Origin: a virus
Virus record (IMG/VR): IMGVR_UViG_3300033182_000145
Location: 1-63,982 of that record
Direction: 5' to 3' (one strand)
DNA: 63,982 nucleotides
Shown here: piece after piece, positions 1 to 63,982 of the stretch
Numbering within the stretch: position 1 is the stretch's first letter
Layout: each line of letters opens with the position of its first letter
Notes under the pieces: model-generated
What the model was told of the DNA's origin: nothing
Seen by the model: only the letters and a program-made list of their open reading frames with translations
Databases searched by the model: none
Position numbers and translations under genes: made by a program

Positions 1-1058
1 GCCTTAGATGGTGGCAGGATAAAAAGGGACATTATAATGGTATAATTGATGCGGATGCTCGTATACTTCAGAGCAGCAATATTTATATTATGCATAACGT
101 TTTTGAAGCCTATGGATCTGGACGAGTGAAGCAGCAAGAGCAGGAGGGCGATCAATTTGTTGATTTACATGACCGAACACCGGGAACAACTGCTTCTGAA
201 ATGGTTCATGATCTTCGTAGTAAGTTTATTGTTTGGGGTAGACACTTAGGTGGAGAGCAGTATGTTCGGGGTAATACTCAAATTACAAATACCGCTGGCG
301 AAACTATTTTAAGAAACGGCGCTTTGGGTTCGGCTGCTGGAAGCCCTACTGATTGGTATAGATCTAATACCGAACACTTGCATATTGTAGAGAACACATT
401 CTATGAGGATAAATTAGATGAAAGACCGGGTGTTATTTTACAGCAATATGCCGCTCACATGATAGGATGGGATTACTCGAGTACTAGTAACTGGGTAAAT
501 AACTCACAAGGATGGCCTAAGGCTATTGCAGGTACTGAATCTAGTTTGGGGGAAATTAATAGATGGAGTGGTAACTGGACTGCGTTTGGTAGTTCTCTTT
601 ATGGCTCTAATCGCGTTACTTGTAAACAGTTTACTAGTGAGTTTAATGTGAGTGGAGTAGATAATGATTCTTATTCATATCGTAAAAACACAGGTCCATT
701 ATCCCATGCTTCTACTTATGGTATTTGGAATAACAAAATTAAACAACTGGGAGATATTATGCCCGTTCATAACTACGGGAATAGTGGTGTTGGCTGGAGT
801 CAAATAGGTAGAGGATTCTTGTTAGCGTGTAGGTTGGGCTGGGGCTTTGCTGGCTTCTGGACGAATCAATCCTTTGGAGCTCCTTATTATATCCTATACC
901 CTCACATGACTACAGGAAATAGAATATTACAAGATGAGCCCTTCTATGGATATTATGGAATGCCGGGACAGACTGGAGATAATCATGGACCTACGATTAC
1001 TGAGATACCGTTCTATCATTTAGAACAGGTCCATCCCAGTGGAAACGGAGCAGATTAA
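1..1058 (+). CDS. Tail fibre protein, C-terminal part (continues from contig end)
   Basis: This is the 3' third of the fibre gene that starts at 60361. The frame is open from base 3, and the 141-bp terminal overlap joins it in frame to the end of the window, giving one protein of about 1,512 residues. The segment is rich in Gly, Asn, Ser, Trp and Tyr with few charged residues, as in receptor-binding tips of podovirus fibres. I recognise no enzymatic motif. The stop overlaps the start of the next gene (TAATG), so the two are probably translationally coupled. An ATG at 90 is internal and not a real start. Assignment as fibre rests on the T7 gp17-like N-terminus at the other end of the window and on position just before the terminase genes. 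Confidence 0.85.
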   Translation, partial: LRWWQDKKGHYNGIIDADARILQSSNIYIMHNVFEAYGSGRVKQQEQEGDQFVDLHDRTPGTTASEMVHDLRSKFIVWGRHLGGEQYVRGNTQITNTAGETILRNGALGSAAGSPTDWYRSNTEHLHIVENTFYEDKLDERPGVILQQYAAHMIGWDYSSTSNWVNNSQGWPKAIAGTESSLGEINRWSGNWTAFGSSLYGSNRVTCKQFTSEFNVSGVDNDSYSYRKNTGPLSHASTYGIWNNKIKQLGDIMPVHNYGNSGVGWSQIGRGFLLACRLGWGFAGFWTNQSFGAPYYILYPHMTTGNRILQDEPFYGYYGMPGQTGDNHGPTITEIPFYHLEQVHPSGNGAD

Positions 1059-1276
1059 TGAATAAAAAGAAACTAGAATTACTAAACGAGTGTCTTTTAG
1101 ATTCTCTTTTGTTAGATTTAAATGATCCTCAGAAGTGTACACCGGGTTTATATCAGGTTATCAGAGGGTATCTTAATGATAATAATGAAGTACTAGACGG
1201 TATTCCAAAGGAAAGTTTAGATATTCTGGAAAACCGATTAACTGATGCAATCCCATTTAAGAAGGAGGCAAGCTAA
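1058..1276 (+). CDS. Small terminase / DNA maturase A (T7 gp18-like)
   Basis: A 72-residue protein between the tail fibre and large terminase, the place of T7 gene 18. By eye the stretch LLDSLLLDLNDPQKCTPGLY matches the gp18 pattern of a helix, then a Leu-rich segment, then 'SPQLYN.I'. It is somewhat shorter than T7 gp18 (about 89 residues). The family forms a ring that recognises concatemeric DNA and stimulates packaging by the large subunit. It starts on the stop of the fibre gene (TAATG), and its own TAATG runs into the first basic mini-gene. The match is by memory of the family, so I rate it likely rather than certain. Confidence 0.7.
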   Translation: MNKKKLELLNECLLDSLLLDLNDPQKCTPGLYQVIRGYLNDNNEVLDGIPKESLDILENRLTDAIPFKKEAS

Positions 1277-1446
1277 TGCCGTTTGGAGAAGGAACATACG
1301 GAAGCAAGAAAGGTCGTCCTAAGAAGTATAGCACTATGCAGAGAGGTGGAGCTGCGGCTAAGATGGATCCTAAGAGTAAGAGGAGCCAAGCTAAGAGAAA
1401 GAAAGTTGGTCCTACTAAACGTGCTAAGAAGTCTGGGGGATATTAA
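1276..1446 (+). CDS. Small very basic protein, 56 aa
   Basis: Fifty-six residues, about a third Lys or Arg, starting MPFGEGTYGSKKGRPKK. It has no cysteine and no hydrophobic core and looks disordered and nucleic-acid binding. It is first of five consecutive basic mini-genes between the two terminase genes. An AAGGAGG Shine-Dalgarno lies at 1262-1268 and the start overlaps the upstream stop. Similar 'MPFGxGTYGSKxGRPxKK' proteins are, as I recall, common in aquatic phages, with unknown function. Confidence 0.75.
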   Translation: MPFGEGTYGSKKGRPKKYSTMQRGGAAAKMDPKSKRSQAKRKKVGPTKRAKKSGGY

Positions 1447-1448
1447 TT

Positions 1449-1739
1449 GTGGCTAAGAAAAAGGGAACTATGAAAGGCCACACAATTAAGGGGGGTCATA
1501 AGCGTCCTACGAAGAAAGGTGCTGGCATGACTAGAAAAGGGATTGCTAAGTACCGTAGGGATAATCCCGGTAGTAAGTTAAAGGGCGCAGTAACGGGGAA
1601 GGTTAAGAAGGGCAGCAAGGCAGCTAAAAGACGTAAGTCTTTTTGCGCCCGTAGTGCTGGTCAGATGAAGAAGTTCCCTAAGGCTGCTAAGGATCCTAAC
1701 TCACGACTGCGGCAGGCTCGAAAAAGATGGAAGTGCTAA
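1449..1739 (+). CDS. Basic Cys-containing protein with KSFCAR motif, 96 aa
   Basis: Ninety-six residues with a GTG start. The N-terminal half carries KKG-AGMTRKG-IAKYR-type repeats. The C-terminal half carries GSKAAKRRKSFCARSAG and ends in RLRQARKRWKC. This signature recurs, as I recall, in many marine phages as a small conserved domain of unknown function, with paired Cys at 'SFCAR' and at the end 'RKWxC'. The extreme positive charge suggests DNA or RNA binding. It lies 2 nt after the previous gene's stop, in the same transcription unit as the terminases. Confidence 0.8.
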   Translation: MAKKKGTMKGHTIKGGHKRPTKKGAGMTRKGIAKYRRDNPGSKLKGAVTGKVKKGSKAAKRRKSFCARSAGQMKKFPKAAKDPNSRLRQARKRWKC

Positions 1740-1741
1740 TC

Positions 1742-1900
1742 ATGGCTAAGAAAAAGAAGAAGGCTAAAAGAGATGCATGTTACCACAAGGTAAAGAATAG
1801 ATATACCAAGTGGCCCTCGGCTTATGCTTCAGGTGCATTAGTTAAGTGCCGTAAAGCTGGTGCTAAAAACTGGGGCAATAAATCAAGGAAGAAAAAGTAA
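1742..1900 (+). CDS. Basic protein with PSAYASGALVKCR motif, 52 aa
   Basis: Fifty-two residues. After a lysine-rich start it reads DACYHKVKNRY, then KWPSAYASGALVKCRKAG, then NWGNKS. I recognise this Cys-x..-Cys signature from small proteins of aquatic phages and some large DNA viruses, with no established function. It starts 3 nt after the preceding stop and its own stop overlaps the next start (TAATGG). Third of the basic cluster. Confidence 0.8.
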   Translation: MAKKKKKAKRDACYHKVKNRYTKWPSAYASGALVKCRKAGAKNWGNKSRKKK

Positions 1901-2127
1901 TGGCTAAGAAGAAAGAAGGATTGAAAAAGTGGTTTAGTCGCAATAAGGGTAAGGGCTGGATTGATTGTAAGACTGGCAAACCTTGCGGCAGAAAGTCTGC
2001 TAAGGGTGGGAGTAAAAGACCATACCCAGCATGTAGACCAACCAAAGCTCAGTGTACTTCAGCTTCTAAAAGAAAAACAGGCCCTTCAAGAATTAGTTGG
2101 AAAAAGAAAACGAAAGGGAAAAAGTAA
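1900..2127 (+). CDS. Basic four-Cys protein with DCKTGKPCGR motif, 75 aa
   Basis: Seventy-five residues: a basic start, GWIDCKTGKPCGRKS, then RPYPACRPTKAQC, then a Lys/Arg tail. Four cysteines in two pairs could bind a metal. The motif is one I recall from uncharacterised small proteins of aquatic phages. Fourth of the mini-gene cluster; start and stop both overlap neighbours by one base. Confidence 0.8.
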   Translation: MAKKKEGLKKWFSRNKGKGWIDCKTGKPCGRKSAKGGSKRPYPACRPTKAQCTSASKRKTGPSRISWKKKTKGKK

Positions 2128-2264
2128 TGGCACATTCAAAGTTTAAATGCGCATGTGGTACTACTACCAGACGAACAGAAGGTGATGCCATGAAGTTTGT
2201 TGCTAAGAAGAAAAAGAAGCAGACCACGCCTAACTACAGACCCACAGGAAAGAAGAGCAGATGA
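2127..2264 (+). CDS. Small basic protein with CxC, 45 aa
   Basis: Forty-five residues, MAHSKFKCACGTTTRRTEG then a Lys-rich tail. The CAC pair near the N-terminus may be half of a zinc site. It starts on the previous stop (TAATGG) and overlaps the large terminase start by 4 nt (ATGA), a typical coupling arrangement. Fifth of five consecutive basic mini-genes. Function unknown. Confidence 0.7.
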   Translation: MAHSKFKCACGTTTRRTEGDAMKFVAKKKKKQTTPNYRPTGKKSR

Positions 2265-3946
2265 ATATTCCCCAAGAAATGGTAGATGATTTTCGTAATC
2301 ATTTATGGGCTTGCTTTAAGTATTTAGGGTTAGGGGAACCTACAGCAGCCCAGTATGCAATGGCTGATGCTCTACAAAACGGACCTACAGATATGCAGCT
2401 ACAGGCTGGGCGTGGGTTTGGTAAGTCTGTTATTACAGCCTGTTTAGCATCGTGGTTCTTGTTGCGAGATCCTAATACTACAATTATGGTTGTTTCTGCA
2501 ACAGGTAATAAAGCCACTGAGTTTATTTCTATGACCAGAAAGATCCTTGATCTTGTTCCGTACTGCGAGCACTTAAGACCGGGAGATCACACTACAGATA
2601 ATGCCTTTGCGTTTAATGTAGAGGCTCGGACTAAGATTGGTCAGGATAAATCTTGCTTTGCTCGTGGTATAACTTCTCAGATTACGGGGTCACACGCTGA
2701 TTTTGTAATCGGTGATGACATTGAGATCGAAGGTAATTGCGAAACTGCTGCTGCAAGAGATAAACTTATGAATAAAGTTGCAGAGTTTGAGCAGATTCGT
2801 AATGTCGGTGGTCGTGTTATCTTTTTAGGTACACCACAAATTAAAGATTCGATTTACAATCAGCTAAAGTCGGGCTATAAAGTAACAAAGTTCCCGGCTG
2901 TTGTTCCTGATAAAGATTCACCAACAGAAATAGAAGATGTAAATGAGTGGGTGTTACAACTTAACGCAGAACCGGGGGATCCTACACAACCTGAAAGATT
3001 TCCAATGGAAGTTTTGATGGAGCGTATGGCTAAGATCGGTCCCAAGTTATTTGCACTGCACTATAAACTTGATACGTCTCTTGCAGACTTTGAGAAGTTC
3101 CCTTTACGTCTTGCAGATTTGATTGTGTTGGATGTTCACCCAGATATGTGTCCCGAAAAGATTGTTTGGTCCAACTCTACACCAATGAAAGGTGTTCCAC
3201 TGTTTGGTTTATCAGGAGATCTCATCTACGAGCCAATGTGGGTGTCGGATAACTACACTAACTATAACCAGACCGTGATGCACATCGATCCCTCGGGTAG
3301 AGGTGAGGACGAAACGGCTGTGTGTATCGCTTCGTTTGCTAATGGGTATGTATTTATCCACGAGCTGATAGGATATCCGGGTGGGTACGAAAAGGGAGTC
3401 CTTAAGAAAATTGCCAAGTTAGCTTATGAGTACAACGTCTCTTTAATCAGAGTCGAGAGTAACTTTGGTGATGCCATGTTCTGCCAATTATTATCTCCTA
3501 TTGTGTTTGATATTTGTGGTAGAGTGGGGATTGAGGATTATCGGGTTAGTGGACGCAAGGAGGCACGGATTATCGCTGCCTTGGAACCCACAATGTCTCA
3601 GCATAGGCTAGTGTTCAATAAAAAGACCATTTGCCAAGAGGAAACCCAGAAACAAATAACCCGAATCTTCGATAAAAGAGGAGCCCTTCCGAGGGATGAC
3701 AGGGTAGATGTCCTGTCGGCTGCCGTATCCTACTGGGAAGACATGCTTTCCAAGGATGTGGACCTGATTATCGCTAAGAATCAGGAGAGAGATAGGAATG
3801 ATTTAGTTAAAACTTGGATGGATGACAAGCGTAGAATGGGCTTATTCAGTAATAAGCTCTCCGGGGCTATAATCAACAGATCCCTGAAGCCTGTCGATCG
3901 GAACAAAACCAAGTGGAATAACCCCAGAGGCGGGAGCTGGTCCTGA
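2261..3946 (+). CDS. Terminase large subunit (T7 gp19-like)
   Basis: A 561-residue packaging ATPase-nuclease. Walker A is AGRGFGKSV near residues 49-57. Walker B is FVIGDDIE near 148-153. The C-terminal nuclease domain shows HIDPSGRGEDETA near 340 and the acidic DDRVDVLSAA near 480, the usual RNase H-like metal sites. Length is close to T7 gp19 (586). It translocates concatemeric DNA into proheads and cuts the ends. The T7-type large subunit suggests terminal direct repeats in the virion DNA, but the ends cannot be located here. It starts inside the previous gene's stop (ATGA). Confidence 0.95.
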   Translation: MNIPQEMVDDFRNHLWACFKYLGLGEPTAAQYAMADALQNGPTDMQLQAGRGFGKSVITACLASWFLLRDPNTTIMVVSATGNKATEFISMTRKILDLVPYCEHLRPGDHTTDNAFAFNVEARTKIGQDKSCFARGITSQITGSHADFVIGDDIEIEGNCETAAARDKLMNKVAEFEQIRNVGGRVIFLGTPQIKDSIYNQLKSGYKVTKFPAVVPDKDSPTEIEDVNEWVLQLNAEPGDPTQPERFPMEVLMERMAKIGPKLFALHYKLDTSLADFEKFPLRLADLIVLDVHPDMCPEKIVWSNSTPMKGVPLFGLSGDLIYEPMWVSDNYTNYNQTVMHIDPSGRGEDETAVCIASFANGYVFIHELIGYPGGYEKGVLKKIAKLAYEYNVSLIRVESNFGDAMFCQLLSPIVFDICGRVGIEDYRVSGRKEARIIAALEPTMSQHRLVFNKKTICQEETQKQITRIFDKRGALPRDDRVDVLSAAVSYWEDMLSKDVDLIIAKNQERDRNDLVKTWMDDKRRMGLFSNKLSGAIINRSLKPVDRNKTKWNNPRGGSWS

Positions 3947-4044
3947 GAGGGCCTAGAATCCCCTCTGACAGCGTTTTAGCTAGGGGTATACAGAGGTACT
4001 TATGTTACTTAAAAGTGGCTCAGAAGAGCTAGAGGAGGCTTAGA
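3947..4044. promoter_or_regulatory. Intergenic leader before internal virion genes
   Basis: A 98-base gap, one of few in the late region. It holds an imperfect hairpin (GAGGG at 3946-3950 with CCCTC at 3963-3967) and a TAGGGGTATACAG segment. It is a plausible site for a phage promoter or processing signal. I could not establish a shared promoter consensus with other gaps by eye. AGAGGAGG just before 4045 is the ribosome site. Confidence 0.3.
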
Positions 4045-4830
4045 ATGCCAGCAGCATGGATTGGACTAGGAATGGGTGCGCTGAACATGTTTACGGGCAT
4101 GGGTCAGGCTGGAGCATCGTCGCAGCAGGCCGCCTTACAGGCATGGCAGGCTCAGCAGGCTCAGCAGAACCGCCGTTTGCAGTTCGCTCACCAAGAGTTC
4201 CTGAACAGAATGCAGATCCAGCAGAAGAATCGAGAGATTGCTAGAGCAAATGCTACTCGGTGGATCAATAATAAGAATATTGCCCTTGCTGCAAACCAGA
4301 CCAGAGCCGAAGAGGAGTTTTGGTTGGGGTGGAATTTTGATAATGACCTCAATATGATGTCTAAGAAGCATAAGCAGGTCAATGACCAGCTCTTGACTAA
4401 CCTTACCCAGAGAAATATTAATTGGAGAAGTGGTACTGCCCGTCAGTTATTGAGAGCATCCTTAGAAAAGTCCAAGGAAGCCTTTGCTGACCGGAGAATG
4501 TCTCATACCAATGCAATGCGGGGTGCTGAGCGTAAGCAGTTAATGTCTTTATCTAAAAGAGACTTCGGATACAATGCTGCTACTACGTATATTCCGGGCT
4601 TCTTTGCTGATGTGCCTACCGTTGATCCTCAGTCAGCTGGTAGCATGGCCTATCAGACAGGAATGGTAAGTGCTTTAATGGGTGGTATTAGTGCCGGGTT
4701 ACAGGGTGCTGCTCTTGGAGCACAGCTTGGTGATATAAGTAGTGAAATGGGTGGAGTACAGCAAGAAACGTTTCCTTATTCTCCTAGTTACGGATTAAAC
4801 CCCTCATTTGAAGGACCGACCCAACCATGA
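4045..4830 (+). CDS. Internal virion protein (T7 gp14-like)
   Basis: 261 residues. A short Gly/Ala-rich hydrophobic N-terminus (AAWIGLGMGALNMFTGMG), then a Gln/Ala-rich coiled coil with Ser-Gln-Gln repeats (about 24-75), then helices, then a Gly/Ala-rich hydrophobic segment near 205-230. This is the layout of gp14-type ejection proteins, which line the tail entry and insert in the host outer membrane. T7 gp14 is 196 residues. It follows the large terminase rather than preceding the fibre gene as in T7. The next gene overlaps its stop by 4 nt. Confidence 0.7.
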   Translation: MPAAWIGLGMGALNMFTGMGQAGASSQQAALQAWQAQQAQQNRRLQFAHQEFLNRMQIQQKNREIARANATRWINNKNIALAANQTRAEEEFWLGWNFDNDLNMMSKKHKQVNDQLLTNLTQRNINWRSGTARQLLRASLEKSKEAFADRRMSHTNAMRGAERKQLMSLSKRDFGYNAATTYIPGFFADVPTVDPQSAGSMAYQTGMVSALMGGISAGLQGAALGAQLGDISSEMGGVQQETFPYSPSYGLNPSFEGPTQP

Positions 4831-5864
4831 CTGACCAATTAAACAAACTTAGAGAAATAATGAGTGGAAATGCCCCTAAGGCTGCCGAGCGTTTAGACCC
4901 TAGAGATGCCGTGGGCTTAGGAGAGATAGAGAAGTCTGAAAGATGGCTTGCGGATAATAAGCATTTACCTAAGTCTGCCCTGTGGTCTGGATGGAAAACA
5001 GAGATCGGAGCTTTTAAAACTATAACTCCTAATAATAAAGATTATTTTTGGGAGACTGAGTTTAAGTTACACCCTAAGGGACCAAAGGCAGCTTTAGCAG
5101 ACTATGAGCGAATGGTTGAAAATAAGCTAGCTACTTTAACAGATGACCGTAAGGAATACTTCTTACGGGATATCGCTAGAGAAGCTCCTCCTAATGTTAC
5201 TAATAATCTGTTAATTAAATTAGGAGTGGTCTCCCAGAAAATCAAAGGCAAGACTGAGGAACGGGCTCGTATTGATAACATCTTAGAGTTTCAGAATATG
5301 GCTCAGGATTTAACTAATCAAATCTTAAGTGGGGAGTTATCCTCTCTTAATCCCGAGGTCTCAATTCATAGCCATGCAGACGATTTATTAAAGATGTACA
5401 TGAGTCATCAATCTCAGTATTTAGTCGACAACGAGGGACGGATTGCAGTTGGTACAGACGAAGGAGTACTGCCTGTTTGGTCTCTACAGTCTCCCGATCT
5501 TCCTTGGGAAGAACAGGCGATTATGTATAATGATTTAACTAATGTTGCTAAGAAGGCTATTGAACCTTTGATTGCTAAGAGTAGACTTGAAGCTGCTGAG
5601 TCTGACTATAAAACAACAAGAGAATTATTTAACAAGGTAAGTACTCTGCCTAGAGAATTCAGATCTAGTATCATTATTGATGGGGCAGTCTCTGATAGAG
5701 ATCCCATGACTTCTACTAGAATGGCTATTGATTCTATTCTCAGTTCAGAAATTGAGAAGAATATTTATCCAAGTCAGCAGTCAATTACCAGAGCGTTTTT
5801 CGCTGAGTGGAAGAACTTGTTTAATACTTTAGAAAAACGTGCATCAGACGGTACTGTAGAATAA
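4827..5864 (+). CDS. Probable virion protein, unknown, 345 aa
   Basis: A 345-residue soluble, helix-rich protein with no signal peptide, membrane span or motif that I recognise. It overlaps the gp14-like gene by 4 nt and precedes two further presumed internal virion genes, so it is probably an ejection or internal core protein. Position corresponds to T7 gene 15, but I see no convincing resemblance. Confidence 0.75.
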   Translation: MTDQLNKLREIMSGNAPKAAERLDPRDAVGLGEIEKSERWLADNKHLPKSALWSGWKTEIGAFKTITPNNKDYFWETEFKLHPKGPKAALADYERMVENKLATLTDDRKEYFLRDIAREAPPNVTNNLLIKLGVVSQKIKGKTEERARIDNILEFQNMAQDLTNQILSGELSSLNPEVSIHSHADDLLKMYMSHQSQYLVDNEGRIAVGTDEGVLPVWSLQSPDLPWEEQAIMYNDLTNVAKKAIEPLIAKSRLEAAESDYKTTRELFNKVSTLPREFRSSIIIDGAVSDRDPMTSTRMAIDSILSSEIEKNIYPSQQSITRAFFAEWKNLFNTLEKRASDGTVE

Positions 5865-5874
5865 GGAGTTTAAA

Positions 5875-6339
5875 ATGGCTAAGCAAACAGGAGTAAATCC
5901 TCCGGGTTATATGCCTATAATGCCAGTTGGTACTACTCGAGAGGGAGGATTTCAAGCTGGTAGTTTTGTTATAGATAATATGAACACGGCTCCCTTGATG
6001 CAGTACTACAACAACATTGAGAATATGTGGGCAAACGTAAATACTTTTGGTCAAGATTTATTAGGCACAATCTATAAGTGGAAAGATTATGAATATAAGA
6101 AGTGGAAGGCCAAGCGTAAAGAACGTTTAATTGCTAGTCTTTCTCAAGCAGGAAACATAAAGCGACAAGTAGAGCAAGACCGAATAGATACTGCTTTACA
6201 GGCCGTTGAAGATATTCTACAAACAAGAAGAGAAATAGAATATAAAGCTCCTGTTGCTGAAGATCTTGATTTCGATTTCTTTGATATGATGAGAAAGTTT
6301 GAAGAAGAAGAAGGAGATATTGATGTTAATCCCGCATGA
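5875..6339 (+). CDS. Unknown virion-region protein, 154 aa
   Basis: 154 residues: Pro/Gly-rich start (GVNPPGYMPIMPVGTT), a central amphipathic helix, a Lys/Arg-rich helix (YKKWKAKRKERL) and a very acidic C-terminus. AAGGAG precedes the ATG. The downstream gene starts inside its 3' end. I do not recognise the family. Confidence 0.75.
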   Translation: MAKQTGVNPPGYMPIMPVGTTREGGFQAGSFVIDNMNTAPLMQYYNNIENMWANVNTFGQDLLGTIYKWKDYEYKKWKAKRKERLIASLSQAGNIKRQVEQDRIDTALQAVEDILQTRREIEYKAPVAEDLDFDFFDMMRKFEEEEGDIDVNPA

Positions 6340-9300
6340 TGATTCTGTAAATTACTGGTCTAACGTCCTTAGATCAGGCAATCTCCATGCTTACTCAGAT
6401 GAGTTTGGTAATAGTGGTGATTTTCGTTATGTGCCCTTACCTTACGCAAACGAAGGAGAAGACTTTAAACAGCTTCTAGAAATTAGACGACAGAATTCTT
6501 TTGATTACAGTAAACCCTTTAATGAAAAGGGAGAGCTAAATCCAGTAATCCGAGAAGACTTATTATTGTCTTTTCCAGAAACAGCTGTTACTAACTACAT
6601 CAATCAGCGGGGTCATGAATATCCTGAAACTATTTGGCTTCCGAGTTCCAGCCACGGAAGAGAGGCTGAGATTAAAAAACAATTCGGTACTGAGGCTAAT
6701 TATAAAAACTGGCAGAAAGCTAGGTGGCAAAATAGAGGAGAAAAGGGAATACCGGGTACAGGTTTTGTTGAGTCTAATAAGGATGTTGTTTTAATTAATC
6801 AGTGGATTCAAGAACAAAGAAACGGTATTGCTACAAAGGCAAGTGCTAATACTGAGTACGCCGAAGCATTAAACTTTACGGGGTTTATTGCAAGAGCGGA
6901 AGAGTATAGCCGAGGAGAGCTCTTACTTAATAGCTGGCAAACTAGGGATTTTGTGGGTCAGATTTATTTTGACGATGGAGCGTCTACCGCACAAGATATT
7001 CCATTTAAGAATCTCCAGTATGGAGCATTGGGTATGTTTGGACGTAACAGATATATGGAAGAGTTTCAGACAGATGTTCGTCCCAGCCGAAGTGAAATAG
7101 ATGAGAAAGCAGTAAGACAGACGGTTGATGAACTTCTAAAGTATACCGTATCGTTTACAGATCCCAGTGCTATGGAAGCTTTGTTCGGGATAACTGAAGA
7201 GGAAATGATTGCAACTACCATCTTATATGATAAAAATAAAACTTCTGTGTTAGAGATTGAAGAATATCAGGATAGGATCGAAGCATTTAAGGAAACACTG
7301 ATTAACAGAGTTGTGGAAAATAGTCTGCCTACTACTGATTCTATCTTAGATACCTTAAAAACTGAATGGGAAAAACTAGTAGAAACTAACGTAGGAACCC
7401 CTCTTACTTTAAGCGAGGTTAACTCTCCTTGGTGGGACGGAAACCCTTACTATAAGCCCGAGCAAATTATAGGGGAAAATAGTTTCATTGATCAGCCCGA
7501 AGGATATATGGGATCCTTAAACGTTCGTATGCAACGGGAGGTAGAAGATAGAGTAGCCCGTGGTATTGGGTATCCTATGGGAGCAGCGAAAGAAATTTGG
7601 GCTGGACTACAGTCTGGATTCTTCACAACGCTTGGAGGAGCTACTCAGTTACTGACTAAAACAGGAAGTGCTATAGCAGCCGCTATGGCTAAGGCGGGAC
7701 AGTTTGATCCTTCTCAAGAAGAACTTAAGCAGTTAGATACGTTTGTTGAAGAGATTGTAAAGCTTCGGCAAAGGTCTGAAACCCCATTAGACATTATTAA
7801 TAACAGCATTACTGAAGAAGAGTTGTTGGTCTTACAAGCAGAGGCTTATCGAAATGCCCTGATTAAGGGGGAAAAGGATCGAGCCTATGGGCGGTTTGCT
7901 TCCGTGATGAACGCGGTGGGTGGATTAGGGCTGCCTACTGATCGAGAAAGCTATTTGAACGATGAAACTAAAGAAGGTATTATTGCTCAGTTAGATGAGT
8001 TTCTTATGGAACGCACGCAGAAAGTAGCAGGCCTAAGTCAGATATATAGAGATGCTACAACTCCCGTCAATATATATGAGAAGCTTATGATCGATGCTAT
8101 GAACGAATACTCGAATACGAACTTCACCTCGATGAAACAGGTGAATGGTCTTATTAATGATGTATTAAAGAATCCAGATAAATATAACTACGGGGCTCAG
8201 ATGAATATTCTAGGAACTTATAACCTAGCTAATAGAACCTACTCAGAGCTTCTTGTAGAACAGGATAGAAATACAGCTGAAGCTGCTAGACATATGCAAG
8301 CCATAAAAAATAGACAGACTGGAAATGTAGATGAGACTGGCAATACTATTTTTAGATATTTTGATCCCTCTCAAACACAGTCAGTAGGCTTAGTAGAAGG
8401 TGATCCAGATGTAATTAAAAACTTGCAGGAATATGGAAACATCCATAATCAGGAGTTCCAGACTGCGTATAGAGAAGTTTATATTGGAGCTACAGGAGCA
8501 GAGCCAGAATCCATTCCCTCCCTTCAACAGTTTATAGATCCCTTAAATAACCGGGATGTCGATTGGGGTGAGATTGATCCATTTAGTGGTGTTGCTCTTG
8601 CTCAGATGTTAATGCAAACGTCGGCTGGAAAAACAAATGAAACTATTCCTCAGTTACGATCTCTTTCAACGTTTATAGATAGAGGCTTACAAGATCTTCA
8701 AGATCCTGAGGTATTAGCAAACCCCCAAAAATTAGCTATGGCTATTAGGGCGGCAAACTACAGTAATACTTTAGTAGGAAGTATTAGAGGAAATAGAAAT
8801 GCTAATATGATTAAATCCATGAGGAAAATGTTTGGATGGGAAGATGATAGGAAATGGGGTATGTTAAAGATGTTTAATGCCCTTTCTAGAACTAAATTTG
8901 GCCCAAGCTTTTTATCTCAATTAAGTTTAGCAGAATTAGAAAGTCAAAATCCAGAAGAGCGTTTACAAGCTATGGATAGTATACGTACAAATCTAACTGA
9001 CATTAATAAAACATTTGTAAATATTCTCGGTAGTGTGCTATCTGGAGAAAACGTAGGGTCTCTTCCTACAACAGATAATATGACTAGTTTAATAAACCCT
9101 ATGCGAAGTAGGTTACCTGTTAACGTTGTAGATATCAAATCATTTTCGGACAACTATGGTTTTGAAGGTTGGAAAACAAACTTAAGAACTCTAGGTATTT
9201 TAGATTTACCTGAAGACTACGAAGATAACTATGACGAAATACTACTGCAAAGATTTAATGAAATAAATGACGGTAAAGTTTATTTAACTAAAGAGCAACA

Positions 9301-10285
9301 GGAATGGTACAGGGAAAACGATCCTGAAGCAGGAATAATCCATGCTTTAAGCGAAGCTACTCAAAACCAAGAAATTAGAAGACTCTTTAATACATACGCA
9401 GCAGCATTAAGTTATGAAGGAGTCACTGTAACACCTAGAGAAATGATAGATATGTTAGATGCATATGCTAGTTACTCTGGAATTGAGTATGTTGGACAAG
9501 GTATTACAACTGGAGAAGCCTTTACAAATGCTGAATGGGTAGTTGGGGATTTAAATGTAATTGTAGACAAATATAAACCTATAGGTAGATCTGTTTTATC
9601 CCCAGAGTTTGAAAGTATGTCTACTAAAGATCAAGCTTTAGAGTTATTTTCTAACTACAGAGGAGGACTTACAGATACATTTAACTGGAAAAATGTAGAG
9701 AGTTTACTTTCGTGGATAGATACTGAAGAAACCAGAAATATTTTAGATGTTAATTTTGACATAAATAATTCTTGGTGGAAACGTATCGCTAGTAGTAATC
9801 AAATAACTGAAGAAACATTAGGTAATTCTATTTCTTCAGTAATAACCGAAGTGATTCGAGATTACTCAGGGATAAAAATGACTGAATATTTAGAGGGAGT
9901 TGAGGATGTACATAGGGTTGTAGAATATTCTCCCACCTTATTAGATATTCATTTAGAAATTATAAGAAGACTCGTTGACAAAAACGGACCGTTTAAGTAT
10001 AATATTGAAGGGTTATCTGGAGTAACCCTAGCAAGTGAAGCTTTTGCACAAGAAGAAGGGTTTAATTATTACAAATACCCAGATTCTTCTTTAGAGTATT
10101 CTGTTTTTGAAACTGGAAAGGTTTCAGGAGAATCTCTTAGTTATTCACAAGTGCCTTTAACATTACGAAATACACAAACCTCAATTAATTTACCGTGGAA
10201 ATTAGATTCTTCATTGTGGAATCCAACCAAAGAAATAACTGAGATGAGATCGTATAGTCGAGGATATGGAAACCTTTATGAATAA
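6323..10285 (+). CDS. Large internal virion protein candidate, 1320 aa
   Basis: 1,320 residues, the same size class as T7 gp16, but I see no lytic transglycosylase motif. The ATG at 6323 is chosen because AAGGAG sits 6 nt upstream; a TTG at 6299 would lengthen it by eight residues. It is acidic, mostly helical, with Trp/Tyr-containing repeats and no clear membrane span. It overlaps the preceding gene by 17 nt. The last third (from about 8.9 kb) is visibly more AT-rich than the first part. Role as an ejected core protein is inferred from size and position before the giant gene. Confidence 0.75.
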   Translation: MLIPHDDSVNYWSNVLRSGNLHAYSDEFGNSGDFRYVPLPYANEGEDFKQLLEIRRQNSFDYSKPFNEKGELNPVIREDLLLSFPETAVTNYINQRGHEYPETIWLPSSSHGREAEIKKQFGTEANYKNWQKARWQNRGEKGIPGTGFVESNKDVVLINQWIQEQRNGIATKASANTEYAEALNFTGFIARAEEYSRGELLLNSWQTRDFVGQIYFDDGASTAQDIPFKNLQYGALGMFGRNRYMEEFQTDVRPSRSEIDEKAVRQTVDELLKYTVSFTDPSAMEALFGITEEEMIATTILYDKNKTSVLEIEEYQDRIEAFKETLINRVVENSLPTTDSILDTLKTEWEKLVETNVGTPLTLSEVNSPWWDGNPYYKPEQIIGENSFIDQPEGYMGSLNVRMQREVEDRVARGIGYPMGAAKEIWAGLQSGFFTTLGGATQLLTKTGSAIAAAMAKAGQFDPSQEELKQLDTFVEEIVKLRQRSETPLDIINNSITEEELLVLQAEAYRNALIKGEKDRAYGRFASVMNAVGGLGLPTDRESYLNDETKEGIIAQLDEFLMERTQKVAGLSQIYRDATTPVNIYEKLMIDAMNEYSNTNFTSMKQVNGLINDVLKNPDKYNYGAQMNILGTYNLANRTYSELLVEQDRNTAEAARHMQAIKNRQTGNVDETGNTIFRYFDPSQTQSVGLVEGDPDVIKNLQEYGNIHNQEFQTAYREVYIGATGAEPESIPSLQQFIDPLNNRDVDWGEIDPFSGVALAQMLMQTSAGKTNETIPQLRSLSTFIDRGLQDLQDPEVLANPQKLAMAIRAANYSNTLVGSIRGNRNANMIKSMRKMFGWEDDRKWGMLKMFNALSRTKFGPSFLSQLSLAELESQNPEERLQAMDSIRTNLTDINKTFVNILGSVLSGENVGSLPTTDNMTSLINPMRSRLPVNVVDIKSFSDNYGFEGWKTNLRTLGILDLPEDYEDNYDEILLQRFNEINDGKVYLTKEQQEWYRENDPEAGIIHALSEATQNQEIRRLFNTYAAALSYEGVTVTPREMIDMLDAYASYSGIEYVGQGITTGEAFTNAEWVVGDLNVIVDKYKPIGRSVLSPEFESMSTKDQALELFSNYRGGLTDTFNWKNVESLLSWIDTEETRNILDVNFDINNSWWKRIASSNQITEETLGNSISSVITEVIRDYSGIKMTEYLEGVEDVHRVVEYSPTLLDIHLEIIRRLVDKNGPFKYNIEGLSGVTLASEAFAQEEGFNYYKYPDSSLEYSVFETGKVSGESLSYSQVPLTLRNTQTSINLPWKLDSSLWNPTKEITEMRSYSRGYGNLYE

Positions 10286-10371
10286 ATCCTGAAATAGAAA
10301 GAAGACAGAATCCAGATACTTAAGCAATGTTTGAGCAAATGCTCGAGCAATAAACTAGGAGGAAAACCTTA
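10286..10371. other. Short gap before the giant gene
   Basis: Eighty-six bases with a small GAGCA-AA-TGCTC hairpin near 10334 and a strong ribosome site (AGGAGG) ahead of the ATG at 10372. No terminator is visible. Confidence 0.4.
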
Positions 10372-13300
10372 ATGACTGATTTTAGTTGGGCTTATAATCC
10401 CCTTGATATCAAACCGACCTCTACGATGGTCAGACAAATTCAGAAAGAAGAACTGAAAAAATACCAAGAAGGTTTTCAGTCTGTTCCTAGAACTAGTGAG
10501 GGGGCACAATACGAAAGCACATTAGCTAATCCAACTATCTTTATCGACAAAGCTGGTAAAAGAGTTAGAGGCCACATGACAGCACTCCAAGCTGGGGCTG
10601 AAGCCATGGCTGCTAGATACTCTCGAGGATACACCAGCAAAAATAGAGCCTTCTCCCAGTATGTTGCACGTATGGCATTGGGTGGTAGAGATCTATCCAC
10701 TTGGGATCCTGACGGTAAGGCTCCTCTTCTTTCTTTAAACGATAATCAAGAGCAGTTATTAACCAAGTTCTTGGGTGAGAATACATGGAATAATAATATA
10801 TTTGCTTATAATGAGCTGGGGGATTTACCCGTTCTTAATAATTTTTACCAAACTCCAGAAGAATTGTTTGAAGATCCCGCTCCAGCTAATTGGAATACAG
10901 CGGCAGCTTTAGAGCAATTAGAGTTAGCCGATCCAAATTTATACTACTCACTTGAATATTCTCTTGGGGGGAAAGAACGTTTGGAGGCTGTTGTTGAGAA
11001 GGCTAGAAATCCTGTTGAGTTTTTCTTTAAGCTAAACGATGCTCAGCAGATGCAGGCAATAGCCCAGTCTTTTGAGGAGTTTAGCAAAGAAGCAAACTGG
11101 ATCGAAGAGAGTGGAGTATTTATTTTTAATTTTATTAGAGACGGTATCCTTAATGATCCTGATATGGCAGCTAGTATGGCAATTACTGGTTTACTATCGC
11201 TTACTACAGCAGGTATTGGCGGCGCTGCTTATGCTGCTATTAAGCTTGCTAAGAATGCTAATAAGATTGCTACTGTACTAAAGAATGTTAAGAGATTTAA
11301 TAAAGTTCAAATGGGAACAAGATGGGTTTCTATGCATCTCCCAGAAAACATCGGACCTTACTTGATGCAGAGTAAGTTTTTTAAAGACAGCTACCAGCAT
11401 ATGAGTAAGTTGCAGCAGGTAGGAGTCAATGCTTTAGCAAACGCTACTGAAGGACTTATTACTGGCTCGTTAGCAGAGACAGCTAATCAATTTAAGTTAG
11501 TGGATGCCGGGATACAGGAAAAGGTAAGTGGGGCTGCTATTGCTCGTGAGGGGCTTTTAGAAATGGCTATCTCTCCTCTTATTAACCCCGCAATTGGTAG
11601 GCTTTATACCGGAATCAGTACCCTATCTATTGGTGCAGGTCGATTAACTTACAATGCTGGGGCTTACTTTGGAAAGCAGTTAAACCTTGTTACGCCTGAT
11701 TTAGGTAAGACTTTAAGCAAGATTGGAAAAGAGGCTTCTCAAAACTTTAGCCCTGAGGGATTACAAAGAACAATCCACGTATACGAAGCTAAGGATAGAC
11801 TTAAAACCAACCTGTCTGCCCTCTTAGGGGAGGAACAAAATATTGGTGATTGGATTGATGGCGATGAAATGATGCCCAATCTTTTAAATATTATTCGAAG
11901 AGTAACTAATTTAGATGATACGGTTTTACTGGATTCCCTTAATACTTCCTTAGAGGCTTTTATTGCTGACCCAGAAAACAAAAATATTACTATGGATCCT
12001 ATGGGACTGGCTGTTGGATTGATTGGATCCTTAGCATTAGATCCTGAAATAAACGCAAAGATGCAGCAGCAGGGTTCTGATGTCTTTACTGGAGCATTGC
12101 AGCAGTTTTTAGCAACAAGAGAAATTGTATCAGAGTCTAAGAACAGTATGGAGTATACTGGAGAAGAGATGACTCCTACTCAGTTTGCTGAGTGGATTGT
12201 CGAGAACAACGCTGAATATTTAACGATGCCTCCAGAAACAAAGGCAGAAGCTAAGAAAGAAGCGGGTGATAAGTGGGATGATATGAGCCATTCGGAAAGA
12301 ACTAAGAAAACCGAAGATGTTCATAATAGAATGGTTGAAGATCAGAATGCAGAGTTAAACGATATTGCACAGGAACAAGTTGGAACTACACAGAAATTAG
12401 AAACCGAAACCAAAACAGGAGCATCCGTAACCGGAACACCACTTAATCCACCTTCTCCCGGTGTTAATCCCGTTGTCCATGCACAGAAGGAGGCTAATAG
12501 GGTTGCAGAGCAGTTAGAAAAAGAACTTAATAAGATTACTAAAGAACTAAAAGAGGCAAGAAAAAGAAATATGCCTCTTTCAGATATTAAAGCTAGGCGA
12601 CGAAAAGTAGTTAATCAGCTTAAGAAAATTAGAACGGCTGCTAAAAGATTAACAAGGCTTCAAGATCAATTTTTAAATGCCATGGGAGCTACTAAAAAGG
12701 ATATTGAGTTAGGTAAGAAAATAATGGAACTAACCAATAACTTTGAGGCTGTTAAAGAACAGGTTCTCCCTCAGTTAGAAATTGAAGGAAAGCTTTTAGA
12801 ACTAACTAACAGATCCCTCCTTCTTACTAGACTCTTCTTAGATGAAGAAGCTGAAGGTACATTGTTTGAAAGAACAATTCGATCTTACGCTGATAGAAGT
12901 AAAATTACCGAAGAAGATATTACACTTTTAGAAGAGATCAAGCTATTTATTGAGGAAGATTTAAAACCATACCATGACCAAGGTGCTAAGCTGTTAACTC
13001 CTGAGGGTAAGTTATATAAGTATATTATACATATCTTAGATAACAAAGGTAAAATAAACTATAATGACTATCACAAAAACTTTATTAAAGGATTAACTGA
13101 GCTTCCTAGAACTTTAAGTAAGGCTATGCAGTCTGTTCACGGTGAAACATTTGCTAGGTATAAGAGTTTAGAAGACGAGATTCTTAACTTAGAAAGAGAA
13201 CAGAGATTAGAAAGAAAGAAGGCTGTTATAGCTGAAGGTAGAAAGCAGGTATTAGAGTTGGCGGGTATTGCTACCATGCCCTCTGTACTTCAGGAAAGAA

Positions 13301-16300
13301 AAGCTGTACGTTTAGAGAACGAGTCAAGGAAAGAGATTTTACTTCGTCTTGTGGATGAGTTTGTGGATGAGAAGAGCACTACAATAACTCAGGTTGATTC
13401 ACAAATAGATTCTAGTCGACTGGTTACTGAAAAAACTAAAGCAGCAGCCAAGAGACAGGGAGCTACTGACGAACAGATAGCAGAAGATATAGCAAAGGCA
13501 GAAGCTGATGCTGATAAGTTTGCAGGTAAGTCTGTTATGGAAGAGGGAGCGGACATGCCGAGCGCGGTCGCAAAAACAGCAGATACGCAAAAAGCTTTGG
13601 GCAAACTAACAGATGAGCAATTAGATAGAGTAGATAAGTTAATAGATAGTCATGATTATGATGCGGATGATCTAGCTATCCATATTCCAGTTGTGTGGGT
13701 GAGCAACGGAAGAATTGAGGTTGCATCGAAATCGGAAGTACTAAACCTTGGATCTAAGGAAGAAGCTAAGGCTGCTGTTTCTGAAGCTAAGGCATCGAGA
13801 GTAGAAGTAAAAAAGAAAACTATAACGAAAATGAATCCTGCTGATCCTGAGTTTGCTGCTGTTATAGATGACAAAAACTTAAAGAAGAAGCTGGGTAAGA
13901 AGCCTTTAAAGATTGAAGAAGTAAAGAAACGTATCTCAGAATTCTATGAAAAGAAAATTGCAACTCTAACAAAGGGTCTCAGGCCTTCTATTAGAACTAA
14001 TAGAGCACCTCGATATTATCCCAAGGTTAGAGATGAAACTCATAAGTACCTTCATAACTTTACGGATGATGAAATTCTCAGTGTAGACTACGATTATATT
14101 GAACGTATTGAATCTAATAGAATGGACTTATCCGAGGTTGTTAGAAGCCCTGAGGAAGAATTAAAAGAGCTTACCCAGTGGAAGGTTAACTTAATTAACT
14201 TATTTAGATACTTCTCTAATACTAATCACAAGGACTTGGAGAACGGAGTTCATGTCTTTAGAATCATTGCGTCGATGCCGAGCTACTTTAGAAAGATTTC
14301 TTTAGACGGTAGTATTCATATATTCTTACAAGAAGCTTTAATGGATCAAGAGAATTTTGGGGTAGACGATGATATTTCCACCCAACGATTTGATTTAAAT
14401 AAGGTTATTGAATTAGTAAGCGAACAAGAGAATAAGGCTTTTAGAGCTACTGATGGAATTAAGAAACGAATGGCTCAGGAGTATGGTGCTAAGATTGAAG
14501 AGCAGCTCCGTAGAGAGGGAGACCCCTCGAACGTTAATGATCTTGAAACTGCTTTAGAGTTTATTACAAAGGTACGACAGGCTTTGGATTTCTATTACCA
14601 GAGCAACGCTAGACCGAATGGACCAGACGGCCCAGTGAGGTATGTACTTGAGGTAGATGAGTTTGGACGAGCTACAGAAACTACCGATAGTACTACGGTT
14701 TATGTAGCAGCAGTTAGAACTGGTATTACAGCTAGAATACATCAGTTAACCAGAGCAAAGTTTAAAAACAAGTTTACCGCGCTCCTTGAAAAAGCAAAGA
14801 AAGAAGGAGCTAAGGGATCTACTGATCAGGAAGTAATAACAGACTATATTGTAAATAATCTCAACTTAATGAACTCCTCGGAATTAGATACCGCAGGGTA
14901 CGTTGAGTTTACTCTTGAAGGTTTTGGAGATGGTACTCTTGCTTGGGGGAATGACCCCGGAACAGTGGGCGGAGCTATTGTTGATACATTCTTGGGAAGA
15001 GCTATCCCTGAGTTATATAACTTACAGGCTGTTGATAGTATTGAAGCAAGTAATATTAACGAAAGAAGTATAGATCAGGGAGAATCTCTTATAGTGACTC
15101 CAGCAGGAATTGGAGATTTAAACCTTGCTGCTCCTGTTGGCTTATGGAAGATAGCTCGTGTTGTTGAGAATGCACGGTGGCGTAGTAGAATTACCGCTAT
15201 TTTAGAGGCAGCCCGAGAAGGTAAATTAACCGCTAAGCAGAAGAAGATATTAGAAAAGTGGAAAGAAGATCAGGTTATTCCAGAGGATATTTCCCCAACA
15301 GACGATCAATTAGGAGCTTTCTTACTTCCCCAAATCTTTGGTCATAACATGCAGGAAAAGGCTATGACCAGAGATCAGCAGATCGAGGCTATTACTTACT
15401 TCTTAAGTGATATCCCTCAGATTAGTGCTTCTATTATTCAGGATTCAATTACTCTGAGCAGAGGAAGCGTTGTTCGGTTTAGGGATACGGCAGAAGCTCC
15501 CCAGCCCTTGAGCTTAGGAAACATGGAGTCTATGCCCAAAATGGGAACAATGAATGCTATACCGATTAGTAGAATTGGAGAGCTGTTAGCATTAGAAAGT
15601 ATGATTCCTAATCTTACAAACTATACTACAAACATGGTTAAGTTTGCGGATAGATATGCTAGAGAGTATAGAGAAAAGTGGGAAGCAGCCAATCCGGGTA
15701 AAGAGTTTGATCAGTCAATTATATTTGATCCTGCGGCATATGATGATATGGGTGCAAGTATTGATAGTATTATCCATACTTTAAGTTTAGCTGCTACAAG
15801 GGCTCCCCAAGTTTCTGATGCATTAGCTAACTTAGAAGCCATGTTTATTATGCCGAACGGTACAGAAACAGATTTTGAACTTCTTAAACTAGACGAGAAG
15901 GGAAACATTGTAGTATCTGACGAAGCAAGGAAAAGAGGATTTACGAGTAGAGCCGAAGAAGATTATTATATTAATACGGGAATTACCCTTGTAAGTAAGA
16001 TGAATGAGATGTTTGGGGAAAACCACCCACTAAGAAAACAAGCAGGCGAGTTTATTGGTGTTCTTAATTGGTTAACCGATAACAACATAACAACTGCTAT
16101 TGAATACCAGAATAAGATAAAAGAGTTAGAAGAAAGTGGAAATCAAAAGGAATTAGCTAAGGCCGATGCCCTTAGAGAATTCTTAAAAATTCCCATTATG
16201 CGTAAGCTATATGGTGGTGGTCTTCCTTCCTTCCGTTCTGAGTTTATTGGAAGAACTGCTAATAGTAAGAAGGTTATTGCTGATTTAAATAAGGCATTTG

Positions 16301-19300
16301 GTATAAAACTTTCTGAAGATAATATAATGGGAATGGGTAAAATCCTATTAAACCGAGCTCAGAACCAAGCTATTGTTCTGTTAAATTCGGCGTTAGGATT
16401 GCAGCCTAAGAAATTAAAGGCAGTTAGAAACTTCTTAAGTTTAAAGCCGGATCAAGATCTTACGGCAAGAGGACAGAATCTTAAGGCTAGCTGGGAAGAA
16501 ATTGTTAGATCTTTGAATACTCCGCACGGACAGCAGACTACGTTGACGGATAGTAATCCTCTAACTACCTTAGATATAGCTATAACTAACCTTACAGCTC
16601 AGCTTAACGATATTGCTGAGATTGAGGGTATTCGTTTTGCGGAGGCAAAAAGAAAGTACGCGCACGCTGAGAAGGGCTTAAACTATTTAAAGAAACTTAA
16701 AAAAGACCATACAGAGTTAGAAGTTGGTAGCGAAGAGTGGGCTACATTCCAAGAAATTGTTCATGGTAAGAAGCAAACATGGAGAACGATCGGTCTCTTT
16801 AAGGCTTTGAATATTCTTAACTCGTCTGCCTACAAAGCAAACATTGAAAGAATAACAGCTGTAGCTGAAGACTTTGGGCTTACTGGCTTTGATGCTAAGG
16901 ACTGGCTGGGATTAGAAAACTTAGTTCTATATCACTTGAATCTTCCTACAGCTTCGTCTAAAAGATCTTATGCACACGGAGCCGATACGAACGGAATCTT
17001 TAACGAAAGAGCTGTCGTTAGTCCTGAGCTTTATGAAAACTTCAGAGCTAAAATGAAACAGCTGGAAGCTAAGCAGGGTGCTCCTATTTCACGTCAACAG
17101 TTCTTAGCTGAGTTTAACGAGTTCTTATCCGCAGAAAATATTGATAGTATGGGAATGTGGGATCTCAAAGATAACGTTATGCGGAGAAAGGAAGATGGAG
17201 AACTAAAGAGCAGAGAAGAAATACAGGAAGAGATTGGAGAATTGCTGGATATCGGGGCTCTTCTTTATTGGGCTCAGAATGATAAACTTCCTCCGGGTAT
17301 GTTTGAGAATCAGTTAGATGATCTGGGAGACGTTGAGGTTTATAAGCATGTCTTAGAGGACATGGCTCGTAAAACTGAAGAAAGAGCTGAAGGTATTATT
17401 ACTGAGCAGCAAGAAGAAGAGATGGCCTATAGAGAGGGATATCATGAATTCTTAAGACTGAAGGCAAAAATTGCTGGCGGCTTAGTCCATCCTCGGGTGG
17501 CTAATGATTTAGATTTGCCTGTTGTTGATTTCTACACTAGAGAAAGAAGCATATCGGAAATGGTCCCCACCTCAGCGGGACAACTTCATATCTCTACGGT
17601 TAATCCCAAGGGTGTCTTATCAATGATGCCTCAGACCAAGAGAATGTCTTTCCATAATATCGGTATTCCTGTTCTTCAAGAGATAGCTATTAGAAGACAG
17701 ATTAATAATATTCTTAGTCCGGTTCAAAGATTAACTAATGATCAAACGTTAACTAAGGAAGAAGGATTAATCTCAGAAGAGTTCTTAGGATATCGTGGAC
17801 CTTGGAAAGAAGAAAGTCTTCCTAAGCCGTTGCCTATTACTATTGATGAGATTGCTGACCTCAGAGCTAGAGATACCGATGGGTCTCACCTTAAGGCAAT
17901 ACGTATTATTACAGATCTTAGAGTGTGGGCAGACGAAAGAGGAATGGATCCCACTAAGATTCAGGGAGAAGCAATCCCCTTCTGGTTTGTCGTAAAGGAA
18001 ATGGAACAAGCAAGACATAATTTATTCCTTCGTAGTGAAGAACAAGCTTTCTCGGAGGAGGGGGGACTAGCCGGAGTAGATTTTGTACGTCAGCAAAACA
18101 GATTAAACTGGTTATCGGATTTACATAATATTACTTATTATTCACGAGATCTTAAAAACAGAGAATTATCTGGATTAACTATTGAAGAACAGTCTCGTAA
18201 ATTAGCGCTAATGACAAAAGCTAGTGAGGAAACTTGGATTAACTTACTACGTAATAGGGTGTCTGAAGACAACCCATACGGTAAGGCTTTGTCTTCCCCC
18301 ACAAAGGTTGCGGCTGCTTTAGAAATGATTCTGCCTAGAGAAGCATTCTTAAGAATTAAGAGAAGTATTGATTCAAATGCAGAAATAGTCTGGAGTGAGT
18401 TAGCTGAGCTTGCCTCTATCTGGCAGCAGACTGACTTTAACTACTACCTTGTCTCTCAGTTCTATAACAACAGTGTCTTCCCTGATGCACTAAAGGAATT
18501 TTCTATTGAAGAGAACGGCAAGACAATTCATCCTTATAGGGATATGCTTGTTCCTGAATTAGACGAGAACGGTGTTGTTAAGAAAGACTCAAAGGGTAAG
18601 GACTTAATGATCGAGGTTTGGAAGGATCCTAATTCTTGGATTAACCATATCAAACCAGAGCATAAGGAAGAGTTAATTCAAATCGCTCAGAGATTAGTTG
18701 ACGATCCTGAAAAGGGAGTTGGGAATGTTGTCTTTGATACACTGATGATTGAAAAGTTAGAAACAGATCCAAGGGGCCGAAGCAAGGCCGCTAGAGATAT
18801 GTACTATGCTTTATTCCCGAAGGAAGATGTTAACGCTGTTAGCGAGTCTACATCATTGAAGTCTCCCTTCCCAGCTCTACAGGCACAGGGGCAGTCTTCT
18901 AGTAAGGTTCGAGGAACGGGAGGAGATTTAGTTCTTACGCCAGCTAGAGCCTTAGAGATGTTAACCTTCTTAGAAAACTTTAATTTCTACCAGAGAGTTC
19001 AAACTCAGGAATTACTGGATGGTAAGGCTATTGGTGCTGTTATGGATAGCTCTCGAGAAGAAGCTATAAACAGAGAAACCTTAAGCCGTAGACTTAGAAA
19101 TGGCTTAGGACATAGCCAAACAGAAATGACTAAGGCTAGCCAGCAAACCAGTGAGGCTATTCTTCGGTTAGCTCGTGGAAGACAGACTAGAACAATTACA
19201 AACGATAAGCAAACATTATATGGTGCTCATCCAAAGGTGGTTGATTTAGATCATTACACAAACTTTGACAGCTCTTACACAGATAACTTTGCTCCTGCGT

Positions 19301-22300
19301 GGGTTGAATCCTTTATTGGAAACTTGTCTAAGATTGAACACTTATGGAAAACCACAGGAATAGATAACTTCGTTCGTCTTGATAGGGGAGAAAGAAATGT
19401 TCTTGCTTACTTAGAAGAACTTAAGAAAACTGTAAGAACAGAACAAAAAGGACAAGCCTTAGCAGAAACTATAGCTTTAAGTATCTTGATAGATAATGTA
19501 GGCAAAGATTTAGTAATAAGCCCTGAAGAAATTCACACCTTCTTTAATAGAGATCTAATGACAGAAGAAGATATTTCAAAAGGTATTGATGTGGCTACTG
19601 GGATGATGCGTCAGATAAACAGGGGGTATAGCTTATATAAAAATAATCCTAACACTGATGTAAGAATGTATCCTGCTTTAGTAAGCTTAGCAAGAGAGGT
19701 GTTTTCTTCGTATGATCTGTCTCAAAAAGACTTAGTTGCAGAGTTTAAAGAACTGTATGTAGAAAAAGTAAACCCAAGTGCTGATGAACAGTTTGGATTT
19801 AGTAGAAAGGACGATACAGTTGAGTTTGAAAATGGAGACTCTGCTTTACATTATGTTCTTACTCACGCATTAGGAGAGGAGTTAGAAACTTTAAACACCC
19901 GTCGAGATATGCCGGATGTTGATTCTTTAACTCCTAAACAGTTCCAGATTATCGGGCAAGATCTTGTCACAGCAGTTCAAACTTCTGAATCATTTGAAAA
20001 AGCTATTAGATCTATAGATCCTACTGGCAATATTAATTCAGATTTGCTTAGACTGGGACAGCAGTTAAGAGATATGGAGAATCAGGGACTGGTTCATAAA
20101 AATAATCTTAAACTGCTCAGAGCTATGATTCTTAGATTACATGATATTTCTCCAGATTGGTTCTCTGATTTTAACTTTGAATATATAGATGCAGCAGAAC
20201 GAACGGCTGCACTTAGAGATGAAGAAGGAAATGTTGTTGTTCGATTAGGACGAGACCTTACTAGACCCTACTCTTCACCCGATGTTGCTCTTACCTTTGC
20301 CCATGAGTTATTCCATGTTGGTAAGTTTAAGTTTGTTGAAAGTAATCCGGGTGTTTGGAATCAGTGGAAGGCTTTATGGGATTCTACTGCGGGCAGATCG
20401 TTAATGCGTAAGCATGTTACAGCTTGGAATAACGGTAAGTTTAATGCCGCAGAATATGACGCATACATGAAAAACCCAGACGAGTATCTTGCTGCCTTAG
20501 GTTCTTTCTTTATGATGAATGATATCTTGCCTGTGGTAGATACCTTAACTGTAGAAGAACGAAACATCAATAATAAAACGATGTCTGTTTTAGGTAAGGT
20601 TTTAGACTTTGTTCGCAACATGTTTAATAGAGTATCTAATGTGTGGGCTAATTTCTATTCAGCAAATCCTGAATTATCTAACCACGTTGAGACCCTGATA
20701 CAACGTACTATGGGTTGGGACCACAAGGCAGGAAAGGGATTAAAGGCTGATAAAATTGCTGGAGCTCCCACAGAAATGTTTATGAGAATGAAGTATCCTC
20801 AAGCTGAAGAAACCTTCAATTCAACCGATTTTGAAAAGAAGGTAAGACAGTTCGTAGCTTTAAGAGAAAAACACGATAATAATACTATTGGTCGAGAAGA
20901 GTTAGTGGAGTATGATGGCCTTCGTGAATACTTCTCTACGTCTAACGAAGCTCAGGTACATACTAACTTAGGTCAAACTAGGCAGGAGTTTTATGAAACT
21001 AAGCTCTTTATTGAGGAACATTATATGACTCAAACAGGGAGTATTGATATCACGAAGATATTGAACGATACTCCTCAGAGTGTCCGAGGTATTATTCCTC
21101 GAGAACAGGCTAGAGATAGTATTATTCTTACCGCGACTCAGATGATGATGGACCAGATTAAAAGTAGATTTGGGCCTACGATTCAAAGAAACGCAGGAGA
21201 GATAGCAGCTACCTTAGGAGCTGGTGTTAGTAAGTTATTCGGCAAAGAATCTAGATTTATGGAGCAGCAGTTAGCAGAGTGGACTACTGGTAAGGCGGGG
21301 ACCAACTTTACCTTTAACGGTCCTCATCAGTTTGTTGCTCACCTTACTCAACTTATCGATGATAATATTGGAACCAGCTTAGGCCAGTATACAAACGTAC
21401 ATGGTCTTTACTCGTTAAACAATATCATGAATCAGTTAGATTTATTCTCTGAAAACATTCTTCCGGCAATTACCGGGATTCAAAAGATAACTAGAAACTT
21501 TGTGCAAAGAGTTGTTGATACTCCTAATCTTGATCCTAAGGCTAGAGATATGGAGACCAAGATAAACTCTGAGATGGCAAAGCTTTTTGAAAACCCCAAT
21601 CATGAGATTAATTTCGATAATGATGAAAACCTCTTAAAATTAAACACCGAAAAAATTGGAGAGCTTCAAGATCATATGAAAACAGTGGCCTCCACCATGA
21701 GAAAACTTTTACAGTCGTATGAAGGTGTTCTTAGGGAATTAGGAGAATCTAGAGAAGGAGCACAGATTCGTACTCCTCTTAGACTGTCTACTAATATACG
21801 GGATACTACGGGAAGCGAAAACTTTAGAGTGGAGTTACGTAAGATCTTTAGGGAAGGTTTGGAGAATAATGATTTAAGTATTGATGCATTAACCATGATC
21901 GAGGGTGGTCTTCTTCCTAGAACTGATAGACGAGCTTCATTGGTAGAAGATTTAGATCGATTGGAGAGAGAGTATCCGGGCTACAGGCAATTCATTGCTT
22001 ATGAGCTGGGCTCTACTTTGCAGACAAGAAGCGAAACACAGCTTACTGAGGATCAGCTTACGGAACGAGGTGAGGCTATTCTTAAGGGATTAAAGAGTGA
22101 TACAACAGAAATTTCTAACCACTCCTTAGGTCTTACTAGGAAAGCTGTTATTGAGATAATGAAGAAGATGCAGAGAGGGGATCTAACGTGGACTAAGATT
22201 GCACGAATGGATAACACTGCTAGACTTCGTGATACTTATATGGCTACAATTAGAGAAGGCTCTACAAAGATTGGAACTGAAAGACTACAGTCTCTTAGTG

Positions 22301-24558
22301 CAATCAAGGAAGAGTTACCCAACTATCTTCACTTCAGTAAGGGGCGAACTGGCTCTGTCCAGAACTACGCCTATAACTATAAAACAGCAATTGATGTTCA
22401 TATTGATAATCTCTTAAACAGAGCATCTGTGGGGATGTATTATCCAAACGATAACTGGATTATTCCTAGTATTGATGTATTGGTAGACAATCCTGCTATC
22501 CGTACTCAGCTGTCTCTGGAGCCTATGCAGATTGTTGAAGACATGAAGCGAGGTACTATCGGAAATCTGTTTGAACGAGCAATGCTTAATAAGTACTATA
22601 ACGTTGAAGGAACCATTGGAGATGTTATTACTCTCTTTGAGGAAAGTATGGAAAGAGCAGTTGATATTAGGAATGATGATGGTTCTGTTTTAAGCGATAC
22701 CGATACTCAGGATATGTTTAATTCTGCTAAGGTTCTTAGAGGAAAGTATCTTACCACGAAGGGAATACATCTTGCTTCTAACAGTCCGTCTAGGGTTGAA
22801 AGATTATTAGGGGATCTTGGTCCGGGCATAACCCGAACAATCTTCGGAGGAAACCTTGCCCTCGCTTCCTTTACGGTGGAAACTATGGCTAGCACTTTCC
22901 AAGAATTGTTTGGCCGAGGTAATATCATGGGAGCAGTTAGAACTATTCTTGGCCCGGTAACTGGCTTAACGCCGGGTGGTGTTACCCTTAACTCTGAACA
23001 GAAAGCTAAGCTTCAGCGAGACTTAATGCATACTATTGAAGCATTGACTAAGGGATATCTCCCTGATTATGAGAAGCCCTCTACGGCTGTCCAAGAAAAG
23101 GCTCTGACTCGATTCTTTAACTGGACAGGTAAGCACTCCATGCGTCCCGCAGAACATATGTTACGGGTTACGGCTATCTCCAGAGCGGTCTCCTTTAGAA
23201 CATTTGTTACTGAAGGGTTTAGGCAACGGAACAGCAGTGGTAAGATTAAGTTTGTTGCTCTTGCTGAGTCTATTCGTGATAAACCTTTAGATCCGAACAA
23301 CGATGCGGATATTAAAAGCAGATTGAGAGAAGCTGGGTTTAATAACTGGATGGACAAAGATCTGACTATTATCACTTATCTGCTTTCAAATGGTTTATTA
23401 GATATGCAGGTTCAGACTCAATCAGGAGTGGTTGGTCAGAATACTGATGGATTATTCCACGCTTTCCTTGCGGAAATGGAGAAAACCTTGGAAAGTGGGG
23501 ATCCCTATTATAGCACCGGAGATATGTTTAACGAAATCGTAAGAACGATGGACGGTGGTAGTGCAGCTTTCCAGACCAGACAGGCTGTTATTGTGGGATT
23601 GAAAAAGGCAGAGAAGGCCTTTATTGAAGAAATTATTCTTAAACCAAACGCCTTTGATGTGTTTACCCCCGGCGTAACTAAGGGAGGGGAAGTCCAGAGT
23701 GTCGGTGCTTTAGATCCTCTCTTTGAAATCTATCGTCGATACCCCATGATCTTTGTGGGACAGCATATGATGAGGAAGTCTAATAGGTTGCATATAGGAC
23801 GCTACGCCTTTGGTCTGATGAATCTACTTATGCTGGATGTCTTATACATGATGCTACTGAGGTTGGCTATGGGATCTCGTTTAGAAGATATCGAGAAAGA
23901 GTTTGAGGAAAAGCCCACAGAGTTTATGATGAAATACTTAACTAGATTACCTATCCTTGGGCGATACATGGGCTTAGTTGGAGAGGCTGTCTCTACGATG
24001 TACAGTGGATATGGTAGAGAGCCCGGAGGATTTATTCCTGTGGGTGCTCTGTACGCGGGCTATAAAGGCATTCACAGGGCTGTCAAGAGCCAGATGAATG
24101 ATGCTCCCTCGAAGTGGTCTGATACCGTAAACTCGCTCAGAGTGGTTCCTATCGTCGGAGACAGGCTCCTATCGCTTGCCTTCTATACGGCTATGGGAGA
24201 CAACATTACTAGAAGAAATATTAACAGCAGTGGAACTACTAGGGATTTGGCTTCTAGAGTCAGAGGAAGCTACGGCGTTCCTCTGGAGGCTGTAAACTAT
24301 ATGTGGCCTGCTTTGACTTCAGAAATGGTACGGGAGTTTATGGTAGGCCAAAACATTAGCTGGCCTGCCTACGAGATGGCCAATGAGCCCTCTCCTTATC
24401 AGATGGCTCCGATGCCGACTACGCCTCCCCCGGCTGTTGAAGAACCCACTGCTCCAACACCTACACCGACCCTACCTACTACGCCTGTCGTAGATAGATT
24501 GGGAGAACAGAAAGGAACGTCAAGCGAGCTTGTCGAAAGACTAACAGGGGGAAGCTGA
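10372..24558 (+). CDS. Giant virion-associated protein, 4728 aa, with HExxH metallopeptidase-like site
   Basis: One uninterrupted frame encodes 4,728 residues. Visible parts: a hydrophobic, Gly/Ala-rich segment near 263-295; a long Lys/Glu-rich coiled-coil stretch about 700-1040; a zinc-peptidase-like signature FAHELFHVG with HExxH starting near residue 3311, followed about 60 residues later by DEYLAALGSFF, which could give the third ligand; further hydrophobic segments near 4156 and 4477-4500; and a Pro/Thr-rich tail near 4683-4706. It has the place and size logic of T7 gp16 (ejection protein) or a phage polyvalent protein delivered with DNA. I find no single-subunit RNA polymerase motifs of the N4 virion type and no transglycosylase motif. 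AGGAGG precedes the start. Metal binding is an inference from the motif. Confidence 0.85.
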   Translation: MTDFSWAYNPLDIKPTSTMVRQIQKEELKKYQEGFQSVPRTSEGAQYESTLANPTIFIDKAGKRVRGHMTALQAGAEAMAARYSRGYTSKNRAFSQYVARMALGGRDLSTWDPDGKAPLLSLNDNQEQLLTKFLGENTWNNNIFAYNELGDLPVLNNFYQTPEELFEDPAPANWNTAAALEQLELADPNLYYSLEYSLGGKERLEAVVEKARNPVEFFFKLNDAQQMQAIAQSFEEFSKEANWIEESGVFIFNFIRDGILNDPDMAASMAITGLLSLTTAGIGGAAYAAIKLAKNANKIATVLKNVKRFNKVQMGTRWVSMHLPENIGPYLMQSKFFKDSYQHMSKLQQVGVNALANATEGLITGSLAETANQFKLVDAGIQEKVSGAAIAREGLLEMAISPLINPAIGRLYTGISTLSIGAGRLTYNAGAYFGKQLNLVTPDLGKTLSKIGKEASQNFSPEGLQRTIHVYEAKDRLKTNLSALLGEEQNIGDWIDGDEMMPNLLNIIRRVTNLDDTVLLDSLNTSLEAFIADPENKNITMDPMGLAVGLIGSLALDPEINAKMQQQGSDVFTGALQQFLATREIVSESKNSMEYTGEEMTPTQFAEWIVENNAEYLTMPPETKAEAKKEAGDKWDDMSHSERTKKTEDVHNRMVEDQNAELNDIAQEQVGTTQKLETETKTGASVTGTPLNPPSPGVNPVVHAQKEANRVAEQLEKELNKITKELKEARKRNMPLSDIKARRRKVVNQLKKIRTAAKRLTRLQDQFLNAMGATKKDIELGKKIMELTNNFEAVKEQVLPQLEIEGKLLELTNRSLLLTRLFLDEEAEGTLFERTIRSYADRSKITEEDITLLEEIKLFIEEDLKPYHDQGAKLLTPEGKLYKYIIHILDNKGKINYNDYHKNFIKGLTELPRTLSKAMQSVHGETFARYKSLEDEILNLEREQRLERKKAVIAEGRKQVLELAGIATMPSVLQERKAVRLENESRKEILLRLVDEFVDEKSTTITQVDSQIDSSRLVTEKTKAAAKRQGATDEQIAEDIAKAEADADKFAGKSVMEEGADMPSAVAKTADTQKALGKLTDEQLDRVDKLIDSHDYDADDLAIHIPVVWVSNGRIEVASKSEVLNLGSKEEAKAAVSEAKASRVEVKKKTITKMNPADPEFAAVIDDKNLKKKLGKKPLKIEEVKKRISEFYEKKIATLTKGLRPSIRTNRAPRYYPKVRDETHKYLHNFTDDEILSVDYDYIERIESNRMDLSEVVRSPEEELKELTQWKVNLINLFRYFSNTNHKDLENGVHVFRIIASMPSYFRKISLDGSIHIFLQEALMDQENFGVDDDISTQRFDLNKVIELVSEQENKAFRATDGIKKRMAQEYGAKIEEQLRREGDPSNVNDLETALEFITKVRQALDFYYQSNARPNGPDGPVRYVLEVDEFGRATETTDSTTVYVAAVRTGITARIHQLTRAKFKNKFTALLEKAKKEGAKGSTDQEVITDYIVNNLNLMNSSELDTAGYVEFTLEGFGDGTLAWGNDPGTVGGAIVDTFLGRAIPELYNLQAVDSIEASNINERSIDQGESLIVTPAGIGDLNLAAPVGLWKIARVVENARWRSRITAILEAAREGKLTAKQKKILEKWKEDQVIPEDISPTDDQLGAFLLPQIFGHNMQEKAMTRDQQIEAITYFLSDIPQISASIIQDSITLSRGSVVRFRDTAEAPQPLSLGNMESMPKMGTMNAIPISRIGELLALESMIPNLTNYTTNMVKFADRYAREYREKWEAANPGKEFDQSIIFDPAAYDDMGASIDSIIHTLSLAATRAPQVSDALANLEAMFIMPNGTETDFELLKLDEKGNIVVSDEARKRGFTSRAEEDYYINTGITLVSKMNEMFGENHPLRKQAGEFIGVLNWLTDNNITTAIEYQNKIKELEESGNQKELAKADALREFLKIPIMRKLYGGGLPSFRSEFIGRTANSKKVIADLNKAFGIKLSEDNIMGMGKILLNRAQNQAIVLLNSALGLQPKKLKAVRNFLSLKPDQDLTARGQNLKASWEEIVRSLNTPHGQQTTLTDSNPLTTLDIAITNLTAQLNDIAEIEGIRFAEAKRKYAHAEKGLNYLKKLKKDHTELEVGSEEWATFQEIVHGKKQTWRTIGLFKALNILNSSAYKANIERITAVAEDFGLTGFDAKDWLGLENLVLYHLNLPTASSKRSYAHGADTNGIFNERAVVSPELYENFRAKMKQLEAKQGAPISRQQFLAEFNEFLSAENIDSMGMWDLKDNVMRRKEDGELKSREEIQEEIGELLDIGALLYWAQNDKLPPGMFENQLDDLGDVEVYKHVLEDMARKTEERAEGIITEQQEEEMAYREGYHEFLRLKAKIAGGLVHPRVANDLDLPVVDFYTRERSISEMVPTSAGQLHISTVNPKGVLSMMPQTKRMSFHNIGIPVLQEIAIRRQINNILSPVQRLTNDQTLTKEEGLISEEFLGYRGPWKEESLPKPLPITIDEIADLRARDTDGSHLKAIRIITDLRVWADERGMDPTKIQGEAIPFWFVVKEMEQARHNLFLRSEEQAFSEEGGLAGVDFVRQQNRLNWLSDLHNITYYSRDLKNRELSGLTIEEQSRKLALMTKASEETWINLLRNRVSEDNPYGKALSSPTKVAAALEMILPREAFLRIKRSIDSNAEIVWSELAELASIWQQTDFNYYLVSQFYNNSVFPDALKEFSIEENGKTIHPYRDMLVPELDENGVVKKDSKGKDLMIEVWKDPNSWINHIKPEHKEELIQIAQRLVDDPEKGVGNVVFDTLMIEKLETDPRGRSKAARDMYYALFPKEDVNAVSESTSLKSPFPALQAQGQSSSKVRGTGGDLVLTPARALEMLTFLENFNFYQRVQTQELLDGKAIGAVMDSSREEAINRETLSRRLRNGLGHSQTEMTKASQQTSEAILRLARGRQTRTITNDKQTLYGAHPKVVDLDHYTNFDSSYTDNFAPAWVESFIGNLSKIEHLWKTTGIDNFVRLDRGERNVLAYLEELKKTVRTEQKGQALAETIALSILIDNVGKDLVISPEEIHTFFNRDLMTEEDISKGIDVATGMMRQINRGYSLYKNNPNTDVRMYPALVSLAREVFSSYDLSQKDLVAEFKELYVEKVNPSADEQFGFSRKDDTVEFENGDSALHYVLTHALGEELETLNTRRDMPDVDSLTPKQFQIIGQDLVTAVQTSESFEKAIRSIDPTGNINSDLLRLGQQLRDMENQGLVHKNNLKLLRAMILRLHDISPDWFSDFNFEYIDAAERTAALRDEEGNVVVRLGRDLTRPYSSPDVALTFAHELFHVGKFKFVESNPGVWNQWKALWDSTAGRSLMRKHVTAWNNGKFNAAEYDAYMKNPDEYLAALGSFFMMNDILPVVDTLTVEERNINNKTMSVLGKVLDFVRNMFNRVSNVWANFYSANPELSNHVETLIQRTMGWDHKAGKGLKADKIAGAPTEMFMRMKYPQAEETFNSTDFEKKVRQFVALREKHDNNTIGREELVEYDGLREYFSTSNEAQVHTNLGQTRQEFYETKLFIEEHYMTQTGSIDITKILNDTPQSVRGIIPREQARDSIILTATQMMMDQIKSRFGPTIQRNAGEIAATLGAGVSKLFGKESRFMEQQLAEWTTGKAGTNFTFNGPHQFVAHLTQLIDDNIGTSLGQYTNVHGLYSLNNIMNQLDLFSENILPAITGIQKITRNFVQRVVDTPNLDPKARDMETKINSEMAKLFENPNHEINFDNDENLLKLNTEKIGELQDHMKTVASTMRKLLQSYEGVLRELGESREGAQIRTPLRLSTNIRDTTGSENFRVELRKIFREGLENNDLSIDALTMIEGGLLPRTDRRASLVEDLDRLEREYPGYRQFIAYELGSTLQTRSETQLTEDQLTERGEAILKGLKSDTTEISNHSLGLTRKAVIEIMKKMQRGDLTWTKIARMDNTARLRDTYMATIREGSTKIGTERLQSLSAIKEELPNYLHFSKGRTGSVQNYAYNYKTAIDVHIDNLLNRASVGMYYPNDNWIIPSIDVLVDNPAIRTQLSLEPMQIVEDMKRGTIGNLFERAMLNKYYNVEGTIGDVITLFEESMERAVDIRNDDGSVLSDTDTQDMFNSAKVLRGKYLTTKGIHLASNSPSRVERLLGDLGPGITRTIFGGNLALASFTVETMASTFQELFGRGNIMGAVRTILGPVTGLTPGGVTLNSEQKAKLQRDLMHTIEALTKGYLPDYEKPSTAVQEKALTRFFNWTGKHSMRPAEHMLRVTAISRAVSFRTFVTEGFRQRNSSGKIKFVALAESIRDKPLDPNNDADIKSRLREAGFNNWMDKDLTIITYLLSNGLLDMQVQTQSGVVGQNTDGLFHAFLAEMEKTLESGDPYYSTGDMFNEIVRTMDGGSAAFQTRQAVIVGLKKAEKAFIEEIILKPNAFDVFTPGVTKGGEVQSVGALDPLFEIYRRYPMIFVGQHMMRKSNRLHIGRYAFGLMNLLMLDVLYMMLLRLAMGSRLEDIEKEFEEKPTEFMMKYLTRLPILGRYMGLVGEAVSTMYSGYGREPGGFIPVGALYAGYKGIHRAVKSQMNDAPSKWSDTVNSLRVVPIVGDRLLSLAFYTAMGDNITRRNINSSGTTRDLASRVRGSYGVPLEAVNYMWPALTSEMVREFMVGQNISWPAYEMANEPSPYQMAPMPTTPPPAVEEPTAPTPTPTLPTTPVVDRLGEQKGTSSELVERLTGGS

Positions 24559-24875
24559 TGACTGAATGCGAAAATTGTAAAGAACGAGAAGTTAAACAAC
24601 TGAGAGAAGACCTACAGAAATGTAAGAAAAATAACCAAACCAAAGATAAAAAACTAAAAGAACAGAATAAGAAGGTTTTTATCCTAACGATCATTGGGGT
24701 AGCTATTGCAGCTATCTTTGGCAAGGAAGTATTAGATATGATTACCGAGTGGATGGGATCAGTCGATGGATTCAGATCTACCGTTTTACAGGGGTTGATT
24801 CTACCGGCCCCTAGTACCTTAAGCTTGTATTGTCTCGCTTTTGTGTGTGGAGGTCGACGAAAGAGAATCGACTAG
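24558..24875 (+). CDS. Small membrane protein, holin-like candidate, 105 aa
   Basis: 105 residues. The N-terminus has CENC followed by a charged coiled-coil helix rich in Lys. A strong transmembrane helix (VFILTIIGVAIAAIFG, about 40-55) follows, with a second weakly hydrophobic stretch near 85-98 and a GGRRKR basic end. It starts on the giant gene's stop (TGATG), so it is the last gene of the late unit. Position and membrane helix fit a holin or other lysis or entry protein, but nothing specific identifies it. Confidence 0.65.
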   Translation: MTECENCKEREVKQLREDLQKCKKNNQTKDKKLKEQNKKVFILTIIGVAIAAIFGKEVLDMITEWMGSVDGFRSTVLQGLILPAPSTLSLYCLAFVCGGRRKRID

Positions 24876-25001
24876 GGGGGTCACGAATTTGCGTGGGACA
24901 TAGGAGGGGGTTGGCTCCGTGCCTTCCCCCCCGTACCCCCTATGCAACTGCTGCCTGCATAGTGGGGTCTGTCTCACTGGCGGCACAGGAGGTTAGTCAC
25001 A
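24876..25001. other. GC-rich structured spacer opening the island
   Basis: A perfect 7-bp hairpin, CTATGCA/TGCATAG, lies at 24940-24962. A competing longer pairing joins CATAG..GGGGG near 24899 to CCCCCTATG ending at 24944. The two are mutually exclusive because both use CTATG, so this could be a switch or an attenuator. AGGAGG ahead of 25002 is the ribosome site. Base composition jumps here relative to the preceding gene. Confidence 0.45.
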
Positions 25002-25256
25002 ATGACTAGCAAATCGGTTTACCATGCTCTGAGTCGTATCCTCTACGGCTACGGACTGGCGTTGTTCTTCCTCGGTATGTGGTTCATCTACTACCAGACG
25101 ACTAACAGTTTCGAACTGGAGGTCTCTGGTATGGGACCAGCCACTGCGAGTTTGGTGTCATGGTTCCTCCTCGGGCCTTGCATCTCATTCGTTGGGGTGG
25201 CGACATACTTCGTGGGAATCTACTGCGAACTCCGTCGGGACGAAGAGAAGTCATGA
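25002..25256 (+). CDS. Small two-span membrane protein, 84 aa
   Basis: 84 residues with two predicted membrane helices, LALFFLGMWFIYY near 19-32 and a second near 48-72, and a charged C-terminus. A good AGGAGG site precedes the ATG. It overlaps the next gene by 4 nt (ATGA). It has GC-rich codons like its island neighbours and unlike the late genes just upstream. Function unknown; a holin or superinfection-type inner membrane protein is possible. Confidence 0.65.
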   Translation: MTSKSVYHALSRILYGYGLALFFLGMWFIYYQTTNSFELEVSGMGPATASLVSWFLLGPCISFVGVATYFVGIYCELRRDEEKS

Positions 25257-25471
25257 GTCATTCCTTCAAGAAGGGAGACTTCGTGACTACTCCGCCCCGA
25301 AACGGTGCCCAGCACCGTGGACGGGCGAAAGTAGTAGTCGTTGGTCGGAAGAAGGTAACGGTTAGGTTTATGCCTGATCACCCTAAATCCGACACAGCCA
25401 AGTTCAAGCCTGAGCAGCTGAGGTACTGGCTCAAGGGCAACGTGCATCGCAACAAGCGAACGCACGGCTGA
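25253..25471 (+). CDS. Small basic protein, possible SH3/KOW-like fold, 72 aa
   Basis: 72 residues beginning MSHSFKKGDFVTTPP, then GRAKVVVVGRKKVTVRF, a beta-rich basic pattern resembling small SH3-like or KOW RNA/DNA-binding proteins. Start at 25253 inside the ATGA overlap with the membrane protein gene. It is followed at once by six hairpins and then the divergent RNA polymerase gene, so an RNA-binding or transcription role is tempting but unproven. Confidence 0.65.
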   Translation: MSHSFKKGDFVTTPPRNGAQHRGRAKVVVVGRKKVTVRFMPDHPKSDTAKFKPEQLRYWLKGNVHRNKRTHG

Positions 25472-25698
25472 CACCGTGGTGCTCCTTAACGGGAGCACTA
25501 CGGCTTCGGGTTCTTCGGAACCCTAGAGAGAGATGTACATCCTCTCTGGATCCCAAGGAAGGGAAGAGAGAAGGATGTATGCTAGACGGCTAACGTCTAG
25601 TCAAGCCTTGCAAGCGACAACCCTAACGGGAATCGCTTGCATTGTGCCTCGAGCCGTTCGAGGCATGCGTATGTTCAAACCTTTTGGAGTTAAATCCT
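25472..25698. promoter_or_regulatory. Six-hairpin array preceding the divergent RNA polymerase gene
   Basis: Consecutive hairpins: 25479-25498 (GTGCTCC/GGAGCAC); 25508-25523 (GGGTTC-TTCG-GAACCC); 25525-25547 (AGAGAG/CTCTCT); 25582-25600 (CTAGACG/CGTCTAG); 25610-25640 (GCAAGCGA/TCGCTTGC, with inner CCC-TAAC-GGG); 25645-25665 (TGCCTCGA/TCGAGGCA). All the stems quoted are perfect. Three of them carry TAACG at the loop. The gene start follows at 25699. Such density is not expected by chance. It may be a structured leader, a protein-binding site or a set of hairpin promoters. Confidence 0.75.
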
Positions 25699-27438
25699 AT
25701 GGGTAAGAATAAGGCGAAAGAGCAGAGCAAGTTTCTGCTCAGTGTGGTGAAACCCGCTGTGAAGCGATACCTCACCCCTCGGATGACGTTCTTCATCTCA
25801 CGCGGACTTGATGTTCGTGGTGTGATGGATCAGGCTACCCTGCCTGTGTTGCGTGATCCCGAGTTGGTGGCGGTTGTTGCGGAACACGGCTCTGGTGCTG
25901 TTGGAACAGCTGTCCGCAAGGTGGCTGGGAAGGAGTATCAGGACTACGTTCCTGAAAGCGAGATCTCCGTTCGACCCTTGGTCAACGTGAATCCCGTTAT
26001 CCTGTCGGGGAACAACCGCGTTCTGCGTTCTCGGTATGATGACCTCGGTACTCCTCAGAGTTCCGAGCAGTCCTGCCAGTACCAGACCTCGGTTCCCAAG
26101 TTCCTCGACGAGGCTCAGGTTGCTTCGATTGAGAAGTACCGCAGCACGCTTCCTTCTCACTTCGACCCCTCACAGAACGAGCAGGACAAGTTCCTGTCCG
26201 ATCGTGCGGTGTCGTGGATGGGGATGGTCGGTTCCGATGTGTTCTTCGAGCGCTACGACACTGTTTGTGGCGCTCTCCGTGAGTACGCCTCAGGGGAACA
26301 CAACGGAATGCAGAGCAAGGTCATCAGGCATTCGACTCTCATCGAGGAGCCTTACGCTCCTGATGAGGCGAGCCTGAAGGCGGTGGCTCGGCATCTCGGC
26401 TCTCACTTCGGGATGACCCACTCGGAACGTACAAAGTTCCTGTCGGATCAGGGCACTCGTAATGCCTTCTACGCCCGTCACGGGAAGAAGGCATGTGAGG
26501 CTGATAACTTGATCCGCTTGCTGGACGATGTTGACCGTACTGGTCAGACTCGTCGGCTGGTGGAGATCGATCAGGCTCACTCTGGACCGACTATCATCCA
26601 CTCCCTTCTCCGTCTCGACGGTGCAAAGGTGACTGGTAACCTGAATCACGCTGCTTACGAGCACGTCCTTCGGGTCAAGATGGTCAACCAGCTCCTTGCG
26701 ATGTTCCCTCGCCTCCGTTCTGTGGACCGTGCTACTCTCGAGAGCAAGGCCAAGAAGGGGGCAGCTGGTGGTACTTACGGAGCCGGACCCTCTAGGGTGG
26801 GTAAGGCTCTGCTGGGCATCGTTCCTCGTGATGAGGACGACGGCCCGGATGAGTACGAGGCTGATCCGAGGCTGTTGGAGTGGCTCGGCATTCCTGCCGA
26901 CACTCCTTCCAAGGAACTGCCCAAGAAGGTTGGGCAGCCCTTCCACCGGGCTCTGCACCTCGCGGCTCCCTATCTGGCACGCTACCACGTGCTGGTGAAG
27001 GAGATCTACAGGGAGAGCAATGGTCGGGCCTCGTTCTCCATTGGTGATGCCAAGTTGGAGCTCTTCTCCACTCGGTACAACAAGGAGGACACCGAACGTG
27101 TCAGCTTCCGGACTTCTCTCGGAGTCATGCACAGGCATCTGTTCTGTGTGGAAGAGGACAAGTACGGTCTGGGTTGGGCAGCAAGGATTGCCCACATGCT
27201 TGATGCCTTCATCAAGCGGATGGTGGTCCTTGATCTGGCGGAGCGTGGAATTCCTTGTCGGTCTTTCCACGATGCTCTCCAGATTCCACTGTGGGCTATT
27301 GCGTTTGCAAAGCGTCGGTGGAACTACTGGCACAACTACGCCATGCAGAACAACCCTCTGGTGCAGCTCGGCTGCGCTGAGGTTGCGAAGCGTGACGTGG
27401 TGCTCATGCCGGATGACGCGGTTCAGCTCTGCTTCTGA
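25699..27438 (+). CDS. Divergent compact single-subunit RNA polymerase
   Basis: 579 residues from the ATG at 25699 (GGAG 10 nt upstream; a TTG at 25642 lies inside a hairpin and is rejected). Polymerase signatures: motif A VEIDQAHSGP with Asp291 and SG spaced exactly as in T7 RNAP's D-G-S-C-S-G, followed by D..G..V.GNL like T7's; motif B with K352, then Y360-G361 in GGTYGAG; motif C RSFHDALQIP with H524-D525. The K-to-Y gap of 8 equals T7's and the B-to-C distance (173) is close to T7's 181. The usual motif B Arg four residues before Lys is Glu348. It is far smaller than T7 RNAP (883) and unlike the second polymerase at 35 kb. It is GC-rich, preceded by hairpins and followed by a terminator. 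A family A DNA polymerase is less likely because motif C lacks HDE. Confidence 0.72.
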   Translation: MGKNKAKEQSKFLLSVVKPAVKRYLTPRMTFFISRGLDVRGVMDQATLPVLRDPELVAVVAEHGSGAVGTAVRKVAGKEYQDYVPESEISVRPLVNVNPVILSGNNRVLRSRYDDLGTPQSSEQSCQYQTSVPKFLDEAQVASIEKYRSTLPSHFDPSQNEQDKFLSDRAVSWMGMVGSDVFFERYDTVCGALREYASGEHNGMQSKVIRHSTLIEEPYAPDEASLKAVARHLGSHFGMTHSERTKFLSDQGTRNAFYARHGKKACEADNLIRLLDDVDRTGQTRRLVEIDQAHSGPTIIHSLLRLDGAKVTGNLNHAAYEHVLRVKMVNQLLAMFPRLRSVDRATLESKAKKGAAGGTYGAGPSRVGKALLGIVPRDEDDGPDEYEADPRLLEWLGIPADTPSKELPKKVGQPFHRALHLAAPYLARYHVLVKEIYRESNGRASFSIGDAKLELFSTRYNKEDTERVSFRTSLGVMHRHLFCVEEDKYGLGWAARIAHMLDAFIKRMVVLDLAERGIPCRSFHDALQIPLWAIAFAKRRWNYWHNYAMQNNPLVQLGCAEVAKRDVVLMPDDAVQLCF

Positions 27439-27462
27439 GCTGACACCACACAAACGGACCGG

Positions 27463-27494
27463 CGAGGGGGCCCGAAAGGGCCTCCTCGTCTTTT
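27463..27494 (+). terminator. Strong intrinsic terminator after the divergent polymerase gene
   Basis: An 11-bp stem (one G-T pair) from 27463 to 27488 with a GAAA tetraloop, followed by TCTTTT. It lies 24 nt after the stop, a textbook factor-independent terminator. It would separate the polymerase gene from 27560. Confidence 0.85.
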
Positions 27495-27503
27495 CGAGTT
27501 CTG

Positions 27504-27559
27504 TCCCTACCATCTGTTTGGTAGAGGGCAGCGCTCTAGGCTCCTATTAGGAGAAAGTC
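27504..27559 (+). promoter_or_regulatory. Hairpins covering the ribosome site of the next gene
   Basis: CTACCA/TGGTAG forms a hairpin at 27507-27524. Then CTCCTA-T-TAGGAG at 27541-27553 can pair the AGGAG Shine-Dalgarno of the gene at 27560 with the CTCCT just upstream, so translation of that gene may be controlled by folding. Confidence 0.45.
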
Positions 27560-28078
27560 ATGACTGAAATCGTGACACAGGAGAAGTTCACCTACAAGGG
27601 CTTCTCGGCTGATGCCCCGGACATCGAGATCCGGTTCGTCGTCTGGAACAAGATGGACTGGCCCAGCAGGATCGTTCACACCGATCGCTGGACAGTCTTC
27701 GTGATCCCGGCGGACCTCAAGGGACTCACCTCTCTCGGCACGAAGTATCTCAGGGATGCTTCGCAGGAAGAGGTCTCTGAGTTCATGGATCAGACGATCA
27801 CGGACAAGCAGCAGCTGGATTTCCTGCCTACGAAGAACCTCACGGAACTTCGTGAACTCAAGGGACAGCCCACGCTTGAGACTCTCAAGAGTGGTGTCCG
27901 GTTGAGGGCTCGTGTGACTCTGGCTGATATCCCCGAATCTTTCGAGATCATCGGAGAAATCTCCCCAGATCACAACAGTGCCTCATGGTCACTGGAGAAG
28001 GCAATCAAGACACACTTCCCCGGATGCTTCCTCAAGCACCGGAACAAGTGCTCGTCTAATCCGAGTCCCTTCGGGTGA
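27560..28078 (+). CDS. Unknown GC-rich island protein, 172 aa
   Basis: 172 residues of mixed alpha/beta character, starting MTEIVTQEKFTYKGF, with no motif, signal or membrane helix that I recognise. It carries the GC-rich codon use of the island. It is flanked by hairpins on both sides, with its ribosome site partly sequestered. I cannot assign a function. Confidence 0.75.
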   Translation: MTEIVTQEKFTYKGFSADAPDIEIRFVVWNKMDWPSRIVHTDRWTVFVIPADLKGLTSLGTKYLRDASQEEVSEFMDQTITDKQQLDFLPTKNLTELRELKGQPTLETLKSGVRLRARVTLADIPESFEIIGEISPDHNSASWSLEKAIKTHFPGCFLKHRNKCSSNPSPFG

Positions 28079-28501
28079 GCTGACGACTATCGTCACCGGC
28101 CCCCGCCTCGTGCGGGGGTCGGAAACGATAGCCCTCTGGCTATCCTGTAGAGAGCCTGTCAAACTGGCAGGTTTTCACACAGTTCCTCTGAGGACTGAAG
28201 GGTGGCAAGGATCTGCAACCCAACTCAACATAAGGCAACGCAATATGATGTGGAGTCCATCACCAACACATACAACATATAGTATGACGTAAAGTTGGGT
28301 TATATGATAGGACATACCTAAGGTATACCTAAGGAGAAGGTTAGGGTAGTAAAAGTGTGTGGGTATTATAAGTTAGGGGAAGGCAACGTATAACCTAAGG
28401 TATAAACCAACGTTAACATAACGGCAGAACCTTCGGAGGACCTCGGTTCCGCTGGGCAGCCCTAACCTCAGCGTAGGTTGGGCGTAGAAAGGAGACTTCT
28501 C
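28079..28501. other. Noncoding 423-bp region: five hairpins, then AT-rich repeats
   Basis: First part: hairpins at 28082-28094 (GACGA/TCGTC), 28096-28122 (11 bp including CCCCCGC/GCGGGGG, loop CTCGT), 28127-28144 (GATAGCC-CTCT-GGCTATC), 28155-28171 and 28180-28197. Second part (about 28200-28440) is AT-rich and contains an 11-bp tandem repeat ATACCTAAGGT at 28314-28335 and a related ATAACCTAAGG near 28390. No convincing gene. It could hold an origin, promoters or a structured RNA. AAAGGAG before 28502 is the next ribosome site. Confidence 0.6.
28314..28404. repeat. CCTAAGG-type short repeats in AT-rich spacer
   Basis: ATACCTAAGGT at 28314-28324 is repeated at 28325-28335 with one change at the last base, and ATAACCTAAGGTATA occurs near 28390-28404. 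The element CCTAAGG is nearly palindromic (CCTTAGG). Iterated short sites in an AT-rich gap are typical of protein-binding or replication-origin regions. Confidence 0.45.
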
Positions 28502-28714
28502 ATGAAGTTCACGGTCAAGAAGACCACCGGGGATACCCCTCAGGGTGTCCAGAACGTTCTCCGTTCCGCTCATGGTGTCGAAGGCACCCCTCGTGAGTGG
28601 CCGGATAGCACCATCCGTCACTGGCTGGGCCGGGCGAAGGTCGTTAACCTCGACCTGACCGGCGATGACGTGCCCTCTCGTTGGAAGGCACTGGCCAAGG
28701 AGACCCACGCATAG
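28502..28714 (+). CDS. Small unknown protein, 70 aa
   Basis: 70 residues starting MKFTVKKTTGDTPQ, with TIRHWLGRAKVVNLD near the middle, basic at both ends and small enough for a nucleic-acid-binding or host-takeover peptide. A strong AAAGGAG precedes the ATG at 28502. GC-rich like its island neighbours. Not recognised. Confidence 0.65.
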   Translation: MKFTVKKTTGDTPQGVQNVLRSAHGVEGTPREWPDSTIRHWLGRAKVVNLDLTGDDVPSRWKALAKETHA

Positions 28715-29261
28715 TCGAGGGTCTGCTGTTTTCCGGATAGTGGGTATACGTACCCCTATCCCTCAGGTACACTCCTCGGACTGTGCCTGAGGGATATCTA
28801 TGCTACCCCTCGTCCAGAGGAACCCGCACAAGCCAGCCCAGAGCAGGCGGGGGGTAGGCGTTATGTCTTAAACATAACTAGGGCGCTCGTCAGAGACTTG
28901 TGTAGACGCTCGCTGCAAGCAAGCGCATGGGAAAGACCACCCCCAATCCGACTGAACTGGATGAAATGGTCCGCAGAATGGGATGCAACTGCGACAACAA
29001 CATCCCCAGCATTTATATAGAAACTGAAGCCAGATCGTATGCTGGAACAGTATAAAGATAGCGCCTCTAGTCTCGGGCGGGAACCATCGTAAGGTGGAGA
29101 GACTCAGCCGCGAACCCTTAGACGCGGCGCTGCCTGAGCAAGCAGAACAAAAAGGCTCCAATACACGAGAAGGGACTAGTGCCATGCGCAGTCCTTAAGG
29201 ATACCTTAACCATACCGCAAGTGGATCAGTAATTTTCCACGAATTGCTGAAAGGAGTTAGA
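28715..29261. other. Structured largely noncoding region, 547 bp
   Basis: Hairpins: 28736-28760 (10 bp with one bulge, TACG loop); 28760-28793 (CCCTCAGG/CCTGAGGG plus inner pairs); 28860-28878 (GTTATGT-CTTAA-ACATAAC); 29069-29104 (AGTCTC/GAGACT); 29107-29128 (GCCGCG/CGCGGC), the last competing with AGCGCC 29060-29065 pairing to GGCGCT 29126-29131. Near 29191, CCTTAAGG is followed by ATACCTTAA, echoing the CCTAAGG repeats upstream. This may be a structured RNA gene, an origin or the packaging end region. It contains one weak small ORF listed separately. Confidence 0.55.
28927..29055 (+). CDS. Possible small protein, 42 aa
   Basis: An ATG-started frame encoding MGKTTPNPTELDEMVRRMG followed by CNCDNN and a short tail. 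Amino acid composition looks protein-like. There is no good ribosome site and the frame lies in a structured spacer. Treat as tentative. Confidence 0.3.
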   Translation: MGKTTPNPTELDEMVRRMGCNCDNNIPSIYIETEARSYAGTV

Positions 29262-29453
29262 ATGAAGAAGTGGAACCCAGATCCAGTAGAACAACTTGAA
29301 AACGGATCGTGGATCTTTTGGGATGAGATATGGACATATAGTCACGGTCCATTTGAAACCGAAGAGATTGCACGCGAGCGACTCGAAGCGTACGCAAAGA
29401 GTTTGGACACTCCAAATAAGAGTGATGACGAAGGGGAACAGACTGATGAATGA
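29262..29453 (+). CDS. Early small protein, 63 aa
   Basis: 63 residues, MKKWNPDPVEQLENGSW then IFWDEIWTYSHGPF and an acidic tail. This pattern resembles small phage proteins that compute a masked 'W.DE....GP..T' fold, with no known role. AAAGGAG lies 5 nt before the ATG at 29262. First of a run of about twenty tiny overlapping early genes with AT-richer codons than the island upstream. Confidence 0.7.
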   Translation: MKKWNPDPVEQLENGSWIFWDEIWTYSHGPFETEEIARERLEAYAKSLDTPNKSDDEGEQTDE

Positions 29454-29604
29454 TTTGAACTCAGTGTTTATTGTCGATCGCCTACAGAGGATCATTGATA
29501 CGGCAGATGAACGCAAACTAGACGAAACCGAGGTTCGTGCCATGCGTGATGCAATTGATGAGATTCAACGACTACGAAATGTTATCCTCGATGATGAACT
29601 ATAA
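29446..29604 (+). CDS. Early small helical protein, 52 aa
   Basis: 52 residues, essentially one charged helical hairpin (DRLQRIIDTADERKLDE, then RAMRDAIDEIQRLRN). It overlaps the preceding gene by 8 nt. Function unknown. Confidence 0.6.
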   Translation: MNDLNSVFIVDRLQRIIDTADERKLDETEVRAMRDAIDEIQRLRNVILDDEL

Positions 29605-29764
29605 GTTTAACAACCGTAATGAATATACCGAGTGGTGTGAGAGAATGGTTCAAGAGATTAGACTCGCTGCTATCATGGTTGACAACAAAAAGATTCAGGA
29701 TATCGTCGCAGATATTCAGTCAACCCTTCACTGTGCAGAGGGATGGGAACTCTGGAAGGAGTAA
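29591..29764 (+). CDS. Early small protein, 57 aa
   Basis: 57 residues, MMNYKFNNRNEYTEWCERM, then helices. Adjacent ATGs at 29591 and 29594 are both possible, with no clear ribosome site, implying coupling to the upstream gene whose end it overlaps. A long hairpin starts right after the stop. Confidence 0.55.
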   Translation: MMNYKFNNRNEYTEWCERMVQEIRLAAIMVDNKKIQDIVADIQSTLHCAEGWELWKE

Positions 29765-29807
29765 TTGTTACGAAACGTTGACTATAAAAGTCGGGGTTTT
29801 GTAACAA
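29765..29807 (+). terminator. Long perfect hairpin after early genes
   Basis: TTGTTACGAAAC (29765-29776) pairs with GTTTTGTAACAA (29796-29807) over 12 bp with one G-T pair; the 19-nt loop contains a further GACT/AGTC stem. No U-tract follows, so it may be an RNase processing site, attenuator or RNA-stability element rather than a classical terminator. Confidence 0.55.
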
Positions 29808-29812
29808 AGAGT

Positions 29813-29866
29813 ATGACGATCATGCCTAACTGGTGTAACAATTTGGAATTTATGGAGGACAAGTAA
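29813..29866 (+). CDS. Micro-ORF with MPNWCNN motif (remnant or leader), 17 aa
   Basis: The frame reads MTIMPNWCNNLEFMEDK and ends in TAATG overlapping the next start. MPNWCxN is the conserved beginning of a widespread phage protein family (start of DUF1281-like proteins, as I recall), here cut to a few residues. It is either a decayed gene or a leader peptide for 29866. Confidence 0.3.
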   Translation: MTIMPNWCNNLEFMEDK

Positions 29867-30210
29867 TGTACCCACGTATTTCTGTGATGGCCCGCGTCAA
29901 CGGTTTCTCCGTCGAGATCCACCCCGAAGAGGATGTCGGCGCTTGGGAGACTTGGTACAACGGCAACGACCCCAAAGAGGGGCTGCTCTGGATCAACGCT
30001 GCACTCAGGCAGTACCCGGACTTCCCTCTCTACGTTGATGGATACGGCGAGGTTCCACTCAAGGGCTACCTGTTCACGGTACGCACCGACGCTGGGATCG
30101 AGAAGTTCTTCAAGGCACACGAGGACATCCGCAACCCGTTCTACAACCGCAAGGTGTACCAGAACGCAACGCCCGGATCCACTGTGTCCTTCATGCCCAT
30201 CAACATGTGA
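29866..30210 (+). CDS. Early protein, 114 aa, GC-rich codons
   Basis: 114 residues of mixed alpha/beta character starting MYPRISVMARVNGFSVE, with many aromatics and no recognised motif. GGAGG at 29853-29857 precedes the ATG. C/G-ending codons resemble the island genes and the SSB and capsid genes more than its direct neighbours, which may reflect high expression or recent exchange. Confidence 0.75.
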   Translation: MYPRISVMARVNGFSVEIHPEEDVGAWETWYNGNDPKEGLLWINAALRQYPDFPLYVDGYGEVPLKGYLFTVRTDAGIEKFFKAHEDIRNPFYNRKVYQNATPGSTVSFMPINM

Positions 30211-30311
30211 ACCATGTGGACATGCCTAGTAATGTTGGACGGCTGTAGGGGCTAGGTTGAGGCAAACGGGATAGCCAAGAGTAGAAATATCCTCACTTTA
30301 TGGAGAAATAA
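30211..30311. other. Short gap between early genes
   Basis: 101 bases with no clear gene or perfect hairpin. TGGAG just before 30312 is the ribosome site. Nothing else convincing is visible. Confidence 0.4.
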
Positions 30312-30581
30312 ATGCTCAAAGAATTCTATGAAAACAACCCCAACCCTAACTTGTTGGGGAAAGTTGTTGATCCTCCCTTGACAGAACTGCAAAGATCTGT
30401 TAATGTATACGAACCTATCGAGGCGTATACTGAGGAGTGGACTCACGTTACTGACAAGAAGACTGGTGAATATGTGGGCGCTGTCCCTAAGCCTGAGACC
30501 CGCAGACGAAATGATCTTCCACCTCTTTACATCCAATGGAAAGAAGACTGGAAGAATCGACATGCTACTCGGGTCAAATAA
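30312..30581 (+). CDS. Early protein, 89 aa
   Basis: 89 residues, MLKEFYENNPNPNLLGK, then a Lys/Arg/Trp-rich C-terminus. TGGAG precedes the start. The next gene begins inside its 3' end. Unrecognised. Confidence 0.65.
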   Translation: MLKEFYENNPNPNLLGKVVDPPLTELQRSVNVYEPIEAYTEEWTHVTDKKTGEYVGAVPKPETRRRNDLPPLYIQWKEDWKNRHATRVK

Positions 30582-30729
30582 ACTAGTCAAGGCATTAGCA
30601 GATCTTCACGAGATCGCTAACAAACACAACCTAACAGAATCAGAACGTAGATTCTACATGAAGAACTACTTTACAAATCCTGATCTGTTTATTATCAATA
30701 TTAGAAACTTGAAAAGGAAACTACAATGA
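30562..30729 (+). CDS. Early small basic helical protein, 55 aa
   Basis: 55 residues, MLLGSNKLVKALADLHE, basic and helical. It overlaps its upstream neighbour by 20 nt and its downstream neighbour by 4 nt (ATGA). Unrecognised. Confidence 0.55.
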   Translation: MLLGSNKLVKALADLHEIANKHNLTESERRFYMKNYFTNPDLFIINIRNLKRKLQ

Positions 30730-31025
30730 CTCTTATTGGATACTACCCAGCTCGTGCAGAGTTTACTCTTGCTATTGAAGATGGGGATGTTATTATTGAT
30801 GTGTCCGGTATTGCCCACGGCTCTGGCTATCGTGAGATGCCGACATGGGATGGCCCCGGATGTGACGACATTGACCTTGAAATCGAAAGCCTTCAGATCC
30901 ATTGCCTCCACTCCAAGGAGAAGGGCTGTACGGAGTCTTCTCTGTATGGTCAGGAAGCGTATGACTTCCTTACCCTCCATGGGTGGGACGAGTGGGATCT
31001 TGAATGGGAAGATGACAATGACTAA
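30726..31025 (+). CDS. Early protein, 99 aa, acidic
   Basis: 99 residues with a beta-rich N-terminal half (FTLAIEDGDVIIDVSG) and CLHSKEKGC near the middle, ending in a Trp/Asp/Glu-rich tail (WDEWDLEWEDDND). GAAAAGGA precedes the start. Strongly acidic small proteins of this size often act as DNA mimics or host inhibitors, but nothing specific shows that here. Confidence 0.65.
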   Translation: MTLIGYYPARAEFTLAIEDGDVIIDVSGIAHGSGYREMPTWDGPGCDDIDLEIESLQIHCLHSKEKGCTESSLYGQEAYDFLTLHGWDEWDLEWEDDND

Positions 31026-31365
31026 AGCAACACTGGTTAAGACTATGGTAGAAACAAAGGAAGATACCAAGAGGTTGTATAGATTGGTGGGTACTGAGAT
31101 TGCTGTTAATCCCTTCGGCTTTGGTGATACCGATCCTGAAGAAACAACTGAATATTTTATTGCATCTCGAGTACATGCTCAAGATCACGGTGATTGGGAA
31201 ACTCTCCTGTTCCCCGCTGATGCAGAAGGTAACATTACGAGTTATCTCGAAATCTGGGGAGTACGTGGGTGGGAACCTATTGAAGATACGGTTAATATGT
31301 TTATTGATAAAAGGAATTCTTTACATGAAGCACGACTACATTCTGATGAGGATCTCTTGGATTGA
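31018..31365 (+). CDS. Early protein, 115 aa
   Basis: 115 residues: a helical start, then YRLVGTEIAVNPFGFGD and YFIASRVHAQDHGDWE, suggesting an alpha/beta domain. ATGs at 31012 and 31018 are both in frame; I prefer the second. Unrecognised. Confidence 0.55.
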   Translation: MTKATLVKTMVETKEDTKRLYRLVGTEIAVNPFGFGDTDPEETTEYFIASRVHAQDHGDWETLLFPADAEGNITSYLEIWGVRGWEPIEDTVNMFIDKRNSLHEARLHSDEDLLD

Positions 31366-31576
31366 TGCCGAAACCTACGGGGACTCCTCTTGGATCTCTC
31401 TCGAGGACGGCATCGAAAAGGCTGAGACCCCTCCTCCCACCATGCACAGCGTAGGCTGGGTACTGTACAAGAACAACGATTACGTGGCTCTCACTTCGGA
31501 CATCGGTGACGAAGAGTGTGGGCACATTACTAAGATTCCTATTTCTATGATTACAGATACGGAGACGTTTGAATGA
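31325..31576 (+). CDS. Conserved small phage protein with SVGWVLY / KIP motif, 83 aa
   Basis: 83 residues. MHSVGWVLYKNNDYVALTSD followed by HITKIPISMI matches the pattern of a small beta-barrel family frequent in phages ('S.GW.v....d.v.l......I.kIP...I'), function unknown. The ATG at 31325 is preceded by AAAGG. It overlaps both neighbours. Confidence 0.65.
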   Translation: MKHDYILMRISWIDAETYGDSSWISLEDGIEKAETPPPTMHSVGWVLYKNNDYVALTSDIGDEECGHITKIPISMITDTETFE

Positions 31577-31851
31577 GTATGATGTATGAACTTGAGTACA
31601 TTGTGTGTCGATATATGCCCCGCACTCGCATGTGGAGCGACATTCAGCACGAACTAGAAGCAACTAACGATGAGATGCAGGAGGCTTTCGATGAGATGTC
31701 TGAGAACATTGCCTCTGACATTGAATGTGATGTGGAAGTAATGGCCGAAGATTGGCTGGATCGCCACAGCTGTGCTTACGAAAGCGAACTTAGAGATTCT
31801 GTTCGAAGGATTGTTAATAATAGGATTGAGACTGATGACTACGACGATTGA
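31573..31851 (+). CDS. Early acidic protein, 92 aa
   Basis: 92 residues, MSMMYELEYIVCRYMPRTR, then a Glu/Asp-rich helical region, net strongly negative. It starts in the stop of the upstream gene (ATGA). Unrecognised. Confidence 0.6.
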   Translation: MSMMYELEYIVCRYMPRTRMWSDIQHELEATNDEMQEAFDEMSENIASDIECDVEVMAEDWLDRHSCAYESELRDSVRRIVNNRIETDDYDD

Positions 31852-31963
31852 CTGGGCAGACCTGCCCGACATGTGGGGTACAGACCCCGGCAATCCCATG
31901 TGGAGTGTTTCCCCTTCGGATGACCCGTTCTTTAAGGAAAAAACCTATGGACAACTCGACTGA
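31835..31963 (+). CDS. Early mini-protein, 42 aa
   Basis: 42 residues, MTTTIDWADLPDMWGTDPG with many Asp, Pro and Trp. AGGA lies 9 nt upstream. It overlaps both neighbours by 17 nt, as do several genes in this array. Confidence 0.5.
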   Translation: MTTTIDWADLPDMWGTDPGNPMWSVSPSDDPFFKEKTYGQLD

Positions 31964-32096
31964 AATTAATTGGAAAGACGTGGCTGAAAACTTTTGGTAT
32001 GCTTGCTTCCATGGAGATCTCGATCTCATGGATCACATGGTAGATAAATATACTGATTGGTTTGATGAGGAGGAAAACGATGAAGAAAATGTTTGA
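31947..32096 (+). CDS. Early mini-protein, 49 aa, acidic
   Basis: 49 residues, MDNSTEINWKDVAENFWYAC then a Glu/Asp tail. AAGGA precedes the ATG. Unrecognised. Confidence 0.5.
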   Translation: MDNSTEINWKDVAENFWYACFHGDLDLMDHMVDKYTDWFDEEENDEENV

Positions 32097-32322
32097 AATA
32101 AAGATTGGCGCAACAAGCCAAACATGGGAAACCTGCTGCGCTTACGTCGAGGCAGAGACTGCTGAAGAAGCTAGAGAGTTGTTTGAATATAACCCCTATG
32201 ATTATGACTGGGATGATTGGGAAACTCATGACTCTGAAATTAAGCACTGGGACATCCTTAGCGTAGAGTATGATGAGTTCATGACTGACCGAATGAAGGA
32301 GAAGAATGGTGAAGAAGTTTGA
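32080..32322 (+). CDS. Early protein, 80 aa, paralogue-like of next gene
   Basis: 80 residues: a beta strand (KMFEIKIGATSQTWETC), then AYVEAETAEEARELFE, and an acidic Asp/Tyr/Trp-rich part. The 'v.AesxeeA.el....' pattern recurs in the next gene (FRVEAESEDAVNDLLDE), suggesting a duplicated small alpha/beta fold. GAGGAGG precedes the ATG at 32080. Confidence 0.6.
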   Translation: MKKMFEIKIGATSQTWETCCAYVEAETAEEARELFEYNPYDYDWDDWETHDSEIKHWDILSVEYDEFMTDRMKEKNGEEV

Positions 32323-32590
32323 CGTATACATTAGCGTAGAAGATGTGTACTCTTTCCGGGTGGAAGCTGAAAGTGAGGATGCAGTCAACGACTTGCTGGA
32401 CGAGATGTTCAATGAGTACGGTACTGATTTCTACGGATTCCTAGAAGACCGTCGAGTTGAAAAGTCTAGAATTGATCCAATGAGTGACTATCAAATTGAC
32501 ATCATTGAGATTATTTCACAAGAAAAGGTAGATGAAATTCTGCAAAGAAACATGACTGATCGAATGCGATCGGAGGATTTGGATGATTGA
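32306..32590 (+). CDS. Early protein, 94 aa, related to preceding gene
   Basis: 94 residues beginning MVKKFDVYISVEDVYSF, then RVEAESEDAVNDLLDEMF, the same strand-helix layout as the upstream protein. AAGGAG lies before the start, which overlaps the upstream stop by 17 nt. Confidence 0.6.
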   Translation: MVKKFDVYISVEDVYSFRVEAESEDAVNDLLDEMFNEYGTDFYGFLEDRRVEKSRIDPMSDYQIDIIEIISQEKVDEILQRNMTDRMRSEDLDD

Positions 32591-32768
32591 AGCAATTGAT
32601 ACAACTAGTTTGCATTCTATTATGAGCACTGTCCGGATTGTTTTTCCTGATGTTTATATTTCTGAGGATGCCGCTGGTCAGATTATTATTCACACTGGTC
32701 TTTATCAGGTAGGTGATCCCGAAACACCTCTCGTGTCTTATGAAGAAGCCTACCCCGGAGAATCGTAA
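32583..32768 (+). CDS. Early protein, 61 aa
   Basis: 61 residues, MIEAIDTTSLHSIMSTVRIV, then a beta-rich part (QIIIHTGLY). GGAGG upstream; overlaps by 8 nt with the previous gene and by one base with the next (TAATG). Unrecognised. Confidence 0.55.
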   Translation: MIEAIDTTSLHSIMSTVRIVFPDVYISEDAAGQIIIHTGLYQVGDPETPLVSYEEAYPGES

Positions 32769-32971
32769 TGACTGACCTATGGAGTATATGGGTTGATGAC
32801 TTAGAAAAGTGGATGGTTGAAGGCTATACCAAGCTGCCAGACGGTACTTGGAAGGAACGCCATACCCTTTACGCATCTAAGAGACGTGCCCAATCTGATG
32901 CTAAATTGTTTAATAAAGATAGTTCTTATACTTATGTAGCAAAGGAATATAAAAATGACGCTGACGTTTGA
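32768..32971 (+). CDS. Early basic protein, 67 aa
   Basis: 67 residues, MTDLWSIWVDDLEKWMVEG, then a Lys/Arg-rich half. Starts on the upstream stop. Unrecognised. Confidence 0.6.
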   Translation: MTDLWSIWVDDLEKWMVEGYTKLPDGTWKERHTLYASKRRAQSDAKLFNKDSSYTYVAKEYKNDADV

Positions 32972-33287
32972 TTTTTTTTTTATTGATGAAGCCGCTGTTG
33001 AAGAGATGATCAACGAGCAGTTGGATTATTGTATAGAAGATCAAGGTATTGGTCAGTACGAATTCTGGGGTACAAATTATTATGATGAAAATAAAATTCC
33101 AGTCTTGACAACGGATACTGTTGTGGTACAATACCCCGTGACAAGAGATCAAGGCATTTGGGTTTCGATTCAAGGATGCACGGAGATTGAAGGGCATTAT
33201 GTTTATTGGGGAGCTGAACTAAATAAAGTTGAGTGGAACAAAGAAAAAATTTGCTATGATGCAGAATATTCTATTACTGAGAAGTAA
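32955..33287 (+). CDS. Early protein, 110 aa
   Basis: 110 residues, MTLTFDFFFIDEAAVEEMI, then beta-rich with many aromatics and Glu/Asp. AAAGGA precedes the ATG. A near-consensus sigma70 promoter lies within its 3' half (33105-33132). Unrecognised. Confidence 0.6.
   Translation: MTLTFDFFFIDEAAVEEMINEQLDYCIEDQGIGQYEFWGTNYYDENKIPVLTTDTVVVQYPVTRDQGIWVSIQGCTEIEGHYVYWGAELNKVEWNKEKICYDAEYSITEK
33105..33132 (+). promoter_or_regulatory. Host sigma70-type promoter
   Basis: TTGACA at 33105-33110, 16-nt spacer, TACAAT at 33127-33132. Eleven of twelve consensus bases match. It lies inside the coding region of the 110-residue protein and reads towards DUF932 and the T7-type RNA polymerase. Confidence 0.6.
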
Positions 33288-33403
33288 TTATGTCCGTTGA
33301 CACAACTCTGATATCCGTCAATATCAATAAGAACTGTTTCGAATACATGCTTAAATAAGGACAGCAAGTATAATTATTCTGTAAAAAAGTATGAAGAAAA
33401 CCC

Positions 33404-33431
33404 TTGACACTTGTCGATAATAGTATATAAT
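33404..33431 (+). promoter_or_regulatory. Perfect sigma70-type promoter
   Basis: TTGACA at 33404-33409, 16-nt spacer, TATAAT at 33426-33431, in a gap (33288-33446). Predicted start near 33438, so the transcript would begin at the AGGAG ribosome site of the next gene, almost leaderless. It drives 33447 onwards, including DUF932 and probably the T7-type RNA polymerase. Confidence 0.8.
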
Positions 33432-33446
33432 ATACAGGAGATGCTG

Positions 33447-33641
33447 ATGGATGTGATCCACATCACAATTAGTAAACGAGCGCTAGATGAACTACTCAAA
33501 CAAAATCAAATCCAAGACTACACAGATGATGGTTTCGTCTTTAAGAGTCAAGCTGGTTGGATTCCGGCTGGGGATGTCTTGGAAGATCTAATCTATTCGG
33601 AGGTTTTGTATGAGGAGGAAGAACAGGGAGGACAAGTCTAA
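33447..33641 (+). CDS. Early protein, 64 aa
   Basis: 64 residues, MDVIHITISKRALDELLKQN, then a beta strand and an acidic tail. The second ATG (33447) is chosen because AGGAG lies 6 nt before it; the first (33441) abuts the AGGAG. First gene after the perfect sigma70 promoter. Unrecognised. Confidence 0.6.
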   Translation: MDVIHITISKRALDELLKQNQIQDYTDDGFVFKSQAGWIPAGDVLEDLIYSEVLYEEEEQGGQV

Positions 33642-33789
33642 GTCAGACTATATCCGTCCTAAGAAGAAAAGAAAATATCCCACCCGTAAAAATGTAAAGG
33701 ATTCCCTACGTGATTGGGAGTCTGCGGATTGGGAAGAATTTGGTAGTGATACAATCGAAGGAAATAACAATGCACGAAATGACGACTAA
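33610..33789 (+). CDS. Small basic-to-acidic protein, 59 aa
   Basis: 59 residues. A very basic first half (RRKNREDKSKS, RPKKKRKYPTRK) and an acidic second half with repeated Asp/Trp/Glu. GGAGG precedes the ATG. It overlaps the upstream gene by 32 nt and the DUF932 gene by 20 nt in other frames, so it is plausible but not certain. Confidence 0.5.
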   Translation: MRRKNREDKSKSDYIRPKKKRKYPTRKNVKDSLRDWESADWEEFGSDTIEGNNNARNDD

Positions 33790-34741
33790 TGATTCTGCCG
33801 TCTACTTCAAGAACCCCGCATGGCATGGCCTTGGCAATGTCATTGAAGATCCTATTGATATCTGGGATGCAATGTTTCAGGCTGGTCTCAACTGGACTGT
33901 TACCAAGCATAAAGGTATTTCGGTAGGAAATGATATTTACTCACCCAACTACCACGCTATTGTGCGTAACGATACCATGGACATCCTTGGTATTGTGAGT
34001 GAGCATTACAAGATTCTTCAGAACGAAGACATCTTCCGTCTTGCTCAATGCTTTGGCTCTGATGCCAAGGTTGAGAGTGCTGGTTCTATTCAGGACGGAC
34101 GCAAGCTTTACCTGCTGCTTCGAGGTACACCATTTGATGTTATGCAAGGTGATATCGTCGAGCGTTACATGGCTCTCCTGTGGGGCCATGATGGTACGCT
34201 GTCAGCCCACATGTTCCCCACATCCGTTCGTGTTGTGTGCAAGAACACCATGGACATGGCGCTGGGCCAAGCAGACCGGAAGGTAATCATCAAGCACTCC
34301 GGTGACATGGAGAGCAAGCTTGACTTTGCACGAGAAGCTATCTATCACTTCAAGGAAACTGGTAGTTTGTTTGCGGATGCCACCACTTACTTGGCTAAGC
34401 AATCTGCTGACACTGCTACTATTAATCGTTTCTTCTGGAACATCTACGAGTCCATGCACGGAGAAATCCCGGTGGATCCTCAGACCCAGAAGGAAGAGAC
34501 TCAGAAGGTTAAGGCTGTAACTACGATGTCCAAATGGGTAGAAACCCTTGAGGATGAAGCCAAAGACTTTGGCGTAAACCTTTGGATTGCAGCAAACGCC
34601 GTGACGAATGACATCCAGCACAGCACAGGAACCAGAGGACGCAAGAAGACCCCCGCTTCTGCTGCCTACGGTAACCTGACCGGCAATGGTGCCAAGGAAT
34701 CGTCCAAGGTGCTTGCCGCAGCTATTCAAATGGCAAAGTAA
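33770..34741 (+). CDS. DUF932 / phage-plasmid LGT protein, 323 aa
   Basis: 323 residues. The start ...FKNPAWHGLGNVIEDP and the segments YHAIVRNDTMDILGIVS and SVRVVCKNTMDMAL are diagnostic of the DUF932 family carried by phages and plasmids, of unknown biochemical role. ATG at 33770 with GAAGGA upstream. Located between the sigma70 promoter and the RNA polymerase gene, so expressed early. A G/C-rich hairpin follows. Confidence 0.9.
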   Translation: MHEMTTNDSAVYFKNPAWHGLGNVIEDPIDIWDAMFQAGLNWTVTKHKGISVGNDIYSPNYHAIVRNDTMDILGIVSEHYKILQNEDIFRLAQCFGSDAKVESAGSIQDGRKLYLLLRGTPFDVMQGDIVERYMALLWGHDGTLSAHMFPTSVRVVCKNTMDMALGQADRKVIIKHSGDMESKLDFAREAIYHFKETGSLFADATTYLAKQSADTATINRFFWNIYESMHGEIPVDPQTQKEETQKVKAVTTMSKWVETLEDEAKDFGVNLWIAANAVTNDIQHSTGTRGRKKTPASAAYGNLTGNGAKESSKVLAAAIQMAK

Positions 34742-34756
34742 ACAGCTAATCGAACG

Positions 34757-34786
34757 GGGGGTGGGGCGACGAAATGTCCCACCCCC
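34757..34786 (+). terminator. G/C hairpin after the DUF932 gene
   Basis: GGGGGTGGG (34757-34765) pairs perfectly with CCCACCCCC (34778-34786). No T-run follows, so it may be an attenuator or an RNA-stability element rather than a full terminator. Confidence 0.55.
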
Positions 34787-34810
34787 TCAGTAGATATACA
34801 GGAGGACAAC

Positions 34811-35110
34811 ATGGGACTATCAATTGATGGACACGACCAAGGATATGGTGGTAGTTTCAATGCGCACAAGCATTGGAAGAAGTTAAGAGAAAAGCACAGA
34901 AAGAATGATGCCCACAAGGCCAGAGGTGGTAATAGAATATGGAAGCCAGAAGTTTATTCCTCCACTGGTGCTGGCAAAGGCGACAAAGAAAGAAAATCAG
35001 ATGTTCCTAAGGAAGTTTATGACTTGAATTATGATCTTGCTTTTGGTAAAATAACAAGAGAAGAACACACTCAAAAACTAAAGGAACTTGGATTTGAAGA
35101 TATGGGATAA
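34811..35110 (+). CDS. Unknown protein, 99 aa
   Basis: 99 residues, basic, Gly/Lys-rich: GHDQGYGGSFNAHKHWKKL, then STGAGKGDKERKSDVP. The C-terminal half is helical. GGAGG precedes the ATG. The RNA polymerase start lies in its 3' end. I do not recognise it. Confidence 0.7.
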   Translation: MGLSIDGHDQGYGGSFNAHKHWKKLREKHRKNDAHKARGGNRIWKPEVYSSTGAGKGDKERKSDVPKEVYDLNYDLAFGKITREEHTQKLKELGFEDMG

Positions 35111-37535
35111 ATTAAGCAGACAGGACCAGGACAAACGTATCTCTGCTCAATACGACTACGAACAGACCATGCTAACCTATGGTCGGGATAGATACTGGCG
35201 TGACTACGACCGTGCTCCCGACGAAGGTATCCCTGAACAAGAGATGATTGACTCTTCTATCCTCGAGTTGGAAGAGGTATATCAGGAGTGGATAGATACT
35301 GTGTGTCAGTCCACCAAATCTCCGCAGTGGCTGTACCCCCTTCTTGAGCTGGGTGCTAGGAAGATGGCTGATATTACTATACGTGCTGTAGTTAGGTACT
35401 GGTTTACTAGTAGTTTCTGGAATAGTTGGAACGATGAGTTACACACTCCGCCACTGGCTCAGACAATTGCTACTGCTATCTCCCAAGATGCGTGTGATAT
35501 CATTTCATTCCAAAGAGCAAAAAATAATTACAAGAGTGACTGGCAGGCTCAGTCTAAGTTTATCAAAAACTGGACAACCAAGAGATGCCGTGCTTTCTCC
35601 AAGAAGGTAGAGGAGAACATCAAGCTCTCTATTAAACAGAAGCACGACTTTGGTCATCACATGCTCCGCATTGCTGCGTGTTCTAATATTATTATTCTCA
35701 AACCGCAGACAATCAAGAAGGGCAGATCCTTTAGGAAGTATACGTTCGTTGAGATCCATCCGGAAGTTCTCAAGGAATTACATAACCGACACCAACTATT
35801 AGAAACATCCTGCCTTATCTACAGACCTATGCTTGCACCGCCCGTGCCACACAGTCTGATAGAATCAGGCGGATACCAAACAATCCCTCTCCGAAAGCCT
35901 GTTGTTCAAGGCTACCGATCTAATTTTTTCGGAGAGAAACCAAAGAAGCAGAAGTTCTCTACGCCATCCCAGCAGGTTATTGATGGGTTGAATATTCTCA
36001 TGGAGACCGAGTGGGCTATCAACAAGCCTGTCCTTGAGGTGATGGAGAATATGTTCAAGAATAATACCGGGCTGGCTAACCTCCCCTATTATTCCTTCGA
36101 TGAGTTCATGTTCAATGAGCCCTTCCCTAAAGTTGGGTCAAAAGAAGAGCAAGCCATCTGGTGCTGTAAGAGGGAAGAAGCATGGGGTGACTGGTACAAG
36201 CAGGAGCAGGGGAGAGGGAGAATGTTGGTCCGCCTGAAGCTGGCAGAACAACTGTCAGACTGGCAGTTCTTCTACCATTCCTATACACTGGACTTTAGAG
36301 GACGGGCCTATACTATATGTGAGTTATTATCACCACAGTCTTCGGACTTTGATCGTGGTTTAATTATGTTTGGTACACCTATTAAGCTTACCGAGCGAGG
36401 CAAGTACTGGCAGAAGGTAAACCTTGCCAACCTTTTCGATCAAGACAAGGTAACATTCGATGATCGTGTTAAGTGGGTGGATGATAACTGGGACATGATT
36501 GAACGCATCAACCTCGACCCTTATAGTAATAAGGAGTGGATTGATGATGCGAAGAAGAAGAATAAATCGTGGCAGCGTCTTGCGGCTATTTTTGACATAT
36601 GTCGTGGTGATGGATATTGCTCGATCCCTACTAACCTAGACGGGAAGTGCAACGGTAACCAACACCTGAGTGCAATCATGGGAGATCCTGTTATTGCTAA
36701 GCTCACTGGTGTAAGTCCATCTAACCAACCAGAAGATCTGTATCAGTTTGTTGCTGACAACACAACCGAGTATTGTCAAGAGCACGTAGACGATAACGTA
36801 TGGTACGAGCAGTTCCTTGATCACTGGGATGGTAAGATACAACGACAAGTCACCAAACGTCCTACGATGTGCGATGCTTATGGCCTCACGTTCTATGGTA
36901 TTCAAAAGTACCTGAAGATAGAGGGCCATATGGACTGGGTGGCAAAAGAAAAATCAGGTGCTGCTATTGTAGAGATGGCCCGAGCAATAAAGGGAAGCCT
37001 CGACCGAGCTCTTGTTGAGCCTAACAAAGCCAAAGGCTACCTAAAAGATGTGGCCGATAAGAGCAGCCGACTCAATCAGCATTTGGTTTGGACTACCCCG
37101 AGTGGGTTCAAGGTGGTGCATTACTATAATCAGGTAAGCACCCGGAGATCTTTAGCCAAGCTGTTCAACAACAAAGAACTCACCTTCTTTGTACGAACAC
37201 AAGACGTAGATTCCAGAGGAGCTCGTCAGGCTATCTCACCAAACTTTGTTCACTCATTGGACGCCGCTCATATGATCTTAAGTATTTTAAAGATGCGCAA
37301 GGCTGGCATTGAATACTTCTGTATGATACATGATTCATACGGATGCCACCCAAACTATGTAGATATCATGTCTCAAATTATTAGAGAGACATTCTTAGAG
37401 ATTCATCAAGAAAACCAACTTGAGAATTTTAAATCCGAAGTAGAGTCTAATCTTGGTATTGTACTCCCTGACGTTCCAGAAAGGGGGGACCTCAATATCA
37501 ACTGTGTATTAGACTCTGAATATTTCTTTGCATAA
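35094..37535 (+). CDS. T7-type single-subunit RNA polymerase
   Basis: About 813 residues (T7: 883). Motif A NLDGKCNGNQHLSAI with Asp516; motif B RQVTKRPTMCDAYG with Lys588 and Tyr596; motif C CMIHDSYGCHP with Asp747; and the LDFRGRAYT segment of the palm. All catalytic residues of the phage family are present. It transcribes late phage genes from its own promoters. TTG at 35094 is chosen because AAGGA lies 8 nt upstream; TTG at 35088 is possible but too close to that site. The next likely ATG would trim the N-terminus by some 25 residues. It overlaps the upstream gene by 17 nt. Confidence 0.93.
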   Translation: MKIWDKLSRQDQDKRISAQYDYEQTMLTYGRDRYWRDYDRAPDEGIPEQEMIDSSILELEEVYQEWIDTVCQSTKSPQWLYPLLELGARKMADITIRAVVRYWFTSSFWNSWNDELHTPPLAQTIATAISQDACDIISFQRAKNNYKSDWQAQSKFIKNWTTKRCRAFSKKVEENIKLSIKQKHDFGHHMLRIAACSNIIILKPQTIKKGRSFRKYTFVEIHPEVLKELHNRHQLLETSCLIYRPMLAPPVPHSLIESGGYQTIPLRKPVVQGYRSNFFGEKPKKQKFSTPSQQVIDGLNILMETEWAINKPVLEVMENMFKNNTGLANLPYYSFDEFMFNEPFPKVGSKEEQAIWCCKREEAWGDWYKQEQGRGRMLVRLKLAEQLSDWQFFYHSYTLDFRGRAYTICELLSPQSSDFDRGLIMFGTPIKLTERGKYWQKVNLANLFDQDKVTFDDRVKWVDDNWDMIERINLDPYSNKEWIDDAKKKNKSWQRLAAIFDICRGDGYCSIPTNLDGKCNGNQHLSAIMGDPVIAKLTGVSPSNQPEDLYQFVADNTTEYCQEHVDDNVWYEQFLDHWDGKIQRQVTKRPTMCDAYGLTFYGIQKYLKIEGHMDWVAKEKSGAAIVEMARAIKGSLDRALVEPNKAKGYLKDVADKSSRLNQHLVWTTPSGFKVVHYYNQVSTRRSLAKLFNNKELTFFVRTQDVDSRGARQAISPNFVHSLDAAHMILSILKMRKAGIEYFCMIHDSYGCHPNYVDIMSQIIRETFLEIHQENQLENFKSEVESNLGIVLPDVPERGDLNINCVLDSEYFFA

Positions 37536-37545
37536 GGAAAGTGTT

Positions 37546-37800
37546 ATGACTCACTTGATTGTTGGGAATGAAGGCGACCTTGAACACGGCATTAAGTACG
37601 CTACGAAGGTTGCTTTAAACGCGGGGCACGAGACAGAGATTGAGTTTACTTTTACAAGCAAGAAGTTAATGCAGATCTTTGCTGTGAACCTCTTCGATAC
37701 ATGGGTAACCGAGCAAGTCCCTCAGGATGTTAATCTCGATTTGACTTTTAATGTACCCGGTTTGGAAGAGGATGATGACGATGACACAATTCTACAGTGA
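37546..37800 (+). CDS. Small acidic protein, 84 aa (paralogue 1)
   Basis: 84 residues with NEGDLEHGIKYATKV, then KKLMQIFAVNLFDTW and a poly-Asp tail (EEDDDDDT). The next-but-one gene (37872) is a diverged copy with NEGDMEQGIK and FTNLLDTF in the same order. AAGGA precedes the ATG. Function unknown. Confidence 0.7.
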   Translation: MTHLIVGNEGDLEHGIKYATKVALNAGHETEIEFTFTSKKLMQIFAVNLFDTWVTEQVPQDVNLDLTFNVPGLEEDDDDDTILQ

Positions 37801-37894
37801 AGACCATGGTTATATTCTGATTGAAGTAGATGATTCAGATTACATCTTAGTAGATATTGAGGAAGACTTTTATGATGACGATGATGATTGCTAA
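37781..37894 (+). CDS. Acidic mini-protein, 37 aa
   Basis: 37 residues, very acidic, ending YDDDDDC. It overlaps both paralogues and may exist mainly to couple their translation. Moderate support only. Confidence 0.4.
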   Translation: MTQFYSEDHGYILIEVDDSDYILVDIEEDFYDDDDDC

Positions 37895-38090
37895 CGAAGG
37901 GGACATGGAGCAGGGCATTAAACAATTCCTGCGACTGTCTGTTTTGGACGGCAAGAAAACCGTTGTTATGTTTTTCCCAAGCGAGACTATGGCAAATATA
38001 TTTTTTACAAACCTGTTAGATACGTTTGAATTAGTGGGCATCGAGGGGCCTGTTAATATTGATACTGTTTTGGTTATGCCAGAGGATTAA
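37872..38090 (+). CDS. Small protein, 72 aa (paralogue 2)
   Basis: 72 residues related to the 84-residue protein at 37546: ANEGDMEQGIKQFLRL, then ETMANIFFTNLLDTFE. Identical gap and order indicate tandem duplication. Several ATGs lie close together; 37872 has GAGGAAG upstream. Function unknown. Confidence 0.6.
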   Translation: MMTMMIANEGDMEQGIKQFLRLSVLDGKKTVVMFFPSETMANIFFTNLLDTFELVGIEGPVNIDTVLVMPED

Positions 38091-38093
38091 ATT

Positions 38094-38756
38094 ATGTCAA
38101 GAGTATTAGTTATTGGTGACCTACACCTACCGGCAGAACGCTCGGATTACCTAGCCTTCTGCAAGAAACTTAAAACTAAATACAAAACTACAGAGACTGT
38201 GTTTATTGGTGATGTGTTAGATCATCATGCTATCTCGTTCCACCAGAAGAATCCCGAAGCTGATTCGGCTATCGCTGAATATCACAGATCCATGGAGAAG
38301 ATGAAGGATTGGAAGAAGGCCTTCCCCAACTCCAAGGTTTGCATTGGTAATCACGATGAGAGAGTTCACAGGCTGTCGGCTAACGCCGGTATCCCTGCAA
38401 TGTATCTCAAGGATTACTCAGAGGTATTCGATACTCCTACGTGGGAGTGGGATTATGAGTGGGTGATTGACAATGTTTCCTACACACACGGAACTGGTAC
38501 ATCATCTGGGAATACTCCCGCATTCAACGCCGCCAAGGCTAGATCTCAGAGCACTGTGAGCGGTCACGTTCACTCTGTTGCTTCGATCAACTGGATGGCT
38601 GGGCCGAGAGGCTCAAAGATTTTTGGTTTTAATGTTCCCTGTGGGGTTGACATGAACCACAGATTGATGTATTATAGTAAGAACTTCTTAAAGAAGCCAG
38701 TCAACGGGGCTGGCGTAGTAATTGATGGTAAACCTTATATGGAGGTTATGGACTAA
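38094..38756 (+). CDS. Calcineurin-like metallophosphoesterase
   Basis: 220 residues. Metal-ligand motifs of the family in order: GDLHLP (Asp9, His11), GDVLDHH (Asp40), GNHDE (near 86-90) and GHVH (near 156-159). It hydrolyses phosphoesters such as nucleic acids, nucleotides or phosphoproteins; the substrate here is unknown. Phages carry such enzymes next to replication genes. Starts 3 nt after the paralogue gene. Confidence 0.9.
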   Translation: MSRVLVIGDLHLPAERSDYLAFCKKLKTKYKTTETVFIGDVLDHHAISFHQKNPEADSAIAEYHRSMEKMKDWKKAFPNSKVCIGNHDERVHRLSANAGIPAMYLKDYSEVFDTPTWEWDYEWVIDNVSYTHGTGTSSGNTPAFNAAKARSQSTVSGHVHSVASINWMAGPRGSKIFGFNVPCGVDMNHRLMYYSKNFLKKPVNGAGVVIDGKPYMEVMD

Positions 38757-38941
38757 TGGAAGAAGTCAAAGAAGTGGTGTCCAATGACGACACCGTTTGG
38801 ATTCCTTTCGAGGAAGTTGAAAAGTTTGTCATGTCTTTGAGGGACATGATGCAAGTAATGATTACGAATATGGACAGCACGTTGGACGCTGTTCGCAAAG
38901 CTATTGAAACAAATGAAGGAGATAATAATGATGGGAACTAA
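38756..38941 (+). CDS. Small helical protein, 61 aa
   Basis: 61 residues, acidic and helical, starting on the upstream stop (TAATGG) and overlapping the SSB start by 14 nt. Unrecognised. Confidence 0.6.
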   Translation: MEEVKEVVSNDDTVWIPFEEVEKFVMSLRDMMQVMITNMDSTLDAVRKAIETNEGDNNDGN

Positions 38942-39455
38942 GATTGCACCTTTTACCACGCACACCATTGACGTTCAGTGGTCGCACCTGCACGCACCGG
39001 ATGACAAGTTTGGTGCCGATTCGGCTAATCACAACATCACTGTTGTTGTTGATGATGAGCTTCAGACGAAGCTTGATCAGCTGTTGAAGGAGAGTGGTGC
39101 CACGAAGATCAACGGTATGCGTACCGATGACAACGGCACGACGCTTCTCAAGGCCAAGTCAAAGACTATGGTCAAGAAGAACGTTAACACTTTCCCTTGT
39201 CGGGATGCTGCTGCTGAGCGGACGGAAGCCGTTCCGTTTGGTGGTGACAAGGTTCGCCTTCGACTTGCACCGGCCCTGCTGTCTAGGGATAACTCCCTGA
39301 GCCTGTACCTCAATGGTTGTCAGATCATTGAGAAGAACATGCAGGACAGCTCCGGTGGATTCGAGGCTACTGAAGGATTTGATGGATCTTCTTTCGTGGC
39401 TCCCAAGTCTGAGGACACCACGGAAGCTGAAGATTTTGATGATCTCCCGCTGTGA
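38928..39455 (+). CDS. Single-stranded DNA-binding protein (T7 gp2.5-like)
   Basis: 175 residues with a beta-rich core and an acidic C-terminal tail ending DFDDLPL, the interaction tip of phage SSBs. By position (before RusA and primase-helicase) and size it fits T7 gp2.5. ATG at 38928 has AAGGAG 6 nt upstream. Its codons are C/G-rich, like the major capsid gene, consistent with abundant protein. Confidence 0.75.
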   Translation: MMGTKIAPFTTHTIDVQWSHLHAPDDKFGADSANHNITVVVDDELQTKLDQLLKESGATKINGMRTDDNGTTLLKAKSKTMVKKNVNTFPCRDAAAERTEAVPFGGDKVRLRLAPALLSRDNSLSLYLNGCQIIEKNMQDSSGGFEATEGFDGSSFVAPKSEDTTEAEDFDDLPL

Positions 39456-39838
39456 TGCCTGAGTGGCTCTTTCCTATTAGTCCTGTAGCGGCAAGTAGGC
39501 CCCGTGTTTCACGGCACGGGGCTTACTTCGCCGGTCCTTACAAACACTTCAGGGCTGAGTGTTCTGAGGTTGTCCCCCTTATACTTGGGGATGAGTTCGT
39601 ACCCTACGACCGACCATTAAAGGTTGATGTAGAGATATACGTAAAGCAACCTAAGAAAACAAAACTATCCGCACCGAAGGCAGACATTGATAATTTTTTA
39701 AAGGCTATCTTTGATGTCTTAAACGGTAAACTGTGGGTAGATGACAACCTGATACACGAAGTCTATGCTGTCAAAAGCTGGGCTAGGGAAGGGAGCGATG
39801 GTTATTTTACTGTCGGTGTAGATGTCTTAGGCCAGTAG
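39455..39838 (+). CDS. RusA-family Holliday junction resolvase
   Basis: 127 residues with the RusA signature: SRPRVSRHGAYF near the N-terminus, then KADIDNFLKAIFDVLNGKLW and VDDNLI, with the Asp cluster that binds metal. It resolves branched DNA before packaging and takes the place of T7 gene 3 endonuclease I. It starts on the SSB stop (TGATG). Its last ten bases, stop included, form the 5' end of tRNA-Met. Confidence 0.85.
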   Translation: MPEWLFPISPVAASRPRVSRHGAYFAGPYKHFRAECSEVVPLILGDEFVPYDRPLKVDVEIYVKQPKKTKLSAPKADIDNFLKAIFDVLNGKLWVDDNLIHEVYAVKSWAREGSDGYFTVGVDVLGQ

Positions 39839-39901
39839 CTCAGCGGTCAGAGCAGGCGGCTCATAATCGCTTAGTCCCCGGTTCGAATCCGGGCTGGCCT
39901 A
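39829..39901 (+). tRNA. tRNA-Met (CAT)
   Basis: 73 nt. Acceptor AGGCCAG/CTGGCCT (39829-39835 with 39894-39900), anticodon CAT in loop CTCATAA, T-arm CCCGG-TTCGAAT-CCGGG, discriminator A. No encoded CCA. The 5' end overlaps the RusA gene. Confidence 0.92.
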
Positions 39902-39904
39902 CTT

Positions 39905-39977
39905 GCTCCGGTAGCTCAGGGGACAGAGCAACGGCCTTCTAAGCCGTGGGTCGTAGGTTCGAATCCTACCCGGAGTG
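39905..39977 (+). tRNA. tRNA-Arg (TCT)
   Basis: 73 nt. Acceptor GCTCCGG/CCGGAGT, anticodon stem ACGGC/GCCGT with loop CTTCTAA (anticodon TCT), T-arm GTAGG-TTCGAAT-CCTAC. Reads AGA and AGG; AGA is frequent in the virion genes. Confidence 0.93.
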
Positions 39978-39981
39978 CTTT

Positions 39982-40065
39982 GCCCTTGTGGCGGAACTGG
40001 CAGACGCGACAGACTTAAAATCTGTTTCCCGTTAGGGAGTATGGGTTCGAGTCCCATCGAGGGTA
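39982..40065 (+). tRNA. tRNA-Leu (TAA)
   Basis: 84 nt with a long variable arm (CCCGTTAGGGAG). Acceptor GCCCTTG/CGAGGGT, anticodon TAA in loop CTTAAAA, T-arm ATGGG-TTCGAGT-CCCAT. Reads TTA, the preferred Leu codon of the giant and other late genes. Confidence 0.93.
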
Positions 40066-40070
40066 TTAGT

Positions 40071-40157
40071 ATGAATGAAATTGTTGTTGCTTTTTTAGTT
40101 ATGATAGGTATTTTTGTAATGGTCTGTAAGATCTGGTTTGCAGAAGAAAGTGAGTAG
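40071..40157 (+). CDS. Tiny membrane peptide, 28 aa
   Basis: 28 residues, one hydrophobic span (VVAFLVMIGIFVMVCKIW) with a short acidic tail. The only ribosome-site-like bases (GAGGG) are within the tRNA-Leu 3' end. Plausible as a small holin-type peptide but weakly supported. Confidence 0.4.
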   Translation: MNEIVVAFLVMIGIFVMVCKIWFAEESE

Positions 40158-40160
40158 TTT

Positions 40161-40547
40161 ATGAGAACACTATTGACAACCCTATTATCGTGTGTTATAC
40201 TGTGTGGATGTGCAACGAAAAACTTAATGACAACATCTCGTGGAACACTCGAGGCGGTTACGGCAAGCCCGGTCGGAAGCTGCTCACCAATGCTAAGTTG
40301 GTTAGGTGGTATATGCATCCTCGGGGGGATGGCCCTTCTGGTTATATCCCGAGGAACAATGGGCTGGAGGCCGCTTATTGGAGGAGTATTATTCGTCCTG
40401 ATTAACTACGCTATTTCTATGTATGCTAGTTGGTTCTTTCTTCCAGTTGCAATTTCAACGGGGGCACTGAGCCTCGCTTGGACTGGTAAGATTGTATGGA
40501 AAATCGTCAACGATGACAACATTAAACTTAAGGAGTTGAAGTTATGA
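40161..40547 (+). CDS. Lipoprotein / multi-span membrane protein, 128 aa
   Basis: 128 residues. An N-terminal signal with lipobox LCGC near residues 14-17 would give a lipid-modified Cys, followed by three or four hydrophobic spans (WLGGICILGGMALLVISRG, LIGGVLFVLINYAISMYA, and one near 95-115). Clustered with two other small membrane genes, it may belong to lysis or host-membrane modification. A sigma70-type promoter overlaps its start. Confidence 0.65.
   Translation: MRTLLTTLLSCVILCGCATKNLMTTSRGTLEAVTASPVGSCSPMLSWLGGICILGGMALLVISRGTMGWRPLIGGVLFVLINYAISMYASWFFLPVAISTGALSLAWTGKIVWKIVNDDNIKLKELKL
40173..40201 (+). promoter_or_regulatory. Sigma70-type promoter inside the lipoprotein gene
   Basis: TTGACA at 40173-40178, 17-nt spacer, TATACT at 40196-40201. 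Eleven of twelve consensus bases match. It could drive the small membrane gene and primase-helicase independently of upstream transcription. Confidence 0.55.
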
Positions 40548-40681
40548 ATTGGATTGATTCTGTTTTAGGTACTATCTTTTATTCTGTCCTTGTCTTCATG
40601 CTTGGCGGCATGATGGGTAGCCCGCTCTGGTGCTGGCTCAAGGGTAAGTGTCCCTTTATGACCAAGTGCCAGAAGTGCTGA
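40544..40681 (+). CDS. Small membrane protein, 45 aa
   Basis: 45 residues, one span (FYSVLVFMLGGMMGSPLW) and four Cys at the end (KCPFMTKCQKC). Overlaps the upstream stop (ATGA); AGGAG lies before it. Unrecognised; lysis accessory or toxin-like peptide possible. Confidence 0.6.
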   Translation: MNWIDSVLGTIFYSVLVFMLGGMMGSPLWCWLKGKCPFMTKCQKC

Positions 40682-40690
40682 GGAGTTTAA

Positions 40691-42415
40691 ATGTCTAATG
40701 TAATTGACCGAGAGCAGTGTCCTGTCTGCGCTAGTCGTGGGCAGGACACCTCTCGTGACAACCTAGCTGTATATGATGATGGACACAAGTATTGTTATTC
40801 CTGTAGATATTATGAAAGAGGAGACATGAGTAAAACTGTGCATGATGAACAACCACAAACAACATCCAATGGCTTGAAGTTCTTGGACGGAAACATTACT
40901 GCTCTAAATGAGCGTAAGATTTCTGAGAAGACTGCTCGCCTGTACAACTACCAAACCCTCACGGTTGGTGAGAAGAAGGTAGAGATTGCCTCGTTCTATC
41001 GAGACAATAAGATTGTAGCACAAAAGCTACGAGGCCCCAACAAGGTATTCCAATGGCGTGGAGAAACTTCTAACTCTACGCTGTGGGGACAGCATCTCTG
41101 GAAGAGTTCCAAGGGTAAGCGTCTTGTTATTACTGAGGGTGAGATTGACTGCATGACTGTCAACCAACTGCTTGGTGGTACGTGGCCTGTAGTTAGCCTG
41201 CCTAATGGTGCGGCTGGTGCTGAGCGTGCTATTCGAGATAACCTTGAGTTTGTGAATAGCTACGAAGAAGTTATCCTTATGTTTGATCAGGACGAGGCTG
41301 GTCAGGATGCCGTCCAGAAGGTGGCAGATCTGATCCCTCCGGGTCGCTGTAAGGTTGCTACGCTTCCGTACAAGGACGCCAACGAATGCCTGCTTAAGAA
41401 TGCTGGTAAGGCTGTCGTCCAAGCCATGTGGGAAGCTCAGCTCTACAGCCCTGATGAGATCCTACATATCTCACAGGTATCTGAATGCGAGGCCATGGAG
41501 ACTACAAGAGTTTATCCCTTCCCGTTTGATGGGCTGTCTGAGTTTCTTCTCGGCCAGCGTAGTGGAGAGATTACTCTGTGGGCTTCCGGTACTGGTTCTG
41601 GTAAGTCTACTATTCTTCGAGAAGTAATCCACCACCACCTTGAAGAAGGTCGTAGTGTCGGTGCTATCATGCTCGAAGAATCCCCGCAGGAAACTGTTGA
41701 TGATATTGTTTCGCTGATTATCAACAAGCCTGTCAGGGCTATTCGTGCCAAGAAGATTATGAACGAGCTTAGAACAAAGCTTGGTAAGGAGCCGATTGAC
41801 ATTGATGTTATTGATGATCTCACTGATGAGGAGTATGCTGAAGCACGGCGTACTCTTGAGCGATCCTCGCTCTACATCTACGATCACCTTGGCAACAACG
41901 GATTGCAGAACCTGTGTGCTCGTATCGAGTTCATGGCTGTATCTCTTGGTGTAGATGTTATCGTTCTAGATCACATCACGGCTGCGGCTGCTGGTCTTTT
42001 GACCACATCCTCAGACTATGATGGAGGATCTTCCGAACGACTGCTGATTGACAACATCATGAAGGAACTCCGTGGTCTGGTATCCAGAACTGGTGTTCAT
42101 ATTGATGTCATCTCTCAGTTGAAGAAGACCAGCAAATCTTATGAAGAGGGTGATCGTATTACTCTTCAGGATCTACGTGGCTCTGGTTCTCTTGCTTCTG
42201 TTCCTAATACTGTTATTGCTCTCGAAAGAGACAGGCAGAATCCTGATAGCCGAGTTGCTAATACCACAATTGTCCGTGTGTTGAAGAATCGACTGACTGG
42301 CAAAGCTGGTATTGCTTCGTGCTTGTTCTATGATCACGGCACTGGCCGTCTCAAAGAACTGGACTTCGGTATTGACGACGAAGGAAATGTTGTTAACGAT
42401 TGGGATAGCGCATGA
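40691..42415 (+). CDS. Primase-helicase (T7 gp4-like)
   Basis: 574 residues. N-terminal zinc module with Cys10, Cys13, Cys35, Cys38; TOPRIM motifs VITEGEIDC near 144-152 and MFDQDEAGQ near 197; RecA-like helicase with Walker A GTGSGKST near 300 and Walker B VIVLDHI near 423. It primes lagging-strand synthesis and unwinds the fork together with PolA. All expected elements are present (T7: 566 residues). AGGAG precedes the ATG. Confidence 0.95.
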   Translation: MSNVIDREQCPVCASRGQDTSRDNLAVYDDGHKYCYSCRYYERGDMSKTVHDEQPQTTSNGLKFLDGNITALNERKISEKTARLYNYQTLTVGEKKVEIASFYRDNKIVAQKLRGPNKVFQWRGETSNSTLWGQHLWKSSKGKRLVITEGEIDCMTVNQLLGGTWPVVSLPNGAAGAERAIRDNLEFVNSYEEVILMFDQDEAGQDAVQKVADLIPPGRCKVATLPYKDANECLLKNAGKAVVQAMWEAQLYSPDEILHISQVSECEAMETTRVYPFPFDGLSEFLLGQRSGEITLWASGTGSGKSTILREVIHHHLEEGRSVGAIMLEESPQETVDDIVSLIINKPVRAIRAKKIMNELRTKLGKEPIDIDVIDDLTDEEYAEARRTLERSSLYIYDHLGNNGLQNLCARIEFMAVSLGVDVIVLDHITAAAAGLLTTSSDYDGGSSERLLIDNIMKELRGLVSRTGVHIDVISQLKKTSKSYEEGDRITLQDLRGSGSLASVPNTVIALERDRQNPDSRVANTTIVRVLKNRLTGKAGIASCLFYDHGTGRLKELDFGIDDEGNVVNDWDSA

Positions 42416-43059
42416 TTGTAGTAACTGGAGCAGGTAGATGTGGATCTAGTCTTATGATGCAAACCCTGTACCACTTAGGTGTGCCCATGCTTGGCACTCC
42501 TGAAACAGATACGGGCTGCAACACTATGCTGAAGGAAGACCCAACAGGTATTCTTGCACAGCAGATAATCGACATGAACCCTAAGGGTTACTGGGAACTC
42601 CCCATTAAGGAGATCTATAAGATGATCGACTTCGGGTTTCCTGAGCATGCTGGTCGTGCTGTAAAGATTATGGGTGCGGCGTTCTCTGATCTGAACACTA
42701 ATGATATTGAGAATGTTATCTTCTGTAAACGTAGAGATCGAGATACCCAAGCAGAAGGGCTGCACAAGATGGCCCAGCTGGATCTTGAGATTAAGAAAAG
42801 AAATAACACCACCAACACCTATATTGACTGGTTTGAAAACAAAACCGTAGACGATGTGTTCATGAGGCAGCAGCTAACGCTCAACCATATTGAGCATATC
42901 CTGAAGGAAGAGAATGTCAACTATATTGAGGTTGTGTTTGAAGATATTGTTTCGAATCCCCAACCGGAGATCGAGAGAGTAGTCCAGTTTCTAAACTTAG
43001 ATGTGGATATTTCAAAGGCTGTAGATAATGTGGATGTAAGGAATGAAATTAGCATTTGA
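42412..43059 (+). CDS. Sulfotransferase-like P-loop protein
   Basis: 215 residues. N-terminal 5'-phosphosulfate-binding loop TGAGRCGSSLM (residues 5-15), KMAQL.. helices, and the C-terminal FEDIVSNPQPEIERVVQFLNL-type end (YEDLV..P...L..I..FLGL pattern) typical of PAPS-dependent sulfotransferases. It would transfer sulfate from PAPS to an unknown acceptor, possibly cell-surface sugar or a phage component. It overlaps primase-helicase by 4 nt and PolA by 17 nt, so it is locked into the replication operon. This is an auxiliary cargo gene with no T7 counterpart. Confidence 0.75.
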   Translation: MIVVTGAGRCGSSLMMQTLYHLGVPMLGTPETDTGCNTMLKEDPTGILAQQIIDMNPKGYWELPIKEIYKMIDFGFPEHAGRAVKIMGAAFSDLNTNDIENVIFCKRRDRDTQAEGLHKMAQLDLEIKKRNNTTNTYIDWFENKTVDDVFMRQQLTLNHIEHILKEENVNYIEVVFEDIVSNPQPEIERVVQFLNLDVDISKAVDNVDVRNEISI

Positions 43060-44740
43060 TATTGAGTCAGATGGATTGAATGAAGTTGTGATTAACAAGA
43101 AGGGTGAGCCAGTCCCAGAGGGGTCTATTGTCTGGTGTATGGCTGTTATCGATATTGATAGCGGACAGACTTGGGCATTCAAGTCGGATGAGATTGAAGA
43201 AGGTGTCAACCTCCTCCGCACTGCTGATCTTATTGTTGGTCATAATATTACTATGTTTGATATCCCCTTTCTCCAGAGACTGTACGGGCCTATCACTACC
43301 CCAGTTATGGATACTTTGATTGTTTCTCGTATGATGTATCCTGACAGACAGAACCACCCTCTCGGTGGTAACTCTCTCGAGTGCTGGGGTGAGCATCTTG
43401 GTTTGGCAAAGATTCACTACGATGCAGGCTGGGATGTCTTTACTGATGATATGATGACATATTGTATTCGTGATGTTGAGGTTGTTGTTAAGATTTATCG
43501 TGCTCAAAAAGAGTTCGCAAACACATACCCAAAGTCTGTAAAGTTGGAGCATATGGTATCTCGTATCATTGCTAGCCAAATCGAGAATGGTATTGGGTTT
43601 GATCTGGATGCAGCCGATAAACTCGAACAAGATCTCTTTATGGAAAAGGTACTGATTGAAGATGAGATGTCACAAACGTTCCCTCCCATTGTGGAGGAGA
43701 GGTGGTCTGAAAAGACTGGAAAGAAACTTAAGGATAAAATCATACATTTCAACCCAGCGTCTCGTAAACAGATTGCCTCCCGGCTTAAGGAAAAATATGG
43801 CTGGATTCCGCCCAAGACAGAAAAGGGGAATCCTAAAGTTGATGCGGCAGTGCTTAAGGATCTCCCATATCCGGAGGCTTTATCTTTGGTCCGGTACTTT
43901 GATATACAAAAACTTCTGGGTATGGTTTCTGATTGGATTACTCGGGCTCGCAATTCTCGCGACGGGAGAATACATGGTTCGGTGAATCCCCAAGGAACTG
44001 TTACTGGTCGTATGACTGCATCACAACCCAACCTCCAGCAGGTTAGTGGAGACTCCAGATCACGAGCTTTGTTTGTCCCTCGATCGGGATGGATACAGGT
44101 TGGTATCGATGCGTCTGGGCTTGAGGCTAGGCTTCTTGCTAACCGCATGGCAAAGTGGGATGACGGTGAATACGGCAAGGTGGTTGTTCACGGAGACATT
44201 CACCAAACCAACATGGAGGCTACTGGTATTGAAGATAGGGACAAGGTGAAGACATTCTTCTACGGCTTTATCTATGGTGCTGGTGACGCCAAGGTTGGTA
44301 AGATTATTGATAGAGATGCAAGTGCTGGTCGCCGGTTAAAGGAGCAGTTCCTAACTAGTATGCCTGCTCTTAAGAAGCTTATCGAGAATGTTAAGTTTCA
44401 GGTGGCTAAGAAGAATACCATCACTCTCCTAGATAACAGGGAAGTTCCTTGTCGCTCGGATCACAAGGCACTCAATGTGCAGATCCAAGGAGATGGTGCT
44501 ATTCTTATGAAGCTTGCTCAATGCATCCTCTTCCGTAATCTTAAGAAGATGTATAACAACAGGTTTGCCTTTATGGCAACTGTGCATGATGAATGGCAAA
44601 TCGAGTGTGAGCCCGGTATTGCTGAAAATGTTGGACAAATGGGAATCGATGCTATTATTGAATCAGGCGAACGACTTGGTTGCTTGGTTCCCATGGACGG
44701 GGAATATAAGATAGGAAGGAATTGGTCAGAATGTCACTAG
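43043..44740 (+). CDS. DNA polymerase I family (T7 gp5-like)
   Basis: 565 residues. The 3'-5' exonuclease motifs FDIESDG (Asp6, Glu8), HNITMFDIPF and YCIRDVEVV precede the polymerase motifs: A VGIDASGLEARL (Asp356), B KVKTFFYGFIYGAG, C TVHDEWQIE (His515-Asp516-Glu517). It is about 140 residues shorter than T7 gp5 (704), consistent with absence of a large thioredoxin-binding insertion in the thumb. It replicates phage DNA with the gp4-like helicase. Confidence 0.94.
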   Translation: MKLAFDIESDGLNEVVINKKGEPVPEGSIVWCMAVIDIDSGQTWAFKSDEIEEGVNLLRTADLIVGHNITMFDIPFLQRLYGPITTPVMDTLIVSRMMYPDRQNHPLGGNSLECWGEHLGLAKIHYDAGWDVFTDDMMTYCIRDVEVVVKIYRAQKEFANTYPKSVKLEHMVSRIIASQIENGIGFDLDAADKLEQDLFMEKVLIEDEMSQTFPPIVEERWSEKTGKKLKDKIIHFNPASRKQIASRLKEKYGWIPPKTEKGNPKVDAAVLKDLPYPEALSLVRYFDIQKLLGMVSDWITRARNSRDGRIHGSVNPQGTVTGRMTASQPNLQQVSGDSRSRALFVPRSGWIQVGIDASGLEARLLANRMAKWDDGEYGKVVVHGDIHQTNMEATGIEDRDKVKTFFYGFIYGAGDAKVGKIIDRDASAGRRLKEQFLTSMPALKKLIENVKFQVAKKNTITLLDNREVPCRSDHKALNVQIQGDGAILMKLAQCILFRNLKKMYNNRFAFMATVHDEWQIECEPGIAENVGQMGIDAIIESGERLGCLVPMDGEYKIGRNWSECH

Positions 44741-45060
44741 ATAAACTTAAGATTTATATTGCTGGACCCATGCGTGGGTATCCTAACAACAACCATGCTG
44801 AGTTTGATAGAGCTGAGGAGCACCTCTTAAGGAAGGAAATCTATATCCCTATCAACCCCGCTCGTATTGATCGAGAAGCAGGTGTTAATCCTGCGGACGA
44901 TATGACTAAGCTCGAACTTCGTGATGCATTGAAGAGAGATTTTGATCTTATCTTTGATTGTCACGCTATGTACATGCTTAGTGGCTGGGCTCGAAGCGAT
45001 GGTGCTCGTGCTGAGCATGCCCTTGCTATTGCTATGGGTATGGGAATCTATTACGAGTAA
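44731..45060 (+). CDS. DUF4406 nucleoside-deoxyribosyltransferase-fold protein
   Basis: 109 residues with IYIAGPMRGYPNNNHAEFDR at the start and MYMLSGWARSDGARAE near the end, the signature of DUF4406, a fold like nucleoside 2-deoxyribosyltransferase. Probably acts on nucleotide pools or modifies nucleosides; activity not shown. AGGAAGG precedes the ATG; its stop overlaps the next start (TAATG). Confidence 0.85.
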   Translation: MSLDKLKIYIAGPMRGYPNNNHAEFDRAEEHLLRKEIYIPINPARIDREAGVNPADDMTKLELRDALKRDFDLIFDCHAMYMLSGWARSDGARAEHALAIAMGMGIYYE

Positions 45061-45584
45061 TGTGGAAACCGATAAACAACTCTAAGAACTATATCTTACA
45101 AGATACAGAAGTGTCTGTTGTGTTTTATGACAGGTCTTGTGATTACAGGGGGAAGATTATTACCCTTTTTAACTTGACAAGGCTACATCATTGTGGTATA
45201 ATATTCCGTATGGGAGACGAGTCAATCTTATTAATGTCTGACAAATCCCATAGAGCTAAGTTTATTGATGCTGATAGATTCCACGAAAGATTCTTTAAAC
45301 CAACACACACAATAAAACTAGGAACCACGAGGATTTCAGTACAACAGATTACTGATTACTTCTCAAGCCCCTACATAGGGGATGCTCGTAGTATTATTGC
45401 GTGGTTTTTTATAACTCGTTGGTGTTTTAAATCACTACAGCCCAAGACCTGTGCCTTGTTAGTGTCACAGATTCTGAGACTATGTGGATTTAGGGTCAAG
45501 GATTGTGTTACCCCTAAATCTTTATATAAGGAGCTAAGTAAGTATGCAACTGATAGTAATTGCGGGACAAGCCGGAGTAGGTAA
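45060..45584 (+). CDS. Permuted papain-like / NlpC-P60-type cysteine peptidase candidate
   Basis: 174 residues. LHHCGIIFRMG carries a His near residue 42-43 and KTCALLVSQILRLCG a Cys near 129, followed by TPKSLYKEL. This His-before-Cys order matches permuted NlpC/P60 or YiiX-type papain-like folds, which cleave peptide or amide bonds. It could be the cell-wall lysis enzyme, since no other endolysin is obvious. A perfect sigma70 promoter lies within it. The fold assignment is from pattern only. Confidence 0.5.
   Translation: MWKPINNSKNYILQDTEVSVVFYDRSCDYRGKIITLFNLTRLHHCGIIFRMGDESILLMSDKSHRAKFIDADRFHERFFKPTHTIKLGTTRISVQQITDYFSSPYIGDARSIIAWFFITRWCFKSLQPKTCALLVSQILRLCGFRVKDCVTPKSLYKELSKYATDSNCGTSRSR
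45174..45202 (+). promoter_or_regulatory. Perfect sigma70-type promoter inside coding sequence
   Basis: TTGACA at 45174-45179, 17-nt spacer, TATAAT at 45197-45202. All twelve consensus bases match with optimal spacing. It would start near 45209 and could transcribe the kinase, exonuclease and RNR genes by host polymerase. Confidence 0.75.
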
Positions 45585-46260
45585 AACTACCCTTGCCCAC
45601 TATATTGCATGTAATGCTTTTAATCTGGGAATGATTCCTAAGATTATGTCCTTTGCTGGTCCCCTTAAGAAAGAGGCAGCCGAGAAAGGATACGGCAAAG
45701 AGGAAAACCCGAAGGCTTATAGGGAGTATTGCCAAACTATGGGCTTGATGAAACGTGAGGTTGATCCTGATTATTGGGTTAATAAATTTGAAGAGGAACT
45801 TGAGGAACTCTCTGTTGAGGAGACTCAAGATCTTAAGGACGGTAAGAAGTTTTGGGAGCGATGTGTTGTTATTGACGACTGTCGTTTTATGAACGAGCTT
45901 CTTCTCGGTAAGAAGTGGAATGGCCGTCTTATCTTCTTGTCTTACGGAGATAGAGATATCCCTGATGCTGATGCCGAATGGCGAGAGCATGAGTCTGAGG
46001 ACTTGGCAAATAGTGTGGCTGCTGGCGATGAAGATACACGAGAACTATTCACCCACATCCTTATCAACGAGGGCACAATGAGTGACCTTGCTGAGAAGGC
46101 AAGGATGATGACTCCTATCTGGGTCGGTGCAGCAACAGAGGAAGTACCGGAGGGAGATAAGACACCTCTTAGTAAATACATTGAGGAACTTATTGATCTG
46201 TTATTAATTGAACAACTTGAATATGATCGGCCTGAAGATGAAGAAGAAGATTCCGACTAA
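45544..46260 (+). CDS. Deoxynucleoside monophosphate kinase-like P-loop protein
   Basis: 238 residues. Walker A AGQAGVGKTT (residues 7-16) and VIDDCRFMNEL, a pattern of phage dNMP kinases, followed by an acidic tail. It would phosphorylate dNMPs from host DNA for replication, fitting the adjacent exonuclease and RNR. It overlaps the peptidase candidate by 41 nt and its acidic 3' end encodes the start of the next gene. Confidence 0.7.
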   Translation: MQLIVIAGQAGVGKTTLAHYIACNAFNLGMIPKIMSFAGPLKKEAAEKGYGKEENPKAYREYCQTMGLMKREVDPDYWVNKFEEELEELSVEETQDLKDGKKFWERCVVIDDCRFMNELLLGKKWNGRLIFLSYGDRDIPDADAEWREHESEDLANSVAAGDEDTRELFTHILINEGTMSDLAEKARMMTPIWVGAATEEVPEGDKTPLSKYIEELIDLLLIEQLEYDRPEDEEEDSD

Positions 46261-46990
46261 GGCTATTCTTGATGGAGATATTATTATCTACCGTGCCGCC
46301 TTCTGGGCAGATGCAGAAGATCCTGATCTGATCCCAGACAAGGTGGCCGGGGATATACAGGAATGGCTTCCGCCTTTTGTGAAGGACTACAAAATTGCTC
46401 TATCCTGTAGCCGCTCTGATAATTTTAGGCGAGACTTCTGGCCCAACTATAAGGCAAATAGAGACGACCTCTATCGGCCTGAGTTTTTAGATGATGTACG
46501 TGACCACATATTAGAAACCTACCCTTGTCTTCAAATGCCGAGGATTGAGGCTGATGATATCCTTGGTATCTATGCCTCGGCTAACAAGGCCATTTCGGTG
46601 ACTATTGACAAGGATCTTAAAGGGGTTCGGGGGTGGCACTATAACCCTACAAAGGACGAGGATGTGCGTTATATTTCTGAGGAAGAAGCTGAACAGTTCT
46701 TTCTGTGTCAGTGGATGATGGGAGACGCGACGGATGGTATACCGGGACTTTGGAGGATCGGGCCGAAGAAGGCGGAGAAATTTCTGGCGGAATGGAAAGA
46801 AGAAAACCTCGACCCCTATGAGGAGATCTTTGCGTTGTATGAGGCAGAGAAATATAAACCGAAGGACACCTGTGAGATGTCGGATTACGACATGGCTATA
46901 GCTATGGCTAGGTGTGTCAAGATCTTATGTAAAGAAAACTTTAATTTAAAGACCAAGAAAATAACCCATTGGAGCCCTAAAGTTGGGTGA
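46238..46990 (+). CDS. 5'-3' exonuclease / FEN (T7 gp6-like)
   Basis: About 250 residues. PIN/FEN acidic motifs LDGDIIIYRA near the start, MPRIEADDILGIY near 95-110, TIDKDLKG, and QWMMGDATDGIPGLWRIGP with the helix-hairpin-helix that follows. It removes RNA primers and degrades host DNA. Start is uncertain: ATGs at 46223 and 46238 both lie in the acidic end of the kinase gene with no clear ribosome site; I chose 46238. Confidence 0.88.
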   Translation: MKKKIPTKAILDGDIIIYRAAFWADAEDPDLIPDKVAGDIQEWLPPFVKDYKIALSCSRSDNFRRDFWPNYKANRDDLYRPEFLDDVRDHILETYPCLQMPRIEADDILGIYASANKAISVTIDKDLKGVRGWHYNPTKDEDVRYISEEEAEQFFLCQWMMGDATDGIPGLWRIGPKKAEKFLAEWKEENLDPYEEIFALYEAEKYKPKDTCEMSDYDMAIAMARCVKILCKENFNLKTKKITHWSPKVG

Positions 46991-47009
46991 TATAGAAAGG
47001 ACAGGATGC

Positions 47010-48932
47010 ATGGATAATTTTGAGCAGTTTATTGTGACCAGCCGCTATTGTAAGTGGCTGCCGGAAAAAGGCAGAAGAGAGACTTGGGAGGAAACTGTTA
47101 GCCGATATATGAACTATGTTATGGCCCATATATCCCCAATGCTGAAGCGCCCCCCGAGAAAGGATGATATCCATACTCTTTGGAAGATGATCGAGGATAG
47201 GGAAGTTTTCCCTTCCATGCGAGCCCTGATGACGGCTGGCCCTGCGGCTGACGTTGACAATGTTTGTATGTACAACTGCTCCTATGTTGCCGTTGAGGAT
47301 ATCCGGTCCTTCAGCGATATCATGTATATCCTGTGCTGTGGTACGGGTGTTGGGTTTTCCTGTGAATCCTACCACGTAAATAAACTACCTGAGATTCCTG
47401 AAGAAATTGAGCGTAAGGAATCTACTATTATTCAGGTTCCTGATTCAAGGGTAGGCTGGGCTGACAGCTTCAAGGAGCTCCTTTGCTACCTGTATGAGGG
47501 CGTCCACCCCACATGGGACGTAAGTCTTATTCGTCCCGCTGGTGCCCGGCTTAAGACCTTTGGAGGCAGAGCCAGTGGACCGGAGCCCCTTGAGCGTTTG
47601 TTCCGATATGTGGTCAATGTCTTTATGAATGCCCGTGGTCGGAAGCTCACCTCGTTGGAGGTGCATGATATTGTCTGCCTGACAGGAGAGATTGTCATAG
47701 CCGGAGCTGTCCGGAGATCTGCATTGATCTCCCTCAGTGACCTTCACGACAGAGACATGGCCCTTGCTAAGTCTGGTCCTTGGTGGGAAACCAGTGGACA
47801 CCGAAGCTTGTCTAATAACTCGGCTGTGTACGAGCAGAAGCCCTCGCTTGGAGAGTTCCTCCACGAGTGGTCTACTATGTATGAGTCACGCAGCGGAGAG
47901 CGTGGGATCTGTAACCGAGAGTCTCTTAACTTCTTGGCTGAAAGAGCTGGCCGTGAGGTTGAGGGTATTAAGTTCGGTACTAATCCTTGCAGCGAAATCA
48001 TTCTCAGACCTAATCAGTTCTGTAATTTAACAGAGGTGGTTATTAGGCCAGACGATACTTTGGAAACTTTATCCCAGAAGGTAGAGTGTGCAACAATCTT
48101 AGGAACTATTCAATCATCATTTACTAAATTCATGTACTTAGACGAAACTTGGGAGGCTAACTGTGAGGAAGAAAGATTGTTGGGAGTTTCTTTTACTGGT
48201 GTTTTCGACAACAAGCTTATGTCTGGGCAGATGGGTTATCCCAAACTCCGACATACCCTTCGTAAGCTGAAGGAAGTTGCTCAGGAAACTAACTTAAAGT
48301 GGGCAGATGCATTGGGAATTAATCCCAGTAAGTCTATTACTTGCTGTAAGCCGAGTGGAACGACTAGCTGTGTGGCTGGTACATCCTCCGGTATGCATCC
48401 CCGTTACAGTGAATACTATGTTCGTAGGGTTCGTGTAGACATCAAGGATCCTATGTGTCAGTTTATGGTTGACAAGGGTATTCCTCATGAGAATTGTAAG
48501 TCACGGCCAGATACTACCATGGTGTTTAGTTTCCCCATGAAGTCACCGAATGGGGCAATTAGCCAGAAGGATCTGGATCCGATTGATCATTTAAACCTGT
48601 GGTTAGAGTACCAAAAGCATTGGTGCGATCACAAGCCAAGCATAACTGTATCCTATACTGACGATAGTTTCCTGTCAGTTGGGCAGTGGGTTTGGGAAAA
48701 TTGGAAGTACGTAAGCGGCATTTCTTTCTTGCCTTATAGCGATCACATCTATGAACAGGCTCCCTTTGAGCCACTCTCTCCAAGAGATTATAACCTGATG
48801 TGTGGACAGATGCCCGAGGCTATTGATTGGTCAGAGCTTCAGGCGTATGAGGAAGAAGATAATGTTGCGGATACCAAAACTCTTGCATGTTCCGGGGGAT
48901 CGTGTGAGGTTGTAGATTTAACGGAGAATTAA
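47010..48932 (+). CDS. Monomeric class II (adenosylcobalamin) ribonucleotide reductase
   Basis: 640 residues. Active-site set as in RTPR-type enzymes: Cys90 (MYNCSYV), Cys327-Glu329 (NPCSEI), Cys338 (FCNLTE) with the family's 11-residue spacing, CKPSGTTSC near 445, and a C-terminal redox pair Cys627/Cys632 (ACSGGSC) spaced by five. It reduces ribonucleotides using vitamin B12 and needs no oxygen or small subunit. Length is near 739 in the Lactobacillus enzyme, so it is compact. ATG at 47010 is preferred (AAAGGA 8 nt upstream) over the TTG at 46983. Confidence 0.92.
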   Translation: MDNFEQFIVTSRYCKWLPEKGRRETWEETVSRYMNYVMAHISPMLKRPPRKDDIHTLWKMIEDREVFPSMRALMTAGPAADVDNVCMYNCSYVAVEDIRSFSDIMYILCCGTGVGFSCESYHVNKLPEIPEEIERKESTIIQVPDSRVGWADSFKELLCYLYEGVHPTWDVSLIRPAGARLKTFGGRASGPEPLERLFRYVVNVFMNARGRKLTSLEVHDIVCLTGEIVIAGAVRRSALISLSDLHDRDMALAKSGPWWETSGHRSLSNNSAVYEQKPSLGEFLHEWSTMYESRSGERGICNRESLNFLAERAGREVEGIKFGTNPCSEIILRPNQFCNLTEVVIRPDDTLETLSQKVECATILGTIQSSFTKFMYLDETWEANCEEERLLGVSFTGVFDNKLMSGQMGYPKLRHTLRKLKEVAQETNLKWADALGINPSKSITCCKPSGTTSCVAGTSSGMHPRYSEYYVRRVRVDIKDPMCQFMVDKGIPHENCKSRPDTTMVFSFPMKSPNGAISQKDLDPIDHLNLWLEYQKHWCDHKPSITVSYTDDSFLSVGQWVWENWKYVSGISFLPYSDHIYEQAPFEPLSPRDYNLMCGQMPEAIDWSELQAYEEEDNVADTKTLACSGGSCEVVDLTEN

Positions 48933-49157
48933 ATGCTTCACAGTACAGATACAATTTATAGAAAACTTAGAATGAATGCAACCGTTTCTCCCCCGGAAAT
49001 GTTACTTGTTTTGCGGGATTTTGATGAACGTCTTGCAAAGATTGAGGAGAAGATAGATGAAGGAAAATCTAAAGAGTCTAACTCACGTAGACGAAAGTCT
49101 GCTGAAGTTTCTTCGGAAGAAGTACCCACCCCTGATTTACCAGAAGGGTCAGACTGA
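48933..49157 (+). CDS. Unknown protein, 74 aa
   Basis: 74 residues, with a central charged helix (LLVLRDFDERLAKIEEKIDE) and a Ser/Arg/Glu-rich tail. It begins immediately after the RNR stop. Its last 101 nt also encode the start of the next gene in another frame. Unrecognised. Confidence 0.55.
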   Translation: MLHSTDTIYRKLRMNATVSPPEMLLVLRDFDERLAKIEEKIDEGKSKESNSRRRKSAEVSSEEVPTPDLPEGSD

Positions 49158-49251
49158 GCAAGAGTTTCTTTCTGAATCTATTTTTAGAGCGGGACAAATC
49201 GATGTCGTTGATAAAATTGAAAAGATAATTCAATTACAACAGAAGGGATAG
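49057..49251 (+). CDS. Small conserved phage-type protein, 64 aa
   Basis: 64 residues. KYPPLIYQKGQTEQEFLSES followed by IFRAGQIDVVDKIEKI resembles a short family found near portal genes in T7-like marine phages ('...l.aGqr.Vv..i'), function unknown. It overlaps the previous gene by 101 nt. Confidence 0.6.
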   Translation: MKENLKSLTHVDESLLKFLRKKYPPLIYQKGQTEQEFLSESIFRAGQIDVVDKIEKIIQLQQKG

Positions 49252-49255
49252 ATCC

Positions 49256-50185
49256 ATGGCAACTAGAGCACAAGAACTTGCCAATGTATTTTACGATGTA
49301 ATGGCTATGATGGGCGGCGGTGGAAAACCGATTCGTCGATCTAGACAAAAGGGCGATATTACTGCCTATGGATCGGAAGCAGAATTACCAGCAGGACTGG
49401 GAGTCTCTATAACAGACGAGGCTCTTCAGGAAAGACTAACTGGTATGGGTATTAGTAGCTATGATGATTATTTTGCTGAGCTTTATAAAGAGCGAGGTAA
49501 TTTAGATACTTCTTTTTTGGGAAATCAGGCAATCTTAGGTCAGTTACAGACTATGGGTGAGCCGGGTACTGGTAGGTTCTTTTACAATACTACGAGAAAT
49601 TATCACAGGGCAAAAGGGTTTGCATCAGGAGAGATACCCACTCCCGGTGTTTCTCGAGCAAGACTAAGAGAACTTAAGAGTAGGTATGGGGCAAGGCTTG
49701 TTGAGGAAAACTTGGGAGTGGAGCCAATAGGTGGTGTTTATGGCGGCATGCCTTCCTCAACCTATTCCCAAAGTTTTGTTAATTTGTTAGATATCTATGA
49801 TGAAATGAGAACCAACTACATCTCGCTTTTAGACGTGTATTCTCAATCTAGTAGTCAGTCACAAGCCGCTCTCACTAGCTCTGGTCGTATTGCTACTGAA
49901 ATGTCAAGACTTGCTGAAGAATCTAGGAAGAAGAATAGAGAGTTAGTTGCTGCCATGGAAAGCAGAGAGAAGGAAATCCAGACCTCAGCTTTACGTAGTA
50001 AAAAACTTGTTGCAGAACAGCAGGCTGCTTTAGTTAGAGAAGAAGCAGGTGTGGGAGCAGAGGCCGCTGTTCCTGAGGAAGGCTTAGCAGAAATGCCTGA
50101 GAAGAGAGCATTACCTAAGCGTAAATTTGCTAAGAGACGTGTGCCAAAGAAGGGCACTGGATTAAGCGGTCCTAGACCAGCATAA
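49256..50185 (+). CDS. Presumed virion protein, 309 aa
   Basis: 309 residues: Gly-rich start, a central helical coiled-coil part (about 200-250, SRLAEESRKKNRELVAAMES), and a basic Lys/Arg/Pro-rich C-terminus (KRKFAKRRVPKKGTG). First gene of the capsid block; position suggests a head or portal-associated protein. Unrecognised. Confidence 0.7.
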   Translation: MATRAQELANVFYDVMAMMGGGGKPIRRSRQKGDITAYGSEAELPAGLGVSITDEALQERLTGMGISSYDDYFAELYKERGNLDTSFLGNQAILGQLQTMGEPGTGRFFYNTTRNYHRAKGFASGEIPTPGVSRARLRELKSRYGARLVEENLGVEPIGGVYGGMPSSTYSQSFVNLLDIYDEMRTNYISLLDVYSQSSSQSQAALTSSGRIATEMSRLAEESRKKNRELVAAMESREKEIQTSALRSKKLVAEQQAALVREEAGVGAEAAVPEEGLAEMPEKRALPKRKFAKRRVPKKGTGLSGPRPA

Positions 50186-50196
50186 GGAGATAGACA

Positions 50197-50580
50197 ATGG
50201 GCGGGTTATTTGGTAGTCCTAGTTTCGATATGCCTCAGATGCCTCAGCAGCAGCCGGGGATGACTTTTGAGCAGCATCGGCTTTTATTAGAAAGAGAAGC
50301 TGAACTGGCTAGAATGAGAGACGAGCAGCAGGCAGACTTCTTAGCAGAGCAAGAGGCTCTTAGACTTCAGCAGGAAGAGGTTGACCGAGAACGGATCGCT
50401 AGAGAAGAGGCTGAGCTTGCTAGACAAATTGCAGAGCAAGAACAGGAAGCAGCTGAGGGTGTTGTGGCTGATGATCTTGAACAGGTCCAGTCAGATACTG
50501 ATGAGGCTGTTGCTAATATGTACGAGGCTCTGTTAGGTGGGGTTGGTGAAGAGGAAGACTCTGAACCTACTCCTGAATAA
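50197..50580 (+). CDS. Gln/Glu-rich coiled-coil protein, 127 aa
   Basis: 127 residues, nearly all one helix: LLLEREAELARMRDEQQAD with Arg/Glu/Gln heptads, and an acidic tail. AAGGAG precedes the ATG. Located directly before portal, so probably an assembly factor. Unrecognised. Confidence 0.65.
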   Translation: MGGLFGSPSFDMPQMPQQQPGMTFEQHRLLLEREAELARMRDEQQADFLAEQEALRLQQEEVDRERIAREEAELARQIAEQEQEAAEGVVADDLEQVQSDTDEAVANMYEALLGGVGEEEDSEPTPE

Positions 50581-50591
50581 GGAACTAATCC

Positions 50592-52175
50592 ATGGATAAT
50601 TTTGTAGATAGATTCAGAGTATTAGACAGTCTGCGAACAAGCAAGCTTGAGCGGGCTCGATACTGCTCATCTTTGACAGTACCCTCGATTCTTCCGCCCC
50701 TTCACTGGAGCGAACAGGATCAGCTACCGCAGCCGTACAGCTCTGTCCCCGCTCGTGGTGTTACTGCAATGGCTAGTAGAATGCTGTCTGCATTATTACC
50801 CTTAAATGATATGCCCTTCTTTAAGTTTGATTTGTCTTCGGGTGTTGAGCCGGATCCTGAGATTCAGGCCTACTTAGAAAACTTAAGCTATCAGGTTTAC
50901 AATAAGATTTCTAGTGGAAACCTGAGAGAAACTATTTACCAAGCTCTTCAGCATTTAATTGTCGTTGGTGATGTTATGTTAATCATGGACGACGACATGT
51001 CTTTCCGTATTATTCGTCTTGATCGTTATGTGTGCCGTCGAGATGTGTATGGAGAAATTGAAGAGCTTATTTTTATTGAGTACGAAACGGCTGAGGACGA
51101 TAGTTCCGAGGGTATTTTAACTACATCCACTCTTACTATGGAAAACAAGCAGGGATATAGAGCAATCTATACTCAGATTACCAAGGATGGGGATGGGTGG
51201 AAGGTTATCAAACAGAATGAGGATGGTGGAGTTGTTGAATCAGGTGAGTACACTGTCCTCCCCTACATTATCCTTAGGTGGTCTGGTATTCCGGGTGAGA
51301 ACTATGGTCGATCCCACTGTGAAGATATCATTGGAGATATTAAGGCTCTTGAGGGATTCACTGAAGGTCTTATTCATGGGATCTCCGCAGCTTCTATCTT
51401 CTGGATGGGTGTTGATCCTACAGGCATGGCTGAGATTGATGACATTGCGGACTCACCTACGGGTAACTTTGTATCGGCAAGGCCCAACGAAGTCCATGTA
51501 ATCTCCCCGGCTACTACTATGAACCCCCAGATTGCTTCGGTGCAGACTGGTGTTGAGATTCTTAGAAGAGAGATTGGTCGTGCGTTCTTACTTGACTCCG
51601 CTAGTATGCCAACTGGTGAAAGAGTTACGGCAACTGCTGTGAGAATGGTTGGGCAGGAGCTTGAGCATGTTCTTGGTGGGGCATTCTCAGCAATCGCTAG
51701 AGATCTTATGCGACCTATCGTTAGGCGCACCGTGTTTATCATGTCTTCTAATGGAGACATCGATGAGAGACTTAGGGATCTCTTTATGACCCAAGAGGGT
51801 TTATTAAATGTTGAAATTGTCACCGGACTTCAGGCATTGAGTAGAGATAGCGATCTTCAGAAACTCATGCAGATGGGTGAGATGGTTAGAAACCTCCCGC
51901 CTCAGGCCGCTGCTTCTTTTAAGTGGGACATGTACGGCCGTGCTCTTATCACTTCCCTTGGCTTTGATGCGGGTAACTGGATTAAAAGTGAAGAAGATGT
52001 TAAGAGGGAGCAGCTTGAACAGGCAGAACAGATGGCTCAGGTTCAGGCACAGACTCAGGCTCAGCTTGCTGGACAAGAAATGGCAACTCGGGTTATGGGT
52101 CAGGCTGCTATGCAAGACTTGGAACAAACTGGTGGTCAAGGTATCCAGCAGGCATTACAGGGAATGGGGGTCTAA
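50592..52175 (+). CDS. Portal (head-tail connector) protein, T7 gp8-like
   Basis: 527 residues. The N-terminus ..ERARYCSSLTVPSILPP and SSVPARGVTAMASRMLSALL follow the gp8 pattern; central WSGIPGENYGRSHCEDI and a Gln-rich C-terminal helix also fit. It forms the dodecameric ring through which DNA is packaged. Size matches T7 gp8 (536). Confidence 0.92.
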   Translation: MDNFVDRFRVLDSLRTSKLERARYCSSLTVPSILPPLHWSEQDQLPQPYSSVPARGVTAMASRMLSALLPLNDMPFFKFDLSSGVEPDPEIQAYLENLSYQVYNKISSGNLRETIYQALQHLIVVGDVMLIMDDDMSFRIIRLDRYVCRRDVYGEIEELIFIEYETAEDDSSEGILTTSTLTMENKQGYRAIYTQITKDGDGWKVIKQNEDGGVVESGEYTVLPYIILRWSGIPGENYGRSHCEDIIGDIKALEGFTEGLIHGISAASIFWMGVDPTGMAEIDDIADSPTGNFVSARPNEVHVISPATTMNPQIASVQTGVEILRREIGRAFLLDSASMPTGERVTATAVRMVGQELEHVLGGAFSAIARDLMRPIVRRTVFIMSSNGDIDERLRDLFMTQEGLLNVEIVTGLQALSRDSDLQKLMQMGEMVRNLPPQAAASFKWDMYGRALITSLGFDAGNWIKSEEDVKREQLEQAEQMAQVQAQTQAQLAGQEMATRVMGQAAMQDLEQTGGQGIQQALQGMGV

Positions 52176-52598
52176 ATGGCTATTGAACAGCAACCACGCG
52201 AATGGCGTGATATTACCGTTAATGGAATAGTTGTCGGCAGAACAGATCAGTCTTATACTCTATCTGGAGCTAGTAATAGTATCGCTAGTAATACCATTAA
52301 AGATGATATTAATGGAAAGAAAGTCCATATTGGTTTAACTATTCACACCGCATGGAGTGCAGCCTCAGCCCCTCTTACTTTTGAGGTATCTTTAGATGGC
52401 ACCAATTGGAGAATGGTAGATAAGTTAGCTACACTTACAGATACAAATGTTGTAGGAACTAGAATCTATACGTTTGATGGAACTGATTATAATGGTGTTC
52501 CTTATGGTCGTGTACATTTCAATGGTGGTATGGGTGAAACTCCGGGTAGTATTGGTACATCTGGTGTTGTTTCTTTTCAGTATTATATAACAAGTTAG
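52176..52598 (+). CDS. Small virion beta-protein, 140 aa (paralogue A)
   Basis: 140 residues, Ser/Thr/Gly-rich, beta-strand pattern. The segment TFEVSLDGTNWRMVDKL is repeated in the next protein as EVEGSLDGTNWGVVDTL, and both end in a similar strand (VSFQYYITS / CKFRYAFTS). Two diverged copies next to each other suggest capsid decoration or fibre-base proteins. Starts 1 nt after portal. Confidence 0.75.
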   Translation: MAIEQQPREWRDITVNGIVVGRTDQSYTLSGASNSIASNTIKDDINGKKVHIGLTIHTAWSAASAPLTFEVSLDGTNWRMVDKLATLTDTNVVGTRIYTFDGTDYNGVPYGRVHFNGGMGETPGSIGTSGVVSFQYYITS

Positions 52599-52607
52599 GA
52601 GTTTTAA

Positions 52608-53018
52608 ATGGCAATCCAGCAGATCTCAGACACAACTTGGACATCAAGCACCGTCAATAATCAAACGGTATATACTTCAGCAGAAAGTCAAACTATTGGA
52701 AGTAGTGATAGTTTGGTTAGCGGAGATATCACTCAGAATGTTTCGGCTAAAAAGTTTATCGTTGACTTCGAAATAACCGCGGCTTATAATGATGTTGCGG
52801 CAAAGCTTGAAGTTGAGGGATCTTTAGATGGAACTAACTGGGGTGTTGTGGATACCCTCGATTCTGATACTGACCCCCATAATACAGGAAGAACTGTATA
52901 TGTCGCAGATTTAACTAGCTACACCTCTATCCCTCTTTTACGAATTCACTTTAATAGTGGAGCATTGGGTGTAGGTAATTCAGGTAAATGCAAGTTTAGA
53001 TACGCATTCACTTCTTAA
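52608..53018 (+). CDS. Small virion beta-protein, 136 aa (paralogue B)
   Basis: 136 residues, related throughout to its neighbour: KKFIVDFEITAAYNDVAAKL, then the shared SLDGTNW element, and the shared C-terminal strand. AGGAG precedes the ATG. Possible surface or decoration protein. Confidence 0.75.
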   Translation: MAIQQISDTTWTSSTVNNQTVYTSAESQTIGSSDSLVSGDITQNVSAKKFIVDFEITAAYNDVAAKLEVEGSLDGTNWGVVDTLDSDTDPHNTGRTVYVADLTSYTSIPLLRIHFNSGALGVGNSGKCKFRYAFTS

Positions 53019-53028
53019 GGAGTAAATA

Positions 53029-53292
53029 ATGTTTGATAAATATACAAAGGCCGCTGCTGTTACTCCTCACGATAGTGACGAGATTTCAGGATTCACTGGT
53101 AGTGGATGGGATGCAGTTTACGTGGGAGTCAGTGGCGATGTTACTATGACTCTTGAAGGAGATAGCTCAGCTGTCCTTTTTAAGAATATGGTTCAGGGTA
53201 CTGTGTATCCTTTAGCTGCTAAAGTTATTAAGTCTACGGGAACAGCAGCAACCAATGTTGTTGTTCTTGAGTCTGGTGGAACCTATTCGTGA
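53029..53292 (+). CDS. Small virion protein, 87 aa, spike-base-like domain
   Basis: 87 residues: KYTKAAAVTPHDSDEI, then AVYVGVSGDVTMTLEG, then a Thr/Val-rich end. This small beta-domain pattern is found in phage spike-base and head proteins (for example the RCAP_Rcc01079 type, from memory). The next gene carries the same domain split by an insertion. AGGAG precedes the ATG. Confidence 0.7.
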   Translation: MFDKYTKAAAVTPHDSDEISGFTGSGWDAVYVGVSGDVTMTLEGDSSAVLFKNMVQGTVYPLAAKVIKSTGTAATNVVVLESGGTYS

Positions 53293-54251
53293 TGCCAAAT
53301 AAGTATACCAAAGCTGTAGCTGTTACTCCTAACGATAGTAATGACTTAACTACAGTTACAGATGGTATCTATGTAGGAGCTGGATGTTATACCAATGGTA
53401 TAGACAACCTCCATTCTTCTATTACAACAGATGCTGGAGAACCTGTTGGATGGTGGAGGGCTGATGATAACACAGGAAACTCCTTAAACAACAGAGGAAG
53501 CGATTCTACTCCCGCTGTAGCCTCTACCTCTGGCAGCACTGTCCCTCCTAATACAGCAACGTTAAATGAAAAGAATGAATTAGATTTTAACGGTACTGAT
53601 CAATACATTTCTGTTGCTGATTCTTCTGTCTACAGATTGGGAACAGGTGAGTTTAGTTTGGTTATTGTTTTTAGTTTAGATAATGTTACTACTGAGCAGT
53701 TTATTTGGTGCAAGGACAATATTAATAGTGACTGGGGTTTGTATATTGATAGGTATGGTTATCTCCAGTTTAAAACTAATGACTCTCCTGATTTAGCTAG
53801 CACTAGTACCCTTTCAACAGGAACTACTTATATTGTAGAAATCAGTAAGGACTCAAATGATGATGGTCATATGTACATTAATGGTACTTTGGTAGACTCT
53901 GAGACGGATGCCTTTGATACTTTCGATGCTACACTAACAGATACTATGTACCTTGCTGCTAGACAAGGCCTCATTGATTTATCTAGACATATGAACGGGC
54001 GGATTGCAGAGTTTATTATGTGGGCAGGAGGAAATACTTTGTCTTCAGGAGACAGAACGAGACTTATGGATTACCTGAATGCTCGTTATATTAATACTCC
54101 TCAGTTTGTAGATGTGTCTACTATTGTTGCGGACAATACTAGCAATGTAGATACCAAGAGATTAGAGAGGGGTGTTGTCCATCCTCTTAAGATTTCAAGA
54201 GTGCGTAGTACGGGGACTAACGGAACAAGTATTGTAGCACTTTACGAATAG
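53292..54251 (+). CDS. Virion protein with LamG-like domain inserted in a spike-base-like domain, 319 aa
   Basis: 319 residues. Residues 1-33 (NKYTKAVAVTPNDSNDL then DGIYVGAG) and about 270-319 (RGVVHPLKISRVRSTGT) are the two halves of the domain seen whole in the 87-residue protein just upstream. Between them sits a lectin-like beta-sandwich with GWWRADDNTGNSLNNRG, DFNGTDQYISV, GEFSLVIVFS, HMYINGTLVDS and GRIAEFIMW, the order of concanavalin/LamG folds. It probably binds sugars on the capsid or tail surface. ATG at 53292 overlaps the previous stop. Confidence 0.75.
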   Translation: MPNKYTKAVAVTPNDSNDLTTVTDGIYVGAGCYTNGIDNLHSSITTDAGEPVGWWRADDNTGNSLNNRGSDSTPAVASTSGSTVPPNTATLNEKNELDFNGTDQYISVADSSVYRLGTGEFSLVIVFSLDNVTTEQFIWCKDNINSDWGLYIDRYGYLQFKTNDSPDLASTSTLSTGTTYIVEISKDSNDDGHMYINGTLVDSETDAFDTFDATLTDTMYLAARQGLIDLSRHMNGRIAEFIMWAGGNTLSSGDRTRLMDYLNARYINTPQFVDVSTIVADNTSNVDTKRLERGVVHPLKISRVRSTGTNGTSIVALYE

Positions 54252-54261
54252 GAGCCATGTC

Positions 54262-54468
54262 ATGGAGACAAATGGGTGGGATCAGTATAAAAGACTAGTA
54301 ATCCATGAGCTTGAAAGAAACAATAATCGATTAGAAAAACTTGACAAGAGGTTAGCCAGTATTGAACATCGGCTCGCTGTACTACATACGAAGATGTATG
54401 TGGCTGCCTTCGTGGCAAGTTGTGTTTTAACTGCGGGATTGAATTTCATTTTCGCGGCAATTAGATAA
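54262..54468 (+). CDS. Coiled-coil protein with C-terminal membrane helix, 68 aa (holin-like)
   Basis: 68 residues. An N-terminal coil (RLEKLDKRLASIEHRL) followed by one hydrophobic segment (YVAAFVASCVLTAGLNFIFA). This pattern is common in small phage lysis proteins. GGAG lies 7 nt before the ATG. It lies between the decoration-like gene and scaffold, unusual for a holin, so the role is uncertain. Confidence 0.6.
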   Translation: METNGWDQYKRLVIHELERNNNRLEKLDKRLASIEHRLAVLHTKMYVAAFVASCVLTAGLNFIFAAIR

Positions 54469-54508
54469 TCAGACTCTCAACGGGGGAATAATCTGATAGG
54501 AGATTTAA

Positions 54509-55459
54509 ATGACAGACCAGAACAACGAATATGTGACTCCTCATTCCGAGGATACTCCTGATGTTTTACAGGAACAGATTACGGAACAGGAACAATCACT
54601 AACGAGTGATCCTAATGAGATTGCTTTACTAAAGGAAAGACAGGCTTTTGAAACCTACGTTCAAAACAGTGGAGACAGTATCCCTGCAAACTTCAAGGAT
54701 GCTGGAGCTTGGTTTGATAGTTTAAAGGAAGCCCAGAAGCAGTATACTCAGTCTAGACAGGAGATTGCAGATCTCAAGGCCCAGTATGCTGAGAATGGTG
54801 CGCAGAATCCTAACTATACTGAGCAGCCCACCGAAAGCCCTGCACCCGCTCCAGAGCCCATGTTAACTGATGAGTTAAGAATTCCTGAGGTTACTCAGGA
54901 GGAGCCTGAAATAGAGCAGATTAAAGGTATTCCTGAAGATGAGTATAAGAAGTGGGGCGCTGAACTGGCAACGACTGGTAAGTTATCTCCAGAAACTAGA
55001 GAAACGATTAAGAACATGACTGGGTTTACTGAGTCCATGATCAATGATTATGAAATGGCTCAGCATGCTCGGTTAAAGAATAGATTTGATGAAGCAGCTC
55101 AGGTTGTGGGCGGTAGAGAACAGTTAGACAAGATATTTAAGTGGGCTACTACTTCTCTCAACGCTGAAGAAAGGGCTGCTATTAATATTGGATTGTCTTC
55201 ACCTCAGTACGATATCACTCTCCGGGGGCTGGCAGCAAAGTACAATGAAAGTGTGACGGCTACTAAGGCCAAGGAGCCGTCTATCACTAGAGGAAATGCT
55301 ACCTCAGTATCCGCTACAGATACGGGTTTTATAGGTTATAAGACCCATAGAGAGTTTAAGGCTGACAGAAACAATCCTAAGTATCAGCTGGATCCTAAGT
55401 TTAGACAGGCGGTAGAGCAGAGAATGGCTCGCACCAACTGGAATAACTTACCAGCTTAA
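54509..55459 (+). CDS. Capsid assembly scaffolding protein (T7 gp9-like)
   Basis: 316 residues, strongly acidic, Gln/Glu-rich helices and a basic C-terminus; directly before the major capsid gene, the gene 9 position. It builds the procapsid and is expelled during packaging. Preceded by a short gap with a six-base-pair hairpin (ATCAGA/TCTGAT). Confidence 0.75.
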   Translation: MTDQNNEYVTPHSEDTPDVLQEQITEQEQSLTSDPNEIALLKERQAFETYVQNSGDSIPANFKDAGAWFDSLKEAQKQYTQSRQEIADLKAQYAENGAQNPNYTEQPTESPAPAPEPMLTDELRIPEVTQEEPEIEQIKGIPEDEYKKWGAELATTGKLSPETRETIKNMTGFTESMINDYEMAQHARLKNRFDEAAQVVGGREQLDKIFKWATTSLNAEERAAINIGLSSPQYDITLRGLAAKYNESVTATKAKEPSITRGNATSVSATDTGFIGYKTHREFKADRNNPKYQLDPKFRQAVEQRMARTNWNNLPA

Positions 55460-55646
55460 GGGTAAAGCGGACCCTAATTTGGAACTGTGTTAACAGGATG
55501 AAATCCCTCCTTGCGAAATGCGGGACAATGGATGCACCAAACCTATACAGGTCCGCCTCAGAAAAGGACTCCTTTGGAATAATCCTAACTGTTGAACTAT
55601 AATCCGTGATAATAGTTTTATTTTATTTCAATAAAGGAGCACAAAT
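55460..55646. promoter_or_regulatory. Structured 187-nt leader of the capsid gene
   Basis: GCGGACC (55467-55473) pairs perfectly with GGTCCGC (55550-55556), enclosing smaller hairpins including CTGT-GTTA-ACAG. Downstream lie AAAGG-ACT-CCTTT and AACTAT/ATAGTT. An AT-rich region with AAAGGAG leads to ATG 55647. The longest gap in the late block; a structured leader, processing site or late promoter is likely. Confidence 0.5.
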
Positions 55647-56909
55647 ATGAGTGCTGCAAGTAGTTTAACTCAAGGGCATTTAGCCTATAGAGAGAATGTC
55701 GGAGCCGCAACTTCCGGTTCCGCTTATAGTTCCGGCGTGACCGCCGGTAAGCTTTGGCTGCCGATTTGGTCAGGCGAAGTTATTAATGCGTATGATGAGT
55801 ACAACATGTTTGAGAAGCTGGTCACCGCTCGCACCATTGCTAGCGGAACCACGATGGAATTCCCCATCACCGGTACTGTTAACCTGAATCCTTCTTGGGA
55901 TGCGGGTGAAGAGTTGGTCGGTGGTTCGGATGCACACACCTCGACGTTCGCAGTTTCCTTGGACAAGCGTCCGATGGCTGCTCACTTCGAGCTTGACAAC
56001 GTTGACCTTATGCTGACTCAGTGGGAGTACCGCAACGAACTGGCAAGACAGGCTGCTCTGACTCTGGCTAACACCAGAGACAAGCAGATTTACTCTTACC
56101 TCGTTCGTGCTGCTGTTTCTAGTCAGATTGCAAATGATCCTCGTCCTTCGCTGAACTTAGATGAGGCATTATATGGGGATGATAGTACTGGTTCAAAGAA
56201 GCTTTCTTCGTGGGGTACTTCTGGTGCAGCTGCGGCTGATCGGGCAACTGGTGCTCTGTCGGCTCTTGAACAGGTTGAGAAGTACATTGTTTACCTTCAG
56301 GAAAACAATGTTCCTTATGATAGGCTGTATATGGCTGTTAGCCCGCAGTGTTTCATGGACATCCGTTCGCTGGGTGTTGCTCGGGCTTCGTCCGATCTCA
56401 ACTCTGGTGGTCGTCAGATGTACTTCGCTGGTAACACCGATGGTGGTTTCGGTACTGGTCTTGGTGGACCTCTGACCGATGCTTATGGTCAGATGCATGA
56501 CTCGCTTGAGTACATGGGTTGCACCATCATCAAGACGAACCACGGTTCGGATCAGCTTAGAGATACCTCTGGCGGTAATACCCTTGGTGAGGACAAGTAC
56601 AACCTTGACTTCTTGATGGGTATGACGGATTCGGCCACCGAAACTACTGGTGTTCGTGCTGTTATGTTCACGCCTGATGCAGTTGCCTCCCTTAGACTTA
56701 TGGGGCTGAAGGTTGACACTGTTGACGATGTGCGTCGAAACACGACCTTCACGGTCGCTTCGATGATGCAGGGTACTGGCGTTCTGCGTCCTGAGTGTGC
56801 TGCAATTATCCATGCTGGTGACGCAGGTCACGCTGACAACGATACGAGAGCAGAGCTTCGAGGAGCTACAAAGCTTGATGTCGATGCTGATGGCTACGCT
56901 CAGCAGTGA
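55647..56909 (+). CDS. Major capsid protein (T7 gp10-like)
   Basis: 420 residues. N-terminal arm then GKLWLPIWSGEVINAYDEYN and MEFPITGTVNLNP match the gp10/HK97-fold signature of T7-like phages; later segments LPIDDPRPSLN-type loops and DTVDDVRRNTTFTVAS. C/G-ending codons dominate, as in other highly expressed genes here. AAAGGAG precedes the ATG and a strong terminator follows. Confidence 0.93.
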   Translation: MSAASSLTQGHLAYRENVGAATSGSAYSSGVTAGKLWLPIWSGEVINAYDEYNMFEKLVTARTIASGTTMEFPITGTVNLNPSWDAGEELVGGSDAHTSTFAVSLDKRPMAAHFELDNVDLMLTQWEYRNELARQAALTLANTRDKQIYSYLVRAAVSSQIANDPRPSLNLDEALYGDDSTGSKKLSSWGTSGAAAADRATGALSALEQVEKYIVYLQENNVPYDRLYMAVSPQCFMDIRSLGVARASSDLNSGGRQMYFAGNTDGGFGTGLGGPLTDAYGQMHDSLEYMGCTIIKTNHGSDQLRDTSGGNTLGEDKYNLDFLMGMTDSATETTGVRAVMFTPDAVASLRLMGLKVDTVDDVRRNTTFTVASMMQGTGVLRPECAAIIHAGDAGHADNDTRAELRGATKLDVDADGYAQQ

Positions 56910-56916
56910 TTAAATT

Positions 56917-56938
56917 AGCGTAACAGTTTAGTTACGCT
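56917..56938 (+). other. Perfect hairpin between capsid gene and terminator
   Basis: AGCGTAAC (56917-56924) pairs with GTTACGCT (56931-56938) over 8 bp with a six-base loop. Probably a transcript 3'-end stabiliser or RNase III site adjacent to the terminator. Confidence 0.5.
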
Positions 56939-56949
56939 ATTCATGCACA

Positions 56950-56989
56950 AACCCCCGCTGCCCCACGTTGGGTGGCGGGGGTCTTTTTT
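56950..56989 (+). terminator. Intrinsic terminator after the capsid gene
   Basis: A stem of ACCCCCGC pairing with GCGGGGGT followed by TCTTTTTT. It sits exactly where T7 has its main late terminator after gene 10 and would lower expression of tail genes relative to capsid. Confidence 0.9.
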
Positions 56990-57003
56990 AAAAGGAGATT
57001 CTT

Positions 57004-57660
57004 ATGGGTGTTATTTCTAGACTAGATGCTGTTAACCATATGCTTTTGTTAGCAGGAGAATCTCTTGTTTCTGATTTAGAAAACAACAGCGGTCTAGATA
57101 CTGAGGTTGCTGAATTTATTTTAGATAGGTTTATTGAGGATTTCCAACTCAGAGGTCTTGCTAATAATACTTTCGTTAGGAAAGAAAACCTTCCCTCAGA
57201 AGGTAAGATTCGGCTGCCAGCAGATACTATCTCAGCAGAGTTAACCTCTCGTCATAATAACGACGATGGTTGGCGTATTGTTGGGTTAGTCAAGGGACAC
57301 CCTGTTAAGTATCTGTTTAATATGACAGATCAAAAGTATGAGTGGAAGCCTGATATTGATTACTATATTGAAATTATCCATACTATTTCTTGGGATGATA
57401 TGGATACTCCTGTTCAGCGTGGTATCTTAGCTGCTGCTGCTAGGCAGTATCAAATGGTTACTCAGGGAGATGGGGATACTGATGTGTATCTGTCTGACCT
57501 TGAGGCTTTACATGTAACCAACTCAAAGGCTTCGATCTTAGATAACAAGAATAAAAATGTATTTAGTTCAGGTAGTAGAAAACTTAGAAATATTTTCAAT
57601 AGTCGAACAGGGTCTAATGATCCCGGTCGATTTAGGTTCTGGCGAACGACGGGAGGCTGA
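57004..57660 (+). CDS. Tail tubular protein A (T7 gp11-like)
   Basis: 218 residues. DAVNHMLLLAGESLVSDLEN and DRFIEDFQLRGLANNTF give the gp11/TtpA signature. It forms the head-proximal tail ring. AAAGGAG precedes the ATG, straight after the terminator. T7 gp11 is 196 residues. Confidence 0.92.
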   Translation: MGVISRLDAVNHMLLLAGESLVSDLENNSGLDTEVAEFILDRFIEDFQLRGLANNTFVRKENLPSEGKIRLPADTISAELTSRHNNDDGWRIVGLVKGHPVKYLFNMTDQKYEWKPDIDYYIEIIHTISWDDMDTPVQRGILAAAARQYQMVTQGDGDTDVYLSDLEALHVTNSKASILDNKNKNVFSSGSRKLRNIFNSRTGSNDPGRFRFWRTTGG

Positions 57661-57662
57661 CC

Positions 57663-60347
57663 ATGGCAATGGGATCTAATCCAGCTAGAAAGAGACAGTC
57701 GTATTTTCCAGTCAAGATACCGTTGAATACGCTAAGCTCTGGTGTAGGTAGGCAGGCTCCTTCTAAGAGGCTCCCTACTGAAGCAGAAGAACTAGAGAAT
57801 ATGTTCTGCACGAATGAAAGATCTATAGATAAAAGATCTGGGTTCAGTCCTGTTGGGGGAACCTACGAACACGGAGAGTTAGGTATTACAGTAGATGAAG
57901 AAAATAATGGTTTGTGGTATTATTGGTTTGAAATAAGTGAGGATGTTAACTATTTATTTGTGATTGACTACAACGCTACACAGAATACTGACCAATTATT
58001 CTACGTCTATCAGATTAGGGAAGATAGTATTGTTCCTCAAGCTGTCCAAACCGGGAATAATATTGATCCAGAGGTTAGAGCCTACATTACGTTTGGTAAT
58101 GGGAACCCTAAGGATGTTCTTCGTGCTGTTAGTATTGGTTCTTCTATTGTTATTCTGAATACATTGGTAAAGGCTGGGTTTACTTCCGATGGAAAGCTCA
58201 GGCAACAAGGGGATGAAGGGAATGTATATAATCTTTACAACCTTGATGGTACTTTAAGTCAAGAGATTGATAAGAAGGGGCAGCCTGTAACCTATACTAC
58301 TACTGTAAAGGTAGATCCCAAGGGTGTTGCTGAACAGTACAACCCGGCAAGGGCATATATCTGGGGTGACCAGTTTATCGCAGACTCTTCATTAGGTACT
58401 GATTTTGATGATGGGTATATTTATGAAAAAACAGGAGGGTCTAGCCCAGAGAATCCAGCTCCTACTCATTTAGATGCTAGTGGATGGACTAAGAAGCATC
58501 AGTCTGAGTTTATTCCTGTTGAAGAATATATCTATCCAGACGCTACCAAGCCATACTTTGGTCAGTCTGTTACTAAGTTTAGTGACTTAAGGTTTCCTCC
58601 GAATGGGGATAACGTGGCAACTACCGGAGATAGCTTCTTAGCTAATGGTGCTAATGATATGCTCAAAGAATTGTATCCTGATGATGGCCCTACTGCTGAA
58701 GCATATAAAGGAATGGGTAAGATTTACTATCTAAGCCAGACCTATCTCTCAAGTACTCCGGGCTGGTATAGGGTGGTGGATGAGGTTAATAAACCCTACC
58801 TTAAAAAGGTCCGTACTCCTGATAAGATGTCGGTTTTAGATAGTCGACGAATGCCTATGCAAATCTTTATCTCCACAGAAGAAAGTGAAGATCTGCCTAA
58901 TGGTGGATGGAGAATGAGAAAGATTGATTGGGATCCTAGAACCGCAGGAACTGCTGTTAGTAACCCCGGACCTTCGGTGTTTACCGACTCTGATGGCAAT
59001 GCAGTTCAGAAAGAACTTAAGGCTATCGCTTACTATAGAGATAGGCTCTTCTTTGCTACAGACGACACGCTGTTTTCCTCTGTTCTGGGAGACTTTGATA
59101 ACTTTTTTGTTACTGATCCCGCTGAGATTGAGTTTAGAGATCCTATTGATCTAAATGTCTCGTCTAATAAGTACACCCCAATTACTTGGCTGGTGCCTTA
59201 TCGAGACTTCTTATTCCTAGCAACATCGGGTGAGACGCAGTATGAGCTGTTGGGATCTGAGAACCAGATCTCTCCACTCTCTTCAGAGATTGCTCCTACG
59301 TCTTTCTTCCCCATGGCAGATGAGATCTCTCCAATCCTTTTGAATAACAACCTGTTCTTCTATGCAAAGAATAGACTCTACATTTACTTCGGAAGCACGG
59401 TTGAGAGTACTCAGCAAGCCTTTGAGGTATCTCGATCATGTCCGGGCTACTTACCCAATGAGTTTTGGGATACCACGGTATCAGCTTCACATAATACTTT
59501 GTTTGTGGTTGGTGGGTCAGGCCCTAGTAAAGATATCTTCTGTTTTAGAAATGTTATTTCCCAAGAAAAGATTGTCCAAAACGCTTTCTTTAAACATACT
59601 GTATCTACAGGAGATATCCAATCTATAAACACCATTGGAGATTATCTTTATACTGTAACTGTTGAAAGCTTTAAAGGTAACCCGCGCTCATTAGTAATAA
59701 ATAAGATGTATATGTATCCAGATGAGAAGACTGTATATCGTTTAGATAATCAAGTAACTCCCTCCTTTGATGTAGAATTAATTAACAACAATACTATACT
59801 ATTTTTTACTGAAATGTATAACAGCTGGGATACATGTGTTATTACAAACGGAGATAGAAAAGGAGATGTGTTTAGAATCTCTAGGCGACAAGACTTAGAT
59901 ACAGACACTCAAGTTGCTTATGAGATGGACACCATCGGGCAGGGGATTGGTGAGATCTACTCTCTTGTTGTTGGAAACAAGTACACTGCTAAGGCTGAAC
60001 TATCCTCTATTTATTTAAGAGACGAGGGTAATAACGTTATCCCCGGAACTTTAAACCTACGGTATGGGGTATTCAGGCATCATGAAACAGGTATGTATGA
60101 TGTAGAAGTATCTAGAAAAAATAGAGACCCGGTTACTTTAAGCTACAATCCTCTTTATATTGGAGAGGTAGACGCTTATTATAATAGAGATATATTCACC
60201 GAGAACGGTGTGTTTAAATTTAATATCTTAGGATTTTCAGAGGATGTAAAGATTACTATCCTTAGTGATTACATTTATCCCATGAATATTACAAACATGG
60301 AATTTACTGGTAAGTTTAAGAGGATTCCGCACTTCTTAACCGCATAG
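57663..60347 (+). CDS. Tail tubular protein B (T7 gp12-like)
   Basis: 894 residues. Start PLNTLSSGVGRQAPSKRLPT with NMFCTNERSIDKRSGF and later TSGETQYELLGSENQISPLS and DEISPILLNNNLFFYA follow the gp12 nozzle family. It forms the tail nozzle below the gp11 ring. T7 gp12 is 794. It starts 3 nt after the previous stop. A short internal stretch near 59.65-59.87 kb is more AT-rich. Confidence 0.93.
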   Translation: MAMGSNPARKRQSYFPVKIPLNTLSSGVGRQAPSKRLPTEAEELENMFCTNERSIDKRSGFSPVGGTYEHGELGITVDEENNGLWYYWFEISEDVNYLFVIDYNATQNTDQLFYVYQIREDSIVPQAVQTGNNIDPEVRAYITFGNGNPKDVLRAVSIGSSIVILNTLVKAGFTSDGKLRQQGDEGNVYNLYNLDGTLSQEIDKKGQPVTYTTTVKVDPKGVAEQYNPARAYIWGDQFIADSSLGTDFDDGYIYEKTGGSSPENPAPTHLDASGWTKKHQSEFIPVEEYIYPDATKPYFGQSVTKFSDLRFPPNGDNVATTGDSFLANGANDMLKELYPDDGPTAEAYKGMGKIYYLSQTYLSSTPGWYRVVDEVNKPYLKKVRTPDKMSVLDSRRMPMQIFISTEESEDLPNGGWRMRKIDWDPRTAGTAVSNPGPSVFTDSDGNAVQKELKAIAYYRDRLFFATDDTLFSSVLGDFDNFFVTDPAEIEFRDPIDLNVSSNKYTPITWLVPYRDFLFLATSGETQYELLGSENQISPLSSEIAPTSFFPMADEISPILLNNNLFFYAKNRLYIYFGSTVESTQQAFEVSRSCPGYLPNEFWDTTVSASHNTLFVVGGSGPSKDIFCFRNVISQEKIVQNAFFKHTVSTGDIQSINTIGDYLYTVTVESFKGNPRSLVINKMYMYPDEKTVYRLDNQVTPSFDVELINNNTILFFTEMYNSWDTCVITNGDRKGDVFRISRRQDLDTDTQVAYEMDTIGQGIGEIYSLVVGNKYTAKAELSSIYLRDEGNNVIPGTLNLRYGVFRHHETGMYDVEVSRKNRDPVTLSYNPLYIGEVDAYYNRDIFTENGVFKFNILGFSEDVKITILSDYIYPMNITNMEFTGKFKRIPHFLTA

Positions 60348-60360
60348 AGGAGAAACACTC

Positions 60361-63300
60361 GTGGCATATGATAACATATCAACCCGTACATCTTTCATTA
60401 AGTTTACGGGCCAAGACGTAATCGATAGTAACTACACTATTTTTTACGATAGTATTATTAATCCGGCTGATCAGATTAGCATGTCTCTGGATGATCAGGA
60501 TGAAATAGTTGTTGTAAGAAAGTTTGATACGTCTACTATTTCTGACTCGGATTATACCCACAGTACTAATCCTGTTACGGCTAGCGAGGCTTGGTCTTGC
60601 TGGACTCTCCCAAATAGCTCAGACAGCGGTAGCTCTATGTACAGTATTAATACGGTTAATAGGTCTATTACATTCAATACAACAACTGCTGATGGTGAGT
60701 GGACATGGACTACTGAACAGAGTGGACGGAGTGCGGATATTGACTTGCCGTCTATTGCTGCTGCGGATACTATTTATATTCTTAGAAAGACGTACAGTTT
60801 AGATAAGTTTGTGGAGTTTACGAGTGGCTCTAGAATTAACGCTAACAACCTGAACTATATCGTCGACCAGTTAATGTTCTTGGCTCAGGAAGTTACTGAT
60901 GGTTTCTATAATATCCAAGAGTTTAACCCGGCATTCGGTATGCCTAATGGTGTGCCGTTATTAGATTCCACTGGTAAGTTAGATAATACACTGATGAGTG
61001 TGGCTACTGAGGATGGTGTTCAGGGAACAGGTTCCTCAACGGATAAGATTCGTCTTAATCTTGCTGATGATTCGTTAGCTATTTCTGGTGAGCAGGTTAA
61101 GGTTAACACCAACGATACATTAACCTCGACTTCCACCACTCAGCCCCTGTCTGCAAATCAGGGGAAAGAACTTAAAGCAACTATTGATGCTCTTTCTGCC
61201 GGTGTCACTTATAAGGGGGTGATTGACATTGACAACGGTGCTAGTCAGGCGGCTCCTTCGGCCGTTGCTGGAGATACTTATGATATTATTGAAACAGACG
61301 GTGGTGGATCGACTATTACTCTAACTAACTTTAACTCTTTATCTGTCAGTGCTGGTGATATCATTAGATATTCCGGTAGTGCTTGGGTTGAAGTTGATAG
61401 ATCAGCTGCTTATGTAAGACAGGATGGATCCACGCCTCTTACAGGCAACTGGAATGCAGGAACCTTTAGTATTACAGGTAAGACAGAGGCTGTTACCGAT
61501 AGTAGTACAAAGCTTGCTAGTACCGCTTTTGTTAAGAGCCTTGATTTAGCAGACTTTGCTGATGTCACAGACTACGGTGGAGGTACTAATGGTCATGTCT
61601 TAAAGAGAGTGTCTGGTGCGTGGGTAAGCGTTAGTCCTTCTGATGGAACAAATGGTGTTTCTCTTAATGATTTAAAAGATGTAACGGCTCCCAGTCCTGC
61701 TACAGGTCACTTCTTAAAGTGGACGGGGAGTACATGGGAATCAGCTGCCAGCGGAAGCGTTGTAGCAATTGCTAATACTTCTGGAGGAACAGCTGATGGA
61801 ACTACCGATGACCAGTCTTCTTTAGATACTGCATTAAATAGTGTGGGTATTGCTGGTGGATCTGCGTCAACGAATGCTTTATTGGGATCTCTTGATTTGC
61901 AAGGAAGACACTTTGGTGTTGGTTCCGCAGTCGAGACTTTTGAAAAGTTTGATTTCCAGTGGAGGCATGGTAAGTTAAACTGGATTGATACTGATGATGA
62001 TGGGACTACTTCTATGTTAAAATGTCCTACTGAAACCAACTCGGGAGTAACTTATCTTACTACGGCTTCTTCCTCAGGAACTACAAAGATTGAGGTTAAT
62101 AGTGCTAGTAATTTAGCTGCTGGTGATTTAATTCAGTTATATAGTACGGATACCTCTAGTTCAAACTTAGATGTTACTTCTATTGGTGGTGGTGATGTGT
62201 TGGCTAAGGAGCTACACTATATCCACAAGATAGAGGGTACTACTCTGTGGTTAAGAGATCCTTTACAGCATAACTGGAATGCAGGTACTGCAAACTCTAG
62301 GGTTATTAAAAAGGGAAGTGCTTCGAATGCTCAGCAGCAGCCTCACGATATCATTATCGAAGACATGACATTTGAAGATACAGTCCACCATTGGGTAACT
62401 GTTACTGATACTGATGTAGACTTTGATGAAAGTAGTATTGGTGCGCAAATAATCCAAGTAGACAACACTACACATGGAGTAGCTACTGGGGCAAAAGCAA
62501 CTGTAGTAGATGTAATGATTGATCATGATAACTCTGCTTCAAAGTGGACAAGTACACCCTCTTGGGGATGGATCAATGGTAAAGACTTGCCTGTTACAGT
62601 AGTAGATAGTGATACGTGTAAGTTAAATTTTGCTTCTGGAGCTGGAGGCAGCTTTGATACAGGTCAAAGTGGAAACGCGGCTGGCGATGATATCTTAGCT
62701 ATGTTCGGTAAAAGTACTGCTATTCATATTGAAAACGGGTATCGTATTTTATTTAGACGTTGTAGATTTAAGGGCTTTGCAGGTGGTCAGGTTAAACTTA
62801 CTGGCTGCCGAGAAGTTACGTTTGAAGACTGTACCTTTGAAGACATGAAGTGGACTGGAACCTCAGGCAACGCTATTGTCCTGAAGGAGTGTAAAGACAT
62901 TTCCTTTACCAAATGTACCTTTAGAAACGTCAGCCATGGTATTGCTTACGATGGTACGGACTCCTATACGGCTGTCATGGGATTAAAGATTCATGATTGT
63001 GTGTTTGATTCGGTTACGACCGGAGTTCGTAGTATTAATAACGGAATTATGTGGGATGTTTCTGTTAAGAATGTAACTGTTAACTGTACTGCGTTCAATC
63101 CTTATAGAAACTATCCTATTGCTGATGATAACATCTATGCCACTCCTGTTGGTATGGAGCTTATTGGTTTAAAGTTTGATATTGATAACTATAAGTGTGA
63201 CGGTATGACTACTTGGGATGCTGAAGATATGGATGAAACTCATATTGCCTCAGGCCATACAGCAAACTACGGTACAGGAAAGGGATGGTCCACTCGTTGG

Positions 63301-63982
63301 GTTGTTAACAATCATAATGATGGAACTGGCTCATTTAAAATTACCGCCCTTAGACAACCCAGTGCTGCTTTTGGTCTTAAGGTAAAGACCATGGGTACGT
63401 TTGACTGGATGAAGCCTAACAACTTTGGTGATGACGATATTCTTGGTACTGTTCGGGCTATGAATTCTTGTGATGCTTTAGTTCTTAAGAATTCTCATAT
63501 TGATTCGTGGTTATCTGGTGTTTGTATCAGTGCTGAGTTAGGCTTGTCCGCCACAGAATACACTACTAAGGGTATCACTATTGAAGATAACTTTATTAGT
63601 GGTGGATGTAACGGTATAACTGTCTATGCAGGGCACTCTACCAGCTCTGGAATTAAGGATGCTAATATCAAGAACAATAAAATTAGCTGTGCCTTACATG
63701 GAAACATTAAGAGATTCTCCGGTATTTATAATTACTTAGGGTTAGTGGGTAGCTGGACAAGCAAGAATGGAACTACCTTAACTGGTGTTTCTTCTTCTGA
63801 TGATTTTGGTAACGGCCCCGCTCAACCCCACATTCCTCACTGCCTTAGATGGTGGCAGGATAAAAAGGGACATTATAATGGTATAATTGATGCGGATGCT
63901 CGTATACTTCAGAGCAGCAATATTTATATTATGCATAACGTTTTTGAAGCCTATGGATCTGGACGAGTGAAGCAGCAAGAGC
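60361..63982 (+). CDS. Tail fibre protein, N-terminal and central part (gp17-like N-terminus)
   Basis: GTG start at 60361 with GAGGAG upstream. The N-terminal 220 residues, with VVRKFDTSTISDSDYTH, TIYILRKTYSLDKFVEFTSG and SRINANNLNYIVDQLMFLAQ, match the T7 gp17 tail-attachment domain. A Ser/Thr/Gly-rich central part follows, then repeated 'FEDCTFEDMKW' and 'SFTKCTFRNV' short strands typical of a right-handed parallel beta-helix (pectate-lyase-like spike). The frame is open to the window end and joins base 3 of the window through the 141-bp overlap, giving about 1,512 residues. It attaches to the tail and binds or cuts host surface sugar. Confidence 0.88.
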   Translation, partial: MAYDNISTRTSFIKFTGQDVIDSNYTIFYDSIINPADQISMSLDDQDEIVVVRKFDTSTISDSDYTHSTNPVTASEAWSCWTLPNSSDSGSSMYSINTVNRSITFNTTTADGEWTWTTEQSGRSADIDLPSIAAADTIYILRKTYSLDKFVEFTSGSRINANNLNYIVDQLMFLAQEVTDGFYNIQEFNPAFGMPNGVPLLDSTGKLDNTLMSVATEDGVQGTGSSTDKIRLNLADDSLAISGEQVKVNTNDTLTSTSTTQPLSANQGKELKATIDALSAGVTYKGVIDIDNGASQAAPSAVAGDTYDIIETDGGGSTITLTNFNSLSVSAGDIIRYSGSAWVEVDRSAAYVRQDGSTPLTGNWNAGTFSITGKTEAVTDSSTKLASTAFVKSLDLADFADVTDYGGGTNGHVLKRVSGAWVSVSPSDGTNGVSLNDLKDVTAPSPATGHFLKWTGSTWESAASGSVVAIANTSGGTADGTTDDQSSLDTALNSVGIAGGSASTNALLGSLDLQGRHFGVGSAVETFEKFDFQWRHGKLNWIDTDDDGTTSMLKCPTETNSGVTYLTTASSSGTTKIEVNSASNLAAGDLIQLYSTDTSSSNLDVTSIGGGDVLAKELHYIHKIEGTTLWLRDPLQHNWNAGTANSRVIKKGSASNAQQQPHDIIIEDMTFEDTVHHWVTVTDTDVDFDESSIGAQIIQVDNTTHGVATGAKATVVDVMIDHDNSASKWTSTPSWGWINGKDLPVTVVDSDTCKLNFASGAGGSFDTGQSGNAAGDDILAMFGKSTAIHIENGYRILFRRCRFKGFAGGQVKLTGCREVTFEDCTFEDMKWTGTSGNAIVLKECKDISFTKCTFRNVSHGIAYDGTDSYTAVMGLKIHDCVFDSVTTGVRSINNGIMWDVSVKNVTVNCTAFNPYRNYPIADDNIYATPVGMELIGLKFDIDNYKCDGMTTWDAEDMDETHIASGHTANYGTGKGWSTRWVVNNHNDGTGSFKITALRQPSAAFGLKVKTMGTFDWMKPNNFGDDDILGTVRAMNSCDALVLKNSHIDSWLSGVCISAELGLSATEYTTKGITIEDNFISGGCNGITVYAGHSTSSGIKDANIKNNKISCALHGNIKRFSGIYNYLGLVGSWTSKNGTTLTGVSSSDDFGNGPAQPHIPHCLRWWQDKKGHYNGIIDADARILQSSNIYIMHNVFEAYGSGRVKQQE
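63842..63982 (+). repeat. 141-bp terminal repeat identical to bases 1-141
   Basis: The last 141 bases equal the first 141 exactly and lie inside the tail fibre gene. This is a circular-assembly overlap: a 141-base repeat equals a common maximum assembly k-mer, and the fibre gene is otherwise cut in two. The true packaging ends cannot be placed from this. Confidence 0.9.

Follow-up and report, generated by a model that had tools for sequence, protein, structure and literature searches.

A compact and highly divergent second single-subunit RNA polymerase in a lineage of uncultured T7-like phages

The window analyzed here is the whole stretch of 63,982 nucleotides of the IMG/VR virus record IMGVR_UViG_3300033182_000145. 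Its first 141 bp are perfectly repeated at its end (1–141 = 63842–63982), so that the assembly has probably closed into a circle of 63,841 bp, the repeat being perhaps a k-mer overlap left by the assembler. As the first-pass annotation had indicated, the window contains a full T7-type RNA polymerase (RNAP) of 813 amino acids (35094–37535, + strand; Pfam RNA_pol, 1e-81), to which we refer as the main RNAP. Beside it is a DUF932 protein (33710–34741), located downstream of a perfect sigma-70 site and 79–84% conserved at the same place in relatives. The subject of this work is a second gene on the + strand, at 25699–27438, which codes for a protein of 579 amino acids that we have identified by its motifs, a family profile and an AlphaFold model as a compact single-subunit RNAP. 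The gene lies within a GC-rich island without strand skew (25001–29000; 53–59% GC vs. about 40–45% around it) that comprises the compact RNAP and several structured spacers and varies between relatives. Among these, gene content is variable up to ca. 30.2 kb and then conserved through the main RNAP.

Upstream of the compact RNAP are the gene for a giant protein of 4728 amino acids (10372–24558), with no match in Pfam or PHROGs, and then lysis-like genes. The C-terminal part of the giant protein is only 31–51% identical between relatives whose main RNAPs are 75–93% identical. We considered this protein as a possible virion RNAP (vRNAP) and rejected the idea, since it had no RNAP match. Directly downstream of the compact RNAP there is an ORF of 172 amino acids (27560–28078, +) that is a candidate partner; an ORF of 170–230 amino acids follows the compact RNAP in six other relatives, with homology found for three of them only (G002, G003, and G021). 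Beyond it, the spacers 28079–28505 and 28715–29260 are long, mostly non-coding and structured (z -5.4 and -3.7, respectively), and do not match Rfam. A scan of the complete island gave no Rfam family at gathering score either.

The reading frame itself is clear. The amino-acid log-odds of the + frame at 25699–27438 was +72 bits, against zero or less in every other frame, the ATG at 25699 is preceded by a GGAG, and third-position GC is 67%. All the residues that the first-pass annotation had taken as evidence for a polymerase were found in the positions given there, i.e., D291 with S295/G296 (motif A), K352-x7-Y360-G361 and E348 (motif B) and H524-D525 (motif C). Searches with the single sequence, on the other hand, were empty. 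No family was recovered from Pfam or PHROGs up to E = 10, nothing relevant was found in the PDB (one unrelated match, E = 0.39), tblastn against 50,697 phage records plus plasmids had no match, and hhalign of the single sequence gave E about 0.9, with no profile match. A DNA-pattern search with the motif C peptide returned only unrelated ORFs, and the AlphaFold model built from the single sequence was uninformative (pLDDT 39). Since single-sequence comparison was empty, the motifs by themselves could have been due to chance, a reading that is removed by the relatives.

To find these we looked in IMG/VR for phages closely related in the main RNAP (27 loci, 54–76% identity) and screened their records for the compact gene. 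A recognizable relative was detected in six records (24–32% identity, E down to 2.6e-31). Successive profile rounds added seven records (with a six-member profile), 12 (with a wider set) and two (with a richer profile), and a search seeded with canonical members contributed another five that held both RNAPs. The family thus amounts to 32 records besides the window, a count in which some copies are truncated at the end of a contig and one sequence occurs identically in four records. Members P0003, L142, L144, L149 and L150 gave Pfam RNA_pol matches from 1.6e-10 to 4.5e-31. Such canonical relatives, with DFRGR, DATCSGFQH, K-x7-Y, HSLDA and IHDSFG, are plain single-subunit RNAPs. Each of the 50 records newly searched with the compact-family profile also yielded its main RNAP.

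In order to avoid leaning on the canonical members, we built a profile from only 11 divergent rows unrecognized by Pfam. This profile matched T7-type RNAPs colinearly with E = 4.6e-14 (probability 98%), while ten column shuffles gave E values of 0.06–0.91 and the reversed profile 0.27. The profile–profile alignment with T7 RNAP (E = 4.6e-14 to 2.5e-15) extended colinearly over about 500 columns and set the residues of T7 RNAP and of the compact RNAP in register, R425 with R194, D537 with D291, S541 with S295, G542 with G296, K631 with K352, Y639 with Y360, G640 with G361, H784 with H499, H811 with H524 and D812 with D525. A family A DNA polymerase was discarded as an alternative, as the window's own PolA DNA polymerase was matched by the profile with E = 0.02 and a probability of 2% (hhalign), and the Asp of motif A is followed at +4/+5 by SG, like in RNAPs. 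The AlphaFold model obtained from the family alignment was confident (pLDDT 86, pTM 0.88), although not fully independent of the canonical members, which are contained in that alignment. When it was compared by Foldseek with the PDB, T7 RNAP, yeast mtRNAP and POLRMT ranked first (E down to 5e-12), and in BFVD the phage RNAPs did; DNA polymerases came far lower in both sets. The profile and structural comparisons that had been proposed for this protein thus gave an RNAP fold with the motifs in register. Together with catalytic residues kept throughout the family, they bear out the claim of a second single-subunit RNAP that shares the palm/fingers fold and catalytic residues of the T7-like enzymes (Pfam RNA_pol PF00940, PHROG 414), even if Pfam and PHROG do not recognize it. 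Judging from alignment and model, the active site of the window copy is intact and the product is very probably a working enzyme.

The family alignment (22 rows) has a mean column identity of just 21%, and its near-invariant columns include R194, D291, K352, Y360 and D525; the columns of D291, D525 and R194 are kept in 20 of 20 sequences, and those of K352 and Y360 in 20 of 21 each. T7 R627 does align with E348, i.e., a Glu replaces the Arg as originally noted, but this replacement, taken at first as a possible sign of altered nucleotide handling, is nothing special, given that members of the family have E, R, S, A, K, V, L, D or I at this unconserved position. More notable at the sequence level is the weakened DxxGR element of the window, reduced in comparison with T7 to the Arg alone (C190, L193, R194); the Asp and Gly are present in most relatives and the Arg in 20 of 20. 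This erosion, the scant conservation of the protein beyond its active site and the absence of catalytic residues from two relatives (the K352 equivalent in L082 and the Y360 equivalent in P0005) would be expected of a former RNAP that has degenerated into a non-catalytic protein, for example a regulator or a DNA-binding protein. However, the window keeps R194, D291, K352, Y360, H524 and D525, and the active-site columns are among the most conserved at this low identity, the opposite of what the decay of a pseudo-enzyme would produce, so that we regard degeneration as improbable for the window copy. The motif C His is also missing in P0007, L147 and L082, and because of these few losses some compact copies may be inactive or otherwise employed.

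Nearly all the difference in size from T7 RNAP (579 vs. 883 amino acids) falls before R194. The spacing of R194/D291/K352/Y360/D525 stays near that of T7, with 97/61/8/165 residues (112/94/8/173 in T7), whereas the Arg of DxxGR is found 231 residues closer to the N-terminus than R425 (194 residues vs. 425), and a full promoter-binding domain is absent. Since the loss sits before R194, most of the T7-type promoter-binding domain is missing. Parallels come from N4-like phages, in which a single phage is known to have more than one RNAP of the single-subunit type. N4 RNAPII (gp15 + gp16, Schitoviridae) is among the smallest members of the superfamily, has a truncated N-terminus and requires cofactors (PMC4496689). 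The compact RNAP resembles it in the reduced N-terminus, in being the second single-subunit RNAP of the phage and in a possible need for cofactors. However, N4 RNAPII is a heterodimer of 673 amino acids encoded by adjacent genes, while here all the motifs are in one ORF coding for a single chain, and the companion is a full T7-type RNAP instead of the giant virion enzyme of N4. In one tree N4 RNAPII grouped with the compact clade (92/84), a placement that carries a long-branch warning.

Of the records reached via the main RNAP, 17 have a length of 50 kb or more, and the compact RNAP was found in 16 of them; the exception, G063, may be incomplete. In relatives the gene is located ca. 6–11 kb upstream of the main RNAP on the same strand, and in this lineage of uncultured T7-like phages the slot of the family is fixed, ahead of the block of early genes. 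This recurrence bears on the integrity of the contig. The abrupt climb to 53–59% GC and the loss of strand skew at ca. 25–29 kb are features that a foreign fragment joined onto a T7-like phage contig would leave, but a homologous gene occupies the same slot in dozens of independent contigs, its third-position GC is higher than that of the main RNAP in 21 of 21 genomes, and the window closes with its 141-bp end repeat, which makes an assembly chimera hardly credible.

In the trees the compact family formed a single clade (support 100/100) separate from the main RNAP and the T7-type RNAPs, with long branches that leave finer placement unsure. A recent duplicate of the main RNAP would account for a second enzyme of the same superfamily in the same genome, but this separation and the absence of BLAST similarity to the main RNAP render it very unlikely. 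One genome does have a second RNAP that groups with the main ones. In G077 the compact slot is occupied by an RNAP of 700 amino acids (L172:1079–3181), placed as the sister of the main RNAPs (98/99). Its origin is different, and therefore the slot has been filled by second RNAPs from two origins, an argument in favor of a function at this position. The pace of change is also uneven. In G001, G002 and G003 the main RNAPs are 89–93% identical and the compact RNAPs only 18–42% (17.6% between G001 and G002); in G059, G062 and G072, the compact RNAPs are 86–90% identical and the main RNAPs 78–91%. By these comparisons the compact gene diverges, or is exchanged, very fast.

The leader of the gene (25472–25698, +) is folded into six successive predicted stem-loops (25474–25503, 25508–25523, 25535–25580, 25581–25601, 25609–25641 and 25644–25666), with -106.5 kcal/mol vs. 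-68 in shuffles (z -7.7). Leaders of 250 nt were strongly structured (z ≤ -2) in 19 of 21 related compact genes. Just 3′ of the gene, a 13-bp GC-rich hairpin with a GAAA loop followed by CTTTT (27461–27490, +) looks like a terminator from its sequence, although a consensus scan reported a hairpin there on the - strand only. The coding sequence is itself strongly structured (z about -10, 12–18% excess against a null preserving dinucleotides and protein), and excess structure was found with such shuffles in the compact genes of relatives as well. By the same measure N4 early and middle genes mostly reach 10–17%, T7 early genes show none and MS2 about 30%. We had considered the idea of an RNA-replicon-like gene and set it aside, because a structured coding sequence is not unique, so that the observation serves as no more than a lead; such an excess may mark those genes that phage RNAPs transcribe.

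Sites resembling the sigma-70 consensus were asymmetrically distributed, seven with at least 11/12 positions on the + strand of the window and none on the - strand. A perfect one (12/12; 33404–33431, +) and another with 11/12 at 33105 are upstream of the DUF932/main-RNAP genes. In nine of ten genomes sites of at least 11/12 sit in the interval that separates the two RNAP genes, as a rule a few kb 5′ of the main one, and in none of the ten was one found shortly 5′ of the compact gene. This distribution of consensus sites suggests that the main RNAP is transcribed by the host and the compact gene is not, and lends no support to the early role that had been put forward for the compact RNAP. A search for phage promoters within the window gave no convincing shared motif.

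These features bring to mind the N4 vRNAP (gp50), which belongs to the same superfamily and works from hairpin promoters (PMC4496689). Read-through from the lysis genes could place the synthesis of the compact RNAP late, and the enzyme would then be packaged and injected into the next cell to start early transcription there. The position of its gene, on the same strand as the giant structural gene and the lysis-like genes and behind them, the strong hairpins 5′ of it, and the absence in ten genomes of a consensus host promoter shortly before it, when the main RNAP operon has them, are all consistent with such a packaged initiator. Nevertheless, nothing found supports a virion location, the N4 enzyme is a virion protein of ca. 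3,500 amino acids unlike the compact RNAP in size and architecture, a terminator-like hairpin lies 3′ of the gene, and the upstream hairpins share no stem or loop sequence. We take this role as a tentative possibility. The hairpin template that the first-pass annotation had suggested stands only in part, as a strong hairpin array does precede the gene, which is circumstantial, but its use by the enzyme found no support.

The explanation that we consider likely is that of a catalytically competent, N-terminally reduced, DNA-dependent single-subunit RNAP, from a family apart from the main RNAP and at a fixed slot, with a small promoter set of its own. It would most likely transcribe a few phage-specific promoters unused by the main RNAP. 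As the usual promoter-binding N-terminus is mostly absent, initiation would probably require a partner protein, or else DNA that is melted or forms a hairpin, like in N4 RNAPII. A bolder version, which we hold to be rather unlikely, is that of a specificity cassette in which a compact RNAP, initiating on DNA or RNA with hairpin structure, is swapped between phages together with its structured control region. If that were true, co-infecting relatives would be unable to use each other's second transcription program.

The enzyme class is known, and so is the presence of multiple single-subunit RNAPs in N4-like phages. Among the open-licence papers searched, none described a second, compact RNAP for T7-like phages, and two single-subunit RNAPs in one phage were described for N4-like phages only. 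What has emerged is a large and apparently unrecognized family of very small single-subunit RNAPs that have diverged in sequence almost to the limit while keeping the active site, and hence show what such an enzyme needs. Small orthogonal RNAPs are also sought as laboratory tools. For the phages themselves, the reason for keeping a fast-changing second polymerase alongside a slow one becomes a testable matter.
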